Source: Chitinophaga sp. MM2321 (lineage in GTDB: Bacteria; Bacteroidota; Bacteroidia; Chitinophagales; Chitinophagaceae). Taken from it: a stretch of 64,000 nucleotides of DNA. Position numbers and translations under genes: made by a program. Under the pieces are notes generated by a model. That model was not told the origin of the DNA. It saw only the letters and a program-made list of their open reading frames with translations, and made no database searches. The stretch covers positions 1,922,001 through 1,986,000 of the forward strand of contig NZ_OZ035533.1 in assembly GCF_964033635.1 (NCBI RefSeq). Reading direction: 5' to 3'. This document shows, piece by piece, positions 1-64,000 of this stretch (within the stretch, counting starts at the first letter, position 1; each line of letters begins with the position of its first letter).

Positions 1-893
<893 letters not shown>

Positions 894-1220
894 TTATTTT
901 TGGTGAAGACAAAAACTATTCCCATCCAGATCTTTTAACCATGCAAATTTGCCCCAGGAAGTATCATCAATCTTTCCAACTTCTATTCCTTTGTTTTTCA
1001 GGTTTTCAATTTCTTTTTCAATATTATCAGTTTCACAAATAACACCCTGAAAACCGGCAAAAGATATGGTGGTATTACTACCTGGCAAACCCATCTGTAT
1101 CCAGGTTTCACCATGTGCTGCCGGCGCCTCCACAATTACCTGGAAGCCGAGTTTCAGATAGAACTCTTTCGCTTTTTGTTTGTCCTTTACAGGAAGCATG
1201 ATAATTTCTACTGATTTCAT
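894..1220 (-). CDS. VOC-family (glyoxalase/bleomycin-resistance fold) protein
   Basis: A 108-residue single-module VOC protein. The start chosen is the ATG at 1218-1220 (MKSVEIIMLPVKD), preceded by a GGGAAC purine stretch; the longer frame to 1283 adds an unlikely N-terminus. The betaalphabetabetabeta pattern is visible: PVKDKQKAKEFYLKLGF at the start, then an acidic second half ending WLKDLDGNSFCLHQK, typical of small VOC proteins that bind a metal or a small toxic ligand. Substrate cannot be told from sequence. It is divergent from the hydrolase gene at 1467. Confidence 0.85.
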   Translation of the reverse strand: MKSVEIIMLPVKDKQKAKEFYLKLGFQVIVEAPAAHGETWIQMGLPGSNTTISFAGFQGVICETDNIEKEIENLKNKGIEVGKIDDTSWGKFAWLKDLDGNSFCLHQK

Positions 1221-1466
1221 TTTGTTCCCTTTAAAAGTGGTTGAATTTACTTTGAATATAAAGTTAAGGGTATAAATGCACAATATAGATGACTTACACA
1301 GACGAAAATCTGGCTATAGATTTGACTACATCTGTTTCTTCTCTGATGATCTTTAAAAAGGATGCACCGTTTTATATGTCGCAGTTACCCCTCTTAATTG
1401 TCGCATATACATACCAACTGGCATGGAATTGTTGTCGAACTTTGTGTTGTAGTAAAACTGCACCAT

Positions 1467-2408
1467 ATGAACAAACGTATTGTAATCCGGACTTGTCTTT
1501 TGCTTATGATTGTTATAATCGCATTGGCCTGCGGGTCGCAGCAAAAAGAAACCCAACAAACTGCTACTGCATCTCAAGACACAACAACAAATAAAAATAT
1601 CAAACCCGCCGAAACTGGTTATGCAGATGTCAACGGCCTAAAAATGTACTACGAAGTGTATGGTGAAGGTAAGCCGATAGTCCTACTGCATGGCTCTTAT
1701 ATGAATATACCGTTGAATTGGTCGCATATCATACCATTGTTGGCCAGAAACCGGAAAGTGATAGTAGCGGAAATGCAGGGCCACGGCCGCACAAGGGATA
1801 TATCCCGCAAATTTAGCTACGAAGGTATGGCAGACGATGTATCGGGCTTGCTCAGGCACCTCGAAATAGATAGTGCAGACATTTTAGGATATAGCATGGG
1901 AGGCGGAATAGCCTTTCAGGTAGCCGTGCGACATCCTGAGCAGGTACGCAGGCTCGTGGTGTTGTCAGGTACCTATTCGCATGATGGATGGTGGCCTGAT
2001 GTAGAGGCTAGTTTTGCTACTATCACCGCAGATATGTTCAAAGGCTCACCTATACAAAAACAATACGACAGTCTTGGAAACGATCCTGCCCATTTTCCGG
2101 AATTTGTAAAGAAGGTTATCAGTATAGACCTGAAGCCTTATGATTGGTCCAAGGATGTAAAAAACATAAAGGCTCCGATATTCATGGCCATTGGTGATGC
2201 CGATGGTGTACGATATGAGCATGCACTGGAGCTGTTTCGCGCCAAAGGTGGTGGAAAAATGGGAGATATACACGGGCTGCCTACATCCCGCCTGGCCATT
2301 ATACCGGGTACAACCCATATAGGCATGATGCAACGGACGGATTGGCTGACACCCATGATCAATGATTTCCTGGATTCCGATCTCAATGCAACGCCTCCTT
2401 CATTTTAG
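1467..2408 (+). CDS. Alpha/beta hydrolase lipoprotein
   Basis: 313 residues from the ATG at 1467. The N-terminus MNKRIVIRTC followed by a hydrophobic run and a lipobox ending in Cys22 (ALAC-GS) predicts an exported lipoprotein. The alpha/beta-hydrolase core follows: oxyanion-hole HG at 75-76, nucleophile elbow GYSMGG with Ser143, and a late GTTHIGM that supplies the catalytic His. It probably hydrolyses an ester or amide in the periplasm or at the outer membrane; the substrate is unknown. A longer frame starting at 1398 lacks the signal peptide at its N-terminus and was rejected. It stands alone and converges on the SGNH/cytochrome fusion gene. Confidence 0.88.
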   Translation: MNKRIVIRTCLLLMIVIIALACGSQQKETQQTATASQDTTTNKNIKPAETGYADVNGLKMYYEVYGEGKPIVLLHGSYMNIPLNWSHIIPLLARNRKVIVAEMQGHGRTRDISRKFSYEGMADDVSGLLRHLEIDSADILGYSMGGGIAFQVAVRHPEQVRRLVVLSGTYSHDGWWPDVEASFATITADMFKGSPIQKQYDSLGNDPAHFPEFVKKVISIDLKPYDWSKDVKNIKAPIFMAIGDADGVRYEHALELFRAKGGGKMGDIHGLPTSRLAIIPGTTHIGMMQRTDWLTPMINDFLDSDLNATPPSF

Positions 2409-2467
2409 AGGCGCTGCGGGAAATTTAGATAATGCCGGTACTATCTATTTTAAGAGCCAGGTACCGG

Positions 2468-5400
2468 TCATTTATTCTCCATTGGATGCTCTTTCAGCAG
2501 TTGCTCAGGAGTATAGAAATCTTTTTTACTTTCTATGGCCTTCCTGATCTCTTTTACTTTTTCAGGAGAAATAGCCGTCCCTTTATTCCCGAATGAATTC
2601 CGGACATAGGTTAACACAGCGGCCATCTCATCATCTTTCAGTAACCCGCCAAAAGGCGTCATGGGAACCTGGCCGGTATACATTTTATTGTTTACCTCCA
2701 TCGGACCCAAAACTCCCTTCATAACCAGCTTGATCAGCCGTTCATCGTTTCCTTTTACCCATTCGGAGCCGGCAAGAGGAGGGAAGCCAGAATCAGGCAG
2801 CCCTTTGCCGTCTGACTGATGGCATGTGTTACAGTATCCTTCCATGGCATAAATTTTCTTTCCCTGATTAAACAGTGCCAGGTTGGTACCTTTCAGAGTT
2901 GTATTAACATCTTTCTCTTCTTCCTTTTTCACATTTTCTCCATTCAAGTGCGCTACTGCAGTTTCATATGCATGAATCATCCATTCGTCCAGGGGCATTT
3001 TCTTAGCTGCTGCTAAAATGGGAAGACCTTTCTCCTTGCCGATCCAGGAAGCAGCCACGATAGCCATCAGTCGCACGCGGGAATTTTCATCTGTTGCCGC
3101 CTGCATCAACAAATCTGCCTGGTCAGGAACCTGATGTCCTGTATAGCGGACTACCTGTACTGCCGCTGCCCTTGCATGATAATCTTTGGCTTTTAATACC
3201 TGCTTTAAAAGGTCCTGATCTACTTTATCCATTCCCCAGCTCACCCATAGACCTTCGAGCAAGTGATGTTCGTATCCCGGATCATTTTTATCCAGGTTAG
3301 CAGCCCAGGTTTTCAGTTTGGCCAGTACTTCTGAAACATCGCGTCCTCTCAGTTCGCGGCGGGTTCTGTAACGGGTCCTGTACTCCGGCAATTTAAGGTT
3401 GTCCAGGAGTTCTTCTATAGATGCTCCCGCTATATTTGCTGGTTTTACCAATGGTCTTGATGGATAAGTAATGCGGTATATTCTTCCACGGGAGTGATCC
3501 CTCAGCGGGTCCCGTGCATTATGCTGCATGTGTCCTATCAGAATGTTATGCCAGTCGATCACGTATAAGGATCCATCGGGGGCAAACTCCATATCTACCG
3601 GCCGGAAATTGGGATCTCCGCTTACCAGCAGATCCATACGATGATGGCTTTTATAGCCTGTTCCATCATCCTGTAGTGTATGTTCTTTCGTTCCCAGGAA
3701 CCCGATGGTATTGTTGATCAGGAAGTCTCCCTGCACCTCATCCGGAAAATGGCGGCTTGATACAAATTCGAGGCCCGATGTTGGCCGTACTTTATGTTTA
3801 TCTTCAATCAGCTGGATCGATTTATGCGTAGCCTGACCATATAGAGGCAGCACTGTTCCGGGAAGCATCCAACGTACATCCGGGCTGGATGTTTCTGCAA
3901 AAAAAGGCTGTCCCCAGTCATCGAACGTAATACCCCATGGGTTTGGAATAGAAAGTTGTGCAGTACGTTCCAGTTTCCTGCGTCGTGGGTCATATCTGTA
4001 AAAGCCGCCGTTAGATGCATGAACGGTTCCATAGGAAGTCTCAACATGCGTTTGAAGAAAGACGCCTTCTCCTGAATAGATTGCTCCTGAAGGATCCGTT
4101 GTAAATGCATGACTGCTGTGATGGGTATCGTGATCATCAAATCCACTGAGCAAGATCTCCGTTTTGTCAGTCTTATCATCACCATCGGTATCTGTCAACA
4201 ATTTAAGATTGGTTCCCTGGGCAACATATACGCCTTCTGCCGCGATCTCAAAACCGATTGGCAGATGCAGGTGATCCGCAAAGACCGTTTGTTTATCGGC
4301 CTTACCATCACCATCCGTATCTTCAAAAATAATAATTTTATCATTGGGTTTGGCATCTCCCGGCTTATAATGCGGATAGCTCGGCATCACCGCAACCCAC
4401 AGCCGGCCTTTATTATCAAATGACATCTGCATGGGCTTCGCCAGGTCTGGGAACTGCTCTTCTGAAGCAAAAAGCTCAATTTTGTAACCCGCTGGTACTT
4501 TCAGTTTGCTTAGTGCTTCCTGCCCGCTGAGATACCGGAGACTACCATTTTTAGCAGGATTATAGTTGGTCTTAACGATAGGTAATACTTTGGTATTTTT
4601 ATCGGCAGCAGCAATATCCATTTTCGTTCCTTTCGAAGCTGCCATCCAAACCGCTGTGTCCCTGATAGCTGTCATCTCGCGGATCTTCTCTATTTCGGCA
4701 GGATAATTATCTGGTCCATAAGGATTATACCGGCGACCGTATACATGCACGCCGTTAGGGATTTTAAAGTCGTTGAGCCACATCCAGTTCTTCTCCATTA
4801 CAGCGTCGTTCACCAGTTTTCTGTTCGTTGCTGCTTTGGGAGAAACCTTTCCGAAAATCTGGTCTGCCAATAAATGTCCTAACTTTTTATAACCTTCTTC
4901 ATTCAGTTGTGAGCCGTCAATGGTCAAAGGTTCCTTAGTATTCTTATACCATTTTTTTGAAGGTGTAAACGCATCAACAAACAGTACGTTGTTATGCTCA
5001 GCAACTTCTTTCATGGCCTGGGTATACAAGGCCAGGTTTTTATTTTCTTTCCGGCCATCGGGAAGATCATATTTGTCAGACAGGTCCTCGAAAGCGATTG
5101 GCGAAACAATGGCCAGTTGCGGCGCCGAGGTACCATTATATTTTTGTTTCAACGTCCATTTTATAAAGGCATCCAATTCCGCTTTGTAGCTGGCCAGTCC
5201 TTCTTGTCCATCAAATGATTCATTATAGCCGAAAAAGGAAATGATCACATCTGTTTTGAGCCTGGTTAACCATTGATCCGGCGTCTCAAAATGCCCCTCG
5301 GGTTGCCCATTCATCGTTTGAAACTGGTGGTCCAGTACGGGATGGAATTTTTCCGCACCCGGAAACGCCCATGGAGAATTTCTGCCGGAATGTGGCCGGA

Positions 5401-5656
5401 ACCCAGGGGTTTCCCCACCATCGCACATATTGCGGATGTGTAATTTATAATCCGGATAACGGACATATAACTCCGTTTCCAAATTATCATAATTTATCAT
5501 TCTCGATCCCAGGTTATTACCGATCAGGGAAATATGTGATGACCCGGAAATAGTAAGCGGAGCGGGTCCTTTGGATTTACACGCATCGAGTATCATTATC
5601 GCCCATAACATGGGAATAAGCGGTGCATAAATGCCAATTTTTAATAGTCTGGACAT
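2468..5656 (-). CDS. SGNH-like / PVC-type dehydrogenase propeller / HEAT / cytochrome c fusion
   Basis: A 1062-residue lipoprotein (signal segment ending near Cys26, LDAC-KS). Order of parts: an SGNH-hydrolase-like domain (about 35-270), a membrane-bound-dehydrogenase-type beta-propeller (about 375-740; LKVPAGYKIELFASEE, calcium-like DTDGDGKAD loops), a HEAT-like helical stretch (about 740-910), and a c-type cytochrome with CNTCH at 942-946 and probable distal Met999. This is the PVC-type heme-binding architecture. It presumably oxidises a sugar or alcohol outside the cytoplasm and passes electrons to the heme. In the SGNH part the first block reads LIGNNLGSRM and the last DGSQLNEEGY, so the usual Ser and His are not in place and hydrolase activity is doubtful. 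It lies 43 bp downstream of the ThuA gene and is probably in the same operon. Confidence 0.88.
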   Translation of the reverse strand: MSRLLKIGIYAPLIPMLWAIMILDACKSKGPAPLTISGSSHISLIGNNLGSRMINYDNLETELYVRYPDYKLHIRNMCDGGETPGFRPHSGRNSPWAFPGAEKFHPVLDHQFQTMNGQPEGHFETPDQWLTRLKTDVIISFFGYNESFDGQEGLASYKAELDAFIKWTLKQKYNGTSAPQLAIVSPIAFEDLSDKYDLPDGRKENKNLALYTQAMKEVAEHNNVLFVDAFTPSKKWYKNTKEPLTIDGSQLNEEGYKKLGHLLADQIFGKVSPKAATNRKLVNDAVMEKNWMWLNDFKIPNGVHVYGRRYNPYGPDNYPAEIEKIREMTAIRDTAVWMAASKGTKMDIAAADKNTKVLPIVKTNYNPAKNGSLRYLSGQEALSKLKVPAGYKIELFASEEQFPDLAKPMQMSFDNKGRLWVAVMPSYPHYKPGDAKPNDKIIIFEDTDGDGKADKQTVFADHLHLPIGFEIAAEGVYVAQGTNLKLLTDTDGDDKTDKTEILLSGFDDHDTHHSSHAFTTDPSGAIYSGEGVFLQTHVETSYGTVHASNGGFYRYDPRRRKLERTAQLSIPNPWGITFDDWGQPFFAETSSPDVRWMLPGTVLPLYGQATHKSIQLIEDKHKVRPTSGLEFVSSRHFPDEVQGDFLINNTIGFLGTKEHTLQDDGTGYKSHHRMDLLVSGDPNFRPVDMEFAPDGSLYVIDWHNILIGHMQHNARDPLRDHSRGRIYRITYPSRPLVKPANIAGASIEELLDNLKLPEYRTRYRTRRELRGRDVSEVLAKLKTWAANLDKNDPGYEHHLLEGLWVSWGMDKVDQDLLKQVLKAKDYHARAAAVQVVRYTGHQVPDQADLLMQAATDENSRVRLMAIVAASWIGKEKGLPILAAAKKMPLDEWMIHAYETAVAHLNGENVKKEEEKDVNTTLKGTNLALFNQGKKIYAMEGYCNTCHQSDGKGLPDSGFPPLAGSEWVKGNDERLIKLVMKGVLGPMEVNNKMYTGQVPMTPFGGLLKDDEMAAVLTYVRNSFGNKGTAISPEKVKEIRKAIESKKDFYTPEQLLKEHPMENK

Positions 5657-5699
5657 CTTATCTTAGATAAATTTGCCTGAATAAGGAAGCGTTATATAC

Positions 5700-6572
5700 T
5701 TAATTCGTCTCGCGGTAGGGCACCTGGATATCCATTTTGCCTTTCCATTTTTTCGGAACTTTGAGACCCAATTCATAATGAATGGCGTTGATCACCAGGC
5801 GCTGAAAAGGCTCCTGTCTGAAATCATCCGGGTGGCCCAGTGTGGTCATAAAAACCCGGCCGCCGAAAGAATTGATGCCGGTCCAGGCAACCGGATTTTC
5901 GATGGCTTCTTTATCAGGATTTACAGCCTTCCCCATCAGCAACCAGGTAGAACCTTTCACGGGATAATCCGGTAAAACGCGGTATAGCCATGAGCGAACA
6001 TGAAAATTTGTTGCCACTCCTGTCAGTATAGGATTGCCCGCCTGTTCAGGGATGATGTGTACATCTGTGCTACTCTCATGTCCGTAATGGGTATGCTTTG
6101 CTGCGCCGCCCCATCCCGGAGGAGCATTCAATGCAAATTCTCCAAAGGCATTCCATTTTTCACTGGGATGTCCTTTAGGAAAATTGAATGCATGCGTGGT
6201 TGTACGGAAACCCATAACAGGCTTGCCGGTTTTCAAGTAAGCTTCGATATAGGCCAGTTGTTCAGGGGGAAGCCTACGCCAACGCAAATAGAAAACGACC
6301 AGATCCGCATGTTTTAATGCGTCGAGGCCCGGAATGTTTTCTTCGCTTTTATAATCAGGGGATGCCTTGAGAACGATCGTTTTCATACCGTAGTCTTTCT
6401 CCAGCCCGGCGGCTATTAACGGTAGTGTTTCTTCACCGCTGTACTCATGATCACCGGTCACGAAAACAACCAGCGGCTTTTTACCCTTTTTGGAAGATTG
6501 TGCAAAGAGTAAGCCGGTGCAGGTAATGCCGGTACTTACCAGGAACAATAAACAAACGAATAATTTTTTCAT
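5700..6572 (-). CDS. ThuA-like domain protein, secreted
   Basis: 290 residues with a Sec signal peptide (MKKLFVCLLFLV... to about residue 25, LLFAQ). The body is a ThuA-like flavodoxin/class I glutamine-amidotransferase-like fold: KPLVVFVTGDHEYSGEET at the start, a central DLVVFYLRWRRLP, then GFRTTTHAF and VFMTTLGHPDDF. ThuA proteins are linked to trehalose and other 3-keto-glycoside catabolism, and in Bacteroidota and Planctomycetes they sit beside PVC-type cytochromes, as here. The exact reaction remains poorly known. The gene follows the hydroxyacid dehydrogenase gene by 124 bp and precedes the fusion protein gene by 43 bp. Confidence 0.88.
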   Translation of the reverse strand: MKKLFVCLLFLVSTGITCTGLLFAQSSKKGKKPLVVFVTGDHEYSGEETLPLIAAGLEKDYGMKTIVLKASPDYKSEENIPGLDALKHADLVVFYLRWRRLPPEQLAYIEAYLKTGKPVMGFRTTTHAFNFPKGHPSEKWNAFGEFALNAPPGWGGAAKHTHYGHESSTDVHIIPEQAGNPILTGVATNFHVRSWLYRVLPDYPVKGSTWLLMGKAVNPDKEAIENPVAWTGINSFGGRVFMTTLGHPDDFRQEPFQRLVINAIHYELGLKVPKKWKGKMDIQVPYRETN

Positions 6573-6696
6573 TTAAACAAAGATTATAGGTTACCACCTG
6601 ACACATTTCGGGAAGCATGACGGGTATAATATTAACGAAGCGATGCCCTACCTGAATTTGGATTTAGCATCAGCGTATAGAATAATAGACTGCTAA

Positions 6697-7647
6697 TCAT
6701 TGAAGCGCCTCGCGGTTATATATGCTATTGCGTTCAGGTTGCTCACCTGTCAGCACTGCTACTACATTGTTTATCGTGAGCAGGCATATCTGCCGGTACG
6801 TGGCTGCCGTAAGGCTGCCGGAATGCGGTGTAATGATGGCCCGCGGATGATGTACAATCGGGAGATGCTGAACCGGTGGCTCCTCAGGTAGTACATCCGC
6901 AGCAAACCCCGAAATCGCCTGTGCATTTAATGCCTGCAGTAATGCTGCATGGTCAATAAGCGCGCCCCTTGCTGTATTGATCAATAACGAACCTGTTTTC
7001 ATTAAGCCCAGTTGCTTTTCTCCTATGATCTTATCTGTTTCGTTATTGAAAGGGAGATGGAGACTCACTACGTCTGAATGCCGTAATACATCTTCCATCG
7101 TCCGGTATTTATAAGGCAGGTCCTGAACAGACTTACTCCAATACAGTACCTCCATTCCAAAAGCTTCTCCAATCCGTGCTACACGTTTTCCTATATTTCC
7201 CATTCCCAGGATGCCAAGGGTCTTGCCGTTCAGCTCATCTCCTGTATATTGATTGCGCCAATTCCAGTTGTCTTGTTTAACCTGGGCAACCGATTCATAC
7301 ATATTACGCATCAGCATCAGCATCAGGCTCAGGGTATGTTCTGCAATCGTTGCTGCATTACTGCCGGGTGCATTGATCACCATGATCTTTCTTACCGTTG
7401 CTTCCCCCACATCTACATTATCCAACCCTACGCCACATCTGGCCACCACCTGTAAATGCGGGCAGGCATCTATAAGGGGTTTATTGATCAAGCCCTTTCC
7501 TCTTGTAATGATGGCATGGATGTCCTCCTTGTTCAGAACGTTTTTTAAACTGACTTCATCGTATCCTGTGAATACATTCACATTCTTCTGAAGGATGGCC
7601 AATGCTTCATCTGCAACGGTTTCGAGCAGCAATACGTTTTTTCTCAT
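6697..7647 (-). CDS. D-isomer-specific 2-hydroxyacid dehydrogenase
   Basis: 316 residues, the usual length for the family. The NAD-binding Rossmann motif GMGNIG is at 148-153. The catalytic triad is present: Arg227 in NTARGALID, Glu256 in DVLPEEPP and His275 in PHSGSLT. These enzymes interconvert 2-keto acids and D-2-hydroxy acids (hydroxypyruvate, glyoxylate and 2-keto-gluconate reductases, or phosphoglycerate dehydrogenase). It starts 3 bp after the stop of the VOC gene, so the two are surely co-transcribed and probably translationally linked. The context of a sugar-acid dehydratase upstream suggests it handles a keto acid from sugar-acid breakdown. Confidence 0.92.
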   Translation of the reverse strand: MRKNVLLLETVADEALAILQKNVNVFTGYDEVSLKNVLNKEDIHAIITRGKGLINKPLIDACPHLQVVARCGVGLDNVDVGEATVRKIMVINAPGSNAATIAEHTLSLMLMLMRNMYESVAQVKQDNWNWRNQYTGDELNGKTLGILGMGNIGKRVARIGEAFGMEVLYWSKSVQDLPYKYRTMEDVLRHSDVVSLHLPFNNETDKIIGEKQLGLMKTGSLLINTARGALIDHAALLQALNAQAISGFAADVLPEEPPVQHLPIVHHPRAIITPHSGSLTAATYRQICLLTINNVVAVLTGEQPERNSIYNREALQ

Positions 7648-7650
7648 CTG

Positions 7651-8136
7651 TTATTTATGATATAAAGTGGCATCATCAGATCTGTACCCTCTGAAGTCAT
7701 TTCTATTTGAAATATACAACCCTTCTTCATAGAGTTCATCCGTAAATATCCGGGGATCGACTTCCGCTCCTGGTACAGAGGAAATTTCCACCAGGTTGCC
7801 GGCAGGATCACGTACAAACATCTGCATGGCCCCGTCAGGCAGTTTTCTCACCTTTCCCCAGGGATTTATATCAATTACATTCAGTTCCTTCATACGAAAG
7901 AAAAGACTGTTAAAATCGTCTACCTGCACACAGATATGCCCACGGAAGGAGGTGCGGTCTTCCCATTCGGAGATATGCAATTGTTGCTCTTCATTGAACT
8001 TGAAAAACATAACAGGGTAGTCAAACCGGAATGCGGCAAGCGGCTCCAGGCCTAATTCATGCTGATAGAAATTACCTGCTTTTTCCAGATTGTCTACAAT
8101 CAGTGTTACGTGATTAATTTTAAGTGCTTTGGCCAT
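7651..8136 (-). CDS. VOC-family protein in sugar-acid operon
   Basis: 161 residues. One VOC module is clear: INHVTLIVDNLEKAGNFYQHELGL at the start, then LHISEWEDRTSFRGHICVQVDDF, and MQMFVRDPAGNLVEISS, which carries the His/Glu-type metal-ligand positions of the fold. About 40 extra residues follow at the C-terminus. VOC proteins include lactoylglutathione lyases, dioxygenases and epimerases; which one this is cannot be read. It is packed between the enolase-superfamily gene (25 bp) and the hydroxyacid dehydrogenase gene (3 bp), so it likely acts on an intermediate of the same pathway. Confidence 0.85.
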   Translation of the reverse strand: MAKALKINHVTLIVDNLEKAGNFYQHELGLEPLAAFRFDYPVMFFKFNEEQQLHISEWEDRTSFRGHICVQVDDFNSLFFRMKELNVIDINPWGKVRKLPDGAMQMFVRDPAGNLVEISSVPGAEVDPRIFTDELYEEGLYISNRNDFRGYRSDDATLYHK

Positions 8137-8161
8137 AAATAATTATTTACAATTACCACTT

Positions 8162-9328
8162 CTAAACTTTTTGTTTAAACTCCCGTACAAAATCCCAGTC
8201 CGGCGTTACGCCTAATCCTGGAGCAGTGGGAGCGGGGATCGAACCATTTGTAACCGTAATCTGCTCTTTCACCAGCTCATACATCATAGGGTTTCCTCCT
8301 GAGGAAAACTCAATGATAGTTGCCGAAGGCGATGCAAATGCTACATTCAGTCCCGCCATAAAAGAAAAGGCAGAACCCCAGCAATGCGGCGCCAGTTCCA
8401 GTTGATACACGCTTGCCAGGTGCGCTACGCGCATCGCTTCCGAAATACCACCAATGATAGCAATATCCGGCTGTATTACATCAATCGCCCTTATTTCCAA
8501 CAATTCATGAATGTCAAAACTGGTATATTCACTTTCGCCTGCAGCGATGGGAATATGTGTGGCAGTCCTCACTTCTGCTGTGCCTCGTCTGTTATCGGGA
8601 CTAATGGGTTCTTCAAACCAATATAAGTTGCAATCTTCTACCCCCCGACAAAATTGTTTGGCCTCCGGAACACTAAAGGTTCCATGCGCGTCGGCCATCA
8701 ATTTAATATCGGGTCCTAAAGCTGCCCTTGCTGCTTTTACTCTTTCAATACTGTTTTGTACGGTTTTGTCCATCACGCCAACGCGCATCTTGACGCCCCC
8801 AAAACCCTTGTCAACATAACCATTCAATTGCGCGCCAATATTATCTGCATCTGCCCAACCTCCACTTGCATATGCCGGCATTGAATCCCTACAGGCGCCG
8901 CCCAGCAAATCCATTACCGGAACATTGAACATTTTTCCTTTCAAATCCCATAAGGCGGTATCAATGCCGCTCATGGCAGATACCGTGAGTCCCCTTCTTC
9001 CAAGGATAGGGAATTTTCGTCCTCTTGACAAGGCATAATGATCCCGTGTACCATTATACATTTCTTCCCAAAGGCGGGTAATGTCTTTTACGTCTTTACC
9101 CAGTAAAACCGGCTTCAGCTCATGTTCAATACACGTTACAATGGAGGCACATTCTCCGGAAGACCCAACCGCTGCTTTGGCTTCTCCAAATCCCTGCAGA
9201 CCATCTTCTGTGGTTATCACTACAAGCGTCATGTCAAAATTGACCAATAATCCGTAGTCTGACGTATGTTGCTTTTCTTTAGGAACGGGACAGCGTAACC
9301 AAAATGCCTCTACATTAGTTATTTTCAT
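8162..9328 (-). CDS. Enolase-superfamily (mandelate racemase type) sugar-acid dehydratase/cycloisomerase
   Basis: 388 residues with the two-domain enolase-superfamily layout. Residues matching the active site are K180-x-R182 (VKMRVG), metal ligands Asp213 (LMADAHG), Glu239 (WFEEP) and Glu265 (AAGESEY), and a candidate general base His315 (APHCWGS). This set fits the MR/galactonate dehydratase subgroup, which abstracts the alpha-proton of a sugar acid and usually eliminates water. The substrate is unknown. It sits 19 bp after the TIM-barrel isomerase gene and 25 bp before the VOC gene. Likely regulated by the divergent AraC-type protein. Confidence 0.92.
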   Translation of the reverse strand: MKITNVEAFWLRCPVPKEKQHTSDYGLLVNFDMTLVVITTEDGLQGFGEAKAAVGSSGECASIVTCIEHELKPVLLGKDVKDITRLWEEMYNGTRDHYALSRGRKFPILGRRGLTVSAMSGIDTALWDLKGKMFNVPVMDLLGGACRDSMPAYASGGWADADNIGAQLNGYVDKGFGGVKMRVGVMDKTVQNSIERVKAARAALGPDIKLMADAHGTFSVPEAKQFCRGVEDCNLYWFEEPISPDNRRGTAEVRTATHIPIAAGESEYTSFDIHELLEIRAIDVIQPDIAIIGGISEAMRVAHLASVYQLELAPHCWGSAFSFMAGLNVAFASPSATIIEFSSGGNPMMYELVKEQITVTNGSIPAPTAPGLGVTPDWDFVREFKQKV

Positions 9329-9347
9329 CTGTTAGCAGTTGACTTCT

Positions 9348-10232
9348 TTAAATAAGTTTTGATAAAGTATTAAATGATTCGGTAGTCAGCATGGTATAAA
9401 ACTCCTCTGTAACAGAGGCGCTGCCATGGTCCACCAGGAATTGCTCCTGCTCTGCAGATAAGTTCTCCGGGTTTTTATCAATAGAATCCGGATAAGGATT
9501 GGCCGGCGTACGATCCAGTGGGGCACAAAATTCCACGGAAAGCACTTCGTTATAGTTTATTTCCCGCAATGTATCTACGATCTTGGGCCAGTTGAGGTTA
9601 CCCATTCCTGGCGCCATCCTGTTGTTGTCCGCCACATGAAAACCTATCAGTTTACCCTTGGCTCTTCTGATCGCGGCAAACATATCCGCCTCCTCGATAT
9701 TCATGTGAAAGGTATCCAGACAAACACCACAATTTGGTCCGACAGCCTGCGCCAACGCCAGTGCCTGATCAGCCCTGTTGATGAAATAGGTTTCAAACCT
9801 GTTGATCGGTTCGATGCCTATCAATATGCCTGCAGCCTCGCTATAGTCGTAAATTTCTTTCATGGCACCAACGGCCCAACCCCATTCTTCATCGGGTCTT
9901 CCATCGGGCACAATTTTTCCAACGGTACCCGGCACAACAGACACCATATGGCCATCCAATTCCTTTACCATTTTTATTACGTCTTTCACATATTGCACCG
10001 ATTTTGCACGTTGCGCCTCATCCCTGGCAAGCAGGTTGCGATCTCCCAACATCAATGTTACAGACCCCCAGCAGGACAGACCATGATCCTGCATCAGTTT
10101 TCTGATGCTTTTCGTATCATACTGTTCGGGGTTTCCGGCAATTTCAAGTTTGGTATATCCAAGCGCAGCAACCCGCCGTATAGTAGTTTCTATAGTTTCA
10201 GACCGCATCCAATTGTGTATCGCTAGCTCCAT
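9348..10232 (-). CDS. Sugar phosphate isomerase/epimerase (xylose-isomerase-like TIM barrel)
   Basis: 294 residues of the AP-endonuclease-2 / xylose-isomerase-like TIM-barrel family. Visible signatures are MELAIHNWMRSETIETTIRR at the start, the metal-ligand strand ends GIEPINRFETYF and CLDTFHMNIEE, and IGFHVADNNRMAPG, where the Glu, Asp/His and His ligands fall. Members include hydroxypyruvate isomerases, keto-sugar 3-epimerases and 3-keto-glycoside-processing enzymes. It is the first gene of the minus-strand catabolic run and its promoter shares the 185-bp intergenic region with the AraC-type gene. Confidence 0.9.
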   Translation of the reverse strand: MELAIHNWMRSETIETTIRRVAALGYTKLEIAGNPEQYDTKSIRKLMQDHGLSCWGSVTLMLGDRNLLARDEAQRAKSVQYVKDVIKMVKELDGHMVSVVPGTVGKIVPDGRPDEEWGWAVGAMKEIYDYSEAAGILIGIEPINRFETYFINRADQALALAQAVGPNCGVCLDTFHMNIEEADMFAAIRRAKGKLIGFHVADNNRMAPGMGNLNWPKIVDTLREINYNEVLSVEFCAPLDRTPANPYPDSIDKNPENLSAEQEQFLVDHGSASVTEEFYTMLTTESFNTLSKLI

Positions 10233-10417
10233 AACGCATTAATATATAAAAGTGGCTTAATAGTTTTACGCAGGTAAAATCGTTGTCTTACAAACTTATT
10301 CAGACTTCCATTTAAATAAAAGTACTCCATTTGCAATATATCAATACTATATTTACCATAATACTGAATTTTTGCATTAGAAAATAAATAGTGTACTAAA
10401 AATAAAGACATTAGGTT

Positions 10418-11320
10418 ATGAAAGTTTCTTACCGACATATATCTACTCCGGAAGATGCCAGTTTTGTCATTAAAGAATTTTGTCAACCGCGTTTCACGAA
10501 TACTTTTCATTTTCATCATGGGCACGAGTTGATCCTGATTGTAAAAAGTTCCGGTAAAATGTATGCGGGAAACAAAGTGATGAATTACAATGAGGGAGAG
10601 ATATATATGTTTGGTCCGGGGTTGGTCCATTGTTTTTGCAGTAGCAGTTCACCGGTGGGAACTGACGAAATAGCGCACGCTATTATAGTACAGTTTACAG
10701 AAGATTTTATTGGCAAAGACTTCTTTGATAAACTGGAATTGAGAAAGATTAAAGACCTGATGCAGTTATCTGAATCCGGTATAAAATTCAGGAAAATACC
10801 GGCTGCTGTTAATAAGTTGTTTTTTCAATTTCAGGCAAATCAGCAAATGAAAAACCTGATTATACTTTTACAGATCCTGGATGAGTTGTCGCAAGGAAGC
10901 AGGGAAAATGTACAACTACTAACAGAAGATCCCAGGAAGATACACTATAAGGATGTAGATTCGAAAAAGTTGGAATCCGTATTTAAATATGTATTGGAAA
11001 ATTATCTTACTCATGTAGATAGCAAATCTGCCGCTTCTCTGGCCTGCATGAACGAAGCCGCCTTTTGCCGTTACTTCAAAAGAAGAACCAGTAAAACATT
11101 CTCGCAATTTGTAAATGAGATAAGGATTAGTCACGCTACGAGGTTGTTGATAGGAACAGAAAACGGCATATCTGAAATATGCTATGCTTGTGGGTTTGAC
11201 AATATCTCCTACTTTAACAGGCAGTTCAAAATTTACCAGGGGAAGTCTCCGAGAGAATACCGTAAAGCACTTGTAGAGAGTAATGTCAGTGCGCCCAGTT
11301 TCCGGCCTACGGGGGATTAA
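10418..11320 (+). CDS. AraC-family transcriptional regulator
   Basis: 300 residues. The N-terminal half is a cupin-like sensor (HFHHGHELILIVKSSGKMYAGN...). The last 100 residues are the double helix-turn-helix of AraC proteins: SAASLACMNEAAFCRYFKRR is the first and GISEICYACGFDNISYFNRQ the second, followed by the family tail GKSPREYRK. It is transcribed divergently from the sugar-isomerase gene, which makes it the obvious regulator of the 2.5-10.2 kb catabolic run, probably sensing a sugar-acid intermediate. Confidence 0.93.
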   Translation: MKVSYRHISTPEDASFVIKEFCQPRFTNTFHFHHGHELILIVKSSGKMYAGNKVMNYNEGEIYMFGPGLVHCFCSSSSPVGTDEIAHAIIVQFTEDFIGKDFFDKLELRKIKDLMQLSESGIKFRKIPAAVNKLFFQFQANQQMKNLIILLQILDELSQGSRENVQLLTEDPRKIHYKDVDSKKLESVFKYVLENYLTHVDSKSAASLACMNEAAFCRYFKRRTSKTFSQFVNEIRISHATRLLIGTENGISEICYACGFDNISYFNRQFKIYQGKSPREYRKALVESNVSAPSFRPTGD

Positions 11321-11400
11321 GTATTTCGTCTATGACAGCGTTAATGGCTATGTCCGGGAATATTACATGCTATAAGAACCGAAGATTTATACAAAAGAAA

Positions 11401-11430
11401 GAAGCCCTACATCTAAGCATGTAGGGCTTC
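11401..11430. terminator. Bidirectional intrinsic terminator
   Basis: Perfect 12-bp arms GAAGCCCTACAT and ATGTAGGGCTTC around a 6-nt loop, flanked by A-rich sequence on the left. It lies between the convergent AraC-type and phosphodiesterase genes and can serve both. Confidence 0.8.
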
Positions 11431-11483
11431 TTATCAAAAGTTCAGGTGGACAAGCCAGCGTCCTGATAAGGGATTTCGAACTA

Positions 11484-12359
11484 CTATTGGTGCAGTCCTT
11501 TTTTTCTTAAATAGCGGAGCAGTTGTTCCGGTAAATCAGTCTGGATAATATTGGCTTGCTTATACTTTGAAAACAACAGATCGAATCCTGCATTTTCGGT
11601 GGCTCTCTCGATGCTGTCAATTTCCCCTAATGCGTTTATCCATACCCGTGATCCCGCGGAGCGGATATCGCTCATCAGGTTGTCTGTATAAAAGGAAGGA
11701 TCCACGTGAATGGCCGGGAACTTACCTATTTTTAAGATGGCAGCTGTTTCAGCGGCATTATGTGCTCTGGGCATAATAGGTATCTGTTTGTTGATACTTT
11801 GCAGAAAGGCCGCATCGTGGTGATCATACAGGAAGAACAGGATCTGCTTAATAGTACCGGTAGATTTTATCAACCCACATGCCTGCCGGGCAGCTTCCTG
11901 GCCATCGGCCTTGAAGTCGACATCTATCATAATATGTCCTTTTGCCAGCAATAAAGCTTCTTTGAAAGTTGGAATTCTTTCAGAAGTCGGCTGCCCGTTG
12001 TGCAGTAAAGGGAATTGTTTCAGCTCTCCGTAAGTAAAGCTGCTCACTTCTCCTTTCTGACCCGTGGTGCGGGTAATGGTTTTATCGTGCATGAGTACCA
12101 GTACACTGTCTTTGGTCAGCCGTACGTCGAGTTCTGCAATATCAATACCCTGCCTGATAGCTTCACGGATGGCTGCCAGTGAGTTTTCCGGGTAATTGGT
12201 ATGTGCCGACCGGTGAGCGGCCACCATGATCCGGTCCGGGCGTTGATAGAAATCTTTTAATATAAGGTCAACCTTTCCTTTGGCGGGTTTGGTTGCCTGT
12301 GCGTGGAGGGAACCCCAGGCTCCGCACATTATCAGAACAATAAAAAAACATCGCTTCAT
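11484..12359 (-). CDS. Secreted glycerophosphodiester phosphodiesterase
   Basis: 291 residues with a Sec signal peptide (to about residue 21, SLHAQ). The GDPD TIM-barrel active site is complete: AAHRSAHTNYPENS holds the catalytic His-Arg and Glu-Asn, IAELDVRLT the Glu-x-Asp metal ligands, and LVLMHDKTI the second catalytic His. It releases glycerol-3-phosphate from glycerophosphodiesters, probably in the periplasm. It is the last gene of a run with SusD 17 bp upstream, SusC, FecR and an ECF sigma factor, which suggests that the SusCD pair imports the phosphodiester or a polymer carrying it. Confidence 0.92.
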   Translation of the reverse strand: MKRCFFIVLIMCGAWGSLHAQATKPAKGKVDLILKDFYQRPDRIMVAAHRSAHTNYPENSLAAIREAIRQGIDIAELDVRLTKDSVLVLMHDKTITRTTGQKGEVSSFTYGELKQFPLLHNGQPTSERIPTFKEALLLAKGHIMIDVDFKADGQEAARQACGLIKSTGTIKQILFFLYDHHDAAFLQSINKQIPIMPRAHNAAETAAILKIGKFPAIHVDPSFYTDNLMSDIRSAGSRVWINALGEIDSIERATENAGFDLLFSKYKQANIIQTDLPEQLLRYLRKKGLHQ

Positions 12360-12376
12360 TCATTCTTATTTTTGAA

Positions 12377-13921
12377 TTAAAAATAGCCTTTATTCTGTGG
12401 AAATTCAACGGTAGACAGATCAATCTGGGCCTGCGGAATAGGACGTAATACGTGGTATTCCTTTATATTCACGGCATTAGGATTGTATTTCTTCACTCTT
12501 TCTATCAGTTTGCCGGTACGGACAAGGTCCATCCAGCGCATACTTTCCCCACCCAGTTCGCGGGCACGTTCATCCAGGATCTGGTCTATATTCAGCTGGG
12601 CAATGGTTACATCCGGCAATTGTTTGCCTGGTTTGGCCGCCCTGGTTCTAACGGCATTGAAATAAGGAAGGGCATCTTCCGGTTTTCCAGCCAGCACTAA
12701 TGCTTCCGCAGCCAGCAGGTAAGTTTCTGAATAGCGGTACACAAAAAAGTCGCGGAATCCGTTGAGGTCCTGTACGCTGGCACGGGTAGGATCGTCATGC
12801 TTTTTGACAGCCCAGTGCATGTTGTCATTATTGGGAGCAATAAGAGAGGTAATACCCGGAGAGATCTGCCATACTACGGTATCGCCTATCTTTTTTCCTG
12901 CGGGCATGGTGGCGGTATTGTTATATGTCCAGGTATAGCGGAAGGTCGCATCAAAGCGGGCATCATCTTGATCAAACAGGTCTCTGAAAAACGCGGTGGG
13001 CCGGAATCTGGTATAAGGACGGCCACCTTGTTCCAGGTCACGTTTTAAACCGGCATACTGATCATAGGCAGGTGTAAAGAAGGCGTGTCCCTGATTGCCG
13101 TCGCCGTTAAACAAGGCATTGTTAAGGTATTGCACCGCAAATAGGATCTCTGTATTTCGCTGGTTATTATAATCGAATACACTACCATAAGTCTTTACCA
13201 GCTGATAGGGGCCCTCTTTAATCACTTTTATAGCGGCAGCAGCGGCACCATCATTGTCTTTCAATAATAACTTGATTTTTGCCAGCTGATGGAGGGCGGC
13301 GCCTTTGGTAATCCGTCCGTATTCCGAAGAAGTCCAGTTCAGTTCATCGGCGGCAAACTGGGTATCTTCCAGCATGCTTTTCCAGATTTCTTCTTTGGCA
13401 GTTCTGCCGGCATCGGTTACCACTCCCTTTGTTTCATGCGCTGAATATACTACATCTCCAAATTGAAGTGTAAGCCAGTAGTAGAAATGTGCCCGTAAAA
13501 AACGGGTTTCTGCTTTATATTGTTTTTTGAGTTTGTCGTCCATTTCTACCAGGTCTATCTTATCAAGCACGGTATTGGCAGCATTAATACCAGCATAACA
13601 ATCGTTCCAGATCTCATTGAGATAACCATTGGCAGGATTGAGCGCGGTGGAATAATCATCCATGAATTTATAGCCTCCATCTTTTCCATGTTGGAAAAGA
13701 TCTGTACCCATAGTGGTGGCAGTAAATCCTTTTTGTGATCCGTATAGTGCCCTCAATTTGCTGTATACACCGGTAACGCCATTGGAGATGCCGGCTGGAT
13801 TGCTGTATATGGCTTCCGGTACGGGTTTGTACAGATCTTTTTCATCCAGGCTGCAGGAAGCGAAAATCGTGCAGCAAAGGGATATTGCAGTAAGTATATG
13901 AAGTCGTTTATTAAATGGCAT
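12377..13921 (-). CDS. SusD/RagB-family outer-membrane lipoprotein
   Basis: 514 residues. The signal peptide ends in a lipobox (IFASC-SL), so the protein is anchored in the outer membrane. The SusD-type TPR-like helical body is recognisable (AETRFLRAHFYYWLTLQFGDV near the N-terminus; RARELGGESMRWMDLVRTGKL near the C-terminus) and it ends with the usual family tail PIPQAQIDLS...PQNKGYF. SusD proteins form the lid over the SusC channel and bind the ligand. It starts 18 bp after SusC. Confidence 0.93.
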   Translation of the reverse strand: MPFNKRLHILTAISLCCTIFASCSLDEKDLYKPVPEAIYSNPAGISNGVTGVYSKLRALYGSQKGFTATTMGTDLFQHGKDGGYKFMDDYSTALNPANGYLNEIWNDCYAGINAANTVLDKIDLVEMDDKLKKQYKAETRFLRAHFYYWLTLQFGDVVYSAHETKGVVTDAGRTAKEEIWKSMLEDTQFAADELNWTSSEYGRITKGAALHQLAKIKLLLKDNDGAAAAAIKVIKEGPYQLVKTYGSVFDYNNQRNTEILFAVQYLNNALFNGDGNQGHAFFTPAYDQYAGLKRDLEQGGRPYTRFRPTAFFRDLFDQDDARFDATFRYTWTYNNTATMPAGKKIGDTVVWQISPGITSLIAPNNDNMHWAVKKHDDPTRASVQDLNGFRDFFVYRYSETYLLAAEALVLAGKPEDALPYFNAVRTRAAKPGKQLPDVTIAQLNIDQILDERARELGGESMRWMDLVRTGKLIERVKKYNPNAVNIKEYHVLRPIPQAQIDLSTVEFPQNKGYF

Positions 13922-13939
13922 AACAGGTTGTTTTAATCA

Positions 13940-16900
13940 TTAAAAAGCAGCATTGATACCGATGGCATACATTTTCACAGTAGGGTACATGGCGCGGGTT
14001 CCGTCTGATTCAAACTCCGGATCCTGTCCTTTATATCCTGTAATGGTAAATGGATTTTCGGCGCTCAGGGTGATTTTTAAATTTTTAATAGTGGCACGTT
14101 GCAACCATAATTGTGGAAGTGAATAAGCTAATGAAAGATTTTTTACTCTCACAAAACTGGCATCTTTATAGGCCAGTGTTGAACCGAGATATACGCTTTC
14201 CTGGTTCTTATCGGGACGCGGATTCTCGTTGGTAGGATTTTCCGGTGTCCAGTAATCTACATTTATGTTGTTATACCTGCCGGCCAGCCGGTTGTTATTT
14301 TCATACCATCTGGAATAGATCAGGTAGTGCTGGCGTGTATTTATTACTACATTCAACTCCAGCCCCTTATAGGAAAAACGGTTGGTCATACCGCCTATCC
14401 AGCCTGGAAACGCTGATCCCAGAATCATGCGGTCCTGGTCACTATATTGTTTATCTTCATTCTTATCCAACAGCTTTATCTGTCCGGGTTTGGCGCCATA
14501 GTCTTTAGCCGTTTCAGCCTCACTGGTTTGCCAGATGCCTGTTTTCTGATAATCATAGAACACATTGATAGGCTGGCCAATGAACCACTGGTTGCCTACA
14601 TCATCTTTTCCATCTCCATACAATTGTACAATTTCATTTTTGTTGGTAGAGAAGTTCAGATCGGTTGTCCATTGAAAACCATTTTCGTTATTGATGTTGA
14701 CGGTAGACAAGGTAACTTCCCAACCTTTATTACGGGTAGCGCCAACATTTTCCAATACTTCTGTATAACCGGTACTTCCGGGAATACTCCTTCTTAACAG
14801 GATATTTTTGGTATTGGCAATATAATGTTCTACAGTACCTGTAATGCGATTATTGAACAACCCGAAATCGATTCCGGCATTCAGCGAAGCCGTAGCTTCC
14901 CATTTAAGATTAGGATTAGCAATAGTAGCAGGCTGAAATCCATTCATCCCTGCTTCTCCAAAAGCATAGCTGCTCTTTTGGAGTGTACTGAAAGTACCAT
15001 AGGGCAGAATGCCGTTAAAGCCGGTGCTACCGTAGCTTAACCGCAGTTTTAAGGTATTCAGGTTGTGGAGAGATTGCATAAATGGTTCTGCATCTACACG
15101 CCAGGCCACGGCGGCAGAAGGGAAGTATCCCCATTTATGACCCGCAGCAAAAACAGAGGAACCATCTGCTCTACCCGTAACAGTAAAGAGATAACGGTTC
15201 TTGTAGTCATAGTTAATACGGGCCATGTAAGACAGCAATAATGATTTGCGGTAATCACTGCTAATACCGGTTACTTCACCTGCTGTTTCCAGGTTATGGT
15301 AACTCTGGGCCTCATACGGCAGTTTATTCGCCCTGATACCGGAACTGTTGACGGTTTGCTGCTGGGAACTTTGTAATAAGGTAACGCCCAGTCGTTGTGA
15401 CTTTGACAGCTGTTTGTTGTATTTCAGTATATTCTCCACCGTTATAGAGAACATATCTGAATTGCTCAAACCTGCGGTAGCATTTCCTCCCTGGTTATCG
15501 TCTGTTTCACTGCCTTTAAAATAACCCTCTTTGGAGGCTTCCATTTCCGGTCCTATATTCAGGCGGTAGGTAAGGTCTTTGAATATATCCCACTCGCCGT
15601 ACATGCTGGCAAATACGCGTGTTTTATAATGCTGATTGATGGTGTTTTTGATAACAGACAGTGGGTTTACCCGTTGTCCTTCATCATTATTGGGGCGGAA
15701 CAGCAATGCGCCGGTGCTGTCGTATGGAATACCGAGAGGGTTCAGGCGCAAGACATTATCAAAGACTGTATTGTCGGTTACATTTTGTGTAGACATACTG
15801 GCCAGTGTAGATACGCCCATCCGGATACGGTCATTGACCTGGTGGTCGAGGTTGATGCGTAAAGCTCCCCGGGTAAAATCTGTTTTGTCTATGATCCCGT
15901 TTTCCTTGAAATAGTTAAAGGAAACGGCAAATTGGGTTTTTTCCTTCCCACCGGTTACAGACAATTGATGGTTTTGTTTGGCGCCGCCGTGATAAATAAG
16001 ATCCTGCCAATCGGTAGACCTGCCCAGTGCCAGCGACCGGAGAGCAATGTCATCGAAAAGTGTAGCATCGCCGGGATAATTGTTACCGGGATCGGCAGTT
16101 CTGGCCGCTTCCCGGCGCAGCTGGGCAAACTGTTCACCATTCATCAGATCCAACTTTTTGGTGATGGATGTAGCACCATAATAAGCATCATAGGCAACAT
16201 TAGTTTTTCCTGCTTTACCTCTTTTGGTAGTAATGATGATTACACCATTCGCTGCACGGGAGCCATATATAGCAGTAGAAGAAGCATCTTTTAATACTTC
16301 TACGGAAGCAATATCATTCGGATTGATTTCATTAAAACCACCTAACATGGGGATTCCATCCAATACAATCAAAGGGCTGTTATCGTTTTTGATGGAACGT
16401 TGTCCGCGCAAGAGGATATTAGCGCCGGCACCAGGTTCATTGCCACTGTTAAATACGTCCAGTCCCGCTACCTTACCCTTCAATGCCTGTGCGGCATTGG
16501 TAGTAGGTTGTTCTGCAATTTCGCTCCCTTTTACAGAAGAAATAGAACCGGTGATATCCCTTTTCTTTTGCGTGCCATATCCCACTACCACTACTTCTTC
16601 CAGTCCTTTTATATCTTCCTGCAGTACCACAGTGGTTAGCTGAGTGGAGGAAACCGTTACTTCCCGGCGTATATAGCCAGACATGGAAAAGAGTAAAATA
16701 TCACCGGCTGCAGCGTCTACAGAGAAAACGCCTTCGCTGTTTGTGATATCGCCCCGGTTGGCGTTTTTAACGGCTACGGTCACACCGGGTAAAGGCGTAC
16801 CTTTTTCATCGGTGACTTTACCCCTCACTTTTTCCGCAGGTGCAGTAAGGGTGGCAGGTGGAGTAGTGGTCGTGGGTTCTTTTTCCAGGATGATTATTTT

Positions 16901-17245
16901 GCTGTTTCGTATTTTATAGGTCAGCCCTGTATTGCGCAGTAATTCATTGAGCGTCCAGGCAACTGTTTTTTGCCTGACCTGTAGTGCTGCCGTTTTGTAA
17001 GGTGCTATTACCTTTTCATTGTAGATAAACAGGTAATTTGTTTTTTGCTGAATAATGGTAAAAGCTTCTTTGAGCGATTGCCGGGAAAAAGTACAGTCGA
17101 TGGTTTCATCAATGGTATGTGACTGACCATTGGAAACAGCGCCCAGCAACAGCTGAGTGCTCATTAGAATAAGGATAAATAACCTGCATCCTGTTTTCAT
17201 AATTTGTTGAATGAAGGACACGACAATCCTGGTATAAATTTTCAT
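13940..17245 (-). CDS. SusC/RagA-family TonB-dependent receptor with STN domain
   Basis: About 1101 residues from the ATG at 17245; a second ATG at 17200 (MKTGCRLFILILMS) would place the signal peptide at the N-terminus and may be the true start. Order: signal peptide, STN domain (FSRQSLKEAFTIIQQKTNYLF), carboxypeptidase-regulatory-like beta domain (VRGKVTDEKGTPLPGVTVAVKN), TonB-plug region with GLEEVVVVGYGTQKK, and the 22-strand barrel ending MYAIGINAAF. The STN domain lets occupied receptor signal to FecR, whose gene lies just upstream. Paired with SusD as an energy-driven importer. Confidence 0.95.
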   Translation of the reverse strand: MKIYTRIVVSFIQQIMKTGCRLFILILMSTQLLLGAVSNGQSHTIDETIDCTFSRQSLKEAFTIIQQKTNYLFIYNEKVIAPYKTAALQVRQKTVAWTLNELLRNTGLTYKIRNSKIIILEKEPTTTTPPATLTAPAEKVRGKVTDEKGTPLPGVTVAVKNANRGDITNSEGVFSVDAAAGDILLFSMSGYIRREVTVSSTQLTTVVLQEDIKGLEEVVVVGYGTQKKRDITGSISSVKGSEIAEQPTTNAAQALKGKVAGLDVFNSGNEPGAGANILLRGQRSIKNDNSPLIVLDGIPMLGGFNEINPNDIASVEVLKDASSTAIYGSRAANGVIIITTKRGKAGKTNVAYDAYYGATSITKKLDLMNGEQFAQLRREAARTADPGNNYPGDATLFDDIALRSLALGRSTDWQDLIYHGGAKQNHQLSVTGGKEKTQFAVSFNYFKENGIIDKTDFTRGALRINLDHQVNDRIRMGVSTLASMSTQNVTDNTVFDNVLRLNPLGIPYDSTGALLFRPNNDEGQRVNPLSVIKNTINQHYKTRVFASMYGEWDIFKDLTYRLNIGPEMEASKEGYFKGSETDDNQGGNATAGLSNSDMFSITVENILKYNKQLSKSQRLGVTLLQSSQQQTVNSSGIRANKLPYEAQSYHNLETAGEVTGISSDYRKSLLLSYMARINYDYKNRYLFTVTGRADGSSVFAAGHKWGYFPSAAVAWRVDAEPFMQSLHNLNTLKLRLSYGSTGFNGILPYGTFSTLQKSSYAFGEAGMNGFQPATIANPNLKWEATASLNAGIDFGLFNNRITGTVEHYIANTKNILLRRSIPGSTGYTEVLENVGATRNKGWEVTLSTVNINNENGFQWTTDLNFSTNKNEIVQLYGDGKDDVGNQWFIGQPINVFYDYQKTGIWQTSEAETAKDYGAKPGQIKLLDKNEDKQYSDQDRMILGSAFPGWIGGMTNRFSYKGLELNVVINTRQHYLIYSRWYENNNRLAGRYNNINVDYWTPENPTNENPRPDKNQESVYLGSTLAYKDASFVRVKNLSLAYSLPQLWLQRATIKNLKITLSAENPFTITGYKGQDPEFESDGTRAMYPTVKMYAIGINAAF

Positions 17246-17347
17246 ACCTTTATACGGGTTTTAATAATTGATCAAATCGTTAATAAAATCCAGAGAGAAG
17301 GATCAATAAGTGATTGGCGTTACGCATTGATCTTTTCTTTTAAACGG

Positions 17348-17372
17348 GCCGGTAGGGTATACCTTTACCGGC
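17348..17372. terminator. Hairpin between fecR and susC
   Basis: Arms GCCGGTA and TACCGGC around an inner GGTATACC palindrome. It sits in the 166-bp gap between the minus-strand FecR and SusC genes. The T tract is on the plus-strand side, so as a minus-strand terminator it is imperfect. It may separate sigma/anti-sigma from receptor transcription or act as an attenuator. Confidence 0.45.
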
Positions 17373-17411
17373 TTTTTAATGACCTTATGTGACGGGCATA
17401 GGCGATATGTT

Positions 17412-18395
17412 TTAGTGTGTTTGTTTACGAAAAATAATATGTTGACCATCCGTGGAATAGGTTAGTTTATTAGCCAGGCAAAGGATGTCCAGTACTTCTG
17501 ATAAGGAATCAGCAGTCTCAATGCCGGCGGTAATGCGATAGGCCCCAAGGGTGGTATCGGCAAAAGAAATCTGTTTGTTGTACTTGTTTTCAAGCAATAA
17601 TGCTATCACATCCAGTCTTTCATTATTAAAAAGCAGTTTACCGGTTGTCCACCCATTCACGGCCTTACCATCTACGATGGTTTTGCTGAATGCGGGTGAT
17701 CCGGTGTTGATCGTAAGCTGTTCATCGGGTAATACGAGCACTTCTTTCCCAGCCAGGTCCTGTAGGCCGGCATCGCCCTGAACGGCCACTTTTCCCTGTT
17801 GTACTGTTACCTGGAGGAAAGCCAGTTGTGGATAAATCCGCACATTAAACACCGTGCCCAGTACCCGGGTATTTACATGACCTGATTTTACGATAAAAGG
17901 ACGTGCAGGATCTTGTTTTACATCCAGGCATATTTCCCCTGATAACAATTCTATTTTTCTGTTTACACCGGTGAAATGAGCCGGGTATCGTAAGCGACTA
18001 CCTGCATTCAGCCATACCTGGGTACCATCGTCCAGTATTAACTGCAAGGGCTGTTTTTTTGATGCAATTACTTCCTGCCATTTTTCTTCAGCCGGCCAGC
18101 GTTGCCACATGAGCATACCAGCTCCTATTATCAGCAGCAGGGAGGCAGCTATTTTCAACAGAGTATAGCGATGCATCGTTACCCGTTTCGCAGGCGGTGA
18201 TGTGTGCTGTTGTACCTGTTGCCATATCGTCTTTTCCAGATGCTCAAAACGGAGTCCGGAGGTATCTGCTTTACTACGGTCATTTTCCTGCTGGTACCAT
18301 TGTTCTATTAATAGCTGCTCTTCCGGGGTACACTTCCCGGCTATATATTTTTTCAATAACTTTTTGATGTCATGCATGGGCATATTAAAAGGCAT
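17412..18395 (-). CDS. FecR-family anti-sigma factor
   Basis: 327 residues. A short cytoplasmic N-terminal domain (IKKLLKKYIAGKCTPEEQLLIEQWY) is followed by one transmembrane helix (about 78-95, LLKIAASLLLIIGAGMLMW), then the periplasmic FecR domain (LDDGTQVWLNAGSRLRYP; VLGTVFNVRIYP) and the C-terminal STN-binding DUF4974-type domain (LLFNNERLDVIALLLENKYNKQISF). It holds the sigma factor inactive until SusC signals. The gene lies between the sigma factor and SusC genes in the order usual for Bacteroidota. Confidence 0.94.
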   Translation of the reverse strand: MPFNMPMHDIKKLLKKYIAGKCTPEEQLLIEQWYQQENDRSKADTSGLRFEHLEKTIWQQVQQHTSPPAKRVTMHRYTLLKIAASLLLIIGAGMLMWQRWPAEEKWQEVIASKKQPLQLILDDGTQVWLNAGSRLRYPAHFTGVNRKIELLSGEICLDVKQDPARPFIVKSGHVNTRVLGTVFNVRIYPQLAFLQVTVQQGKVAVQGDAGLQDLAGKEVLVLPDEQLTINTGSPAFSKTIVDGKAVNGWTTGKLLFNNERLDVIALLLENKYNKQISFADTTLGAYRITAGIETADSLSEVLDILCLANKLTYSTDGQHIIFRKQTH

Positions 18396-18473
18396 ATACC
18401 TTTCTTACTAGACAGTTGAAAATGAAAAGAGGGGTAGATGCCGGCAGATTATTTTTAAATTAACCGGGTTGGC

Positions 18474-19055
18474 CTAGAGGAAAAAAGGAAAATGGGCCAT
18501 CTTATGACGAAGGGTCCGGATGGCATTGCTGATCTGCTTCTTGACGGTTTCCTGCGACAGTTGCAGCTGATGGGCTATTTCTTTATGCGTAAGCGACGTT
18601 TTCCGGCTTAGTTCAAATACTTCTCTCATTTTGGCGGGCAGCGCACGTATTTCCCGCTCCATGCGGGCAGTAATTTCTTTTTCTGTAATGTATTGCAGGG
18701 AGTTATTATTGGTACCTGAAAGGAAATGTTTCAGAGAAGACAAATGGGTCTGATAAGTACGTTTGGACGCCAGCATATTCAGCACCCTGTTTCGCGTTGC
18801 AGCATATAAATAAGCGGCTAATGAGCCGGAAAGCTGGATGTTGGCAGCTTTAGTCCAGAGAGCGGTAAATACTTCCTGTACAATATCCTGTGCATCTTCT
18901 TCCTGTGTTAATATACGGTATGCCTGGAGGTAAAGCACCCCCCAGAATCTTTTGTACAGTTCTTCAAATGCCAGTGTATTACCCTGCCGGAATTGTTCCA
19001 GTAGGACTTCATCATTTAATTCATCAAGCTGGCTGGTATAAGTAGATCGTTGCAT
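18474..19055 (-). CDS. ECF RNA polymerase sigma factor
   Basis: 193 residues from the ATG at 19055 (MQRSTYTSQLDELNDEVLL). The open frame runs to 19121, but the candidate -7 box at 19097-19104 would then lie inside the gene, so the shorter start is preferred. Region 2 is seen in FRQGNTLAFEELYKRFWGVLYLQAYRI and EDAQDIVQEVFTALW, region 4 in LPAKMREVFELSRKTSLTHKEIAHQLQLSQETVKKQIS. It directs polymerase to the downstream SusCD operon when released by FecR. Confidence 0.93.
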   Translation of the reverse strand: MQRSTYTSQLDELNDEVLLEQFRQGNTLAFEELYKRFWGVLYLQAYRILTQEEDAQDIVQEVFTALWTKAANIQLSGSLAAYLYAATRNRVLNMLASKRTYQTHLSSLKHFLSGTNNNSLQYITEKEITARMEREIRALPAKMREVFELSRKTSLTHKEIAHQLQLSQETVKKQISNAIRTLRHKMAHFPFFL

Positions 19056-19096
19056 ACTGGCCTTTTTAAGGCAGACTGGTTGTCTGACATACCTCT

Positions 19097-19104
19097 CAAA
19101 AGTA
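19097..19104 (-). promoter_or_regulatory. Bacteroidota -7 box for the ECF sigma gene
   Basis: On the minus strand the sequence is TACTTTTG, a full match to the TAnnTTTG consensus, about 42 bp upstream of the chosen ATG. No good -33 TTTG is found at the normal distance, so the assignment is tentative. Confidence 0.4.
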
Positions 19105-19439
19105 ATACGACCCGCAGACATTGCATATTAAATAATTGTAAGCAACTGCGCTGCAGACATAAAATGGAATTTAATAAGTATAGATAATTTCTGTATCAAA
19201 CAAATATAATAATTGTTGATTGGAAAAGAAGGCATTTGGTGAATAAAAAAATTTGTTTGAAATAACTGCTACTTCATCAGTTTAGTTGAAGATACTGTTT
19301 CTACGGGCTTCATGGCTTTTTAGGCTTTTGGGTTAGTGCAACAAAATGATATCAGTAAAAATGGTAGAAAAATCAGTAATAAGTATAAGTGTTTGGCCTT
19401 TTTTGTGATTACCTTGTATATAATCACTACAAATATGAT
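19105..19439. other. Intergenic region between sigma factor and iorA
   Basis: AT-rich divergent promoter region. No gene and no strong repeat is seen. The frame of the iron-sulfur subunit is open from 19389, but the protein family begins at the ATG at 19440. Confidence 0.5.
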
Positions 19440-19895
19440 ATGACTAATGTAAAATTAAATGTAAATAACAAAACGCATACGTTGGATATTGATCCAGCAA
19501 CACCGCTCCTTTGGGTATTACGTGACCATCTTGCTTTAGTCGGCACCAAATATGGATGTGGTGTGGCTGCTTGTGGCGCTTGTACTGTCCTACTTGGTGA
19601 AACAGCAGTCCGTAGTTGTTCAGTACCTGTTTCTGCGATCGGTGATCAGCAGATAACTACGATTGAAGGCTTATCCGTGAATGGGGACCATCCATTACAG
19701 CGGGCGTGGGAAGAACACGATGTTCCTCAATGTGGTTATTGCCAGGCTGGCCAGATCATGAATGCTGCTGCGTTATTGAAATCCAAACCCAAGCCTACGG
19801 ATGATGAAATTGATGCCGCTATGACGGGTAATCTTTGTCGCTGCGGAACATACCTTAGAATAAAGGCGGCCATTAGAACAGCTGCCAATTATTAA
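19440..19895 (+). CDS. iorA: (2Fe-2S) subunit of molybdenum hydroxylase (IorA-like)
   Basis: 151 residues from the ATG at 19440. An N-terminal plant-type [2Fe-2S] ferredoxin domain carries Cys40, Cys45, Cys48 and Cys60 ([13 protein letters not shown]...RSCSV). A C-terminal helical [2Fe-2S] domain carries Cys98, Cys101, Cys133 and Cys135 ([17 protein letters not shown]). This is the small electron-transfer subunit of xanthine-dehydrogenase-family enzymes lacking an FAD subunit, as in isoquinoline 1-oxidoreductase. The gene precedes the large subunit by 18 bp. The symbol is by family resemblance only. Confidence 0.93.
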
Positions 19896-19913
19896 ACGCA
19901 AAGACAAGACAAG

Positions 19914-22175
19914 ATGACGGTTGTAAAAACTACAATAGGCAGAAGGTCGTTTCTGAAAGCTGCTTTACTTGCAGGTGGAGGAATGGTGCTGCATTTTAGC
20001 TGGTTAGCAGGTTGCACTCCTCCGGAGAAGAAAGGTATCGAACTTCCCAGGGAATGGTTCGAATTGAATAGCTATATCAAGATTGGTGAAAATGGCGTAG
20101 TCACGCTATTTAACCCTAATCCGGAGTTTGGCCAGAACATAAAGACTTCTATGCCAATGATACTGGCTGAAGAATTAGATGTTGATTGGGAGAAGGTGAT
20201 TGTAGAGCAGGCAGACTTCTATCCTGAACGATATCAAAGGCAGTTTACGGGCGGCAGTCAGTCTATCAGGCAGGGATGGGCGCCATTGCGTACAGCAGGA
20301 GCTACCGCCAGGCAGATGCTGATATTAGCTGCTGCTCAGCTTTGGAAAGTGCCGGCCAGTGAAATTACCACCGAACCTGGGGTTCTTCTTCATAAAGCTT
20401 CCGGGAAAAAAGCCAGCTATGGCGAATTCGCCACCGCGGCGGCAAAAACACTGGTACCCAAAGAAGTTAAATTAAAAAACATTTCCGATTTTAAGATCAT
20501 CGGTTCGTCTAAAAAAAATGTCGAGTTGCGGAATATCCTGACAGGGAAACCGCTGTTTACGCTTGACTATAAAGCAGAGGGAATGCTCATCGCTATGATC
20601 GTTCATCCACCAGCATTTGGTATGCAGCTAAAATCTATTGATGACAGTGTTGCTAAAAAAATGCCTGGAATTAATTCCATATTTACCATTGATTCGCTTA
20701 CTAAAGATATTGTGCAGAACTTCTTTGACACAACAAGTTTTACGAAATTTGCTGTAGTTGCAGGTAATAGTACCTGGGAAGTTTTGCAGGCAAAGAAAGC
20801 ATTAAAAGTTGAATGGGAGCAGGAGCCAGAGCGTATCTTTAAGACGGCTTCATCTTGGACACCTGGAGCAAAACCTATAGACGCTAAGTATCCTGCCGGA
20901 TTGGAGAGTACCGAAACGCATCGGGCCATGATGGAGGAAGCTGGTAAGAAACCGGGAAACATCCTGCGCAGGGACGGTGATCCGGAAAGTGCTTTCAAAT
21001 CTGCTGTTAAAATCCTTGAACGAACCTATACTGCACCTTTCCTGGCACATAATACCATGGAACCTGTAAACTGCTTTGCGCATGTAACGGCAGAGAAGGC
21101 GGAGCTATACGGACCAATTCAAGCTCCGGAGTTTATCATAGGAACACTCTCTCAAAGGCTTGGATTGCCAAAGGAAAAGATAAAAATCAGACTAGCCCGT
21201 ATGGGAGGTGGATTTGGACGTAGGGCATATGGACATCACTTAATAGAAGCCGCAGTAATTTCCCAGCATCTACAGGCTCCCGTTAAGTTGGTATATACCC
21301 GTGAAGACGAAATGACAGCTGGAATATACCGTCCAACTTATAGTGCAACCTATCGTGCAGCAATAGACGCAAATAACAATTTGACTGCCTTTCATGTCAA
21401 AGCTGGTGGTATTCCCGAATCACCTATCTATCCTGATCGTTTTCCCGCGGGGGCAATTGACAATTACCTTGCCGAAGGGTGGAAGATAGATTCCAATATC
21501 ACCATCGGTGCTTTCCGCGCTCCAAGATCTAATTTTATGGCCAGTGCCGAACAGTCATTCCTTGACGAGCTGGCTGCTGAATTAGGCAAAGATCCGATAG
21601 CGTTCCGGCTGGAACTGTTGAAACGGGCTCAAGCAAATCCCGTTGGGGAAAAGAACGACTACGACGCAGCGCGCTATGCCGGCGTATTGGAGCTGGTTCG
21701 GGAAAAATCAAAGTGGAATGAAACGCCTCAGGGAGTGCAGCGCGGGGTATCTGCTTATTTTTGCCATAATTCTTATGTTGCTGAGGTAGTTGATGTAGTA
21801 TTGAAAGATAATACGCCGAGAGTAGAAAAAGTTGTTGCCGCTATTGACTGCGGAATCGTGATTAATAAAGATGCTGCAATCAATATGGCGGAAGGTGCCA
21901 TTATAGATGGTATTGGTAACGCGCTCTATGGAGAACTTCCTTTCAAGGATGGGGTACCCGAAAAGAATAACTTTACCACTTACCGTTTGATCAGGGCCAA
22001 TGAAGCACCAAAAGCAATTGAAGTTCATTTTGTAAAAAATGAACACGACCCAACCGGCCTGGGTGAACCTCCTTTTCCTCCTGTGTTCGCGGCCATTGCC
22101 AATGCGCTGTATAAAGCGACAGGAAAGCGTTTCTACAACCAGCCATTTATTAATGAATTAAAGTCATCATCATAA
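19914..22175 (+). CDS. iorB: Molybdopterin-binding subunit of aldehyde/N-heterocycle oxidase (IorB-like)
   Basis: 753 residues. A twin-arginine signal (GRRSFLKAALLAGGG) predicts export of the folded complex with IorA. The molybdenum-cofactor domain is recognisable by MGGGFGRRAYGHH near residue 430 and by GLGEPPFPPV near the C-terminus, which holds the catalytic Glu. It hydroxylates an aldehyde or aromatic heterocycle using water. There is no adjacent cytochrome subunit on the same strand, which many IorAB-type operons have; the convergent cytochrome gene at 22.5 kb is in a different operon. Substrate unknown. Confidence 0.93.
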   Translation: MTVVKTTIGRRSFLKAALLAGGGMVLHFSWLAGCTPPEKKGIELPREWFELNSYIKIGENGVVTLFNPNPEFGQNIKTSMPMILAEELDVDWEKVIVEQADFYPERYQRQFTGGSQSIRQGWAPLRTAGATARQMLILAAAQLWKVPASEITTEPGVLLHKASGKKASYGEFATAAAKTLVPKEVKLKNISDFKIIGSSKKNVELRNILTGKPLFTLDYKAEGMLIAMIVHPPAFGMQLKSIDDSVAKKMPGINSIFTIDSLTKDIVQNFFDTTSFTKFAVVAGNSTWEVLQAKKALKVEWEQEPERIFKTASSWTPGAKPIDAKYPAGLESTETHRAMMEEAGKKPGNILRRDGDPESAFKSAVKILERTYTAPFLAHNTMEPVNCFAHVTAEKAELYGPIQAPEFIIGTLSQRLGLPKEKIKIRLARMGGGFGRRAYGHHLIEAAVISQHLQAPVKLVYTREDEMTAGIYRPTYSATYRAAIDANNNLTAFHVKAGGIPESPIYPDRFPAGAIDNYLAEGWKIDSNITIGAFRAPRSNFMASAEQSFLDELAAELGKDPIAFRLELLKRAQANPVGEKNDYDAARYAGVLELVREKSKWNETPQGVQRGVSAYFCHNSYVAEVVDVVLKDNTPRVEKVVAAIDCGIVINKDAAINMAEGAIIDGIGNALYGELPFKDGVPEKNNFTTYRLIRANEAPKAIEVHFVKNEHDPTGLGEPPFPPVFAAIANALYKATGKRFYNQPFINELKSSS

Positions 22176-22182
22176 TATTGCT

Positions 22183-22332
22183 GAAACGAAGGACCACAGA
22201 TCGTATTGTTTAGTGCATGACGGATTAAATGAATTTACAGTAACCGAAGTTTATAAAAAAGCAGGGAACGATTGGAAATTGTTAGCATTAACATTTAGCA
22301 GTGTGCGCGATACTCATCGTATTGAACATTAG
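22183..22332 (+). pseudogene. C-terminal remnant of an NTF2/SnoaL-like protein
   Basis: Fifty codons directly after iorB read ETKDHRSYCLVHDG... and end WKLLALTFSSVRDTHRIEH then TAG. This looks like the last third of a small NTF2-like (SnoaL/DUF4440 type) protein whose final strands have that form. No start codon or N-terminal part is present. It is best read as debris from a deletion. Confidence 0.5.
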
Positions 22333-22354
22333 GAGGAGTACCTTTTAATTATTG

Positions 22355-22410
22355 TGTCAATGGCTTAAAAGCTACTCACTATTTCACTCTGGCCACTAAA
22401 AGAACGTTAC
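22355..22410. repeat. 56-bp imperfect direct repeat, left copy
   Basis: Matches 30260-30315 at 49 of 56 positions in the same orientation, ending in the shared GGCCACTAAAAGAACGTTAC. Further similarity (AATGATATG...TTG) follows about 40 bp beyond each copy. The pair brackets the four-gene operon at 22.5-29.7 kb. Confidence 0.7.
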
Positions 22411-22493
22411 TCAACAAAAGTATAAAATAGTTAATTTTTTACTAAATGATATGAGCTGATATGAATTGCATCAGAGAAAGCCAGGTAGGGAGG

Positions 22494-22515
22494 AGCACCC
22501 GAAAAGCCGGGTGCT
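22494..22515. terminator. Hairpin between convergent genes
   Basis: Arms AGCACCCG and CGGGTGCT with a short A-rich loop; on the plus strand it is followed by AGTTTTGCTTT. It overlaps the stop codon of the minus-strand cytochrome gene and may terminate transcription from iorAB. Confidence 0.5.
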
Positions 22516-23845
22516 AGTTTTGCTTTATTGCTGTACCCCAGGTATAAATTCGTTTTATTCCGGTATTTTTTTTCAGGTTGACCACCGTCATCTCTGTTAT
22601 TTTAGTTTCGTTTAAATTTACGGCCTCCAGGTGCTTGAGAGATACAAGATTATTGTAGACATCGTCCGTAACCGGGTTCTTTTCTATCCGTAATTTTTCA
22701 AGATTAACAAATGATCTTAAAATATGCAGATCACTATCTGTAAAGTTATTACCGGATAGGTTCAGCCAAACGATATTTTTGGCCAGGAGTGTTAGGTCGT
22801 CCCTGATCTCTGACATTTTCACACCTGAATTGGCGGGGAGTGTAACATCCAGCATCATTGGCTTTTTTAGCATCAGTCTCACCATTAATCCTTTTGTTCG
22901 TAGGTGTGCCATCAGCAAAGTGTCTGCCTGTATGGGGATGTCGGCATTAATGGTCTGAGTAACCCCATTCCCGTCAGCATTTCCGGTAGTAATTTTATTA
23001 AAGCCCAGGTAGGTGCTTACCTGCATTTGTATTGAGTCTGCGTCCTTTAACTGTGCTAATGTTTTACCTTCCACCGCACTGGCCTTCGTTATCCACCATT
23101 TAATTATCTGTATCTCATTTTTTGAAAGCGGAGGTTTACCATCTGCAGGCATATAATCGCTATGGCCGGGATCGAGTGTAACACGCTTATATAATTCGCT
23201 TTCGGCTAATTTTCCGGGAAATATTGCCGGACCACTCTTACCTCCCTTTAATAGTGTTTGCAGGTTTTCAACCGAAAAGTTCCCTTTCAGTTTGCCCCCC
23301 TGATGGCACTGGGCACATTTATTCTGTAAAATAGGTGCTACAACATCTTCGAATATCATGGCGGTTTGGACGCTTGCCGGTTTGTCGCGCACCTGCTGCA
23401 TCAGTGTGCGCACACTTAGGTAGTCGTTTCCGTGAGTAAGGCTTGCCCCCTCATGCCCGCTATAGCTCATGAGTGCTATGACACCGAGGAGTAAAACGGA
23501 GAATAGCTTTTTCGGAATGCGTACCTCGCGTGTCACTTTTTCTGTAGATATATAATATAAGACACCAGAAATAATTGTAAGGGTAATACCGGATAACTTA
23601 TGATGGATCAATATGTCCTTTTCATAATCACCGGATAAGGACAATATATAGCCGAACAAACAAGCCAGGACTGCCGATATAAACCCAATAAATAATGTTA
23701 CTGATACAGCTGGCTTTAAATTCTCGTATTTTTTTTTGTATGATAAAATATTAAAAATTGCCGCCAGCAATATAAAGCCAATTGGAAGATGCACAATAAG
23801 CGGATGCAAATGGCCTGAAAATGTGCTGATGTTACCTAATCTCAT
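22514..23845 (-). CDS. DUF2231-like membrane protein with c-type cytochrome and leucine-rich repeats
   Basis: 443 residues from the ATG at 23845, which overlaps the TGA of the upstream gene in an ATGA and so fixes the start. Residues 1-127 hold four membrane helices with HLHPLIVHLPIGF, the DUF2231-type signature. A periplasmic c-type cytochrome domain follows (CAQCH at 177-181; DYMPADGKPPLS). The C-terminal third has leucine-rich-repeat character (IVWLNLSGNNFTDSDLHILRSF). The family occurs in Planctomycetes-type sugar-oxidation operons. It probably carries electrons from the operon's other enzymes to the membrane chain. Confidence 0.85.
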   Translation of the reverse strand: MRLGNISTFSGHLHPLIVHLPIGFILLAAIFNILSYKKKYENLKPAVSVTLFIGFISAVLACLFGYILSLSGDYEKDILIHHKLSGITLTIISGVLYYISTEKVTREVRIPKKLFSVLLLGVIALMSYSGHEGASLTHGNDYLSVRTLMQQVRDKPASVQTAMIFEDVVAPILQNKCAQCHQGGKLKGNFSVENLQTLLKGGKSGPAIFPGKLAESELYKRVTLDPGHSDYMPADGKPPLSKNEIQIIKWWITKASAVEGKTLAQLKDADSIQMQVSTYLGFNKITTGNADGNGVTQTINADIPIQADTLLMAHLRTKGLMVRLMLKKPMMLDVTLPANSGVKMSEIRDDLTLLAKNIVWLNLSGNNFTDSDLHILRSFVNLEKLRIEKNPVTDDVYNNLVSLKHLEAVNLNETKITEMTVVNLKKNTGIKRIYTWGTAIKQN

Positions 23846-24951
23846 ATACGCGTTAATTTCACCGGGGCTGTGTGATAGGCGTTCCACTGACACACATAGA
23901 TATTTTTATCTTCATCAATACAAACATCATGGCCATGTTGGAAAACAGGGTTTGTTGCCTGCAATGTTGGTTGTAAAATTCCGTTTTTATATACTGGTGC
24001 AGCTCCTCCCGGGTTTGATACCACTTCGTCATTTGCATTCAGCACGGTTACAAAGCCTGAATAATCAAAACGTTTACCATTGGCATCTTTTGACCAGCAC
24101 ACACCGGCATAAATATTCTGTTCATTGATTACCGCTCTGCATACGTACATACCGGGCATGTCTATACGCTTGATAAATTTACCGTCGAGTGTAAATACTT
24201 TAAAGCAGTTCTCCTCCCGCGAGGTACAAATCAATGTAGGATTATTTTTATCGCGGGTATCAACTGTTACGCCATGTGCATTGTTCAGATTATAGTCTTT
24301 GTTAGTATTATGATGTCCGCCAAAGTGACGTATATATTGTCCTTTACTATTGTATTGTATAATATAATCGGAGCCATAACCGTCAGCAACATAAATATCA
24401 CCATTAGGAGCAACGGCAGTTTCTGTTGGTTTAAAGGGTTCATTGTCCTTGTAAATGCCAATAGTTCGCGGGTGGCCTATCGCAAATATTAGTTTACCGT
24501 CAAGCGTAGTTTTCAGTACCTGGCCCGATTGGCCGTAGTTGTTTCCTGTCCTGTCCAAAGCCCAACCGCAATCGGTAAGTAATAAAAAATCTTCGTCACC
24601 TTCTTTGCTGATGCTTAAGCCATGCCCTCCGGGCAGGGCAGTGCCCCAATAATCCAGCAACTTACCCGATTTGTCGAATATAAGGATGTTGTTATGGGTA
24701 TGGTCGCCCAACATAATAAGACGGCCTTTGCTATCCTGCACCATTTCGTGACAGTTAGCGAGCGGGTTTGTGTTTACACTGATTTTTGCCCAACTCTTAT
24801 CTGCCTTGTAGGTAAATGCACCCTGACCAATAATATGATCATCGGGCTGCAAATCCTTGTGTAAGATGGCAAAGCTTTTTGCGGGTGTGGCCGCAATCAA
24901 AGCAGATGCAATAGTTGCATTTTTGATGAAATTTCTTCTCGAATTTTTCAT
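23842..24951 (-). CDS. Exported NHL-repeat beta-propeller protein
   Basis: 369 residues. A twin-arginine-like signal (NSRRNFIKNATIASALIAAT) is followed by NHL/six-bladed propeller repeats, for example NPLANCHEMVQDSKGRLIMLGDH, KPTETAVAPNGDIYVADGYGSDYIIQYNSKG and HGVTVDTRDKN. Such propellers may bind sugars or peptides or have lyase activity; no catalytic residue is evident. It is translationally coupled to the downstream cytochrome gene (4-bp overlap) and follows the DUF1501 gene by 17 bp. Confidence 0.85.
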   Translation of the reverse strand: MKNSRRNFIKNATIASALIAATPAKSFAILHKDLQPDDHIIGQGAFTYKADKSWAKISVNTNPLANCHEMVQDSKGRLIMLGDHTHNNILIFDKSGKLLDYWGTALPGGHGLSISKEGDEDFLLLTDCGWALDRTGNNYGQSGQVLKTTLDGKLIFAIGHPRTIGIYKDNEPFKPTETAVAPNGDIYVADGYGSDYIIQYNSKGQYIRHFGGHHNTNKDYNLNNAHGVTVDTRDKNNPTLICTSREENCFKVFTLDGKFIKRIDMPGMYVCRAVINEQNIYAGVCWSKDANGKRFDYSGFVTVLNANDEVVSNPGGAAPVYKNGILQPTLQATNPVFQHGHDVCIDEDKNIYVCQWNAYHTAPVKLTRI

Positions 24952-24968
24952 AGATCTGTGTTATAGTA

Positions 24969-26483
24969 TCAAGTTAATATATCCTTTACAACTTTTCCTT
25001 CCACATCTGTAAGTCTGAAGCGCCTGCCCTGAAATTTGTAGGTAAGCCGTTCATGATCTATACCCATAAGATGCAGCAGCGTGGCCTGAAAATCATGCAC
25101 GTGTACGGGATCTTTTACAATATTGTAGCTAAAGTCATCCGTTTCACCATAGGTTATACCGGGTTTAACTCCTGCCCCTGCCATCCACATGGTAAAGCAA
25201 CGCGGGTGGTGGTCACGGCCATAATCATTTGCCGTAAGCTTGCCCTGAGAATACACGGTACGGCCAAATTCGCCGCCCCATATTACTAATGTATCTTCCA
25301 ATAAGCCCCGTTGTTTTAAATCTTTAATGAGTGCGGCAGTAGCCTGGTCTGTTGCTTTACATTGTGTGGCTATGCCCGATGGCAGATTACTATGCTGATC
25401 CCAGCCCTGGTGGTATAGCTGTATAAATTTTACATCCTTTTCCAGCAGCTTACGCGCAAGTAAACAGTTGGCGGCATAGGTACCGGAATCCCTGCTATCG
25501 GGCCCGTACATTTCAAATATCTCGTTTGGTTCATCTGCAGTGCTCATTACCTCTGGTACGGAGGTTTGCATGCGATAGGCCATTTCATACTGTGCTATGC
25601 GGGCATCTACTTCCGGGTCGCCGTAGGCAGCATTTTGTATCTGATTTAGTTTTGAGAGATACTCGAGCATTTCTTTCCGGTCTTTACCATCGTACCCATC
25701 AGGATTGTTCAGAAATAACACCGGATCTTTCCCCGCCCTAAACTGCACTCCCTGATGTTTAGATGGCAGGAAACCGTTACCCCATAACCGGGCATATAGC
25801 GGCTGATCTTTTTGTCCGTTTTTGGAAACCAACACAATAAAAGTTGGCAGGTTATTGTTGTCCGACCCCAGGCCATAACTTATCCACGACCCAATGGAAG
25901 GTCTACCGGGTAACTGATTACCGGTTTGAAAAAAAGTAATAGCAGGGTCATGATTTATCGCCTCTGAATGGATTGATTTTACTATACAAAGCTCATCAAC
26001 TACAGCTGCGGTAAAAGGCATCAACTCGCTCATCCAGGTCCCGTTTTGGCCATGCTGGTTAAATTTGTAATATGATGGCACCATGGGCAACGCGCTTTGG
26101 TTGGCGCTCATACCCGTAAGCCGTTGTCCTTTGCGTACCGAATCCGGTAGGTTTTGGCCCATCAATTTGGCCAGCACGGGCTTGTAATCAAATGTTTCGA
26201 ATTGAGATGGGCCGCCGCTTTGAAACAAGTATACCACCCTTTTTGCCTTTGGTGCAAAGTGGGGTAATGCCCTTAAAATATCTGCCTCCAGATCGCCGGT
26301 CGATATAGACGCTGCATTGGGCGAACCGCTAAACAGCTTGTTACCGAATAATGACCCCAGGGCCAATGCCCCGATCCCCAAAGATGTTTTGGTTAAAAAA
26401 TTGCGACGGTCAAGCTTTTTATTGAGCTCATTAAATTCCGGTGTATGGAGCCTGAACTCCTCATCATGATGAAAATCAGACAT
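24969..26483 (-). CDS. DUF1501 protein with Tat-type signal
   Basis: 504 residues. After a short leader comes a twin-arginine-like signal (LDRRNFLTKTSLGIGALALGS). The body is the DUF1501 fold, related to sulfatases and alkaline phosphatases (VVYLFQSGGPSQFETFDYKP; GGEFGRTVYSQ...GRDHHPRCFTMWMAG; HLMGIDHERLTYKFQGRRFRLTDV). DUF1501 proteins almost always sit next to a DUF1549/DUF1553 cytochrome protein, and here the gene lies 6 bp after one. The reaction is not known. Confidence 0.92.
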   Translation of the reverse strand: MSDFHHDEEFRLHTPEFNELNKKLDRRNFLTKTSLGIGALALGSLFGNKLFSGSPNAASISTGDLEADILRALPHFAPKAKRVVYLFQSGGPSQFETFDYKPVLAKLMGQNLPDSVRKGQRLTGMSANQSALPMVPSYYKFNQHGQNGTWMSELMPFTAAVVDELCIVKSIHSEAINHDPAITFFQTGNQLPGRPSIGSWISYGLGSDNNNLPTFIVLVSKNGQKDQPLYARLWGNGFLPSKHQGVQFRAGKDPVLFLNNPDGYDGKDRKEMLEYLSKLNQIQNAAYGDPEVDARIAQYEMAYRMQTSVPEVMSTADEPNEIFEMYGPDSRDSGTYAANCLLARKLLEKDVKFIQLYHQGWDQHSNLPSGIATQCKATDQATAALIKDLKQRGLLEDTLVIWGGEFGRTVYSQGKLTANDYGRDHHPRCFTMWMAGAGVKPGITYGETDDFSYNIVKDPVHVHDFQATLLHLMGIDHERLTYKFQGRRFRLTDVEGKVVKDILT

Positions 26484-26489
26484 ACAAAT

Positions 26490-29400
26490 TTATCTTTTGG
26501 TTAATGATGCATCAGAGTTAATGATGGCGCTGGCAACTACTGAATTGGCGGCAATCATTGAGCTGTCCAGCGTTTTATCGATTTTATACTGTCCCGTATT
26601 AAGCCAACCCGTTTGCTTTTCAGGATGCTGCCTGAATTTTTTTAACTCGGCCTGTTGCAGTGCGAGCAGCAGGCTTACCTCGCCAGGCGTGGGCCTGTGC
26701 CCGGTGAGTTTACGGTAAGTTGTAATGATAGCTTCACGGTTGTCAGGCGTCCGGGTCATTTGTTCTCCCATTACTTTGGCAGCTTCTACAAAGGTTGGAT
26801 CATTAAGGGTCACCAACGCTTGCAGTGGCGTATTGGTTTTTTGCCTTCGCATGGTGCAGTAATTACGTGCAGTGGCATCAAAAGTTGCCAATGTTGGGTT
26901 AGGTACCGAACGCTTGATGATCACATATAAACTGCGCCGATAAACAGATTTACCTGTATCGGGTTTATACGTGGTATTATTAATCTCCCAAAGGCCTTCG
27001 GGTTGGTAGGGTTTCACGCTTTTACCGCCTATTTGCGTATTAAGTAATCCACTTGCTAAAAGCGCATTATCGCGGATCATTTCGGCCTGCATACGATAAG
27101 CGGGGCCATGTGAAAGGAGCCGGTTCTCTGCATCATTTTCTACGGCTGCTTTGCTTGCACGGGAATCTTGCCTGTACGTGGCTGACATGACAATCATTTT
27201 ATTGAGCTGCTTTACATTCCAGCCGGATTCAATAAAAGTTGTAGCCAGCCAGTCCAGTAACTCGGGGTGACTTGGCATTTCGCCCTGGTTGCCAAAATCC
27301 TCGGCAGTTTTTACGATTCCCGTCCCAAAAAAGTTCTGCCAAAAACGGTTTACAGCAACCCTTGCAGCCAGTGGATTATCAGGATTGGTTACCCATTGTG
27401 CCAGGCCATACCTATTCTTTGGCAAATGCTTATCAAAGGGCAAAATAGCCTCCGGCGTATTTGGATAAACCTGTTCGCCCGGCATATCATAATTGCCCCG
27501 CTTTAGCAAGAACGTTTTTTTAGGTTTGGCCATTTCCCGCATCACCATTATTTCATCAATATTCTCTGTAGAATCTGATAATTCAGTTCGCAACGCCGTT
27601 AATTTTTGTTTCCCGGATTGTACATCCGGATCGATTGCTGAAAGATAATATGCCCTTAAGTTATTTAACTCATCCGGAGTTACCCCGGCTTTATTCTTGG
27701 CTGTAATTTGCAACCAGCTTGCTTTCTGCGCCAATATTTTAATTTCAAACGGTGTTAAAGTACGGTTATAAACGGTAATATCGTCCACCTTACCATCCTT
27801 AAAACCACGGCCACGCCACCAGGCGCCTATTTGCAGGCCAGGGCCTCCTCCGTTAAAAAGGATATCTTTGGTAAGCTCGTCTATCGTGGTTTCCATGGGT
27901 AGTTCCGAGCCATCCATATATAATTTAAATCCGGCAGCCTTCGACGAACCATCGTAAGTGGCCGTAAGTTGTATCCATTTATCACGCGGTACATCAGGAA
28001 TACTCACTTTTGTAATAGCATTTGACGGACCTGTATGGGTCATATTTAGCTCCAGCTTATTGTTATTCAAATAGAGATGGTATCCTTTGAAATTATATAA
28101 ACGCTCAGCGTTGCTTTTGTGAAAGATAACGCCCTCGGTTAGCTGCTTTGGTATGTTAACCCACATGCCTATGGTAAACGGCTGTGATCTCCTGAAAATA
28201 CCGGTTTTGTTAAGATCGAGCCAGCTGTCACCATTGAGTACAATGGCTTTACCGTTACCGTTATTCTCAAACACCGCCTTTTCACCTGCCTGCCCGGTTT
28301 CGCGTTTCATTGTGGCAATATCTTTAGGGTTCATGTTATTGACCAGGCTTCCTTTATCAAAAGTGTAGTAGGCCTGTATGCCGTTACCTGGAATTTTGTC
28401 GGCAGATAGTTTTTTGTAGCCACCGTCATTGATCCATTTATCAAAGCTGGCAGCAGCCTTGTTTTCTGTTTGAGTAAGGGCTTCCTGTTCTTTTTTTATG
28501 TTGTTATTGATAAACTGGAGTACTTTTTCTTTTTGTTCGGTAGGTAATAGCAACGTAGGTGTAGGCAGTGCATCGTCAAAGGATATCTGGCCGGCTTCTT
28601 TTATATTGTTAAAGAAACTGAACAGCTCATAATAATTCTTTTGAGATATTGGGTCGAATTTATGATCATGGCATTTGGCGCAGCCTACAGACATAGCCAG
28701 CATAGCATTGCCAAAAGTATTTGTTCTATCAATAACATATTCTGTCTGAAATTCTTCCTCAATAATCCCACCTTCCATATTTTGCTGATGGTTGCGGTTA
28801 AAAGCCGTGGCCACTATCATATCGCGTGTGGGGTGTGGCATCAAATCACCAGCCAGTTGCCACTGTATGAATTTATCATATGAAAAATTCGTATTGAAGG
28901 CTTTGATCACCCAATCGCGATATGGCGACATGTCCCTGATCCTGTCAACCGTATATCCATGTGAATCGGCATATCGGGCAACATCCAGCCAGTCAACCGT
29001 CATTTTTTCTCCATAATGTGGGGAAGATAGCAATCGGTCAACCTGTTTTTCATAGGCATTAGGAGTGCCATCCTTTAAAAAAGCATCTATTTCGGCTATG
29101 GTAGGCGGAAGTCCCGTAAGGTCAAGTGTAACGCGGCGCAGCAGTAATTCTTTATCTGCCTCCTTTGCCGGTTGCAACTTTTGCTGCTTTAGTTTAGCCA
29201 GTACAAAATTATCGATAGGGTTGTTTATAATACCATCTGCTGCCGGTATATGAGGTTTTACCGGTTTAACAAAAGCCCAATGAGGTTTGTATACCGCGCC
29301 ATTATCAATCCATTTGATCAGAATGGCTTTTTCATGTGCGGTAAGGGTATGGTGCGATTCGGGTGAGGGCATCATATACTTTGGATCATCTGACATGATG

Positions 29401-29714
29401 CGGTGAAATAATTCGCTGCCATCTATATTTCCGGGAGCTATAGCTACTTTACCTTTATCGTCGGGCAAACTGGCGTAGGCAAACTGGGCGATATCCAATC
29501 GTAGACCCGCCTTTTGCTTAGCTTTGTCGGGCCCATGGCAGGCAAAACATTTATCAGACAGGATCGGTTTTACGTCTGAGTTATAGTCCGGTGGACCAGG
29601 TAAGGCATTGTAAGCCCCCTTTACATCAGACGGCAACTCAACGGTTGTTGAATAATGGAAGATGACAGCAAGTAACAATACAGCACTAAACAGTATCAAT
29701 ATGAGCCTTCTCAT
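26490..29714 (-). CDS. PSCyt1/DUF1549/LamG/DUF1553 protein
   Basis: 1074 residues, first gene of the operon. A membrane anchor or signal (residues 1-20) is followed by a planctomycete-type cytochrome (SDKCFACHGPDKAKQKAGLRLD near 52-75), DUF1549 (LDLTGLPPTIAEIDAFL; DWLDVARYADSHGY; SVGCAKCHDHKFDPISQ), an inserted LamG/concanavalin-like module (about 470-610; YNFKGYHLYLNNNKLELNMTH), and DUF1553 (NPLAARVAVNRFWQNFFG; GNQGEMPSHPELLDWLA). The family is typical of Planctomycetes and Verrucomicrobia and is linked to extracellular polysaccharide oxidation. The LamG module would bind a glycan. Confidence 0.92.
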   Translation of the reverse strand: MRRLILILFSAVLLLAVIFHYSTTVELPSDVKGAYNALPGPPDYNSDVKPILSDKCFACHGPDKAKQKAGLRLDIAQFAYASLPDDKGKVAIAPGNIDGSELFHRIMSDDPKYMMPSPESHHTLTAHEKAILIKWIDNGAVYKPHWAFVKPVKPHIPAADGIINNPIDNFVLAKLKQQKLQPAKEADKELLLRRVTLDLTGLPPTIAEIDAFLKDGTPNAYEKQVDRLLSSPHYGEKMTVDWLDVARYADSHGYTVDRIRDMSPYRDWVIKAFNTNFSYDKFIQWQLAGDLMPHPTRDMIVATAFNRNHQQNMEGGIIEEEFQTEYVIDRTNTFGNAMLAMSVGCAKCHDHKFDPISQKNYYELFSFFNNIKEAGQISFDDALPTPTLLLPTEQKEKVLQFINNNIKKEQEALTQTENKAAASFDKWINDGGYKKLSADKIPGNGIQAYYTFDKGSLVNNMNPKDIATMKRETGQAGEKAVFENNGNGKAIVLNGDSWLDLNKTGIFRRSQPFTIGMWVNIPKQLTEGVIFHKSNAERLYNFKGYHLYLNNNKLELNMTHTGPSNAITKVSIPDVPRDKWIQLTATYDGSSKAAGFKLYMDGSELPMETTIDELTKDILFNGGGPGLQIGAWWRGRGFKDGKVDDITVYNRTLTPFEIKILAQKASWLQITAKNKAGVTPDELNNLRAYYLSAIDPDVQSGKQKLTALRTELSDSTENIDEIMVMREMAKPKKTFLLKRGNYDMPGEQVYPNTPEAILPFDKHLPKNRYGLAQWVTNPDNPLAARVAVNRFWQNFFGTGIVKTAEDFGNQGEMPSHPELLDWLATTFIESGWNVKQLNKMIVMSATYRQDSRASKAAVENDAENRLLSHGPAYRMQAEMIRDNALLASGLLNTQIGGKSVKPYQPEGLWEINNTTYKPDTGKSVYRRSLYVIIKRSVPNPTLATFDATARNYCTMRRQKTNTPLQALVTLNDPTFVEAAKVMGEQMTRTPDNREAIITTYRKLTGHRPTPGEVSLLLALQQAELKKFRQHPEKQTGWLNTGQYKIDKTLDSSMIAANSVVASAIINSDASLTKR

Positions 29715-30119
29715 AACGTAAATATTCCGCGTTTATAATCAATATATTACCTATAGCACAAATCCCTTGGTTTAGTGAATGGCTGTTCTACGTATATTCC
29801 ATCGCCAGGGAAAAGAACGTCTGTACTAAATGTAAGAAATTCAGTCTTAAAAGTCCCACGGAAAACTTAGCAGAGTGCCCCCAAACCATGCGCATTGAGA
29901 TTTCGGTGGTAGCCATTGGTAGTTTCAACAAGATCTAAAGATAGATTGATTAAAATCAGAATTATTGCATTTTGATTTATTTGGGTGACTTTGTATCAAA
30001 AAGTAACAGTAGCCTTGAAGTAATAAATTAATTAGTTGTCAAAGCCTTGGTTGGGGATTTCTAAATATTACACTTTAAGGATCAACTTGAAATTCTTTGA
30101 AATAAGATGATATGTGCGG
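29715..30119. other. Intergenic region, no gene seen
   Basis: About 400 bp of AT-rich sequence upstream of the DUF1553 operon, presumably containing its promoter. Short broken frames on the minus strand near 29.85 kb resemble no family I recognise. Confidence 0.4.
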
Positions 30120-30218
30120 AAAATGAAAAAGCCCGCAGATACAATATCTGCGGGCTTTTCGGCATATCGCGTAACAAAGCGTTACAATGATTTTAGCCTT
30201 TTTGTCGGGACGACTAGA
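30120..30218. repeat. 99-bp repeat with terminator and 15 bp of tRNA-Pro 3' end (left copy)
   Basis: Identical to 37715-37813 except for one base (T at 30203). It contains the terminator at 30126-30159 and finishes with GTCGGGACGACTAGA, the first 15 bp of the 43-bp attachment repeat; the match stops exactly inside the tRNA part. Weaker similarity extends about 35 bp further left. Confidence 0.9.
30126..30159. terminator. Strong intrinsic terminator
   Basis: 15-bp arms AAAAGCCCGCAGATA and TATCTGCGGGCTTTT around a 3-nt loop, with A and T tracts on both sides. A second copy is at 37721-37754. It probably served a tRNA-Pro transcribed on the minus strand. Confidence 0.85.
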
Positions 30219-30602
30219 CGACGCCCTGATATCGCAATATATTGAATTTCAGTATTTCGTGTCAACGGCTTTACACCTACTCACTGTTTTACTCCGGCCA
30301 CTAAAAGAACGTTACCGGGTGAAATTAATTAATATACGAGAACCATCCAAATGATATGAATTGATAGCATCTTGTCTTAATAAAGGCTTTGGAGAGTTGA
30401 ATCCGCTCTATAACGCTTTCAGATAACAGCGTTCTTGAAATGTAGGGAATCATCTTTGTATCGCAGCCAGGTCGCGGATATATGAAATGAATTACCTGGG
30501 AACGCCCCAAAATTGGCCGGCTATCACCAACAGGAAAAGCCACTCGCGGTTGGCTATCCTGGCAAATGCTAATATTTTTAGTGTTTCAAGTATCTTTATG
30601 AA
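30219..30602. other. Gene-free region with 56-bp repeat, right copy
   Basis: Holds the second copy of the 56-bp repeat (30260-30315; partner 22355-22410). A 72-codon minus-strand frame at 30325-30543 has no family likeness and is not called. The sequence right before the alkB-like gene, TATCTTTA at 30591-30598, resembles a -7 box but is too near the ATG to be a normal promoter. Confidence 0.5.
30260..30315. repeat. 56-bp imperfect direct repeat, right copy
   Basis: Partner of 22355-22410 with 49 of 56 identical positions and the same orientation. It lies 41 bp to the right of the 99-bp terminator/tRNA repeat, so two repeat families meet at this boundary. Confidence 0.7.
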
Positions 30603-31238
30603 ATGAAACTTTTTGATGACATTGAATTATTTGACGAAGGAAGGAAACGTTTTATAGATTTCATGTTGCCAGGCGCCGATCTTCGCTTATGGGAACAATT
30701 TTTTTGCAAAGACCTTTCAGATAGATATTATAAAATATTAATAAATACAACACCTTGGGGCCAACGTTCAAGGAAAATGTATGAAAAAGTCATACCAGAT
30801 CCGAGATTAACTGCTTACTATGGTGGCGCTAATGGGTTGGAATGGACGGAGCATTTATTGGAAATTAAAGGACTAGTGGAAAGCGAATGCGGAATATGTT
30901 TTGACCGGGTGTTACTCAATTATTACCGGGATGGCAATGATTCGGTCGCATGGCATAGTGATACACTTCCAAAAGACGGAAAGCATCATCCTATCGCATC
31001 TGTTACTTTTGGAGATACCAGACTTTTTAAAATTCGTCGTAAAACCGACAAAAGTATAACACAGCTTAGTATCCCTTTGACGCATGGCAGCTTTCTGTTG
31101 ATGGGAGCATCAATGCAAGATCTATATGAGCATCATGTGCCTAAAACCAGAAAGATTGTGGGAGGTAGGATCAATCTTACATTTCGAATCTCTGATCCGT
31201 CAAAATCGGTGTACCTGGCGGATAACAAAGATATTTAG
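30603..31238 (+). CDS. AlkB-like 2-oxoglutarate/Fe(II) dioxygenase
   Basis: 211 residues, the normal size for ABH2/ABH3-like bacterial AlkB proteins. The Fe(II) ligands are His118 and Asp120 (WHSD) and His177 (YEHHVPK); the 2-oxoglutarate-binding arginines are in GGRINLTFR (Arg189, Arg195). A substrate-gripping region with LLNYYRDGNDSV precedes the motif. It removes alkyl groups from damaged bases. It looks intact, unlike the genes after it, and stands alone in the island. Confidence 0.94.
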   Translation: MKLFDDIELFDEGRKRFIDFMLPGADLRLWEQFFCKDLSDRYYKILINTTPWGQRSRKMYEKVIPDPRLTAYYGGANGLEWTEHLLEIKGLVESECGICFDRVLLNYYRDGNDSVAWHSDTLPKDGKHHPIASVTFGDTRLFKIRRKTDKSITQLSIPLTHGSFLLMGASMQDLYEHHVPKTRKIVGGRINLTFRISDPSKSVYLADNKDI

Positions 31239-31361
31239 CTCTTAACTCATTTCAAAAAGGCAGATCGAATTTGCACTTTTAATTTGTGAGCGAGATGGTT
31301 GCTTACATTAAACCAGAATGGATATGTTTTTGTTAGAAGATCATACATACATTAAGATATT

Positions 31362-31757
31362 ATGGCCAAATCAACTAACTCACATAAAATCTTGCTTGGA
31401 AAAGGCAATGAACTTGAGGAAGAAGGTTCTTTTGATGAGGCTGAAAAGTTATATCTGGAGGCTATAGATAAACAGCCGCTTGAAGCCGGCGCTTATAATC
31501 GCCTTATGATAATTTATCGTAAGCAAAAAGCGCCTGACGCTGAATGAAAAATTATTATGAAGGCTATAAAGACCTATAAAGATGACGTAAAAGCAACCCA
31601 AACTTCGTGGATACAATCTAATAAAAAAGCCGCGTGCCTAAGTAGGCAATTGATTCAGTCTTTAGGTCTGGCCAATAAACGTGGGCTGCCAGTCAATGAA
31701 CCTCCTCAAATGGAAACCTGGAGAAAACGCCTGGCAAACTTGAAGAAGAAGTTATAA
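31362..31757 (+). pseudogene. TPR-domain protein gene interrupted by in-frame TGA
   Basis: One frame of 132 codons is broken by TGA at 31545-31547. The first part (61 residues) holds a TPR-like unit (GNELEEEGSFDEAEKLYLEAIDKQP; AYNRLMIIYRKQK). The second part (from MKAIKTYKDDV, ATG at 31557, to KRLANLKKKL) continues the same protein in the same frame. The full protein resembles small Bacteroidota TPR proteins with the pattern AYNRLMI.YRK...I..AIKTY. A recent nonsense mutation is the simplest reading; reinitiation at 31557 as two peptides cannot be excluded. Confidence 0.6.
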
Positions 31758-31878
31758 AAATATATGGATATGAAAGAGAGGATGAGGTAAACATATAGCG
31801 ACTATCACCATTTGTATCAGAAATCCGGTTTATTGCGCAGTTTTGAAATGAGAACTTCTGAATAGTTTTTTGTAAAAG

Positions 31879-32038
31879 CTAAAAAACATAATCTTTACAT
31901 ATAGCCCTAGGATCATTTATTTTGCGCGGCACTAAAATACCTTTAGCAACAATCTCTCCCTTGAAACCGATAGCATAATAAGCGAACAGATCTGAAAATT
32001 TTTCTTCTGGAACTGCTGACGCATGTCCATTACTGATA
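31879..32038 (-). pseudogene. C-terminal remnant of a CinA-family gene
   Basis: Read on the minus strand just after the Rieske oxidoreductase stop, about 50 codons give GHASAVPEEKFSDLFAYYAIG, then KGEIVAKGIL, and stop at TAG. This matches the end of CinA C-terminal domains; compare GYASTVPEEGIIELFSIYAIS in the intact paralogue at 33.3 kb. The N-terminal two thirds, including the catalytic Ser, are gone. Confidence 0.6.
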
Positions 32039-33175
32039 TTATAATTCTAATTGCTCAAGTCCTTTATCTGCTGGGGTATTTAGCACGTTTCCGTTTATAT
32101 CATAGCGTGCACCGTGGCAAGGGCAATCCCAGGATCTTTCTGCTTCATTCCATTTTACATCGCATTTCATATGTGTGCATACTGGGTTCACGACGTGAAT
32201 CTCACCCTGATCATCCTTATAAATAGCGATTTTCTGATCCTCATATTCTACTACTTTACCTTCGCCAGGCGCGATGTTAGTCAGCTGTTTCAACTGCTCC
32301 TTGTTGATTATTTTATCAAGAAATTGTGTTACTACATCCACGTTGTGCGAAATAAACGAACTAAAACCGGCGATGGGTTTAATCCTGTTGGGATCATAAA
32401 GCTTAGTGAATTTTGCATCTCTTCCTAAGATAGTTCTTGTTAAAAGTAGCGCAGCCACACTACTATAAATCATTCCATTGCCGCCATAGCCGGTACAAAC
32501 ATAGATATTGTCCGCCTGCCCTGGAAGGTTACCGATGTAAGGAAGCCCGTCTGCCGGTTCATAATACTGGGAGGACCAGCGATATTTGATCTCCTTAATC
32601 CTGAAATGTTGTTTTAAGTAATTCTCCAGCTTTAAGAAACACTGCGTATTGTTTTCCATATGACCTGTTTGATGATCTTCACCGCCAGCAATGAGATATT
32701 TCTGGCCATCTACTTCCTGAGTTCTGTAATATCTGTAGGGATCGTATAAATCGTAGGAGAGATCATCGAGGTATTGATCATCTTCGAGAATAATAGCCAT
32801 GGCATAACTACGATACGGAACACAGCGTAAATGTAAGAGATTAATTCCAGGCGGGATATGTGTCGCATACACTACCGACTTGCCCCGAAACGTTCCGGCA
32901 CTCGTCTGCACCTGAACGTGTGATTTTTCATTTTCTACGTGGATAACCCGGTTTTCCTGCATAATGATGCCACCTGACCCTTCAAACGCTTTGGCGAGTG
33001 CATTAACATAGCTCATGGGGTTGAATTTAGCCTGCCCACCCGCTTTAATAGCCCTGGAGAAGGGAATTGGGACAGGAATATTTTCGCTGAGTTCCACGCT
33101 TACACCAGCTGTAACCGCCGATTGGCGAATCTTCTCCAATTCCTCTTCCTGTTCTTTGGACTGTCCCAACGGCAT
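32039..33175 (-). pseudogene. FAD-dependent oxidoreductase with Rieske domain, N-terminus deleted
   Basis: 378 codons cover the middle and end of a DAO-type flavoprotein fused to a Rieske domain (Cys333, His335, Cys351, His354; CTHMKC and CPCHG). FAD-binding regions of the C-terminal half are present (ADNIYVCTGYGGNGM). The N-terminal dinucleotide-binding GxGxxG and about 150 residues that the family normally has are missing. Just before the open part (QSKEQEEELEKI) the DNA switches to an MmgE/PrpD fragment. Thus a deletion removed the front of the gene. A protein could start at MPLG but could not bind FAD normally. Confidence 0.8.
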
Positions 33176-33275
33176 CTAATAAATGTAGTTTTAGTTTCAT
33201 TATGATGCTTTCAGGGATATCTTGAAAACATTTACTTAGCGCAAAATCAGTGATTTTCTTAACCTGGTTTTCCAT
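33165..33275 (-). pseudogene. N-terminal remnant of an MmgE/PrpD-family gene
   Basis: From the ATG at 33275 the sequence MENQVKKITDFALSKCF continues to KLKLHLLDAVG and then loses likeness. This is the first helix pair of MmgE/PrpD proteins (2-methylcitrate dehydratase family), normally about 450 residues long. The break at about 33165-33175 coincides with the start of the truncated Rieske oxidoreductase, in a different frame. It is one side of a deletion junction. Confidence 0.6.
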
Positions 33276-33315
33276 AGTGACTTGTTTCAATGTTAAATAG
33301 GTGACGAAGGCACAC

Positions 33316-33831
33316 CTATGAATCAATTCCCTCCGGCCTACTTAATAAATTATTAAATATTTCCAACAATGTATTGACATATTGATGCCTTACTAAAACC
33401 GGATTCCCGGAGTTTTCAGGTCTGATTATTCCCTTAGAGAGGATTTTAGATTTATAACTAATTGCATAAATGGAAAACAATTCAATAATTCCTTCTTCCG
33501 GCACTGTAGAAGCATATCCGGTAATGGCTATTCCCCAATCGGATAAGAATAAATCGCAGACATTGATCGCCATTTCAATGGCGACTTTTTCCGAAACACA
33601 GTTGCATGATAAGGCGTGTACCGGCTCAACACTTAGATGCTGGACTTTTTGACCAATATTGTAAACGGTGATCCCACCTTGAAAGAAATTTATCGCATTA
33701 TCAGCAAGCGAAAAAGCAACTTGCATATGCCCTGCGGTAACACTTTCCGCGACTGCTATAGTTTGATTTTTCGCCAAAATTATTTTTCCAATATTCGACA
33801 AGTTGTTAGCATTCACGAATTCATTATTCAT
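33316..33831 (-). CDS. CinA C-terminal-domain protein (PncC-like NMN amidohydrolase)
   Basis: 171 residues from the ATG at 33831; the frame extends to a TTG at 33852. The fold signature is complete: IAVAESVTAGHMQ with the catalytic Ser, FFQGGITVYNIGQKVQ, CVSEKVAIEM, and IAITGYASTVPEEG. Stand-alone CinA-C proteins deamidate nicotinamide mononucleotide to NaMN in pyridine nucleotide recycling. A few consensus residues are changed (SADNAI loop, SCNC), so activity is not certain. It lies 40 bp upstream of the PrpD remnant. Confidence 0.8.
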   Translation of the reverse strand: MNNEFVNANNLSNIGKIILAKNQTIAVAESVTAGHMQVAFSLADNAINFFQGGITVYNIGQKVQHLSVEPVHALSCNCVSEKVAIEMAINVCDLFLSDWGIAITGYASTVPEEGIIELFSIYAISYKSKILSKGIIRPENSGNPVLVRHQYVNTLLEIFNNLLSRPEGIDS

Positions 33832-33873
33832 ATTATTCTGTCGTTTTTTCAATTATAGGGTTCTATAGAAATC

Positions 33874-34254
33874 TTATTTGTATAAATTTCCTAGTGCCTT
33901 TTCGGAAATTATTTCATCAATTTTTTTCTGTAAATCTGATCCACTAAATGGTTTGCTGATGTAATCGTCTCCGGGACATTCTTCCATCAGTTCCTCAATG
34001 TCTATAGAAGCAGAAACAATAAGAATCGGGACGCCTTTGGTTCTTTCATTGGATTTTAGCGCCTTACATACCTCCAGAATATTAGCGTCGTGCAGTTGAC
34101 TATTTATAATAAACAGGTCGGGTTTCTCAAATAGTCCTTGCAGAAGCTGTCTTCCCGAATCTATAAACGATAAGCTGAAGCGATTTTTTAGCATAGACGA
34201 TAGCAGCAATTTCACATCAGCATCATTTTCTGTAATGAGAATTTTTTTTGCCAT
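33874..34254 (-). CDS. Receiver-domain protein lacking the phospho-acceptor Asp
   Basis: 126 residues, a lone CheY-like fold with no output domain. The conserved Lys101 (YISKPFS) and the acidic pocket (ITENDADV, residues 7-14) are there. The position of the phosphorylated Asp is occupied by Asn51 (DLFIINSQL, where families have ILD). It may act as a constitutive or protein-binding pseudo-receiver, or be decaying like its neighbours. The next gene downstream is the CinA-like gene, 42 bp away. Confidence 0.8.
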   Translation of the reverse strand: MAKKILITENDADVKLLLSSMLKNRFSLSFIDSGRQLLQGLFEKPDLFIINSQLHDANILEVCKALKSNERTKGVPILIVSASIDIEELMEECPGDDYISKPFSGSDLQKKIDEIISEKALGNLYK

Positions 34255-34535
34255 GACTACTTTTTTTCAAGATTTATATCGAACAACGGGCCACTAGCCA
34301 TCTAAAAAAAATATATAGTTGAAAAACAATTAGTTATGAGAGATGTGGTTATGTTTTCTTCTGTAAATCATATTCACCCTGTGACTTAATTTCTACATAT
34401 TGCGAAAGCGAAATGTCATGATAGGCGGATTTATTTACAATAGGTAGAGCTATCGCCTATGTTTAAATGTCTGCATAAGATTTGTTACTGTACCTGTCAG
34501 GTATTCTGAAATCCTTCATTTAAAATTGATTTAAA

Positions 34536-35441
34536 ATGAAACCCACTACACAAGCTAACACTCATCTTGAAGATCCAAGGTCCAAATTTCCTAAGCCTCC
34601 CTTTGAAGGTCAATCACAAGGATGGCCGGGGCTGGCTGGTAAAATGAATCCGAAACCTGATCACGGAGAAAAAAGCTATAAGGGTTCGGGAAGGTTAATA
34701 GGAAGAAAAGCACTGATAACAGGTGGGGATTCGGGAATGGGCCGTGCAGCCGCCATTGCTTATGCGCGGGAAGGTGCAGACGTAGCAATTAACTATTATC
34801 CGACAGAAGAGCCGGATGCAAAAGAAGTGATAGCATTAATCGCAGCAGAGGGACGCAAGGCTATAGCTATACCGGGGGATCTAAGAGAAGAAGCATTTTG
34901 CAAATCACTGGTTAATGAAGCACTTCAGGCACTGGGTGGGCTGGATATCATCGTAAATAATGCGGGCCGTCAACAAGCCAGTGATTCTATTTTGGATATC
35001 TCCGCAGAGGAATTTGATGCAACCATGAAGACAAATATATATGCCCCCTTCTGGATTTTAAAAGCAGCGTTACCTCATCTGCAGCGGGGGTCTGCTATTA
35101 TTGCCACTACTTCAGAACAGGCTTACGACCCTTCACCAGATCTATATGATTATGCTCAAACAAAGGCCGCCACGATGAGTTATGTAAAATCTCTTGCAAA
35201 GCAATTAGGTTCCAAAGGGATTAGGGTAAATGGCGTTGCACCAGGTCCAATATGGACACCATTACAAGTCAGTGGCGGGGCTTCGCAGGAGAAATTGAAA
35301 AAATTTGGTGAAAAAACGCCATTGGGTCGGCCTGGACAACCAGCTGAGCTAGCTTCTATTTATGTTCAACTGGCAGCCAATGATGGCAGCTTTGCTACAG
35401 GGCAAATATATGGAGCCGCCGGTGGCAGTGGTCAGCCATAA
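34536..35441 (+). CDS. SDR-family oxidoreductase (general stress type)
   Basis: 301 residues. A 45-residue N-terminal extension (FPKPPFEGQSQGWPGLAGKM) is typical of the YhdG/YghA-like subgroup. The NAD(P) motif is TGGDSGMG at 62-69, and the catalytic triad is Ser193, Tyr206 and Lys210 (YDYAQTK). The sequence NNAG at 141-144 is intact. These enzymes often respond to oxidative or osmotic stress; substrate not known. It appears fully intact. Confidence 0.93.
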   Translation: MKPTTQANTHLEDPRSKFPKPPFEGQSQGWPGLAGKMNPKPDHGEKSYKGSGRLIGRKALITGGDSGMGRAAAIAYAREGADVAINYYPTEEPDAKEVIALIAAEGRKAIAIPGDLREEAFCKSLVNEALQALGGLDIIVNNAGRQQASDSILDISAEEFDATMKTNIYAPFWILKAALPHLQRGSAIIATTSEQAYDPSPDLYDYAQTKAATMSYVKSLAKQLGSKGIRVNGVAPGPIWTPLQVSGGASQEKLKKFGEKTPLGRPGQPAELASIYVQLAANDGSFATGQIYGAAGGSGQP

Positions 35442-35605
35442 AAAAAGAAAAAAATTAATGGGATTACCTGGAAAGGCAATCCCTACATTCAATGAGGAGT
35501 CTGTTTTCCCAGATTTACCCTTTGGCTTAGCATAATTAGATCCGGACTCAGCTATTATCGTTCGCGGCATAGAATTTTTATACAATCGATCAGATCTATA
35601 TTGTT

Positions 35606-36088
35606 ATGAAAAATGAAATTTTCCCTGTGGTAATTGAAACCCCCAAAGGAAGTACAGAAAAGTATGATTTTGACAAGAAAGCAGGATATTATAAATTAAG
35701 TAAAATATTACCTGCCGGAATGATTTTTCCTTATGATTTCGGTTTTATTCCACGAACGAAGGGCCAGGACGGTGATCCATTGGATATGATCGTAATTTCG
35801 GAATTTAAAAGTTTCCCTGGCTGCATGATGGACTGCAGATTACTTGGAGCGATTAAAGCTGAGCAAGGCCGTTCAGGTGATAAACTTATTAGAAATGATA
35901 GATATCTATCTATACCAGTATATTCCAGGAATTTCAGAAAACTCAACGCTATTGAAGAAATTAGTAAATCAATGATTACGGAATTAGAAGATTTCTTTAT
36001 TAATTATAATAAAGCAGAAGGGAAAATTTTCAAGATCCTTGGCACTTTAGATAGGAATAGTGCCATCAAACAAATTAAATTCAAATAA
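35606..36088 (+). CDS. ppa: Inorganic pyrophosphatase (family I)
   Basis: 160 residues. The family I signature is DGDPLD with Asp55, Asp57 and Asp60, preceded by FPYDFGFIPRT. It hydrolyses PPi to phosphate with Mg2+. Being in an accessory island next to DUF421 and SDR genes it is probably an extra, stress-linked copy and not the housekeeping enzyme. The stop overlaps the start of the next gene by one base (TAATG), so the two are translationally coupled. Confidence 0.93.
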   Translation: MKNEIFPVVIETPKGSTEKYDFDKKAGYYKLSKILPAGMIFPYDFGFIPRTKGQDGDPLDMIVISEFKSFPGCMMDCRLLGAIKAEQGRSGDKLIRNDRYLSIPVYSRNFRKLNAIEEISKSMITELEDFFINYNKAEGKIFKILGTLDRNSAIKQIKFK

Positions 36089-36600
36089 TGAATACTGTTG
36101 ACATACTGTTTGGGCACGGAGAACATTTGACCATATTGCAAATGTCCTGTCGTGCATTCATTATGTTTTTCATAACGCTGGCCCTCATCCGATTGGGGGG
36201 AATGAGGATCTTTGGTAAAAAGTCCTCCTTTGATACGATCATTGTAATAATGATGGGCGCCATACTTGCAAGAGGTGTTATTGGTGCTTCTCCTTTCTTT
36301 GCTACAGTTGCGGCTTCCGTTGTAATGGTCGTCATTGACAGGATACTTGCCTGGCTGTCAATGAAATCATATAAAGTCGCATGTATCATAAAAGGGGAAC
36401 CAATTTTGCTTTATGAAAATGATAAAATTATCTGGGAGAATATGAAGTTGACATCTTTAAGTAAGGAAGACTTATTAGAAAGCCTTCGGCTGGAGACTAA
36501 TGAAAGTTCCCTTGAATTTATTGAGTGTGCCCGCATGGAAACTAATGGTCGGATAAGTTTTGTTTTGAAGAAATCGCGAAGTATTGAAGCTTTACCTTGA
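36088..36600 (+). CDS. DUF421 (YetF-like) membrane protein
   Basis: 170 residues. Three membrane helices in the first half (MSCRAFIMFFITLALIRLGG; IVIIMMGAILARGVIGA; VVMVVIDRILAWL) are followed by a cytoplasmic domain (KGEPILLYENDKIIWENMKLTSLSKEDLLESLR) characteristic of the YetF family. Its role is not established; B. subtilis homologues are sporulation or stress linked. Coupled to the pyrophosphatase gene. Confidence 0.92.
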   Translation: MNTVDILFGHGEHLTILQMSCRAFIMFFITLALIRLGGMRIFGKKSSFDTIIVIMMGAILARGVIGASPFFATVAASVVMVVIDRILAWLSMKSYKVACIIKGEPILLYENDKIIWENMKLTSLSKEDLLESLRLETNESSLEFIECARMETNGRISFVLKKSRSIEALP

Positions 36601-36668
36601 TTTTACATTAGCTTATATTCTGTCTTTGCTTTCCCCATAATTTATTCTGTATAACTCCATTTTTCAGG

Positions 36669-37471
36669 CTACGAACTACCGGATTTTAAAAGGGCTTTAA
36701 TCAGGTCCCAGTATATCCTCGGGCAAATATGTAAATCGGAAGCTAAGACAGACTTGTCGCATATCCAGCAGAGTTGCTCCCACGTTAGATATTCCGTTTC
36801 CTTCCGTTTGAAATTGACAGAAAAATAACTAAGGGCATCCTTTTCGAACCAGCCGTTTTTCCCTGCCCACTTCACCATCTTTTTAACCCTTTCCATGTGC
36901 TTCATAGCGCCATTCTTATTACAAGGATCATTCGGCTTAATTGGATTTTGAAGTATGTAGGTATATAGGCCATCAATGAAATTAAAATTAAGGTGGCGAA
37001 GGGGGATATCGCCAGCAGCGTATTTCCATTTACAATACCTTTCTACATAGCCGTTTGTAGCCCATAGTTTTTGATGCTTCCTTTCTTAATTTCTGTTTTG
37101 AACTTATCATAAGTGATTTTGCAGAGCTGGAGCATGGTGACTTTCTGTATGTCTGGTCCAATGCCGAGGTAACAATTTTTGATATTCTCCGCTGTCAGCA
37201 CACCTTCTTTCAATTCGAGATCCTGGAAGATGGCCGTTAATTTGGATTTTACTTTTTCCAGGTGGGTGGCAAATTCTTTTAACTCTTTGGTGGAGAGAAT
37301 AGGCCAACCCTTACCATCGTCCCAATTCTCAATCCGGAAGCTGCCTTTAATTGTTAATTCTCTTTCAGCGGAATTATTACAAGAGATTCTGGCAAATACG
37401 GAATAGTCTTTCCGTCTGTTTTTGTTCTGGTGTATAGCGAAGCGTACGCCGAAAGTGTTGTTACTTCTCAT
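36669..37471 (-). pseudogene. Frameshifted and truncated tyrosine integrase
   Basis: From the ATG at 37471 the first 137 or so codons are the arm-type DNA-binding domain of a Bacteroidota integrase (FGVRFAIHQNKNRRKDYSVFARI). Near 37060 a single-base loss shifts the frame; the next frame resumes with ATNGYVERYC and continues without a gap to MKHMERVKKMVKWAGKNGW and YLTWEQL in the core-binding domain. The catalytic domain is missing: likeness ends around 36690. It lies 330 bp from the attachment repeat at 37799, as expected for the integrase of an older island. Confidence 0.8.
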
Positions 37472-37714
37472 TTCTTCTTCATTTAAATGGACAAATCTTG
37501 TTCTCTGATTCGCGGCTCACAAGCCCAAAAAATGAGTAGAAACAAAGCCATTGATATCATTTGAAATAAGATGATATCCTTTGTAATAATTTGAAATACA
37601 AATCAATACATATGACGAGGAATCTACGTTGAGTAGATAAAGTTACTCACTGACCTACTCACCGGATTACTCTGCTGACAACTTGAAATTCGATGATATA
37701 AATTGATATGGGCA
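37472..37714. other. Gene-free AT-rich region left of attachment repeat
   Basis: No gene seen. It has two near copies of TTTGAAATAAGATGATAT-like sequence, one here (about 37557-37575) and one at 30095-30112, and a run of TACTCAC motifs at 37640-37665. These may be remnants of integrase-binding sites of the older island. Confidence 0.35.
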
Positions 37715-37813
37715 AAAATGAAAAAGCCCGCAGATACAATATCTGCGGGCTTTTCGGCATATCGCGTAACAAAGCGTTACAATGATTTTAGCCTTTTAGT
37801 CGGGACGACTAGA
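37715..37813. repeat. 99-bp repeat with terminator (right copy)
   Basis: Matches 30120-30218 at 98 of 99 positions. It contains the terminator at 37721-37754 and passes directly into the 43-bp attachment repeat beginning at 37799. The terminator probably ended the tRNA-Pro transcript before the element inserted. Confidence 0.9.
37721..37754. terminator. Displaced terminator of tRNA-Pro
   Basis: Same 15-bp arms as at 30126-30159. It lies 45 bp to the left of the attachment repeat, the distance and side expected for the native terminator of the minus-strand tRNA-Pro before insertion. Confidence 0.8.
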
Positions 37814-37841
37814 TTCGAACTAGCGACCCCTTGCACCCCAT
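37799..37841. repeat. attL: 43-bp copy of the tRNA-Pro 3' half
   Basis: Identical to 51377-51419. It covers the discriminator base, acceptor strand, T arm, variable loop, the 3' strand of the anticodon stem and most of the anticodon loop. Beyond it the tRNA likeness ends at once (TATAG against GCAAG), so it is a non-functional fragment left by site-specific integration. Confidence 0.95.
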
Positions 37842-37941
37842 TATAGCACTCGTTTAAGTATTTAAATCCGCTGAATCTATGCGTAGATAAAGGTTTGGCT
37901 TGATTCTATAACTAACCTTTTTATATCCCTGTGGTAAGACC

Positions 37942-37960
37942 TGACCCATAACGTGACCCA
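37942..37960. promoter_or_regulatory. Paired TGACCCA motif at left end (candidate integrase arm site)
   Basis: Two TGACCCA heptamers start 12 bp apart at 37942 and 37954. The same arrangement, orientation and flanking bases recur at 51240-51258 near the other end. They lie about 100 and 120 bp inside the attachment repeats, as arm-type binding sites of tyrosine integrases do. Alternatively, this could be a relic of an integrase start region, as the right copy overlaps the integrase start. Confidence 0.5.
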
Positions 37961-38011
37961 AAAGTGAATAATATTGATTCTATAGTAGAAAAAGCCCCCT
38001 ATGGAGTAACC

Positions 38012-38275
38012 CTACTTTATAGGAAACCTGGCCATAAAGGCGGTAATTTCAGCTACAACTGCCTTTGCAATCTTAAAAATGGCAGTTTCTTCTGCATTAC
38101 TAATCGCTGGTATGGTTCTATTTCCCTGCTTTTTATCCTTAGCCTTCATTTTCCTATAAAAGGTGGGAACGCTGAAATTACATTCTTCGGATACCATTTC
38201 CCTGAAATTAAGGGCCAATTTGGAAAATGCTGAATGTATTTCAAAAAACACATTCCCTGTTGATTTGCTATTCAT
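38012..38275 (-). CDS. Small hypothetical protein, possible DNA-binding
   Basis: 87 residues. The central part (SEECNFSVPTFYRKMKAKDK) resembles the helix-turn-helix-like segment of small proteins common near the ends of Bacteroidota mobile elements; the rest is helical and basic. It could be an excisionase or a transcription factor, but nothing proves it. Last gene of the leftward block and nearest the left attachment site. Confidence 0.6.
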   Translation of the reverse strand: MNSKSTGNVFFEIHSAFSKLALNFREMVSEECNFSVPTFYRKMKAKDKKQGNRTIPAISNAEETAIFKIAKAVVAEITAFMARFPIK

Positions 38276-38304
38276 AATTTTATTTTTTAATATATTACTG
38301 TGGT

Positions 38305-38571
38305 TTACATACCGGGAGGTACTTTGTGGTTAAAACGAGTGAATAATTCATGCCCAATGCCATGGATACCCTCAATAAAGTCGTCTATTAGCTTGTAAAC
38401 AGTCAATAATTCTGCTCTACTGGAACTTTGCATATCATCAGTTGTTTGACTTGCAATAGCATTATAGATGATGGCCCATAGCACTTCTTTGATGCTGGAT
38501 AAGTCATAAGTATCAAAAAGATCAAAGACTTTCTCTAAATGCTCCTTTGTACTTTGGCTTTCATGTTTCAT
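38305..38571 (-). CDS. Hypothetical protein
   Basis: 88 residues, mainly helical, acidic N-terminal half (KEHLEKVFDLFDTYDLSS). No family recognised. It overlaps the end of the upstream gene by 11 bp, which supports a real, translationally coupled gene. Confidence 0.6.
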   Translation of the reverse strand: MKHESQSTKEHLEKVFDLFDTYDLSSIKEVLWAIIYNAIASQTTDDMQSSSRAELLTVYKLIDDFIEGIHGIGHELFTRFNHKVPPGM

Positions 38572-39139
38572 CGCTGCTGTTTAAGAAATTACCGGATTTA
38601 TCGATTTCCTCTATTAATTCCAGCAGTACTTCATCTTTGCTACAATGATCTTCCAGGAGGGATGAAACACCCCACCAGTTACAACCAAAGGACCTAAATA
38701 CTACTTCTCCCATACTGATCAATGTATCAGATAACCAGTGTGGGATCAAATACCAGTCAAATATTTCCCTTTCCCTGCTTTTGGCTCCCTCTAATTTTTC
38801 AAGATCAGATACCAAGTCTGCTCTCTGGCTCATTAGTACTCTGGAATCGAACTCCAAGAGATTTTCCTTCAGTTTTACGTTGATGCCTTTTAGGCAATTC
38901 TGTATTTCAGCTATTTTATCGGTAAGAACCTCGTCAGTAGCTGTCAGGTAGCCATCAGACAAGGATAAATTGTATTTTACCCTGTTGTAGATATGATTGA
39001 AGTAGTCGAGATGCCTGTCCTCTTTTATTAAAGTATTGATTAAATGTGTCTGGTCTATCAGGATAGCTTTACTTAAAAATTCCTGATATTTTATTATTCG
39101 CTTATTTCCCATGTTTAGTGATTTTAGGTATTCCTTCAC
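38561..39139 (-). CDS. Hypothetical protein
   Basis: 192 residues from a GTG at 39139, or 183 from the ATG at 39112 (MGNKRIIKYQEF). Helical with a coiled-coil-like centre (TDKIAEIQNCLKGINVKLKE; ADLVSDLEKLEGAKSRE) and a more hydrophobic Trp-rich end (WYLIPHWLSDTL; CNWWGVSSLLED). Family not recognised. Part of the leftward operon and coupled to the next gene. Confidence 0.6.
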   Translation of the reverse strand: MKEYLKSLNMGNKRIIKYQEFLSKAILIDQTHLINTLIKEDRHLDYFNHIYNRVKYNLSLSDGYLTATDEVLTDKIAEIQNCLKGINVKLKENLLEFDSRVLMSQRADLVSDLEKLEGAKSREREIFDWYLIPHWLSDTLISMGEVVFRSFGCNWWGVSSLLEDHCSKDEVLLELIEEIDKSGNFLNSSDET

Positions 39140-39149
39140 GGGGGATGAT

Positions 39150-39371
39150 TTAGAACTGCATCAGAATATGAAAATGCTTATGTGTGAAAGGTTTACCGTT
39201 GATAATGTATATTAACAGGTCTTGAATGGTAGCCTGTACTTCCTGTACTATCATTTTGGTGCGTGGGGGTATACTCCCTACTTGTACGATAGTTACAACC
39301 CCAAAGGGACAGTATAATCGCCGGAGATACCCTTGTCTGTTAATTACGAGTATGCTGCTTTCTGACCGCAT
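39150..39371 (-). CDS. Small hypothetical protein
   Basis: 73 residues from the ATG at 39371 (MRSESSILVINRQG). It appears beta-rich and ends in IIN-GKPFTHKHFHILMQF, a tail that recalls small proteins of Bacteroidota mobile elements ending in an ING/D-GK-x(n)-F-x-I pattern. The frame is open to 39467, but the extra N-terminus is unlike protein. No function can be given. Confidence 0.5.
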   Translation of the reverse strand: MRSESSILVINRQGYLRRLYCPFGVVTIVQVGSIPPRTKMIVQEVQATIQDLLIYIINGKPFTHKHFHILMQF

Positions 39372-39487
39372 GTACAACAATTGAAGATTTATTGTTAATG
39401 ATGAATATGGGATGTCTGAGCAGGTATAAAAGCAAAAAGGCCGGATTAGATAATCCAGCCTGCTCATTACCCCAATGTTTACTAAAA

Positions 39488-40459
39488 CTAGTTTAGAAAC
39501 CAGTTGCCTTTCTTGCTGTCCAATCCTGTTTTGATCTGGTTTACAAATTGTAGGGCGTTAACTGATCTGTCCAGAAAATTGTCAATGTAGGTGCTTTTAT
39601 TAGCCTCCGTGAAGAGGTTATACAGCCTCCAAAGATTGATGTTTCCGTTACTGTCTCTACAGAAACTTTCATCCTTGTAGTAATCCTTTACTACAGCTCC
39701 AATCTGATTATCTCCAAATAGGAGAGGTGGCATCTCTGCTTTTATGTCTGTTGGGAGATGATTATACATTCTGGCTTTACCTACCAACTTTGCGAACTGC
39801 TGTTCCGTCAAAAAGTAATTGGTTAAATCCTTCATGGTGGCTAGATGACTGGCAGATTGATAGCTACTGAACAGATTGTAAATAGCCGTATAAAGCTGAT
39901 GCTGGTTTTTTACTTTAAGGTCACCTACATAGCCATCAGACCATACGCACATATTTGTACATACTTTATTCTGAAAGCCTATAAACACTTTAAAATGTTC
40001 ATCGGCACCTTTCTTTGTAGAAAGGTTATCCAGGTTATAAGCCTTTACACCACCTACAGTTAACGAAAGCTGATTTCCTCCGATGTAATCTGAAATGGAT
40101 GGTATTTCAATTATAAAAGCCATCCTTTCATAGTAAAGGGTCTTTTCATGCTCTAGTAGTTGATTTACGGGCTTATCTCTCGCTGAGGGAACTCTTCCTT
40201 TAATTGGATGGGATAGCCTAGTGTTGGGCTTTAAAACCAGCTCTTTACTGAATAGTTGATCAACAACATTTACCGCCGTCTCTATGAAATTTGCATGACT
40301 GATAACCTGCTCATTGTCTTTTGTGAAAACTGGAATAATGTGTGATTCCTTGATCTCCTTTAGTTTGGCTGGTATTGTGTTGGCCTCAATAAATGGCCTG
40401 CTTTCTGAAATAGGTACTTCTTCTGACTCAAAAGCCAGATACTCGCGTACAAGTTCCAT
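39488..40459 (-). CDS. DUF3871-family protein
   Basis: 323 residues with the family's start pattern: PFIEANT, then ESHIIPVFTKDNEQVISHANFIE, then HPIKGRVPSARDKP. DUF3871 proteins are found in phages and integrative elements of Bacteroidota and seem tied to DNA replication or recombination, though no activity has been shown to my knowledge. It follows the RecA-like ATPase gene by 12 bp. Confidence 0.8.
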   Translation of the reverse strand: MELVREYLAFESEEVPISESRPFIEANTIPAKLKEIKESHIIPVFTKDNEQVISHANFIETAVNVVDQLFSKELVLKPNTRLSHPIKGRVPSARDKPVNQLLEHEKTLYYERMAFIIEIPSISDYIGGNQLSLTVGGVKAYNLDNLSTKKGADEHFKVFIGFQNKVCTNMCVWSDGYVGDLKVKNQHQLYTAIYNLFSSYQSASHLATMKDLTNYFLTEQQFAKLVGKARMYNHLPTDIKAEMPPLLFGDNQIGAVVKDYYKDESFCRDSNGNINLWRLYNLFTEANKSTYIDNFLDRSVNALQFVNQIKTGLDSKKGNWFLN

Positions 40460-40471
40460 GATATTGGGATT

Positions 40472-41320
40472 TTATTGGTTATTAATGTTTGTTCCTAATT
40501 GGCTCAGGCGCTGTCTTTGGGTAGTAAACTCCTGCAAATGGGATTGCTGATTTTCAGGACTTTTCATGTACAGGTCCAGCAATTCATCAATGGATTTACA
40601 ATTGTTTATTTTGTCTGTAAGATCAGGAGGGAGATTTACCTTTGGGTCTGTTGACCCCTGATTGCACCATTCCAGAATTTCTATACCCATGTCAGGTGTA
40701 ATTATTACTGGTGGCTTGTTCATGAATAAACCAGTCCTGTCTTTACTTGCAGTGGCCTGATTTTTCATATCAAGGTCAAGTACTAATGTAAATTCATAGT
40801 CCATACCCTCTCTGGTAATAGCTTTCATTCCTACTTTTTCAGGAACCATCTTCCCGTTTTTTTCGGTAAGAACGTAATCCTGCTTAGTTCTTATAGTGGA
40901 AATAACGTGAACAGGTGATTGTAGAATGGCTTGTACAAATGAATTGTGCATCGGTGTGACCTTATTCCAGTTGGTATACGAATTGCCAGTCATGTTCCCA
41001 TGAATATCAAGAATATACTCCCATTCATGGGTGATGGAATCAATAATAATAGCCTCTATACCTTTCTGCTGGCAGGTTATAATAGCATTAATATATTTCT
41101 CAGTAGTAAATGGAGGTGATAATGTTAATACCTGATAGGGGCCTAAATCCGCATACAGATCTGCCGAATTATTCTCAGTATCAATGATGGCTATTTTGTT
41201 CCAGCATCCGCATAGACCATAGGCTGTAAGCAGGCTGCTCTTAGTTTTCCCTGAGCCACTTGGGCCAGCCAATGCCATTTTTATTTTTGCTTTATTTCTT
41301 TGCGCTTGACGAAGTTGCAT
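40472..41320 (-). CDS. RecA-like AAA ATPase of mobile element
   Basis: 282 residues. Walker A GPSGSGKT is at 19-26, preceded by a basic N-terminus (RQAQRNKAKIKMALA). IEAIIIDSITHEW is a clear Walker B, and VHVISTIRTKQDYVL follows as the sensor strand. This is the AAA_24-like group of phage and plasmid ATPases, often near single-strand-annealing proteins and SSB. A role in recombination or replication of the element is likely. Confidence 0.85.
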   Translation of the reverse strand: MQLRQAQRNKAKIKMALAGPSGSGKTKSSLLTAYGLCGCWNKIAIIDTENNSADLYADLGPYQVLTLSPPFTTEKYINAIITCQQKGIEAIIIDSITHEWEYILDIHGNMTGNSYTNWNKVTPMHNSFVQAILQSPVHVISTIRTKQDYVLTEKNGKMVPEKVGMKAITREGMDYEFTLVLDLDMKNQATASKDRTGLFMNKPPVIITPDMGIEILEWCNQGSTDPKVNLPPDLTDKINNCKSIDELLDLYMKSPENQQSHLQEFTTQRQRLSQLGTNINNQ

Positions 41321-41398
41321 GTTTCAGGATTTTGAATAGTAAATAAAAAGGACAAGATGAAATTCACCTTGCCCCGTTAATAAGAAAATTCTGGATGG

Positions 41399-41734
41399 TC
41401 AGCTTCCTTGTAATTGCGGTGTATTCGCCTTACTAAAGGATTCAGGTTGGTACGAATAGGTATGCGCCAGACTAATGACTTCGCCCGTCTGCTGTACAGT
41501 ATAATCATAAGGATCACACTCTATACGTTCAATTGTACCGGACATTTGTGTCCCTATCAGCATTTTTGCGGTGGATTCGTCAAACGTAGATGGAATGCTA
41601 GATTTCTTTGCAGTAGCGTAGAACTTTCCAGTTTGCTGGCTTTGAATCATTTCAATACCACTTTGAATCTCCAGTGTAATAAATGTCTTTCCTGTGCTGC
41701 TTTTACGCACATGGTAATTTGTGATGGTAACCAT
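41399..41734 (-). CDS. Hypothetical protein, possibly OB-fold/ssDNA-binding
   Basis: 111 residues. A beta-rich sequence (VTITNYHVRKSSTGKTFITLEIQS; GTQMSGTIERIECDPYDYTV) with a low-complexity polar tail (PESFSKANTPQLQGS), the general plan of SSB-like proteins. No diagnostic motif. Its place before the RecA-like ATPase gene is in line with this idea, which remains an inference. Confidence 0.5.
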   Translation of the reverse strand: MVTITNYHVRKSSTGKTFITLEIQSGIEMIQSQQTGKFYATAKKSSIPSTFDESTAKMLIGTQMSGTIERIECDPYDYTVQQTGEVISLAHTYSYQPESFSKANTPQLQGS

Positions 41735-41739
41735 TGAGG

Positions 41740-41879
41740 TAGATTTTTAGGTGAATTAATGACAGTGAGGTTCAGACACCGGGGGGAACGGTGGAACCTT
41801 TCGGGATGGGGCGGTGGTTGGGAGGGACCTTGGTATCCGCGTGAATACAAGGCGGGGGAGCAAGCGTGGGCGAGATTGC
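41740..41879. ncRNA. G-rich structured gap, candidate RNA or origin
   Basis: This 140-bp gap is far richer in G than the rest of the element (CCGGGGGGAACGG, GGGATGGGGCGG, AAGGCGGGGGAG). It can fold: CCTTG-TAT pairs with ATA-CAAGG around CCGCGTGA at about 41829-41854, and GGTTC with GAACC at 41770-41800. It could be a small RNA, an origin or a nicking site. Only sequence composition and pairing support it. Confidence 0.3.
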
Positions 41880-42395
41880 TTAATCAATAAAGTACTTTCT
41901 TAAAGCCAGGCTCCATTCTTTCAGCACTCCTGTATATTCTTCTATAGGGGATGTTTTAGCCTGTTCCAATTCCTTTATGAATGCGGTATTCAGTGCTAGA
42001 TCATCCCCAATGAAGGAAAGCCGATAGCACATCATTATTGGTAGTCCTGCTGAAAGATGCTTTAAGTAATTTAACAGGTCAGTTGTAGAATGGAGAGTCA
42101 ACTCCATATCTCCCTGCTCCAGCCTGTTTAATTCAGGATCGATAAGGTTATTGGTTTCCCTTATGGGGTCCTTACAGGAGCGACTTAGGGGATAGACATA
42201 GTAGACTCCCAGTTCGTTGAACCGCGTGTAAATTTTGATTGCTCTTTTTGTTGAAGTGATATTTAGTATGCAAACCACTTCAAAATTAAACTCAACGAAG
42301 GGGAGGCTGGTATATTTATTCCATAATTCTTTTTGCTCCGGAGTTAATGGCAGGTATTCTTCTTTTGGAAAATTTTCAAGTGATGGCCAGTGCAT
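41880..42395 (-). CDS. Hypothetical protein
   Basis: 171 residues; no motif recognised. A PLTPEQKELWNKYTSLPFVEFNFEV start and a helical acidic C-terminal half. It looks cytoplasmic. It lies between two exported/membrane-protein genes and the G-rich gap in the leftward operon. Confidence 0.6.
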   Translation of the reverse strand: MHWPSLENFPKEEYLPLTPEQKELWNKYTSLPFVEFNFEVVCILNITSTKRAIKIYTRFNELGVYYVYPLSRSCKDPIRETNNLIDPELNRLEQGDMELTLHSTTDLLNYLKHLSAGLPIMMCYRLSFIGDDLALNTAFIKELEQAKTSPIEEYTGVLKEWSLALRKYFID

Positions 42396-42413
42396 ATGAG
42401 TGAGCAGTGTGCT

Positions 42414-42761
42414 TTACTTTTTTTGACTTGAATTTAAAAAAGCATACAGAACAATGATGATAATAATTATACCAACGAGATACTTCCATGCCATATCAAA
42501 CGCCACAATACTGAAGTAAAGAAGCACTAAACCTGCTACTACACCAATTACGTTTCCAATTTTTACAATGTACTTTTCAGAAGAGCGCCTCATCCGGGCT
42601 GCCAAAATAACTAATAGTCCGCTTGCAATAATTCTTTCGAATATTTCATCACTAGTATAACCCCAATGTGTTTCATAGTATTCAATTCCTCTTTGAGCTT
42701 TTAGTGCTAATGTCTTTAATAGAAAGCAAATAAGAAGGAGTAGCCATTTTCTGTGATTCAT
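42414..42761 (-). CDS. Small integral membrane protein
   Basis: 115 residues. An N-terminal hydrophobic signal-like segment (KWLLLLICFLLKTLALKAQ) and three further hydrophobic helices (IIASGLLVILAAR; VIGVVAGLVLLYFSIV; YLVGIIIIIIVLYAFL). No family known. It is 19 bp downstream of the secreted-protein gene and probably works with it at the envelope; superinfection exclusion is one possibility. Confidence 0.6.
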   Translation of the reverse strand: MNHRKWLLLLICFLLKTLALKAQRGIEYYETHWGYTSDEIFERIIASGLLVILAARMRRSSEKYIVKIGNVIGVVAGLVLLYFSIVAFDMAWKYLVGIIIIIIVLYAFLNSSQKK

Positions 42762-42780
42762 TGTAAATGATATTTTTTTT

Positions 42781-43290
42781 CTATTTGTTAATTTCCATAC
42801 TAATTAATCCGGTATGATTCTTTATATCATTTTTAATGTTGAGGACAAATTTAGCATAATAGTTATCAGGTAATTGGCTAACTATTTTATAACTTTGATA
42901 CCCTCCCCTAACTGTAGAAACTTGTCCTTTACGATTTAAGTCCTCTATCAACTTTACCGCGAAATCAAACTTGTCTGGTGTAAACATCATGAAAATCTGA
43001 TATTTGTTCTTTTTAATAGAGATTGCATATTGGGAGTTATCTATCCAAAGAAAGGCTTCATTGTATCCGGTTGAATAGTTATATGACACTTCATAACCAT
43101 AGGCTGTCATAGTTTTAATAAAGATGCTTTCATCGCATAATGTGAGTCCAATTAGGTTTGAATAAGTAGGTTCTATAACCTTAGCACCGTTCAGCATGAC
43201 ATGGTCATATTCTGGGATTTTCTGCGCCTTTATTATTAGAGGTGGAATAGCAAGAATAACTAATAAGAAGACGCTCCGTACATTTTGCAT
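42781..43290 (-). CDS. Secreted hypothetical protein
   Basis: 169 residues with a Sec signal (VRSVFLLVILAIPPLIIKAQ). The mature part is a mixed alpha/beta domain (CDESIFIKTMTAYGYEVSYN; YQIFMMFTPDKFDFAVKLIEDL) that I cannot assign. First gene of the leftward block and divergent from the XRE regulator across the 16-bp palindrome. Confidence 0.6.
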   Translation of the reverse strand: MQNVRSVFLLVILAIPPLIIKAQKIPEYDHVMLNGAKVIEPTYSNLIGLTLCDESIFIKTMTAYGYEVSYNYSTGYNEAFLWIDNSQYAISIKKNKYQIFMMFTPDKFDFAVKLIEDLNRKGQVSTVRGGYQSYKIVSQLPDNYYAKFVLNIKNDIKNHTGLISMEINK

Positions 43291-43377
43291 AGGTATTTCG
43301 TGTTTTAGATTGTTTTGAAAAGTATCTATTGATTTATAGGGAATCTACCTTATCGAAAGTAGGCTATTTTTCAAAAT

Positions 43378-43393
43378 AGAGCAAATTTGCTCT
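43378..43393. promoter_or_regulatory. 16-bp perfect palindrome, likely XRE operator
   Basis: AGAGCAAATTTGCTCT, with no mismatch, lies in the divergent region between the leftward operon (start 43290) and the XRE gene (start 43429). XRE repressors bind such sites, so it is the natural operator for autoregulation and control of the leftward genes. Confidence 0.6.
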
Positions 43394-43428
43394 TATTTAG
43401 GTTGAGTGATGCCCGTCTCTTTGCCTCT

Positions 43429-43656
43429 ATGAAATATTATAGGGACGAAGCATTTTTACAGAAATTCGGGGAGCAACTAAGAAATATTCGTAAGGGGAAG
43501 GGGTTTTCGCAGGAAGATTTAGCTAATGAATGTGGTTTACCACCTAGCCAGATAGGCCGCATGGAGAGAGGGCAGCTCAATACGGCAATTAGCTATCTAC
43601 CATTGATAGCTAAAATTCTCAAGGTACCAGTAAAGCAGTTAATCGATTTTGATTAG
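43429..43656 (+). CDS. XRE-family helix-turn-helix regulator
   Basis: 75 residues from the ATG at 43429 (MKYYRDEAFLQKF); an upstream TTG at 43387 lies inside the palindrome and is unlikely as a start. The HTH_3 domain covers most of it: QLRNIRKGKGFSQEDLANE, CGLPPSQIGRMERGQLNTA, IAKILKVPVKQLIDF. It probably represses the element's leftward operon. Its gene converges on the VirE-type helicase gene with an 80-bp gap. Confidence 0.9.
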   Translation: MKYYRDEAFLQKFGEQLRNIRKGKGFSQEDLANECGLPPSQIGRMERGQLNTAISYLPLIAKILKVPVKQLIDFD

Positions 43657-43736
43657 GGTAGGGTAACCAAGGTTATCCAAGTAATCATTTTCTTTTATTT
43701 AATACTTTTGAGGTTTTATACTTACCCTACTTACCC

Positions 43737-44954
43737 TTAAAGTAGTTCATACTCTTTGTCATCCAATTGAAACATCAAAAAATATCCCCAATCACTTTTT
43801 TGTTTCTTCCGTTCAAATTTGTTCTTTTTCAGCATTTTCCCCATTATGTTTGGTGAATAGGTAATTTTATTGGAAGTAACCTTTTGAAGGAAAAGAACGA
43901 TGTTAGTAGCATTATAGAATTTCCCATTTTCTTTGGTACCCGGTGCGAAATATTTTAGAAGCATTTCTTCTTCTGGGGTGCTTATCTGATATTGATCATT
44001 ATTCTTGCATACTTCTGCTATTTCTTCGTCATTAAACCAATAGGCAAATTTTGATCTGTAAAGACATAATAATTGTGAATATAATTGCGCTAAATCAATC
44101 TCATGGTTATAAATCATACTTTCCACTTCATGACATAAGAAACGCCTTGACCCAGTAGGATCATTTAGAAATTCTATACTATTTACTGAGCCAACAAAAG
44201 AGGCTCGGCGTATCAATGTCTCGGCATTACGTGCGTATGGTCTTCGCACTCTAATTTGAGATTGTGTAATTACTTCTTTCAATACACCTACGCTTTTTCT
44301 GTTCATCGTTTCCAATTCATCCAAAATTATCAGCATACATTCGGAGAGATTAACAATTGTATCTTTGTTGTCTGGGTGAACAAGTCCCATAAATGCGTGG
44401 TTCTGCAATTCTTTAGGTACCAAATTTAGTAACCAGGTTGTTTTTCCAATACCTTGCGCGCCTACTAAAACAAGAACAGTATGATTTACCACCTTTGGAT
44501 CCAGCAGGCCTGCAACCATTGCAACGAGCCATTTCTTTAAATGTATTTCCCATAAATCCTGATTCTTACACCTTATGGTAGACGCCAATTTGCGAACATG
44601 ATCTTCTTTATCCCATTCAGGAAGATTTTTAAAATATTCACTGAATAGGTCATAACGTGGACTGAAATCCGAATTTAGAAAGTCTGCTAAGAGAGTGGAG
44701 GTACATTTAATACCATTCTTAAGAAAGTCTCGCATAATGGAATTGAGCAAATAATCAGTTAAAGAAGTGTATTTCGTCTCTTTTTTCTTCTTTACTTCAA
44801 CCTGACCGGTAATGATATTGTACCTGCTATCATACCTTTTCTTCAATGCCCATTCTACAGGGTGCATCTGTGACCCAAGAGAAAGACTGTCGACTTCTTC
44901 CATATCTGCGAAACTGTCTATAAGAGGGGCGTCTGGCTCGTTTCTTTTATTCAT
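43737..44954 (-). CDS. VirE/VapE-type P-loop helicase of mobile element
   Basis: 405 residues. The virulence-associated E domain is clear: Walker A GAQGIGKT at 165-172, Walker B LIILDELE with Asp212-Glu213, then VGVLKEVITQSQIRVRRPYARN, and SFVGSVNSIEFLNDPTGSRRFL with the arginine finger. The C-terminal part (YSPNIMGKMLKKNKFERKK) looks like a small winged-helix. It is the replicative helicase-like ATPase of many integrative elements and satellites. The usual N-terminal primase (CHC2/TOPRIM or AEP) is absent. It is divergent from the polymerase-like gene. Confidence 0.9.
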   Translation of the reverse strand: MNKRNEPDAPLIDSFADMEEVDSLSLGSQMHPVEWALKKRYDSRYNIITGQVEVKKKKETKYTSLTDYLLNSIMRDFLKNGIKCTSTLLADFLNSDFSPRYDLFSEYFKNLPEWDKEDHVRKLASTIRCKNQDLWEIHLKKWLVAMVAGLLDPKVVNHTVLVLVGAQGIGKTTWLLNLVPKELQNHAFMGLVHPDNKDTIVNLSECMLIILDELETMNRKSVGVLKEVITQSQIRVRRPYARNAETLIRRASFVGSVNSIEFLNDPTGSRRFLCHEVESMIYNHEIDLAQLYSQLLCLYRSKFAYWFNDEEIAEVCKNNDQYQISTPEEEMLLKYFAPGTKENGKFYNATNIVLFLQKVTSNKITYSPNIMGKMLKKNKFERKKQKSDWGYFLMFQLDDKEYELL

Positions 44955-45051
44955 AGTAGGGATCTTGATGAAATTTAAAATAAAGTATAATTGGAGAGTG
45001 ATTTATTAACAAAAAATACAAATAAAATTAGATATATTCAAATAATATACG

Positions 45052-45059
45052 TATCTTTG
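45052..45059 (+). promoter_or_regulatory. Bacteroidota -7 box upstream of polymerase-like gene
   Basis: TATCTTTG, a perfect match to TAnnTTTG. A start of transcription a few bases downstream would give a 90- to 150-nt leader before the polymerase-like gene. No clear -33 element. Confidence 0.45.
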
Positions 45060-45156
45060 CATGTATTTTGGTGACACCACTTTTAGTATCAGATTCCATA
45101 AAATATACCTTCACAGTTTTAAACATTGGTCATAAAGATCAGCCACTAGCAAGCAA

Positions 45157-46635
45157 TTGCTTTCTCCTTTAATATATCAAAAAACCAATAATGAAAAACA
45201 ATTTATATCAGAATATATGCTTATTGCGTATATCTGGATGAGTAGAAAAATTTTTTTACCTGAGAATCTTGATTTAGACAAGTACATCTCCCAATACCCA
45301 CCAAATTTTCATCCATTTCATATTGATAACCTACGGTACCTACTGTATCTGGTAAAAGCAGTACCCACACAATCACGTTCGCCTTTGGTTGACGGTTGGA
45401 CTACACTCTGTGCGCAGATTCTTGTAAAGTATGTCAGGGATTATCAACATTATTTAGGGTATGCTCTGAGAACTGAGATTCTTCAATCAACAGGGGCATA
45501 TACACCTGGTGAACGTTGCCGTGAATACAGGTTTACAGCAGTTTATAGAAATTCCCCATTGAAGGAAAGCATCGTTAGTGATCCTGTCCTGTTGAAAAAA
45601 CTATCGATTATCTCCACTGGGGATGATAAAATGGCGATTGCTCAAAAGGAGTACAAGTATGTCACTTCCTTCTTTAAATCTGGCGATCTAGGAATTAATA
45701 AGGACAAAGTTATTAACGAACTTAACACCACTTACGTAAAATCTGATCCCAGATACCAGCATGGAATTATTACCATTAACAACATCATGGAACAAAATTG
45801 GCGTTTCTCCATTTCAGAAAGAACGAGGAGATTTTATTCCACTATCACTAGTTTACCTCGAAAGTTGCGTCAGTACATAACTTATGGAGGTCAAAAGTTG
45901 GTAGAAATTGATATATCCAATTGTCAACCATTTTTTATTCTCGGTTTGTTTAATAAGGACTTTTGGATGAGTCCTACAAGTAGATATGATTTCAAGTTTA
46001 AGAACGTGCATCCTCTATTATATAAGAGGGTAAGAAAGACTGATACTAGTATATATTATAAAAGTATAATTAAATATATCAATATGCTAGCAGAAAGCGA
46101 TGGAAATGCCTACAGTAAACGTTCTTGTGATTTAGAAAAATACCAAAATCTAGTTGTTAGTGGTGACCTCTACGAATATATGATGGATATTTATTTGGAG
46201 CACTGCCACATAAAATACCAGGTTAGAGAGGAAGTAAAAAAAATGGTAATGTGGGTAATGTACGGAAATCCAGATGACATAGATATAGATATGGATTGCA
46301 GGAATTATCAGATAAATCCCATTGCCCTATTTAAACAACTCTTCCCTGTTGTGCATGGTCTACTCGATCTTTTGAAAAAGATTGATTATCGATATTGTTC
46401 GTGGCTTCTACAAGGTATGGAGGGTTTTATTATGCTGAAAATAATACCAAATAGAATTAAGAAGGAAAGACCAGATGTCCCAATTTTTACTGTCCATGAT
46501 TCAATATTGACAACCGAACCCAATATCGAATATGTTCGGAATGTGATATCAGAGGAGATTGAAAAGCATGTCGGCTATAGACCACCATTAAAATGTAATA
46601 ATGGGGTTATTGCACCAGTTAGTGCGTTGGTCTGA
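45157..46635 (+). CDS. Putative single-subunit polymerase-like protein (family A/T7-type palm motifs)
   Basis: 492 residues from a TTG at 45157 (an ATG at 45217 would give 472). I know of no named family, but the motif order fits the family A DNA polymerase / T7-type RNA polymerase palm. Motif A is like EIDISNCQP with Asp252 and Ser254. Motif B is R357-x3-K361-x7-Y369-G370 (REEVKKMVMWVMYGN), the exact spacing of both families. Motif C is FTVHDSI with His447-Asp448. A conserved-looking RRFYSTITSLPRKLRQYI precedes motif A. No exonuclease domain is visible. It is divergent from the VirE-type helicase gene. A role as replicative or primer-making polymerase is inferred; a few active-site positions differ from the classical ones. 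Confidence 0.65.
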   Translation: MLSPLIYQKTNNEKQFISEYMLIAYIWMSRKIFLPENLDLDKYISQYPPNFHPFHIDNLRYLLYLVKAVPTQSRSPLVDGWTTLCAQILVKYVRDYQHYLGYALRTEILQSTGAYTPGERCREYRFTAVYRNSPLKESIVSDPVLLKKLSIISTGDDKMAIAQKEYKYVTSFFKSGDLGINKDKVINELNTTYVKSDPRYQHGIITINNIMEQNWRFSISERTRRFYSTITSLPRKLRQYITYGGQKLVEIDISNCQPFFILGLFNKDFWMSPTSRYDFKFKNVHPLLYKRVRKTDTSIYYKSIIKYINMLAESDGNAYSKRSCDLEKYQNLVVSGDLYEYMMDIYLEHCHIKYQVREEVKKMVMWVMYGNPDDIDIDMDCRNYQINPIALFKQLFPVVHGLLDLLKKIDYRYCSWLLQGMEGFIMLKIIPNRIKKERPDVPIFTVHDSILTTEPNIEYVRNVISEEIEKHVGYRPPLKCNNGVIAPVSALV

Positions 46636-47251
46636 TAGCTTTTGTTTAGCCGTGTGGGAAAAGGCTGCTAACGGCTTTAAAATGCAGCTATTAAGGAATA
46701 TAGAGGATATAATAACAAAATCTATGAATGAAGGAAAAAATAAGGTGTTTTTTCTATGGGGGAAGGGGCTACTACGAAAAGACCATCTACCCATTTCTGT
46801 CTAAAATCAGTATGTTGCTCTTTCGCTTCTTTTCCTAAGATAGCTAAAAGGGATAAACATTTTTCATGCAGGGGTAAACCTGTGATGTTTTTAGTCATTT
46901 ATAATAATTGAGCATACATTTTAAAGGTTTTAAGCCGAAAGAAGTGATATGCCAATTTCTGCGTTGGAGAACATCTGTGTTCGTTGAATCTTGAGGCTTA
47001 TATGTATTGCTATAATTTTTAAAGAAAAGGTGTGAGCTAGTCAAAGTAGATTCGGAACCGCAGAAGAAGCGGATGATGTAGCTTTCTTCGTTAATCGGGA
47101 GTTTTATTATTTAGAAGTATTTTTCAATTTTCTATAATTTAGCCTAAATCAATTAGGGTATACATCTCAGGAATTTTCATATTTCATAAACGTATACCCT
47201 ATGTTAATTTCACGAATAAGACACCTGTAGTTGATGAATCACTTTGGATAG
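46636..47251. other. Gene-poor gap after the polymerase-like gene
   Basis: 616 bp with no secure gene. A 40-codon frame at 46682-46804 (MQLLRNIEDIITKSMNEG...) could be a small protein but has no support beyond its opening. An imperfect hairpin with T tract at 46855-46892 may end the polymerase-like transcript. A second inverted repeat at 47154-47201 probably terminates the ATPase gene from the other side. Confidence 0.4.
47154..47201 (-). terminator. Inverted repeat downstream of the OLD-like gene
   Basis: Perfect 10-bp arms TAGGGTATAC and GTATACCCTA with a 28-nt loop, 50 bp past the minus-strand stop. It resembles the 49965-50011 repeat past the integrase stop. The loop is long for a simple terminator. 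Confidence 0.45.
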
Positions 47252-48742
47252 CTATCCCTCCTTTGGAATCTTATCATAAAAGCCAGAAAGAAGGGTCTGT
47301 CTTTCCTCGGGGAAGGCTTGATTCCAGACTGCTAAGAAAGCCATTTTTACCAAGTCCTCTGGTATTAGACCAAGTTTCATTCCTACTTGCGAAAATAAGA
47401 CATGTGGATCACGATTTGTCAATCTAATATCAGCTATTATTTTGGCAACCTGATCGGCCTGATCAGGTCTTTTATGCAATGCTGCTGCCAAAATAATTTT
47501 AAACTCATCAATTTTTTCCAAGACTGAATTATAAATGTAATTCTCAGGGGATTCACCAGGTAGTCTGAAAATGGAATTGGTAGGATCATCAACCTGCCTA
47601 GAGTCTCCATCAATGATACAAATAGATGGGAATTTTTCCTTTACCGTTGGGTTTAACATGTGGTGCTTGTGCATATTGACCGCATTTCCATCACCATTTA
47701 ACGGATGAATTTCCATAGTATCTAGGGATATGCCATCTTCATACCTAAGCATTGACTCTACCCACATTTTTGCGAATTCATCTTCAACAAAGATCGCAAG
47801 TTTGAGATCAATTTCGCCTGTAATTGCCCTGAGTGAATGAATGTTTAATTTACCTTGGTATAATTTTCCATCAATCGTTGCCCAAATAGCCTTATTGGGT
47901 AGTGGTTTTAACGCATAGTCAGAATGAGTAGTAAATATTGATTGGATTTTTTTTCGATAGGCAACGTCGATCAAGTATTCAACCATTTTGATAGTTGCAA
48001 TTGGATGTAACCCATTTTCTATTTCTTCAATTAGCACAAGCGAATTATCTGGCAATGCTTCAATTTGTGAAACCATTCTAATTATACTTGATTCTCCCGC
48101 GCCAAAATGAAATTCGGAATACTGCTGACCGCTTTGGTTCTTACCGGAAAGAAAGTCGATATCTCCAGATTCATTGAATCTAATGTACCTGAATGAAGAA
48201 ACATCTTTCCCTAAAATTTGACTTATGGCTACGCCTAACGTTTGAGTCATGGGATAGATATTAGTCGTTTGAAACATTACTTTGCTATTAGCAAAGCGAT
48301 TGAATTCATTTTTCTCAATGGGAGGGACAGTACGGGACACTCCAAAATCTAAAACCTTTCTATCCAGTGGATTTCTATTCCATCGTAATCTTTTGAAGTT
48401 TGCAGTTCTTTTGATAATATCGTTAGCAACTTTTGACCTATCAATGAGTTCATATTGAATTTCCCAATTGCTCATATCAAGATCTAGGTTACCGCCTCTG
48501 GCAAAATATTTTTTTGGTTGAATGTCTTTATAAATGATAGCGGCTGATCCTATTATTGTTGTTTTTCCGCTTCCGTTAGTGCCAATGATAGCCGTGACCG
48601 GAAAATCAAATGTTATATTCTGATTATTTAGACCTCGTACACGCGTCAAAAGTATTTTGCTTAGATAGTTACCATAATTTCTATTGGCGGCCTTTTCCAA
48701 AAGAGCTTGTATAACGCTGTCGCGAATTTCACTTTGGTACAT
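47252..48742 (-). CDS. OLD-like ATPase with C-terminal TOPRIM-type nuclease motifs
   Basis: 496 residues. An ABC/SMC-type ATPase: Walker A GTNGSGKT at 54-61, signature-like FGAGESS at 213-219, Walker B LVLIEEIENGLHP with Glu239-Glu240, and H-loop His273 (FTTHSD). The C-terminal part has TOPRIM-like acidic sites: Glu320 (AIFVEDE) and Asp378-Gly-Asp380 (IIDGDS). This is the plan of OLD-family proteins and of defence ATPase-nucleases such as those in Gabija and PARIS, though I cannot assign it to one system. Its place in the cargo slot beside an integrase relic suggests phage defence. Confidence 0.8.
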   Translation of the reverse strand: MYQSEIRDSVIQALLEKAANRNYGNYLSKILLTRVRGLNNQNITFDFPVTAIIGTNGSGKTTIIGSAAIIYKDIQPKKYFARGGNLDLDMSNWEIQYELIDRSKVANDIIKRTANFKRLRWNRNPLDRKVLDFGVSRTVPPIEKNEFNRFANSKVMFQTTNIYPMTQTLGVAISQILGKDVSSFRYIRFNESGDIDFLSGKNQSGQQYSEFHFGAGESSIIRMVSQIEALPDNSLVLIEEIENGLHPIATIKMVEYLIDVAYRKKIQSIFTTHSDYALKPLPNKAIWATIDGKLYQGKLNIHSLRAITGEIDLKLAIFVEDEFAKMWVESMLRYEDGISLDTMEIHPLNGDGNAVNMHKHHMLNPTVKEKFPSICIIDGDSRQVDDPTNSIFRLPGESPENYIYNSVLEKIDEFKIILAAALHKRPDQADQVAKIIADIRLTNRDPHVLFSQVGMKLGLIPEDLVKMAFLAVWNQAFPEERQTLLSGFYDKIPKEG

Positions 48743-48913
48743 TGATTTTCTTTTTTAGGATTCTGACAAAACTATGAATTTTGCCACTTGAAACCAGTAA
48801 TATTTTCTTTTTTTAAAGCAGCATGAAATAATAACCTTGATTTAGCTAGTTATTGAAACATTTAAGTAAGCTAGTAGAGGGTTTCCTCTAGCTTGTCGAG
48901 ATGGTCTAATAGA
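48743..48913. other. Promoter region of the OLD-like gene
   Basis: AT-rich upstream sequence with no gene. It contains a short inverted pair AGAGGGTTTCCTCT at about 48886-48899. Confidence 0.35.
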
Positions 48914-49070
48914 TTAATATTGCGACCTATAGTTGATGCTTGGCAGTGTAGTAGAGGGTTTAGTTATATCCACGTAACTAGGTATAACTGTTTCCGAAGT
49001 AGCATGCCCCATCGCATAAGCATTGCTGGTAGCAGCCACTGTTCAATAGACCGAGTACCATAGATGCATA
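48914..49070 (-). pseudogene. C-terminal relic of a second tyrosine integrase
   Basis: On the minus strand IYGTRSIEQ, then after a frameshift VAATSNAYAMGHATSETVIP, then SYVDITKPSTTLPSI and the stop TAA at 48914-48916. This aligns with the end of the intact integrase (FGTRSIQQ, TAYALGHSTIETAVRTYVHV, EKPTTALPSI). The box II Arg-adjacent region, the late His and the catalytic Tyr are all recognisable. The rest of the gene is gone. Confidence 0.8.
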
Positions 49071-49130
49071 TAACGCCTAATTTATCTATATTGTAGATAT
49101 TTATAAGTTGTACGCTATAAATTTCGCAAC

Positions 49131-49835
49131 ATGACACAAACTGATATAAAACAAGAATTAAGCCTATACTTTTTGAAGCTTCAATCCTTTAATGACATTA
49201 CTAGCCATGAATACTTGCAAAATCTGGTAATTTATTTAGCCGCTAAACAAATAATTGAAAAAAGGAAAGCCAAACTCTTAAAAGACAAGACTTTTGAGGA
49301 CATGCTGAATTCTGCATTAAAAGATTTAGATTATGAAAATGTTGTTGAGGAGTATTTGAACGCAGCTAGAAACTTAATGCCAGCTTTTTATAATCAATTT
49401 TCCTCTTCGGAAATTCAAAATGAAGTTCTTGAATTATCAACCTCAGATGATGGACTAGAAAAGTGTTATGCTTTTTTAAAATTGAAAGAGTACGGCAACT
49501 CCAGAAAGGCAATAGTTACGTTTAAAAGCAATAAACAGATTAATTACACTTACGACTCTGAGCGAAACGAAAAGTCTCAAAGCTACATGACAACGCAAAT
49601 TATCTCTTTGTTTCAAGAAGGGAATATTTATGAATTTGAAATGTTAGACCCCTCTACTAATTCAAAGAAGCGAATTGGCGATTTGAAATATGAATTAGAA
49701 GCACACGGTTTTATTTGTTACTCAAATGCAGATGTTAGAGTTCAACTAAACAGAGATGACCCATTTTTTAATCCTGCAGTTGTATCAGCTGACATAATTG
49801 ACATTCAAAAGAAATGGTTGGTATCATTTGAATAA
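49131..49835 (+). CDS. Hypothetical protein in cargo slot
   Basis: 234 residues, no family recognised. The first 100 residues are helical and charged (AAKQIIEKRKAKLLKDKTFEDML), the rest mixed alpha/beta (YGNSRKAIVTFKSNKQINYTYD; GDLKYELEAHGFICYSNADVRV). It is divergent from the OLD-like ATPase across the integrase relic and ends at a good terminator. It may be a second defence gene or unrelated cargo. Confidence 0.7.
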   Translation: MTQTDIKQELSLYFLKLQSFNDITSHEYLQNLVIYLAAKQIIEKRKAKLLKDKTFEDMLNSALKDLDYENVVEEYLNAARNLMPAFYNQFSSSEIQNEVLELSTSDDGLEKCYAFLKLKEYGNSRKAIVTFKSNKQINYTYDSERNEKSQSYMTTQIISLFQEGNIYEFEMLDPSTNSKKRIGDLKYELEAHGFICYSNADVRVQLNRDDPFFNPAVVSADIIDIQKKWLVSFE

Positions 49836-49856
49836 CAATTGCACAAGAAATGCAGC

Positions 49857-49892
49857 AAAAGGCTACTTCCTCTTGTCAGTAGCGGCTTTTTA
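49857..49892 (+). terminator. Intrinsic terminator after the cargo gene
   Basis: Arms AAAAGGCTACT and AGTAGCGGCTTTT with one mismatch/bulge around a 10-nt loop, followed by TTAG. It lies 22 bp past the stop at 49835. Confidence 0.65.
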
Positions 49893-49910
49893 GCATAATT
49901 TTTCTAATAT

Positions 49911-49942
49911 ATTTTTCGCAATTTTTATTTTTCGCAATTTTT
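49911..49942. repeat. Two tandem copies of a 16-bp unit
   Basis: ATTTTTCGCAATTTTT occurs twice with no gap (49911-49926 and 49927-49942). Two copies are too few to call an iteron array. No function is evident. Confidence 0.6.
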
Positions 49943-49964
49943 CAGAAAATAGATATACTAGAAT

Positions 49965-50011
49965 GAGGGCGTATATTTTACTGGTTTATACCTATAAATT
50001 TATACGCCCTC
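49965..50011 (-). terminator. Inverted repeat past the integrase stop
   Basis: Perfect 11-bp arms GAGGGCGTATA and TATACGCCCTC with a 25-nt AT-rich loop, 31 bp after the integrase stop. Similar in sequence and position to 47154-47201. Confidence 0.5.
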
Positions 50012-50041
50012 TTCAATATCACCTGTATAAATACATACGTT

Positions 50042-51247
50042 TTATCCTACCTTCCTACTAATACTCGGCAATGCCGTAGTCGGCTTCTCCACATGCACAT
50101 ACGTCCTTACTGCTGTTTCAATGGTAGAATGGCCCAATGCATAAGCGGTATCAGTAACAGATATTCCCTGCTGAATAGACCGTGTTCCGAAACTGTGTCT
50201 TGCTGCATACAAGTCTTTATCTCCAAAACCTAACGCTTTCATTACTGGTTTGTATATGCGGCGTTGTAGCATATGATCATCGATACACATTCCTCTAGGG
50301 GAGGGGAATACGAAATCGTCCTCTTTCCTGCCTTTTATCTGTTTGATTAATAGCAGCCTTAATTCCTCGTTTAGTGGTAGATACCTGACATTATCAGTCT
50401 TTGTTTCCTTCCTGATTCGGGCGACATGGCTGGTTCCTTTTACACTCCGGGCAAATGTTTCTGAAATTTCAACGGTGTTAGCAGTAAGGTTTATATGTTT
50501 TACACGTAATCCAACTGCTTCTGCGTTCCTTACCCCAGTGTAAAAAATGAAGAGGAAGAAGGGGTAATAATGAGCGTGCTTAAACCGTGAGTTGGAGGGA
50601 CAATAGGTGTTTTCCTGTATAGCATTCAGGAATGAGAGTATTTCATCTTCTGAAAGCGGCTTCCTCCTGTCAAGCACCTTTTTCTTTACCTTCCTTCTGC
50701 TGACATCAGCCAAAGGGTTATAGGTTATTTCTGATTTATTCTGTAGCCAGGTTAAAAAGCTCTTTAAGAATCCCAGCCTTCGATTGAAGGTAGTAGGAGC
50801 AACTTGATCCCTGTTAAGGCATATTACAATTTCGTCAACCGGTAGGTTCCCCTGTTTCTCCAACAGCCTCCGTGTATACAGGTAGTCGAAGGAGTTGTCA
50901 ATGTCAATGTTACGTATATGCTTTGTCCAGAAATTAAATCTTGGAACAAGCTGTTTAAGCAGTTCATGTTTGCTGGTAGCTTCTTTTGGTTGTTCAACCT
51001 GCTTTTTAGGCTTTAATAACCGGATCTCTTCTTTGTATTTTTCCAATGATGGATCAAAACAACCTTTCAGTATATCCAGTTTAATTTCTGTGACTTTAAC
51101 GGTTGCATGATGAAGGTTGCTATCTGTGTACGAATATGGGAGATTTAGTGAATAGCGTTCTGTATTAACCCGCCATCGTAATCTGATACGCCCTTTATGA
51201 TTGGTGATGCTAATCTCTCCAGGGAGATTCTTGGATTTGTGACCCAT
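50042..51247 (-). CDS. int: Tyrosine recombinase/integrase
   Basis: 401 residues from the ATG at 51247; the frame is open to a TTG at 51259 that would add MGHK. An N-terminal arm-binding domain (HKGRIRLRWRVNTERYSLNLP), a SAM-like core-binding domain (FDYLYTRRLLEK...TTFNRRLGFLKSFLTWL) and the catalytic domain are present. Catalytic residues are Arg240 (TGVRNAEA), Arg350 (ARHSFGTR, with Tyr in the usual HxxR His place), His373 (LGHST) and Tyr383 (RTYVHV). The gene points away from tRNA-Pro, 130 bp from it. It catalyses integration and excision at the tRNA 3' half. Confidence 0.95.
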   Translation of the reverse strand: MGHKSKNLPGEISITNHKGRIRLRWRVNTERYSLNLPYSYTDSNLHHATVKVTEIKLDILKGCFDPSLEKYKEEIRLLKPKKQVEQPKEATSKHELLKQLVPRFNFWTKHIRNIDIDNSFDYLYTRRLLEKQGNLPVDEIVICLNRDQVAPTTFNRRLGFLKSFLTWLQNKSEITYNPLADVSRRKVKKKVLDRRKPLSEDEILSFLNAIQENTYCPSNSRFKHAHYYPFFLFIFYTGVRNAEAVGLRVKHINLTANTVEISETFARSVKGTSHVARIRKETKTDNVRYLPLNEELRLLLIKQIKGRKEDDFVFPSPRGMCIDDHMLQRRIYKPVMKALGFGDKDLYAARHSFGTRSIQQGISVTDTAYALGHSTIETAVRTYVHVEKPTTALPSISRKVG

Positions 51248-51258
51248 TTTGTGACCCA
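51240..51258. promoter_or_regulatory. Paired TGACCCA motif at right end, overlapping the integrase start
   Basis: Two heptamers at 51240 and 51252, same spacing and direction as at 37942-37960. They flank and touch the integrase ATG (51245-51247), so integrase binding here could also repress its own gene. Confidence 0.5.
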
Positions 51259-51334
51259 AACCGGGTATTTATAGGTCATATTATGTGCTGGTTTATCCAT
51301 AGGGGAAAGCTAAATATCGGAGTTTTGAACAATG

Positions 51335-51370
51335 AAAAAAGCCCTACAGTCTTAACTGTAAGGCTTTTTT
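51335..51370 (-). terminator. Terminator now serving tRNA-Pro
   Basis: Arms AAAAAAGCC-TACAGT and ACTGTA-GGCTTTTTT, with one mismatch. It is 8 bp downstream of the tRNA 3' end and lies within the element, replacing the native terminator displaced to 37721-37754. Confidence 0.8.
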
Positions 51371-51376
51371 CTTAGT

Positions 51377-51419
51377 GTCGGGACGACTAGATTCGAACTA
51401 GCGACCCCTTGCACCCCAT
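51377..51419. repeat. attR: 43-bp attachment repeat within tRNA-Pro
   Basis: Identical to 37799-37841. It begins 1 base beyond the tRNA discriminator base and ends in the anticodon loop, so insertion rebuilt a complete tRNA at this end. Confidence 0.95.
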
Positions 51420-51451
51420 GCAAGTGCGCTACCGGGCTGCGCTACGTCCCG
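51378..51451 (-). tRNA. tRNA-Pro(GGG)
   Basis: 74 nt without CCA. Acceptor CGGGACG pairs with CGTCCCG, D stem GCGC/GCGC, anticodon stem CTTGC/GCAAG around ATGGGGT (anticodon GGG), T stem GCTAG/CTAGT with TTCGAAT loop, discriminator A. All arms close. It remains functional after element insertion because the element restores its 3' half. Confidence 0.96.
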
Positions 51452-51544
51452 AACTTTCCGGTTGTCTCTTTTCAGTGACGGGATGCAAAAGTAGCCAATT
51501 ATTTCATTTTTTAAAATTTTGTACCCTCTTTTTTGAATTTTTTT

Positions 51545-51712
51545 TTAATCCCGCTTAGACCCGCGCGTTATCAGGAATACAATCACCGCTATCACTACTG
51601 CTACTGCAAAGATACCCGTCCATACGCCTGCCTTGAAAATACCACCGATCACCTGACAACTACTCATAAAAACGATCATTGCTGTCAGCATAAAATAGCT
51701 AAGGTGTTTCAT
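51545..51712 (-). CDS. Small lipoprotein with one membrane helix
   Basis: 55 residues from the ATG at 51712. A lipobox-like MSSCQ follows a short hydrophobic start (SYFMLTAMIVFMSSC), then VIGGIFKAGVWTGI and a single helix (FAVAVVIAVIVFLI) ending in RGSKRD. Small proteins with this VIGGIFKAG-W-G pattern are, as far as I recall, common in Chitinophagaceae, function unknown. The transfer RNA gene is next to it on the same strand. Confidence 0.75.
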   Translation of the reverse strand: MKHLSYFMLTAMIVFMSSCQVIGGIFKAGVWTGIFAVAVVIAVIVFLITRGSKRD

Positions 51713-51826
51713 AATGTTTGTTTAATGGGGTGAATAGATACAAAATCCAGCTGCATATCCCGTACCAAAAAAATATTTGCAGGTGTCAGAATAATTGCCC
51801 AGCTTTATCTTTACAACCAAAATAGC

Positions 51827-52438
51827 ATGGATAAAGGGAAAGCCTTACTTACAGGCTTACAGGTTGTGGCTTCCCATTCCTCACTTTGGGGACGCTTTCT
51901 GGAGGGAGACCGCCACGCCTTCGCTGAAATTTATGAAACACATATAGATCACCTCTTTCATTACGGCATGCACTTCTGCCAGGATAAGGAAAGGGTGAAT
52001 GACGCCTTGCAGGACCTGTTCCAGGACCTGTGGCTCTCCCGTGAACACCTCACTACTACTATTCAGAATGTCCGCTATTACCTCATCAGCAGCTTGCGCC
52101 GCCGCCTGCTCCGTTCCCTGCAAAAAGACCGCCGCTGGCAACACCGCGACTCCTGGGAATCTTTTGAGTTCGAATACACGCTCCCAAGAGAAAATAACCT
52201 GATCCTGGAAGAAACTGCAGCAGAACAGCAACGTTTGTTGCAGGAAGCCCTGGGCCATCTTTCCCGCAGGCAACGGGAAGCTATTTACCTCCGCTTTTAT
52301 CAAAACCTCAGCTACCAGGAAGTAGCCGGCATTATGGCCATGCAGGTAGATTCCGTATATAATACCATCTCCAAAGCTATCAGCATCCTGAAAAAAACAA
52401 TTCCCCTCCCTTTATTGCTCACACTTTTGAGCAGATAA
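51827..52438 (+). CDS. ECF RNA polymerase sigma factor
   Basis: 203 residues. Region 2 (EGDRHAFAEIYETHIDHLFHYGMHF; DALQDLFQDLWLSREHL) and region 4 (LGHLSRRQREAIYLRFYQNLSYQEVAGIMAMQVDSVYNTISKAI) are complete. First gene of the second sigma/FecR/SusCD set; it should activate the SusC-SusD-GH2-MFS genes when released by FecR. TATCTTTA at 51806-51813 resembles a -7 box but is very close to the ATG. Confidence 0.93.
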   Translation: MDKGKALLTGLQVVASHSSLWGRFLEGDRHAFAEIYETHIDHLFHYGMHFCQDKERVNDALQDLFQDLWLSREHLTTTIQNVRYYLISSLRRRLLRSLQKDRRWQHRDSWESFEFEYTLPRENNLILEETAAEQQRLLQEALGHLSRRQREAIYLRFYQNLSYQEVAGIMAMQVDSVYNTISKAISILKKTIPLPLLLTLLSR

Positions 52439-52503
52439 AAAAAACTTTCCCAAAAGCGATGAGATTTAACCCGCTACCTGCTCTTTAAGAAAAAGCGCAT
52501 CTT

Positions 52504-53535
52504 TTGGCATTCAAAGACTATTCATCATATTCTGCCCGTGAATTCGCACTGGATGAAGATTTTCAGCAATGGATATTGGAGCCGGAGGTACATCATGTGT
52601 TCTGGGAAAGATGGCTGCTTCAATATCCTGATAAAGCACCCGTCATCCGGGAAGCGAGGCAACTGGTGCAAAGCATCGGCTTTAAGTCGTACCAGCTGTC
52701 CTCCGGTGAAAAGGAGCACCTGTGGGAGGCTGTATGGAGTGGACTGGAGGAGCAGCAGGGCGCTGAAGAGATTCCGCGTAGCACCTGGTGGAAACATGCC
52801 TGGAAATATGCAGCCGTATTGGTGATAGGTACTTTACTGGCAGGCGGATGGTGGATGATGCAGGACGGTAATAAACCGGTGATCGTAAGTGCGCATACAA
52901 AGCTGGGGGAAACAAAAACCTTCCTGCTGCCCGATAGCTCGGAAGTGACACTCAATGCAGATTCAAAACTCCTGTATGCTGCACAGGATCAGCAGCTGCG
53001 CGAAGTATGGCTGGATGGTGAGGCTTTCTTTCATGTCAAACATAAATCATCTCAACAAAAATTTATCGTACACACTTACGACAACCTGAGTGTGGAAGTA
53101 TTAGGTACACAGTTTAATGTGAATAGCAGCGGTAAAGAGATCGTAGTGGTATTACAACAGGGTAGTATCCTGCTCAATATCGGCGAAATGCGTAACGATA
53201 AAGCTGCTAAAATGTACCTGAAACCCGGCGAACTATTACGTTACAACAAACTGGATGGTGACTATACCAAAAGCAGTGTGAATGCTTCCCGTTATACTTC
53301 CTGGCGTACCGGCAGACTGGTAATGGAAGATTATTCACTGGCAGATGCAGCTGCTTTCATGCAGCAGGTCTTTGGTAAAACATTGGTCGTGCGCGACACA
53401 CAACTACTTAACTACAAGGTTTCCGGCTCCATGCCCCTTATTTATGATGCTGATACCATGTTGGTACAGCTGCGGAGAGTTTTCCGTATGCAATTCAACC
53501 AAAGAGGCGACGAAGTCTGGATTCAAAAGAAATAA
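52504..53535 (+). CDS. FecR-family anti-sigma factor
   Basis: 343 residues from a TTG at 52504; a stop at 52486 and no nearby ATG leave this as the only good start. N-terminal cytoplasmic part (FQQWILEPEVHHVFWERWLLQYP), one membrane helix (about 98-117, AWKYAAVLVIGTLLAGGWWM), FecR domain (LPDSSEVTLNADSKLLYA; VEVLGTQFNVN) and the C-terminal receptor-interacting domain (LVMEDYSLADAAAFMQQVFGKTLVV). It follows the sigma factor gene by 65 bp. Confidence 0.93.
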   Translation: MAFKDYSSYSAREFALDEDFQQWILEPEVHHVFWERWLLQYPDKAPVIREARQLVQSIGFKSYQLSSGEKEHLWEAVWSGLEEQQGAEEIPRSTWWKHAWKYAAVLVIGTLLAGGWWMMQDGNKPVIVSAHTKLGETKTFLLPDSSEVTLNADSKLLYAAQDQQLREVWLDGEAFFHVKHKSSQQKFIVHTYDNLSVEVLGTQFNVNSSGKEIVVVLQQGSILLNIGEMRNDKAAKMYLKPGELLRYNKLDGDYTKSSVNASRYTSWRTGRLVMEDYSLADAAAFMQQVFGKTLVVRDTQLLNYKVSGSMPLIYDADTMLVQLRRVFRMQFNQRGDEVWIQKK

Positions 53536-53594
53536 AAGGCAGGCCACCTTTTACCATAGAAAGTTTCATTATTAATCGTTAAAACCTGTTCAAA

Positions 53595-56500
53595 ATGAAA
53601 AAAGGTTTACGTGTATTGCTAATGCAATCATTAGCCCTGTATTTCCTATCACAATCGGCAACCGCGCAGGACCTGGCTATAAGCGGGCAAAAGATTCCCC
53701 CTGAAACTGGTAATCGTACTAACATACAACCCGATGAATCTTCCCTGAAAACAGTGTTGCACCTGATAGAAGATCATTTTAAGGTATCTATCGCTTACAA
53801 AAGCAACCTGGTGAAAAGTAAACGGGTACAACTATCTGTTACTGCCTGCCAGTCGCCGGAAGAGGCCCTGCTCAAAGCATTATCTCCCTTTAATCTTCAC
53901 TTTGAAAAAGTGCGCGATCATTTTTACATGGTAACGGAAAAAGCGGCATCAGCACCCGTTCCGGCTGCACACGATATCAACCTGCAACAGCACCCGGTAA
54001 AGGGGCTGATCAAAGATGAAAAAGGGAATCCTGTTGGCGGTGTAACCGTTCGCGTTACCGGTACTTCTACCGGTACTGTCACCAATACGGATGGTACCTA
54101 TGCACTCAGCACACCCGGTAAAAGCGATGATCAGCTGGAGATCACCTACATCGGTTATGAAACACAATACATCGCTGTAGGCAACAGGGCAGTCATCAAT
54201 ATTACGTTGAAAGAAGGCGCCAGCGCCCTCAATGAAATCGTGGTGACAGGTTACACCACTCAGCGCAAAAAAGACCTCACAGGGTCTGTAGCCGTGGTGG
54301 ATATTGATAACCTGGTAAAACAACCCTCCGCACAGATAACAGAACAACTACAGGGACAGGCATCCGGTGTAACCGTAATCGGATCAGGACAGCCCGGAGA
54401 AGCGCCGCAGATAAGGATCCGCGGTGTCAATACTTTTGGCAATAACGCACCGCTCTATGTCGTTGATGGTGTTCCTACTGATGATATCGCAGATCTCAAC
54501 CCCAATGATGTAGCCAGTTTGCAGGTATTGAAAGATGCCGGTGCAGCTTCTATTTATGGTGCGCGTGCATCCAATGGCGTTATTATCATCACTACCAGGA
54601 GAGGTAAAGGAAAGATTGCGGTCACCTATGATGGCTACTATGGCCGCCAATATCCCAAAAAGGGCAATGTCTGGAATACACTCAATCCGCAGGAACGCGC
54701 CAACCTCCGTTGGCTGGCCTATAAAAATTCTGATGTAGATCCCAGTGATGCACTGTATGGAAACGGCGCCACACCAGTATTACCGGACTATATTCTGCCC
54801 ATGGGCGCTAAAGAAGGCGATCCTTCTACAGATCCCAGCCTGTATTTTGTAAATCCGGATTATACCGATCCTGAAGAAGTGAATGATTTTTACCAGATCG
54901 TAAGGGCCAATAAAGCCGGAACTGACTGGTACCACGAGGTTTTCCGGCCTGCACCTATTACCAGCCACAACGTGGCCGTGAGCGGTGGCAGCGATAAGGG
55001 GAACTATCTCTTTTCCCTCAACTATTTCAATCAGCAAGGCACGCTGATAAATACTTACCTGAAAAGATATACGATCCGGTCTAACACGCAATACAATATC
55101 CGCAGCAATATTAGGGTAGGAGAGAACCTCGCATTCTCCATGACAGACAACCCTTCTGTAGACATTCTTTCATCGGATGCAGTGATCGGTCATGCTATGC
55201 GTGAACAAACACTGATACCTGTATACGATATCAAAGGAAATTTTGCCGGTTCAAAACCGGATGATATGGGAGATGCCTTCAATCCCGTAGCCATGCAATA
55301 CCGCACCCGTAATGACCGTGGCCTGAGTACACGTATGTTTGGTAATATTTATGGAGAAGTAGACTTCCTGAAATACCTGACTTTTCGTACCAGCTTCGGC
55401 GGACAGATTTATTCCAACTGGCAGCACACATTTACTTATCCGCAGTATGAGAATAAAGAAAATGCCAGCGTAAATTCTTATTCAGAAAACGCTTCTAACG
55501 GTCACGACTGGACGTGGACGAACACCCTTACTTATCACCAGCTGCTGGATAATAAACATGACCTGAAAGTGCTTGTGGGCACGGAAGCATTCGATAGCCG
55601 CAGCCGTGAGGTGGGCGGTACCACCCAGGATTATTTCACCTTTGATCCTAATTTCCCGGATCTTTCCAGTGGTACAGGTACACAAACAAACTTCAGCAAC
55701 CGCTCTATGGATGCGCTGTATTCCCTGCTGGGCCGTGTTGATTATTCCTTTAAAGATAAATACCTGATCAGCGGTACGATCCGCCGCGATGGTTCTTCCA
55801 GGTTCCTGAATAATCATTTTGGATGGTTCCCTGCTGTAACAGCAGGCTGGCGTATCTCACAGGAAGAATTTATGAAGAAGGTGACCTGGATCTCCGATCT
55901 GAAGATCCGTGGCGGATGGGGTGTGATGGGTAATCAACTGAACCTGGGTGTTAACAACGGCTACTCTCTCTTCGGTGGTAACCGTAACTCTTCCTATTAC
56001 GACCTGAGTGGAGTAAATAATGGACTCACGCCGGGTTTTGCAGGATTTCAGATTGGTAATCCCAATGCAAAATGGGAGAGTGATGTAAACGCCAATTTTG
56101 GGTTGGATGCAACTTTACTCGACGGTCATCTCGATTTCTCTGTTGATTATTTCCGTAAAGATATTAAAGACCTGTTGTACAACCCTGAGCTGCCGGGCCT
56201 TGCTGGTACCGGAACCTCGCCCTTTGTGAATATTGCCCGCATGAAAAATGAAGGCTTCGACTTTTCTGTTGGCTGGCATGCAAATCTCGCCCGCAATCTT
56301 AAACTAAACGTAATGGGTACACTGACTACCTATAAAAATAAGATCGTTAAAATTGCAGATGGTGTAGATTATTTTGAAACAGATTCCCGCCGTTTTGATG
56401 GCGGCAATATCATCCGCAACGCGGTAGGACAATCGGTATCTTCTTTCTTCGGATATAAGATCGATGGCTTCTGGAATACAGCAGAAGAAATTGCAGCAGC

Positions 56501-57146
56501 AGATGCACAGGCACAAAAGGTAAACAATGATCCGGAAGCCATCTATCAGACCGATGAAGGGCTGGGGCGTTTCCGCTATGCTGACGTAAATGGCGATGGA
56601 CAGATCAATGCAGACGACCGTACTTTCCTGGGTAATCCCAATCCTGATTTCTCTTACGGTCTTAATATCGGTCTTACTTATAAAGCATTCGACTTCAGCA
56701 TTTTCCTGTTTGGTGTGCATGGCAATCAGATCTGGAATAATGTACGCTGGTGGCGTGATTTCTACGCTACTTTCGAAGGTGCAAAAAGTAAAACAGCTTT
56801 GTATGATTCCTGGACACCGGAAAATCATAACGCGAAAGTACCCATTCAGGAGATCAACCGGTACACGAGCACCAGCGCAGTTCCTAACTCCTACATGGTA
56901 GAAAACGGTGCCTATCTGCGCGCTAAAAATATGCAGATCGGCTATACGTTGCCTGCCGGCGCATTGAATAGATTACATATAGAGAAGTTCCGCGTATACG
57001 TGCAGGCTGCAAACCTGTTTACCATTACAAAGTATTCAGGGCTTGATCCGGAAATCGGTGGCTCCGGTATTACCGATTTCGGTGTAGACGAAGGTTCCTA
57101 TCCCAATCAGCGCCAGTTTCTTATTGGTGTAAATGTGGGTTTCTAA
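53595..57146 (+). CDS. SusC/RagA-family TonB-dependent receptor with STN domain
   Basis: 1183 residues. Signal peptide to about residue 25 (SATAQ), STN domain (LKTVLHLIEDHFKVSIAYKSNLV), regulatory beta domain (VKGLIKDEKGNPVGGVTVRVTG), plug with LNEIVVTGYTTQRKKDLTGSV, and a long barrel ending FLIGVNVGF. It imports oligosaccharides with SusD. The GH2 enzyme gene downstream points to glucosamine-containing oligosaccharides. It is controlled by the sigma/FecR pair just upstream. Confidence 0.95.
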   Translation: MKKGLRVLLMQSLALYFLSQSATAQDLAISGQKIPPETGNRTNIQPDESSLKTVLHLIEDHFKVSIAYKSNLVKSKRVQLSVTACQSPEEALLKALSPFNLHFEKVRDHFYMVTEKAASAPVPAAHDINLQQHPVKGLIKDEKGNPVGGVTVRVTGTSTGTVTNTDGTYALSTPGKSDDQLEITYIGYETQYIAVGNRAVINITLKEGASALNEIVVTGYTTQRKKDLTGSVAVVDIDNLVKQPSAQITEQLQGQASGVTVIGSGQPGEAPQIRIRGVNTFGNNAPLYVVDGVPTDDIADLNPNDVASLQVLKDAGAASIYGARASNGVIIITTRRGKGKIAVTYDGYYGRQYPKKGNVWNTLNPQERANLRWLAYKNSDVDPSDALYGNGATPVLPDYILPMGAKEGDPSTDPSLYFVNPDYTDPEEVNDFYQIVRANKAGTDWYHEVFRPAPITSHNVAVSGGSDKGNYLFSLNYFNQQGTLINTYLKRYTIRSNTQYNIRSNIRVGENLAFSMTDNPSVDILSSDAVIGHAMREQTLIPVYDIKGNFAGSKPDDMGDAFNPVAMQYRTRNDRGLSTRMFGNIYGEVDFLKYLTFRTSFGGQIYSNWQHTFTYPQYENKENASVNSYSENASNGHDWTWTNTLTYHQLLDNKHDLKVLVGTEAFDSRSREVGGTTQDYFTFDPNFPDLSSGTGTQTNFSNRSMDALYSLLGRVDYSFKDKYLISGTIRRDGSSRFLNNHFGWFPAVTAGWRISQEEFMKKVTWISDLKIRGGWGVMGNQLNLGVNNGYSLFGGNRNSSYYDLSGVNNGLTPGFAGFQIGNPNAKWESDVNANFGLDATLLDGHLDFSVDYFRKDIKDLLYNPELPGLAGTGTSPFVNIARMKNEGFDFSVGWHANLARNLKLNVMGTLTTYKNKIVKIADGVDYFETDSRRFDGGNIIRNAVGQSVSSFFGYKIDGFWNTAEEIAAADAQAQKVNNDPEAIYQTDEGLGRFRYADVNGDGQINADDRTFLGNPNPDFSYGLNIGLTYKAFDFSIFLFGVHGNQIWNNVRWWRDFYATFEGAKSKTALYDSWTPENHNAKVPIQEINRYTSTSAVPNSYMVENGAYLRAKNMQIGYTLPAGALNRLHIEKFRVYVQAANLFTITKYSGLDPEIGGSGITDFGVDEGSYPNQRQFLIGVNVGF

Positions 57147-57173
57147 TATATGCTTCATTAAAAATGTACGATC

Positions 57174-58988
57174 ATGAAATCATTCAATCATATATTATTA
57201 GGTACAGCTTTTACCATGGCTGCTTTAATGTCCGGTTGCAGCAAAAGTTTCCTCGAAAAGCCGCCACAGGCTGCACTGGATGAGGGTCAGATGACAAGTA
57301 AAAAAGGCGTGAACATTTTGCTGATAGGCGCCTATGGTGCACTGGACGGACAGGACTTCGTAGACGGCGATATGGTAAATCTCTCCGGCGGAAGTGGCTA
57401 CGCGGTATCTCCTGATAACTGGATCTATGGCAGCGTATGCGGTGGAGATGCGCATAAGGGCAGCTCTCCGGATGATGCCAGTTCCGCACTGACCATCGCT
57501 ATGTTTGGCGCTACGGCTACCGACGGTTTCTTTAATGATAAATGGCGCGTTGGCTATGAAGGTATCCGTCGTTGTAATTTTGTATTGTATCTCCTGGGTA
57601 AGGTAACGGATATGACAGATGCCGAGAAGGCAGAAGTGGCCGGGGAAGCACGTTTCCTGCGTGGTCATTATTATTCAGACCTGAAAAAGATGTTTAATAA
57701 AGTATCTTATATTGATGAAAACACCTCCGGCTTTGAAAACCTCGATGTGGATCAGTTTAAGGTACCGAATGATAAAGATATATGGCCGCTGATTGAAGCA
57801 GATTTTAAATTTGCTTATGAAAATCTGAATGACAGACAGTCGGAAGTTGGTCGCGCTAATAAATGGGCTGCTGCCGCTTATCTGGCTAAAACATACCTGT
57901 ATGAAGGTAAATATACAGATGCGATGCGGCTCTTTGAAACCGTGATCCACAACGGTATTACAACAAAAGGACTGCCGTTTAAACTGATGCCGAAGTTTCA
58001 TGATAACTATGATGCGGCCACTGAAAATAACCAGGAATCTGTATTCTCTATTCAATACAGCGCCAATGATGGTTCCGGAACAAGTGCCAATGCCAACCAG
58101 GGCGAAATGCTGAACTATCCGTATGGCGGACCTTTCAGCTGTTGCGGGTTCTATCAGCCTTCACTGGATCTGGCTAACTCTTATCGCACGGATGCCAACG
58201 GTCTTCCTTACCTCGACGATTATAATCAGCACCCATTGAAAACAGATATGGGTATTGCCAGCACGGCTTCTTTTACACCTGATCAGGGCAACCTGGACCC
58301 GCGACTGGATTGGACCGTAGGCCGCAGAGGGCTGCCTTATCTTGATTGGGGACTCCATCCCGGCGACTTGTGGATTCGCAGCCAGGCTTCTGCCGGCCCA
58401 TATTCTCCGCTAAAGAATGTATACATGCAGTCCACACAGGATAAGTATTACGATCCCAACGGATGGGCGCCCGGTAATGCGATCAACTATGTACTGATCC
58501 GTTTTTCAGATGTATTGCTTATGGCTGCTGAATGCCAGGCGCAGGCCGGAAGCCTGGATATCGCCCAGCAATATGTAGACATGGTACGTGGCCGTATGAT
58601 GGACCCGGTAGGATGGGTACATACTTATATTGATCCTGCTGATCCGTTGGGAGGTGCAACAGATACACCCGCCGCGAATTATAAAATCAGTAAGTATCCT
58701 GCCAACACTTTTACAGCAAAAGGAAAGGCATACGCCCTGAAAGCAATTTACTTCGAACGCAAGCTGGAACTGGCTATGGAAGGACACCGCTTCTTCGACC
58801 TGGTACGCTGGAAAACTGCTGCAACAGATTTGAATAAATTCTTTGCATATGAAACAACTATCACCACTGATCTTAAAGGTGCCCACTTTACTGCCAATAA
58901 AAATGAATATTTCCCTATTCCCCAACGCCAGATAGATCTGAGCACAAAGAATGGCACTTCAGCACTCATACAAAATACTGGGTATTAA
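57174..58988 (+). CDS. SusD/RagB-family outer-membrane lipoprotein
   Basis: 604 residues, large for the family. Lipobox ALMSGC-SK gives the anchor at Cys22. SusD-type helices are visible (AEVAGEARFLRGHYYSDLKKMF; FERKLELAMEGHRFFDLVRWK) with the C-terminal PIPQRQIDLS tail. It starts 27 bp after SusC and forms its lid. Confidence 0.94.
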   Translation: MKSFNHILLGTAFTMAALMSGCSKSFLEKPPQAALDEGQMTSKKGVNILLIGAYGALDGQDFVDGDMVNLSGGSGYAVSPDNWIYGSVCGGDAHKGSSPDDASSALTIAMFGATATDGFFNDKWRVGYEGIRRCNFVLYLLGKVTDMTDAEKAEVAGEARFLRGHYYSDLKKMFNKVSYIDENTSGFENLDVDQFKVPNDKDIWPLIEADFKFAYENLNDRQSEVGRANKWAAAAYLAKTYLYEGKYTDAMRLFETVIHNGITTKGLPFKLMPKFHDNYDAATENNQESVFSIQYSANDGSGTSANANQGEMLNYPYGGPFSCCGFYQPSLDLANSYRTDANGLPYLDDYNQHPLKTDMGIASTASFTPDQGNLDPRLDWTVGRRGLPYLDWGLHPGDLWIRSQASAGPYSPLKNVYMQSTQDKYYDPNGWAPGNAINYVLIRFSDVLLMAAECQAQAGSLDIAQQYVDMVRGRMMDPVGWVHTYIDPADPLGGATDTPAANYKISKYPANTFTAKGKAYALKAIYFERKLELAMEGHRFFDLVRWKTAATDLNKFFAYETTITTDLKGAHFTANKNEYFPIPQRQIDLSTKNGTSALIQNTGY

Positions 58989-59002
58989 TTATTGCATATC
59001 AT

Positions 59003-59032
59003 AAGGCGGAGTACATCACTCCGCCTTCTTTT
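59003..59032 (+). terminator. Terminator/attenuator between susD and the GH2 gene
   Basis: Perfect 9-bp arms AAGGCGGAG and CTCCGCCTT, 7-nt loop, followed by CTTTT. It is 11 bp before the GH2 start in the same direction, so part of the transcripts should stop after SusCD. Confidence 0.75.
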
Positions 59033-59043
59033 AAACCATTCAT

Positions 59044-61656
59044 ATGAAACATGGCTATTTCCTGCCACTGTTAATGGCCCTTGCTATGCCTGCGCAGGCC
59101 TGGCAACAATGGATTACAGCAGATAAACCACTGGAACAGCACTGGAAAATTCAATCATCCGTTAACGTTAGGGGAGATGGTAAAGAGATTTCTTCCGGTA
59201 GTTTCTCTCCTGCAAACTGGTACGCTGCCAAGGTACCCGGTACCGTGATGGCTGCACTGGTAGATAACGGGGTATACAAAGATGTTTTCTTTGACCGGAA
59301 TATGGAGAAGATCCCCGGAGATCAGTTCAAAGCTCCCTGGTGGCATCGTACTACGTTTGAGCTGCCCGCTATGCAGGAAGGACAGGTAGTACAACTGGTG
59401 TTTAACGGGATCAATTACCGGGCAGACATCTGGCTGAATGGTGTGCAGATCGCCGCAGCAGATACGGTGAAAGGCGGTTTCCGCCGGTTTAGGTTTGATG
59501 TGAGCAAGGTGGCGCATACCGGCACTAACGTGCTGGCACTAAAACTTACTGCCCCCGGTCCCGGTGAGCCCACGCTCGGCTTTGTTGACTGGAATCCTGC
59601 GCCACCGGATCATAACATGGGTATCTGGCGTGATGTGCACCTGCTGTTAAGCGGTCCAGTCGCCATTTCCCAGCCTTTTGTACAAACAAGGGTGGATACG
59701 GCTACCTTAAAACGTGCAGCCCTTACCGTGAGTGCGCTCCTGCATAATCACAGCGATAAAGCGGTGAGTGGTACACTGGAAGGCAATATTACTCCGGGCA
59801 TTACTATCTCTCAAAAAATAACTTTATCTCCCCATAGCAGCAGGAAGGTTGTCTTTACCCCGCAGGAGTACGTACAACTGAATATCAGCAATCCCCGCCT
59901 GTGGTGGACCCGCGACCTGGGCAAACCGGAACTGTATAAGTTGTCGTTGCAATTTGTTGCTCCTACGGTATCGGATAAACGAACGGTTACCTTTGGCATC
60001 CGCTCTGTAGGGGATTACATCAATGCCGAAGGACACCGTGGCTATACGCTCAATGGTAAGAAGCTGCTGATCCGCGGTGGCGGCTGGACAGACCCTATGC
60101 TACTCAACGCTACCCCGGAATATGAACGGGCAGGTATTGAATACGCTGTACATATGAACCTCAACACCATCCGCATGGAAGGCTTCTGGGGAAACAATCA
60201 GCATCTCTATGATCTGTGCGATGAGAAAGGTATCCTGATCATGGTGGGCTGGAGTGCGGCCTGGGAATGGGATAATTATTTTATCTCGGAAGCAGATGAT
60301 TTCGGCGGCATCAAGACCCCGGAGCAACAGTTTGTTGTAGCAACATCCTGGAAAGACCAGGTTATATGGTTGCGTAACCATCCTTCTGTATTTGTATGGG
60401 TGTATGGTAGTGATAAACTTCCCCGCCCCGCACTGGAACAAAAATACCTCGACATCCTGAAAGAATATGATCCTACCCGCCCGGCATTGAGTTCGGCGCA
60501 TGATAATACCAGCAGTATCACTGGCCCTGCTGCCGTAAAAATGCGCGGCCCTTACGATTATGTGCCACCGGACTATTGGTATATAGATGATAAAAACGGC
60601 GGCGCCTTCGGCTTTAATACGGAAACAGGTCCCGGCCCGGAAGTGCCGCTGCTGGAGAGCCTGAAGAAGATGATCCCCAAAGATTCCCTGTGGCCTATCA
60701 GCAGTTCCTGGATGTATCATGCGGCAAGGGGGGAGTTCCACAACCTGGACTATTACAACAATGCGATGAATAAGCGTTTAGGCGCGCCCGTTAGCCTGGA
60801 AGATTACCTGCGCAAAGCGCAGTATCTCAACTACGAAGGCATGCGCGCCATGATGGAAGCCTTTACGGCCAATCGTCCGCGTGCTACCGGCATTATCCAG
60901 TGGATGTATAATTCCTCCTGGCCTAAATTGTGGTGGCAGCTATACGATTATTACCTGCTACCCACCGGCGCTTTCTATGGTGCAAGAAAAGCCGGAGAGC
61001 CATGGCATATCTCCTACAACTATGGAACAAAGGGCGTGGATATTATCAACAACACCAGCATGCCGGCGCCATCCCTGAAAGCAAAGATTCATGTACTGGA
61101 TGCCGCGCTGCATAAGGTATGGCAAAAAGATACCGTTATCAGTGGACTGGCTGCCCAGGATGCCCTGCACCTGCCGGCATTGCCGGAAATACCCGCCACC
61201 ACTACGTGGTTCCTGGATCTGCGCCTGGAAGAACAGGGCAAAACAGTTAGCCGCAATTTTTATGTGCTATCAACAAAACAAGACTTGCTGGATACTGCGA
61301 AAACCAATTGGTACGTGACCCCGCAAACACAGTTTGCAGACCTGCAGTTACTGCAGCAATTACCTCCCGTAAAACCGGAAGTGCAGCAAACATTCACACA
61401 AAAGGGGTATACTACTTTTGCACGGGTAACAATCCGTAACCCGGGTACACACCTGGCCTTTATGATACACCTGGATATCCGCCGTAAGACAAGCGGAGAA
61501 ACTGTTGTACCGGTATTTTGGGAAGATAATGATTTCACATTACTGCCAGGTGAAAATATCACTATTAATAGTTATGTTTATACCAAAGATCTGAAACAAC
61601 AACCCGCGATGATAGCTGTTAGTGGCTGGAACATCGTATCAACCAATCAAGAATGA
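59044..61656 (+). CDS. GH2 exo-beta-D-glucosaminidase-like enzyme
   Basis: 870 residues. Signal peptide (to about residue 19). The GH2 sugar-binding jelly roll is at about 30-210 (RADIWLNGVQIAAADTVKGGFRRF), Ig-like domain at 210-325, TIM barrel at 325-650, and beta domains after it. In the barrel the acid/base motif reads VYGSD with Asp457, not the Asn-Glu of beta-galactosidases, and the nucleophile region is FNTETGPGP with Glu527. The GSD/E pattern is that of exo-beta-D-glucosaminidases (CsxA group). It would remove glucosamine from the non-reducing end of chitosan oligomers in the periplasm. Its TGA overlaps the MFS start (ATGA). Confidence 0.88.
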   Translation: MKHGYFLPLLMALAMPAQAWQQWITADKPLEQHWKIQSSVNVRGDGKEISSGSFSPANWYAAKVPGTVMAALVDNGVYKDVFFDRNMEKIPGDQFKAPWWHRTTFELPAMQEGQVVQLVFNGINYRADIWLNGVQIAAADTVKGGFRRFRFDVSKVAHTGTNVLALKLTAPGPGEPTLGFVDWNPAPPDHNMGIWRDVHLLLSGPVAISQPFVQTRVDTATLKRAALTVSALLHNHSDKAVSGTLEGNITPGITISQKITLSPHSSRKVVFTPQEYVQLNISNPRLWWTRDLGKPELYKLSLQFVAPTVSDKRTVTFGIRSVGDYINAEGHRGYTLNGKKLLIRGGGWTDPMLLNATPEYERAGIEYAVHMNLNTIRMEGFWGNNQHLYDLCDEKGILIMVGWSAAWEWDNYFISEADDFGGIKTPEQQFVVATSWKDQVIWLRNHPSVFVWVYGSDKLPRPALEQKYLDILKEYDPTRPALSSAHDNTSSITGPAAVKMRGPYDYVPPDYWYIDDKNGGAFGFNTETGPGPEVPLLESLKKMIPKDSLWPISSSWMYHAARGEFHNLDYYNNAMNKRLGAPVSLEDYLRKAQYLNYEGMRAMMEAFTANRPRATGIIQWMYNSSWPKLWWQLYDYYLLPTGAFYGARKAGEPWHISYNYGTKGVDIINNTSMPAPSLKAKIHVLDAALHKVWQKDTVISGLAAQDALHLPALPEIPATTTWFLDLRLEEQGKTVSRNFYVLSTKQDLLDTAKTNWYVTPQTQFADLQLLQQLPPVKPEVQQTFTQKGYTTFARVTIRNPGTHLAFMIHLDIRRKTSGETVVPVFWEDNDFTLLPGENITINSYVYTKDLKQQPAMIAVSGWNIVSTNQE

Positions 61657-62873
61657 AACGTAACTATTACATCGTCGGTTTAATAATGCTCACCTTTTTT
61701 GTGATTTCTTTTCTGACCAATGTGATTGGCCCGCTGATACCCGATATTATCAAGGGTTTCAATTTGAGCCTCACGATGGTAGCATTATTACCGTTTGCTT
61801 TTTTTATTGCTTATGGTGTGATGAGTATTCCCGCAGGCATGCTCATAGAACGGTACAAGGAAAAGAAGATCATGATAGCTGCTTTCCTGGTGGCTTTTAG
61901 CGGGGCATTACTCTTGTCTTTGTATCCGAATTATTTAACCGCTGTACTGTCGCTTTTCTTAATTGGCTGCGGCATGGCCATGTTACAGGTGGTGATCAAC
62001 CCGCTGTTACGTATTTCCGGCGGAGAAGAGAACTATGCTTTCAACTCCGTGCTGGCGCAGCTGATCTTCGGACTGGCGTCTTTTGTTAGTCCACTCGTAT
62101 ATTCGTACCTGGTAGTAAATATGCACGATGGTTCTATGGGTGGTTTGGCATCCCTGGTGCCGGCAAGCCTGCCCTGGATATCACTCTACTGGCTGTTTAC
62201 CTTGATTTGTCTGTTGATGGTGGTAATCATTGCTGTGTCAGTATTTCCACAGGTAGCCCTTACAAAGGAAGAAGAAGTAGGTCCGCTGAAAACACATATG
62301 GATCTGCTGAAGAAGCCAGTGGTATTACTTTATTTCGCAGCGATCTTTTGCTATGTAGGAACAGAGCAGGGCATTGCCAATTGGATCTCACAATTCCTGG
62401 CCACCTATCACCAGTATAATCCACAAACGACCGGCGCTAATGCGGTCGCCTATTTCTGGGGACTGATGACAGCAGGTGGTGTATTGGGACTCCTGTTACT
62501 TAAACTGGTAGATAGCCGGAAAGTATTGATAGGCTTTACTTTGCTGGCGATGATCAGTCTCACTGCGGCATTATTCGGTAATGGTCAAACAGCACTCATC
62601 GCTTTTCCGCTGGTAGGTTTCTTCGCTTCCGTGATGTATCCGGTTATTTTTTCCCTGGCGCTAAACTCGGTATCAGAACACCACGGCTCTTTTGCAGGCA
62701 TCCTTGTTACAGGTATTATCGGCGGCGCGATTTTACCGCTTATTGTCGGCGGCCTGGGTGATCATTGGGGATTACGTACCGGTATGTGTTTCCTGTATCT
62801 GACGATGGGATATATTCTGAGCATCGGCTTCTGGGCAAGACCGATTATAACAAATAAGACGATAAAACTATAA
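61653..62873 (+). CDS. Sugar MFS transporter
   Basis: 406 residues with 12 hydrophobic segments. The start overlaps the GH2 stop by 4 bp. Features such as SIPAGMLIERYKEKK between helices 2 and 3, LIGCGMAMLQVVINPLLR in helix 4, and LVDSRKVLIGF place it near the fucose/glucose permease (FucP-like) group of H+ symporters. It probably takes glucosamine or a short oligomer released by the GH2 enzyme across the inner membrane. Confidence 0.9.
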   Translation: MKRNYYIVGLIMLTFFVISFLTNVIGPLIPDIIKGFNLSLTMVALLPFAFFIAYGVMSIPAGMLIERYKEKKIMIAAFLVAFSGALLLSLYPNYLTAVLSLFLIGCGMAMLQVVINPLLRISGGEENYAFNSVLAQLIFGLASFVSPLVYSYLVVNMHDGSMGGLASLVPASLPWISLYWLFTLICLLMVVIIAVSVFPQVALTKEEEVGPLKTHMDLLKKPVVLLYFAAIFCYVGTEQGIANWISQFLATYHQYNPQTTGANAVAYFWGLMTAGGVLGLLLLKLVDSRKVLIGFTLLAMISLTAALFGNGQTALIAFPLVGFFASVMYPVIFSLALNSVSEHHGSFAGILVTGIIGGAILPLIVGGLGDHWGLRTGMCFLYLTMGYILSIGFWARPIITNKTIKL

Positions 62874-62880
62874 GAAGAAT

Positions 62881-62908
62881 AAAGCGTCCGGGATGTGCCG
62901 GACGCTTT
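62881..62908. terminator. Bidirectional intrinsic terminator
   Basis: Perfect 11-bp arms AAAGCGTCCGG and CCGGACGCTTT with a 6-nt loop, between the convergent MFS and CHU_C genes; A-rich to the left, T/A-rich to the right. Confidence 0.8.
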
Positions 62909-62917
62909 GTAAAAACG

Positions 62918-64000
62918 TTATTTAATCAACGTAATATTTCCCCTGAAGTCGAATATTTCTCCATTTTCGCACACCGTTTGCATCATATAGATATAGGTAC
63001 CTATGGGCGCCTCTTTGCCTTTGCTGCGGCCATCCCAGCCTGCGGAAGGACTATTCAGCTGGAAGTGCGCATTTTCGAATACGAGTGTACCCCAACGGTC
63101 ATAGATCTTTAAATAGGCGATCTCTTTCACCCCCTTTCCTTTGGGATAGCAACGCTCGTTTTGTCCATCATGATTCGGTGTAAAAGCATTGGGCATAAAA
63201 ATAGCGCCCTGGTTGCAGATCACATACACCATCATATCGTCTTTGGCTTTACAGCCATATATGTTTTCTACTTCCAGTGTATATTGGGTAGTGAGATTAG
63301 GTGTTACCTGGATAACAGGACAGTAATAGCAATCCACGGAGGTAACCGGCGACCATTTCCAGCGCATCACGTCCCTGCTGGTACTGGTGGCAGTGAGGTT
63401 CAGCGGTATGCCAGCCATGATTTGCCTGTCTGGCCCCAGTTCTACGGTAGGGGCCTGGTTTACCTGTACTTGCAGGGTGGTATTATCTGAAAAGCAGTTT
63501 TCACGATCGTAACCGGTCACATTATAAGTATACCGGCCTTTGCTGGTGAGTGTGGCCTGCGTAGAGGCGTTACCGGTATTGTCAAGACCGGTGCCTTCCC
63601 ACTTATAATAATCTGCTCCCCAGACGCGCAACGGTAATTTATCACCCAGGCAAATAATGGTATCCGGTGTAGCCTGAATCGTAAAGGGTTGCACGACCCG
63701 GAGCGTTATCTCGTCTGTATTGATGCAGCCATTGTTATCGGTTACTTTTACCTGGTAAGTAGTCGTTTCTTCGGGGCTTGCTTTTGGTTCCGGTAACAGT
63801 GGGTTATCCAACCCGGTTGCGGGTGTCCATTCATATTGGCTGCCACCGCCAGCGTGTAATAGGATGGTATTATGAAGACAAACAAAATCACTGGGGGCGC
63901 TAGCGTTGATTACCGGTAATGGTAATACCAGTAGGGGATGATGTGCTTCATGTGTGCAGCCGTCTTTGCTGGTAACGGTAAGGGCTATATCAAAATTACC
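62918..64000 (-). CDS. T9SS-exported PKD/CHU_C-domain protein, N-terminus beyond window
   Basis: 361 codons, open to the right edge. It consists of Ig/PKD-like repeats (YQVKVTDNNGCINTDEITL; YTYNVTGYDRENCFSDNT; YTLEVENIYGCKAKDD) and ends in the gliding-motility-associated C-terminal domain: AIFMPNAFTPNHDGQNER, YDRWGTLVFEN, WDGRSKGKEAPIGTYIYMM. This is the type B sorting domain for the type IX secretion system. The protein is probably a large adhesin-like surface or secreted protein. Confidence 0.93.
   Translation of the reverse strand, partial: GNFDIALTVTSKDGCTHEAHHPLLVLPLPVINASAPSDFVCLHNTILLHAGGGSQYEWTPATGLDNPLLPEPKASPEETTTYQVKVTDNNGCINTDEITLRVVQPFTIQATPDTIICLGDKLPLRVWGADYYKWEGTGLDNTGNASTQATLTSKGRYTYNVTGYDRENCFSDNTTLQVQVNQAPTVELGPDRQIMAGIPLNLTATSTSRDVMRWKWSPVTSVDCYYCPVIQVTPNLTTQYTLEVENIYGCKAKDDMMVYVICNQGAIFMPNAFTPNHDGQNERCYPKGKGVKEIAYLKIYDRWGTLVFENAHFQLNSPSAGWDGRSKGKEAPIGTYIYMMQTVCENGEIFDFRGNITLIK

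Follow-up and report, generated by a model that had tools for sequence, protein, structure and literature searches.

A probable minimal polymerase of the family-A type with a winged-helix-like front domain in a tRNA-Pro-integrated element of Chitinophaga

Minimal family-A polymerases of mobile elements were described as TV-Pol by Iyer, Abhiman and Aravind in 2008, with Bacteroidetes among their sources, and were proposed to act as primase-polymerases (PMC2579912). Counted among the TV-Pol-type polymerases is CcPol-MP, which has been shown to prime DNA; CcPol needs MP for this priming, and it keeps the equivalents of E710 and F762, named by the authors as discriminating against ribonucleotides (available sections of PMC7581432). 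Kin of CcPol-MP have been modelled in Bacillota (available sections of PMC10061031). In this study we discuss a protein of Chitinophaga sp. MM2321 for which an earlier note had suggested a minimal polymerase, perhaps of a new family. As a minimal polymerase of the family-A/T7 kind it is borne out by the predicted model and fold search presented below, while a new kind of enzyme is not supported, TV-Pol having been described in 2008 (PMC2579912) and CcPol-MP having been shown to prime (available sections of PMC7581432).

The window, by which we mean the whole analysed stretch of 64,000 nucleotides, holds the polymerase gene in a frame that is open throughout 45157-46635 (+) and gives 492 aa from TTG in the ORF list, and the reverse frame is crowded with stops and has no antisense ORF. 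The database copy starts at ATG 45217 and has 472 aa, so its numbering is 20 lower than that of the 492-aa form. Judged from the sequences, the ATG at 45238 (465 aa) is probably the likelier start than TTG 45157, because many homologues have as their first residues the 'xxFLPENLD' segment, which reads RKIFLPENLDLD in the window's polymerase. The residues singled out earlier, D252-I-S254, R357-x3-K361-x7-Y369-G370 and T445-V-H-D448-S, are found at the places given for them.

On the whole, the protein is recognised by no curated family, as had been remarked before. Pfam returns 0 families even at E 10, thus no nuclease domain or match of any other kind, and no NCBIfam family recognises it; phmmer against the PDB finds none, and hmmsearch against the PDB finds two weak, unrelated matches. 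Among the 25 of 47 Pfam families listed for 81 members at E 1, PF00476 is absent. The predicted model and fold search nevertheless give the right-hand palm, fingers and thumb of family A over residues ~152-486, not an unrelated fold. With the family-A DNA polymerases (Pol I, pol theta and T7 DNA polymerase) the protein shares this fold and motifs A, B and C in order; unlike them it has no Pfam match and no Pfam nuclease, and in the fold matches, which are headed by DNA polymerases, identity is 10-14% over aligned residues. The VIA list for the whole model spans residues 132-466 of the 472-aa form and leaves room for families outside the list. A BFVD entry, A0A8D9FR19, 'Putative DNA polymerase I [uncultured marine phage]', matches the model with E 3e-18, therefore a relative is already labelled as a polymerase. 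By profile-profile alignment (hhalign) against 29 PolA proteins (from 30 loci, one of which yielded no clean frame) the match is weak, at E 0.015, and falls at the right site, the hairpin. In addition, phrog_4756, which has no assigned function, matches 11 of 80 members.

At the place taken in Pol I by the exonuclease, the window's polymerase has an N-terminal domain that looks winged-helix by the DSSP topology of the whole-protein model. Residues 30-126 run strand, helix, helix, strand, helix, helix, strand, strand, which is the order of a winged helix preceded by a strand and a short helix, and the ten-residue pLDDT means of the domain are 92-98 except in two blocks of 75-76. Profile searches of the PDB and Pfam with this domain alone gave nothing convincing.

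Table 1. Coordinates in the window of the polymerase gene, its parts (492-aa numbering) and the surrounding element
Feature	Position	Strand	Basis
Polymerase gene	45157..46635	+	ORF as found, 492 aa from TTG; probably likelier start ATG 45238 (465 aa)
N-terminal domain, winged-helix topology (residues 30-126)	45244..45534	+	DSSP order in predicted model
Beta-hairpin R225...T231, counterpart of PolA 'GR-x-HT' site	45829..45849	+	R 80/80, T 79/80; weak hhalign match to PolA exactly here
Motif A, D252-I-S-N-C-Q-P258 (catalytic Asp; Q257 at sugar-gate position)	45910..45930	+	D 80/80, Q 76/80
Motif B, R357-x3-K361-x7-Y369-G370 (fingers)	46225..46266	+	K361 80/80
L-Q-x-x-E (418-422) helix ahead of motif C	46408..46422	+	Q 78/80, E 80/80
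Motif C, T-V-H-D448-S-I	46489..46506	+	H, D, S 79/80 each, one gap
Left attachment repeat, 43 bp	37799..37841		exact direct repeat
DUF3871 protein, frequent companion	39488..40459	-	PF12987 E 1.1e-114; 12/23 genome loci, 0/12 further loci
AAA_24 ATPase (Sak4-like), frequent companion	40472..41320	-	PF13479; phrog_124; cluster in 12/23 genome loci
Putative OB-fold ssDNA-binding protein, 111 aa	41399..41734	-	weak model
Cro/CI-type HTH regulator	43387..43656	+	PF01381
VapE/VirE-type helicase without primase domain, optional part	43737..44954	-	PF05272 E 1.8e-42; divergent from polymerase
Cargo: HEC-04 candidate anti-phage (defence) ATPase	47252..48742	-	PADLOC PDLC04149, full length, E 1.7e-209
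Tyrosine integrase	50042..51259	-	PF00589 E 7.6e-19
Right attachment repeat, 43 bp, within tRNA-Pro	51377..51419		exact direct repeat
tRNA-Pro (ggg), integration target	51377..51451	-	Rfam

Relatives of the polymerase are shown to be spread over Bacteroidota and viruses. A protein search found 19 besides the polymerase itself, 22-34% identical, and a profile search raised the list to 23. The pattern-led scan of one GTDB genome per species gave 23 loci, with 22 in Bacteroidota and one (L017) in Ignavibacteriota by tree label or record name, and the pattern scan of IMG/VR gave 52 loci on contigs of 8.5-436 kb; both scans start from two short peptide patterns and hence miss relatives. Six of 50,697 phage records match; they measure 595-735 kb, and two share both length and match position. 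Among plasmids there is one match, in Hymenobacter, found with the relative P0009 as query. Of the sampled genomes, 19 of 395 in the phylum and 18 of 195 in the family have a match, where the counts include the window's own genome, many matches are partial, and one count scored at most 4 candidates a genome.

All residue counts are based on one alignment of 80 rows, the query included, in which the other rows are 18-31% identical to the query. Left out of it were, from the 24 searched proteins, the near copies P0018-P0020; from the 23 genome loci, L004, judged a near copy, and the broken L019 and L021; and from the 52 viral loci a total of 13, namely L024 (broken), L033 and L034 (alike, both out) and, judged copies or near copies, L030, L046, L049, L050, L053, L056, L068, L069, L070 and L075; L076 was also dropped. 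In the tree of the 80 rows, 37 of the 39 viral rows form one clade with support 100/99, and the window's protein falls among Bacteroidota rows, its exact place being unsure because several branches are long. Five residues are unchanged in 80 of 80 rows: R225, which lies beside a short strand in the predicted model, D252, Y339, K361 and E422. T231 (79/80), R238 (78/80), N255 (79/80) and Q257 (76/80) are nearly so, and in motif C each of H447, D448 and S449 is kept in 79 rows, the remaining row having a gap. Position 357 is R in 53 and K in 21 of the 80. Since these columns are conserved across the alignment, the named residues are beyond chance. TV-Pols also have a conserved aspartate in the fingers (PMC2579912). 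The column nearest to the Pol I DxxH, by our own placing, is D in the window's protein and mostly N, K, Q or L in the family, and the next but one is the invariant Y339.

The polymerase gene lies in a small integrative element, as had been proposed for it: 13.6 kb are enclosed by 43-bp exact direct repeats, one of them within tRNA-Pro. As a control, 40 random window segments reach at most 14, and Rfam at gathering thresholds reports tRNA only in 37000-52000. The OB-like protein is 3.4 kb from the polymerase, outside the polymerase-helicase interval, on a weak model. The VirE-type helicase does face the polymerase gene in divergent orientation and does lack a primase part, as the earlier note had said, its alignment to phage primase-helicase families being limited to their C-terminal part; as a general partner it does not hold. 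An obligate role for it was rejected: phmmer found a relative of this helicase in 0 of 76 first-round loci, PF05272 has no match at all in 18 of 23 host genomes, and in 12 further loci the helicase occurs once (L112).

These 12 further loci come from 11 genomes; all belong to the window's family except L116, which is of the same class. In 18 of the 23 genome loci an integrase of one cluster lies no more than ~5 kb away from the polymerase, and the cluster is represented in 8 of the 12 further loci (one weak, one 6 kb away). In the other 5 and 4 loci respectively, some of them on short contigs, it was not found. The AAA_24 ATPase and DUF3871 occur in 12 of the 23 genome loci each and the OB-like protein in 7, up to 9 kb off, and in the further loci the numbers are 3, 0 and 2. 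From the association across loci, the polymerase and the integrase are the more stable core, and the rest varies. In roughly half of the genome loci, the DUF3871 protein and the Sak4-like AAA_24 ATPase recur together close to the polymerase.

By ARAGORN a tRNA gene is present in 16 of 20 loci (the 12 further loci and 8 of the 23 genome loci). Among the 8 further loci holding a tRNA, 4, all of the window's family, have tRNA-derived direct repeats of 26-45 bp (L113, L114, L118 and L119). With 40 random segments a locus the control maxima are 13 in L118 and 21 in L119, below the repeats, and in L113 (45) and L114 (35) they equal the repeats, which probably reflects random segments placed on the repeat. 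No att repeats were found in 8 Flavobacteriia loci, where the fetched stretches may stop before the far end, and repeats in L007 and L015 were rejected as att sites, being neighbouring tRNA genes. Two of the tRNA-delimited elements, L114 (7.0 kb) and L118 (7.9 kb), have the integrase and the polymerase and no other Pfam replication domain, L118 having an HNH endonuclease of the homing kind in addition. In L114, the smallest element, the stretch separating the tRNA from the integrase holds, at 7218-7272, a pair of 20-bp palindromes that are almost identical and lie 35 bp apart.

Taken together, we consider it rather likely that the protein is a divergent minimal polymerase of the family-A type with an N-terminal winged helix, serving as replication protein of the tRNA-Pro-integrated mobile element. 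The fold, the motif conservation, the element boundaries and the association with integrase and tRNA are computed here, and from them we infer catalytic activity, origin binding and a replication role. The polymerase is probably the element's own replication enzyme, since relatives of it are carried by other Bacteroidota elements and by very large phages. In the mechanism we propose, the integrase would excise the element at the tRNA and the winged helix would bind the element's origin, holding the polymerase there; the palm (Asp252, Asp448 and two metals), the fingers (R357, K361) and the small thumb would then start and/or extend a DNA strand, with help from host factors, or from the VirE-type helicase, the AAA_24 ATPase and the OB-like protein where the element has them. 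The least certain parts are self-priming, which the enzyme perhaps performs, and whether its product is DNA or perhaps RNA.

The same mechanism would be compatible with a plain TV-Pol, a member of the 2008 family known from Bacteroidetes, other mobile elements and Sputnik; this is a question of classification, and we hold such a membership to be possible, at somewhat less than even weight. The likeness is considerable. As in TV-Pol, there is a minimal palm-fingers-thumb core of 400-600 aa with no nuclease, in mobile elements with an integrase, and Bacteroidetes are among the named sources (PMC2579912). The palm with two conserved aspartates is present here (D252 80/80 and D448 79/80, together with the fold), and so are the beta-hairpin with its absolutely conserved Arg (R225, 80/80) and the RxxxK of the fingers (R357/K361, the first place being R in 53 or K in 21 of 80). 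Against it, a TV-Pol subset has a predicted all-helical N-terminal domain (PMC2579912), whereas the domain here is winged-helix-like; the link to a D5-type helicase is frequent, if not obligatory, in TV-Pol (PMC2579912) and rare here, a helicase being found in the window and L112 and mostly absent elsewhere; and unlike TV-Pol the present family is also found in phages of 595-735 kb. The motifs are also unlike, DxxKCH and QHDG in the Microcystis phage LMM01 group against DISNSQP and TVHDSI in this family. The hhalign match to that 5-row group, presumed to be TV-Pol, has E 0.096 and is not significant, a weak comparison in which PolA itself reaches only E 0.015. Its reference MAP_030 is presumed to be a TV-Pol from its place beside transposases; its viral relatives are 84-94% identical and a protein search gave 6 matches, too few for a strong profile. 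PF00476 matches in LMM01 as pieces at one place only, LMM01's own polymerase. By analogy, the polymerase may work like TV-Pol and CcPol, most of the testable core features of TV-Pol being found in it; because the profile match to the presumed TV-Pol group is not significant, we file it as TV-Pol/CcPol-like and as a possible member of the TV-Pol family.

With CcPol-MP and the PolA-SSB primases it has in common a family-A polymerase in an integrative element and, in the window's element, a small OB-like protein. In the available sections of PMC7581432 and PMC10061031, the full-length PolA-SSB primases have part or all of a 3'-5' exonuclease domain, where the segment here looks winged-helix by topology; every example given there comes from Bacillota, in most cases next to a large serine recombinase, in contrast to the tyrosine integrase and tRNA here; and the OB-fold partner is encoded between polymerase and helicase. 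The OB-like gene here, on a weak model, lies elsewhere. In the same sections CcPol is described as closely related to Pol I, with both the E710 and the F762 equivalents retained; this family has Q and Y/F/M/L instead, with no PF00476 match. Our search of the open-licence literature in PMC turned up no account of this family, either in tRNA elements of Bacteroidota or in huge phages. As far as that search goes, the winged-helix-like front domain, the Bacteroidota tRNA elements of integrase plus polymerase and the link to 595-735-kb phages are new. With this family, the minimal family-A polymerases gain a deep and unannotated branch that has another kind of front domain and that ranges from small elements of Bacteroidota up to 595-735-kb phages. 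Some elements seem to be without other replication genes, therefore the way in which a family-A enzyme starts a strand without a separate primase is testable with one protein and one plasmid. A possible use of the enzyme is as a compact tool polymerase.

A bolder version of our preferred reading, which we regard as speculative and rather unlikely, takes the protein as an all-in-one replicator. A single polypeptide of ~465 aa, in which a winged helix that binds the origin is fused to a family-A polymerase that primes for itself, would be the whole replication set of the 7-8-kb tRNA-targeting elements; the same lineage, with its near-invariant Gln sugar gate, would use both rNTPs and dNTPs and would have been exchanged with very large phages as a primer-maker. 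If true, this would be a one-protein primase-initiator outside the DnaG and AEP types.

The protein might instead be an accessory polymerase of repair or recombination, or belong to an anti-phage system that the element has as cargo, which we think unlikely. Such a role would agree with the frequent companions (AAA_24/Sak4-like ATPase and DUF3871 in 12/23 genome loci each, the OB-like protein in 7/23), with the defence cargo in the window's element, and with the searched huge phages, which keep the family member beside another DNA polymerase. Among five distinct huge-phage records searched whole, four have matches to family-B polymerases and none to PF00476 or Pol III alpha, and in the fifth there are Pol III alpha and, ~0.6 kb from the family member, a match to PF00476 (DNA_pol_A); hence the family member is not the sole polymerase in any of the five, and it might add to the other one, as a primer-maker or repair enzyme might. 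The polymerase itself, however, has no PADLOC match and stays with the integrase as other genes change, which is the behaviour of a core gene, and L114 and L118 carry it without the ATPase. The fifth phage is LR756511.1 (595 kb), with L093/L094 at about 393.9-396.4 kb. In one jumbo-phage lineage, a 'DNA polymerase I' group, which may or may not be this family, is listed beside a family-B polymerase (available sections of PMC12619734). Around the viral and plasmid loci (L024-L076, 53 loci), two gene families of unknown function recur, downstream in 39 and upstream in 38. The upstream family has ~442 aa and the downstream one ~179 aa; as in L042, L043 and L068, they adjoin the polymerase or lie close to it, and they are possible partners.

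Slightly less credible still is a single-subunit RNA polymerase like that of T7, whose winged helix would read a promoter and which would transcribe the element or make RNA primers. The HDS of motif C is as in T7 RNA polymerase, and the motif B of the window's protein, M365...Y369-G370, is nearer the T7 RNA polymerase version, as the earlier note had observed; this is true of the window's protein and not of the family, where position 369 is F in 70 and Y in 6 of 80 members, position 365 is Y in 40, F in 22, M in 9 and L in 9, and position 370 is G in 44. The closeness to T7 RNA polymerase claimed there is not supported by the fold search either, since DNA polymerases head the matches. In favour of this reading, phage RNA polymerases do appear in the viral fold list, from rank 25, and a match to phrog_2051, 'RNA polymerase', was obtained in 1 of 80 members (E 6.2e-4). 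Against it, T7-type RNA polymerases have Gly at motif A +5, and this place is Q in 76, H in 3, M in 1 and G in none of the 80 rows. It is the place of E. coli Pol I E710, and the place of Pol I F762 is the one with Y 40, F 22, M 9 and L 9; with Q (76/80) and Y/F/M/L at these two places, the choice of sugar is unreadable from sequence. In favour of an RNA polymerase, a fused DNA-binding domain recalls the promoter-binding domain needed by the T7 and N4 enzymes (available sections of PMC7581432). Finally, that the palm is catalytically dead and the protein a DNA-binding initiator only is most improbable, given that the two Asp, the Arg of the hairpin and the Lys of the fingers vary hardly or not at all across 80 rows with 18-31% identity to the query.

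Around the polymerase gene, no convincing origin or iteron array was found, and a scan for sigma-70-type promoters gave 23 sites against 26.2 in shuffles. Between a 234-aa ORF and the integrase, 49910-49941 holds two exact tandem copies (16 bp) of TATTTTTCGCAATTTT, which are possible iterons or integrase sites. To the left of the element, a 99-bp direct repeat (30120-30218 and 37715-37813, 99% identical) flanks a stretch of 7.6 kb. Each copy closes with the opening 15 bp of the att repeat, and between the two, at 37043-37471, there is a fragment that by eye resembles an integrase, so an older insertion at the element's own site is likely.
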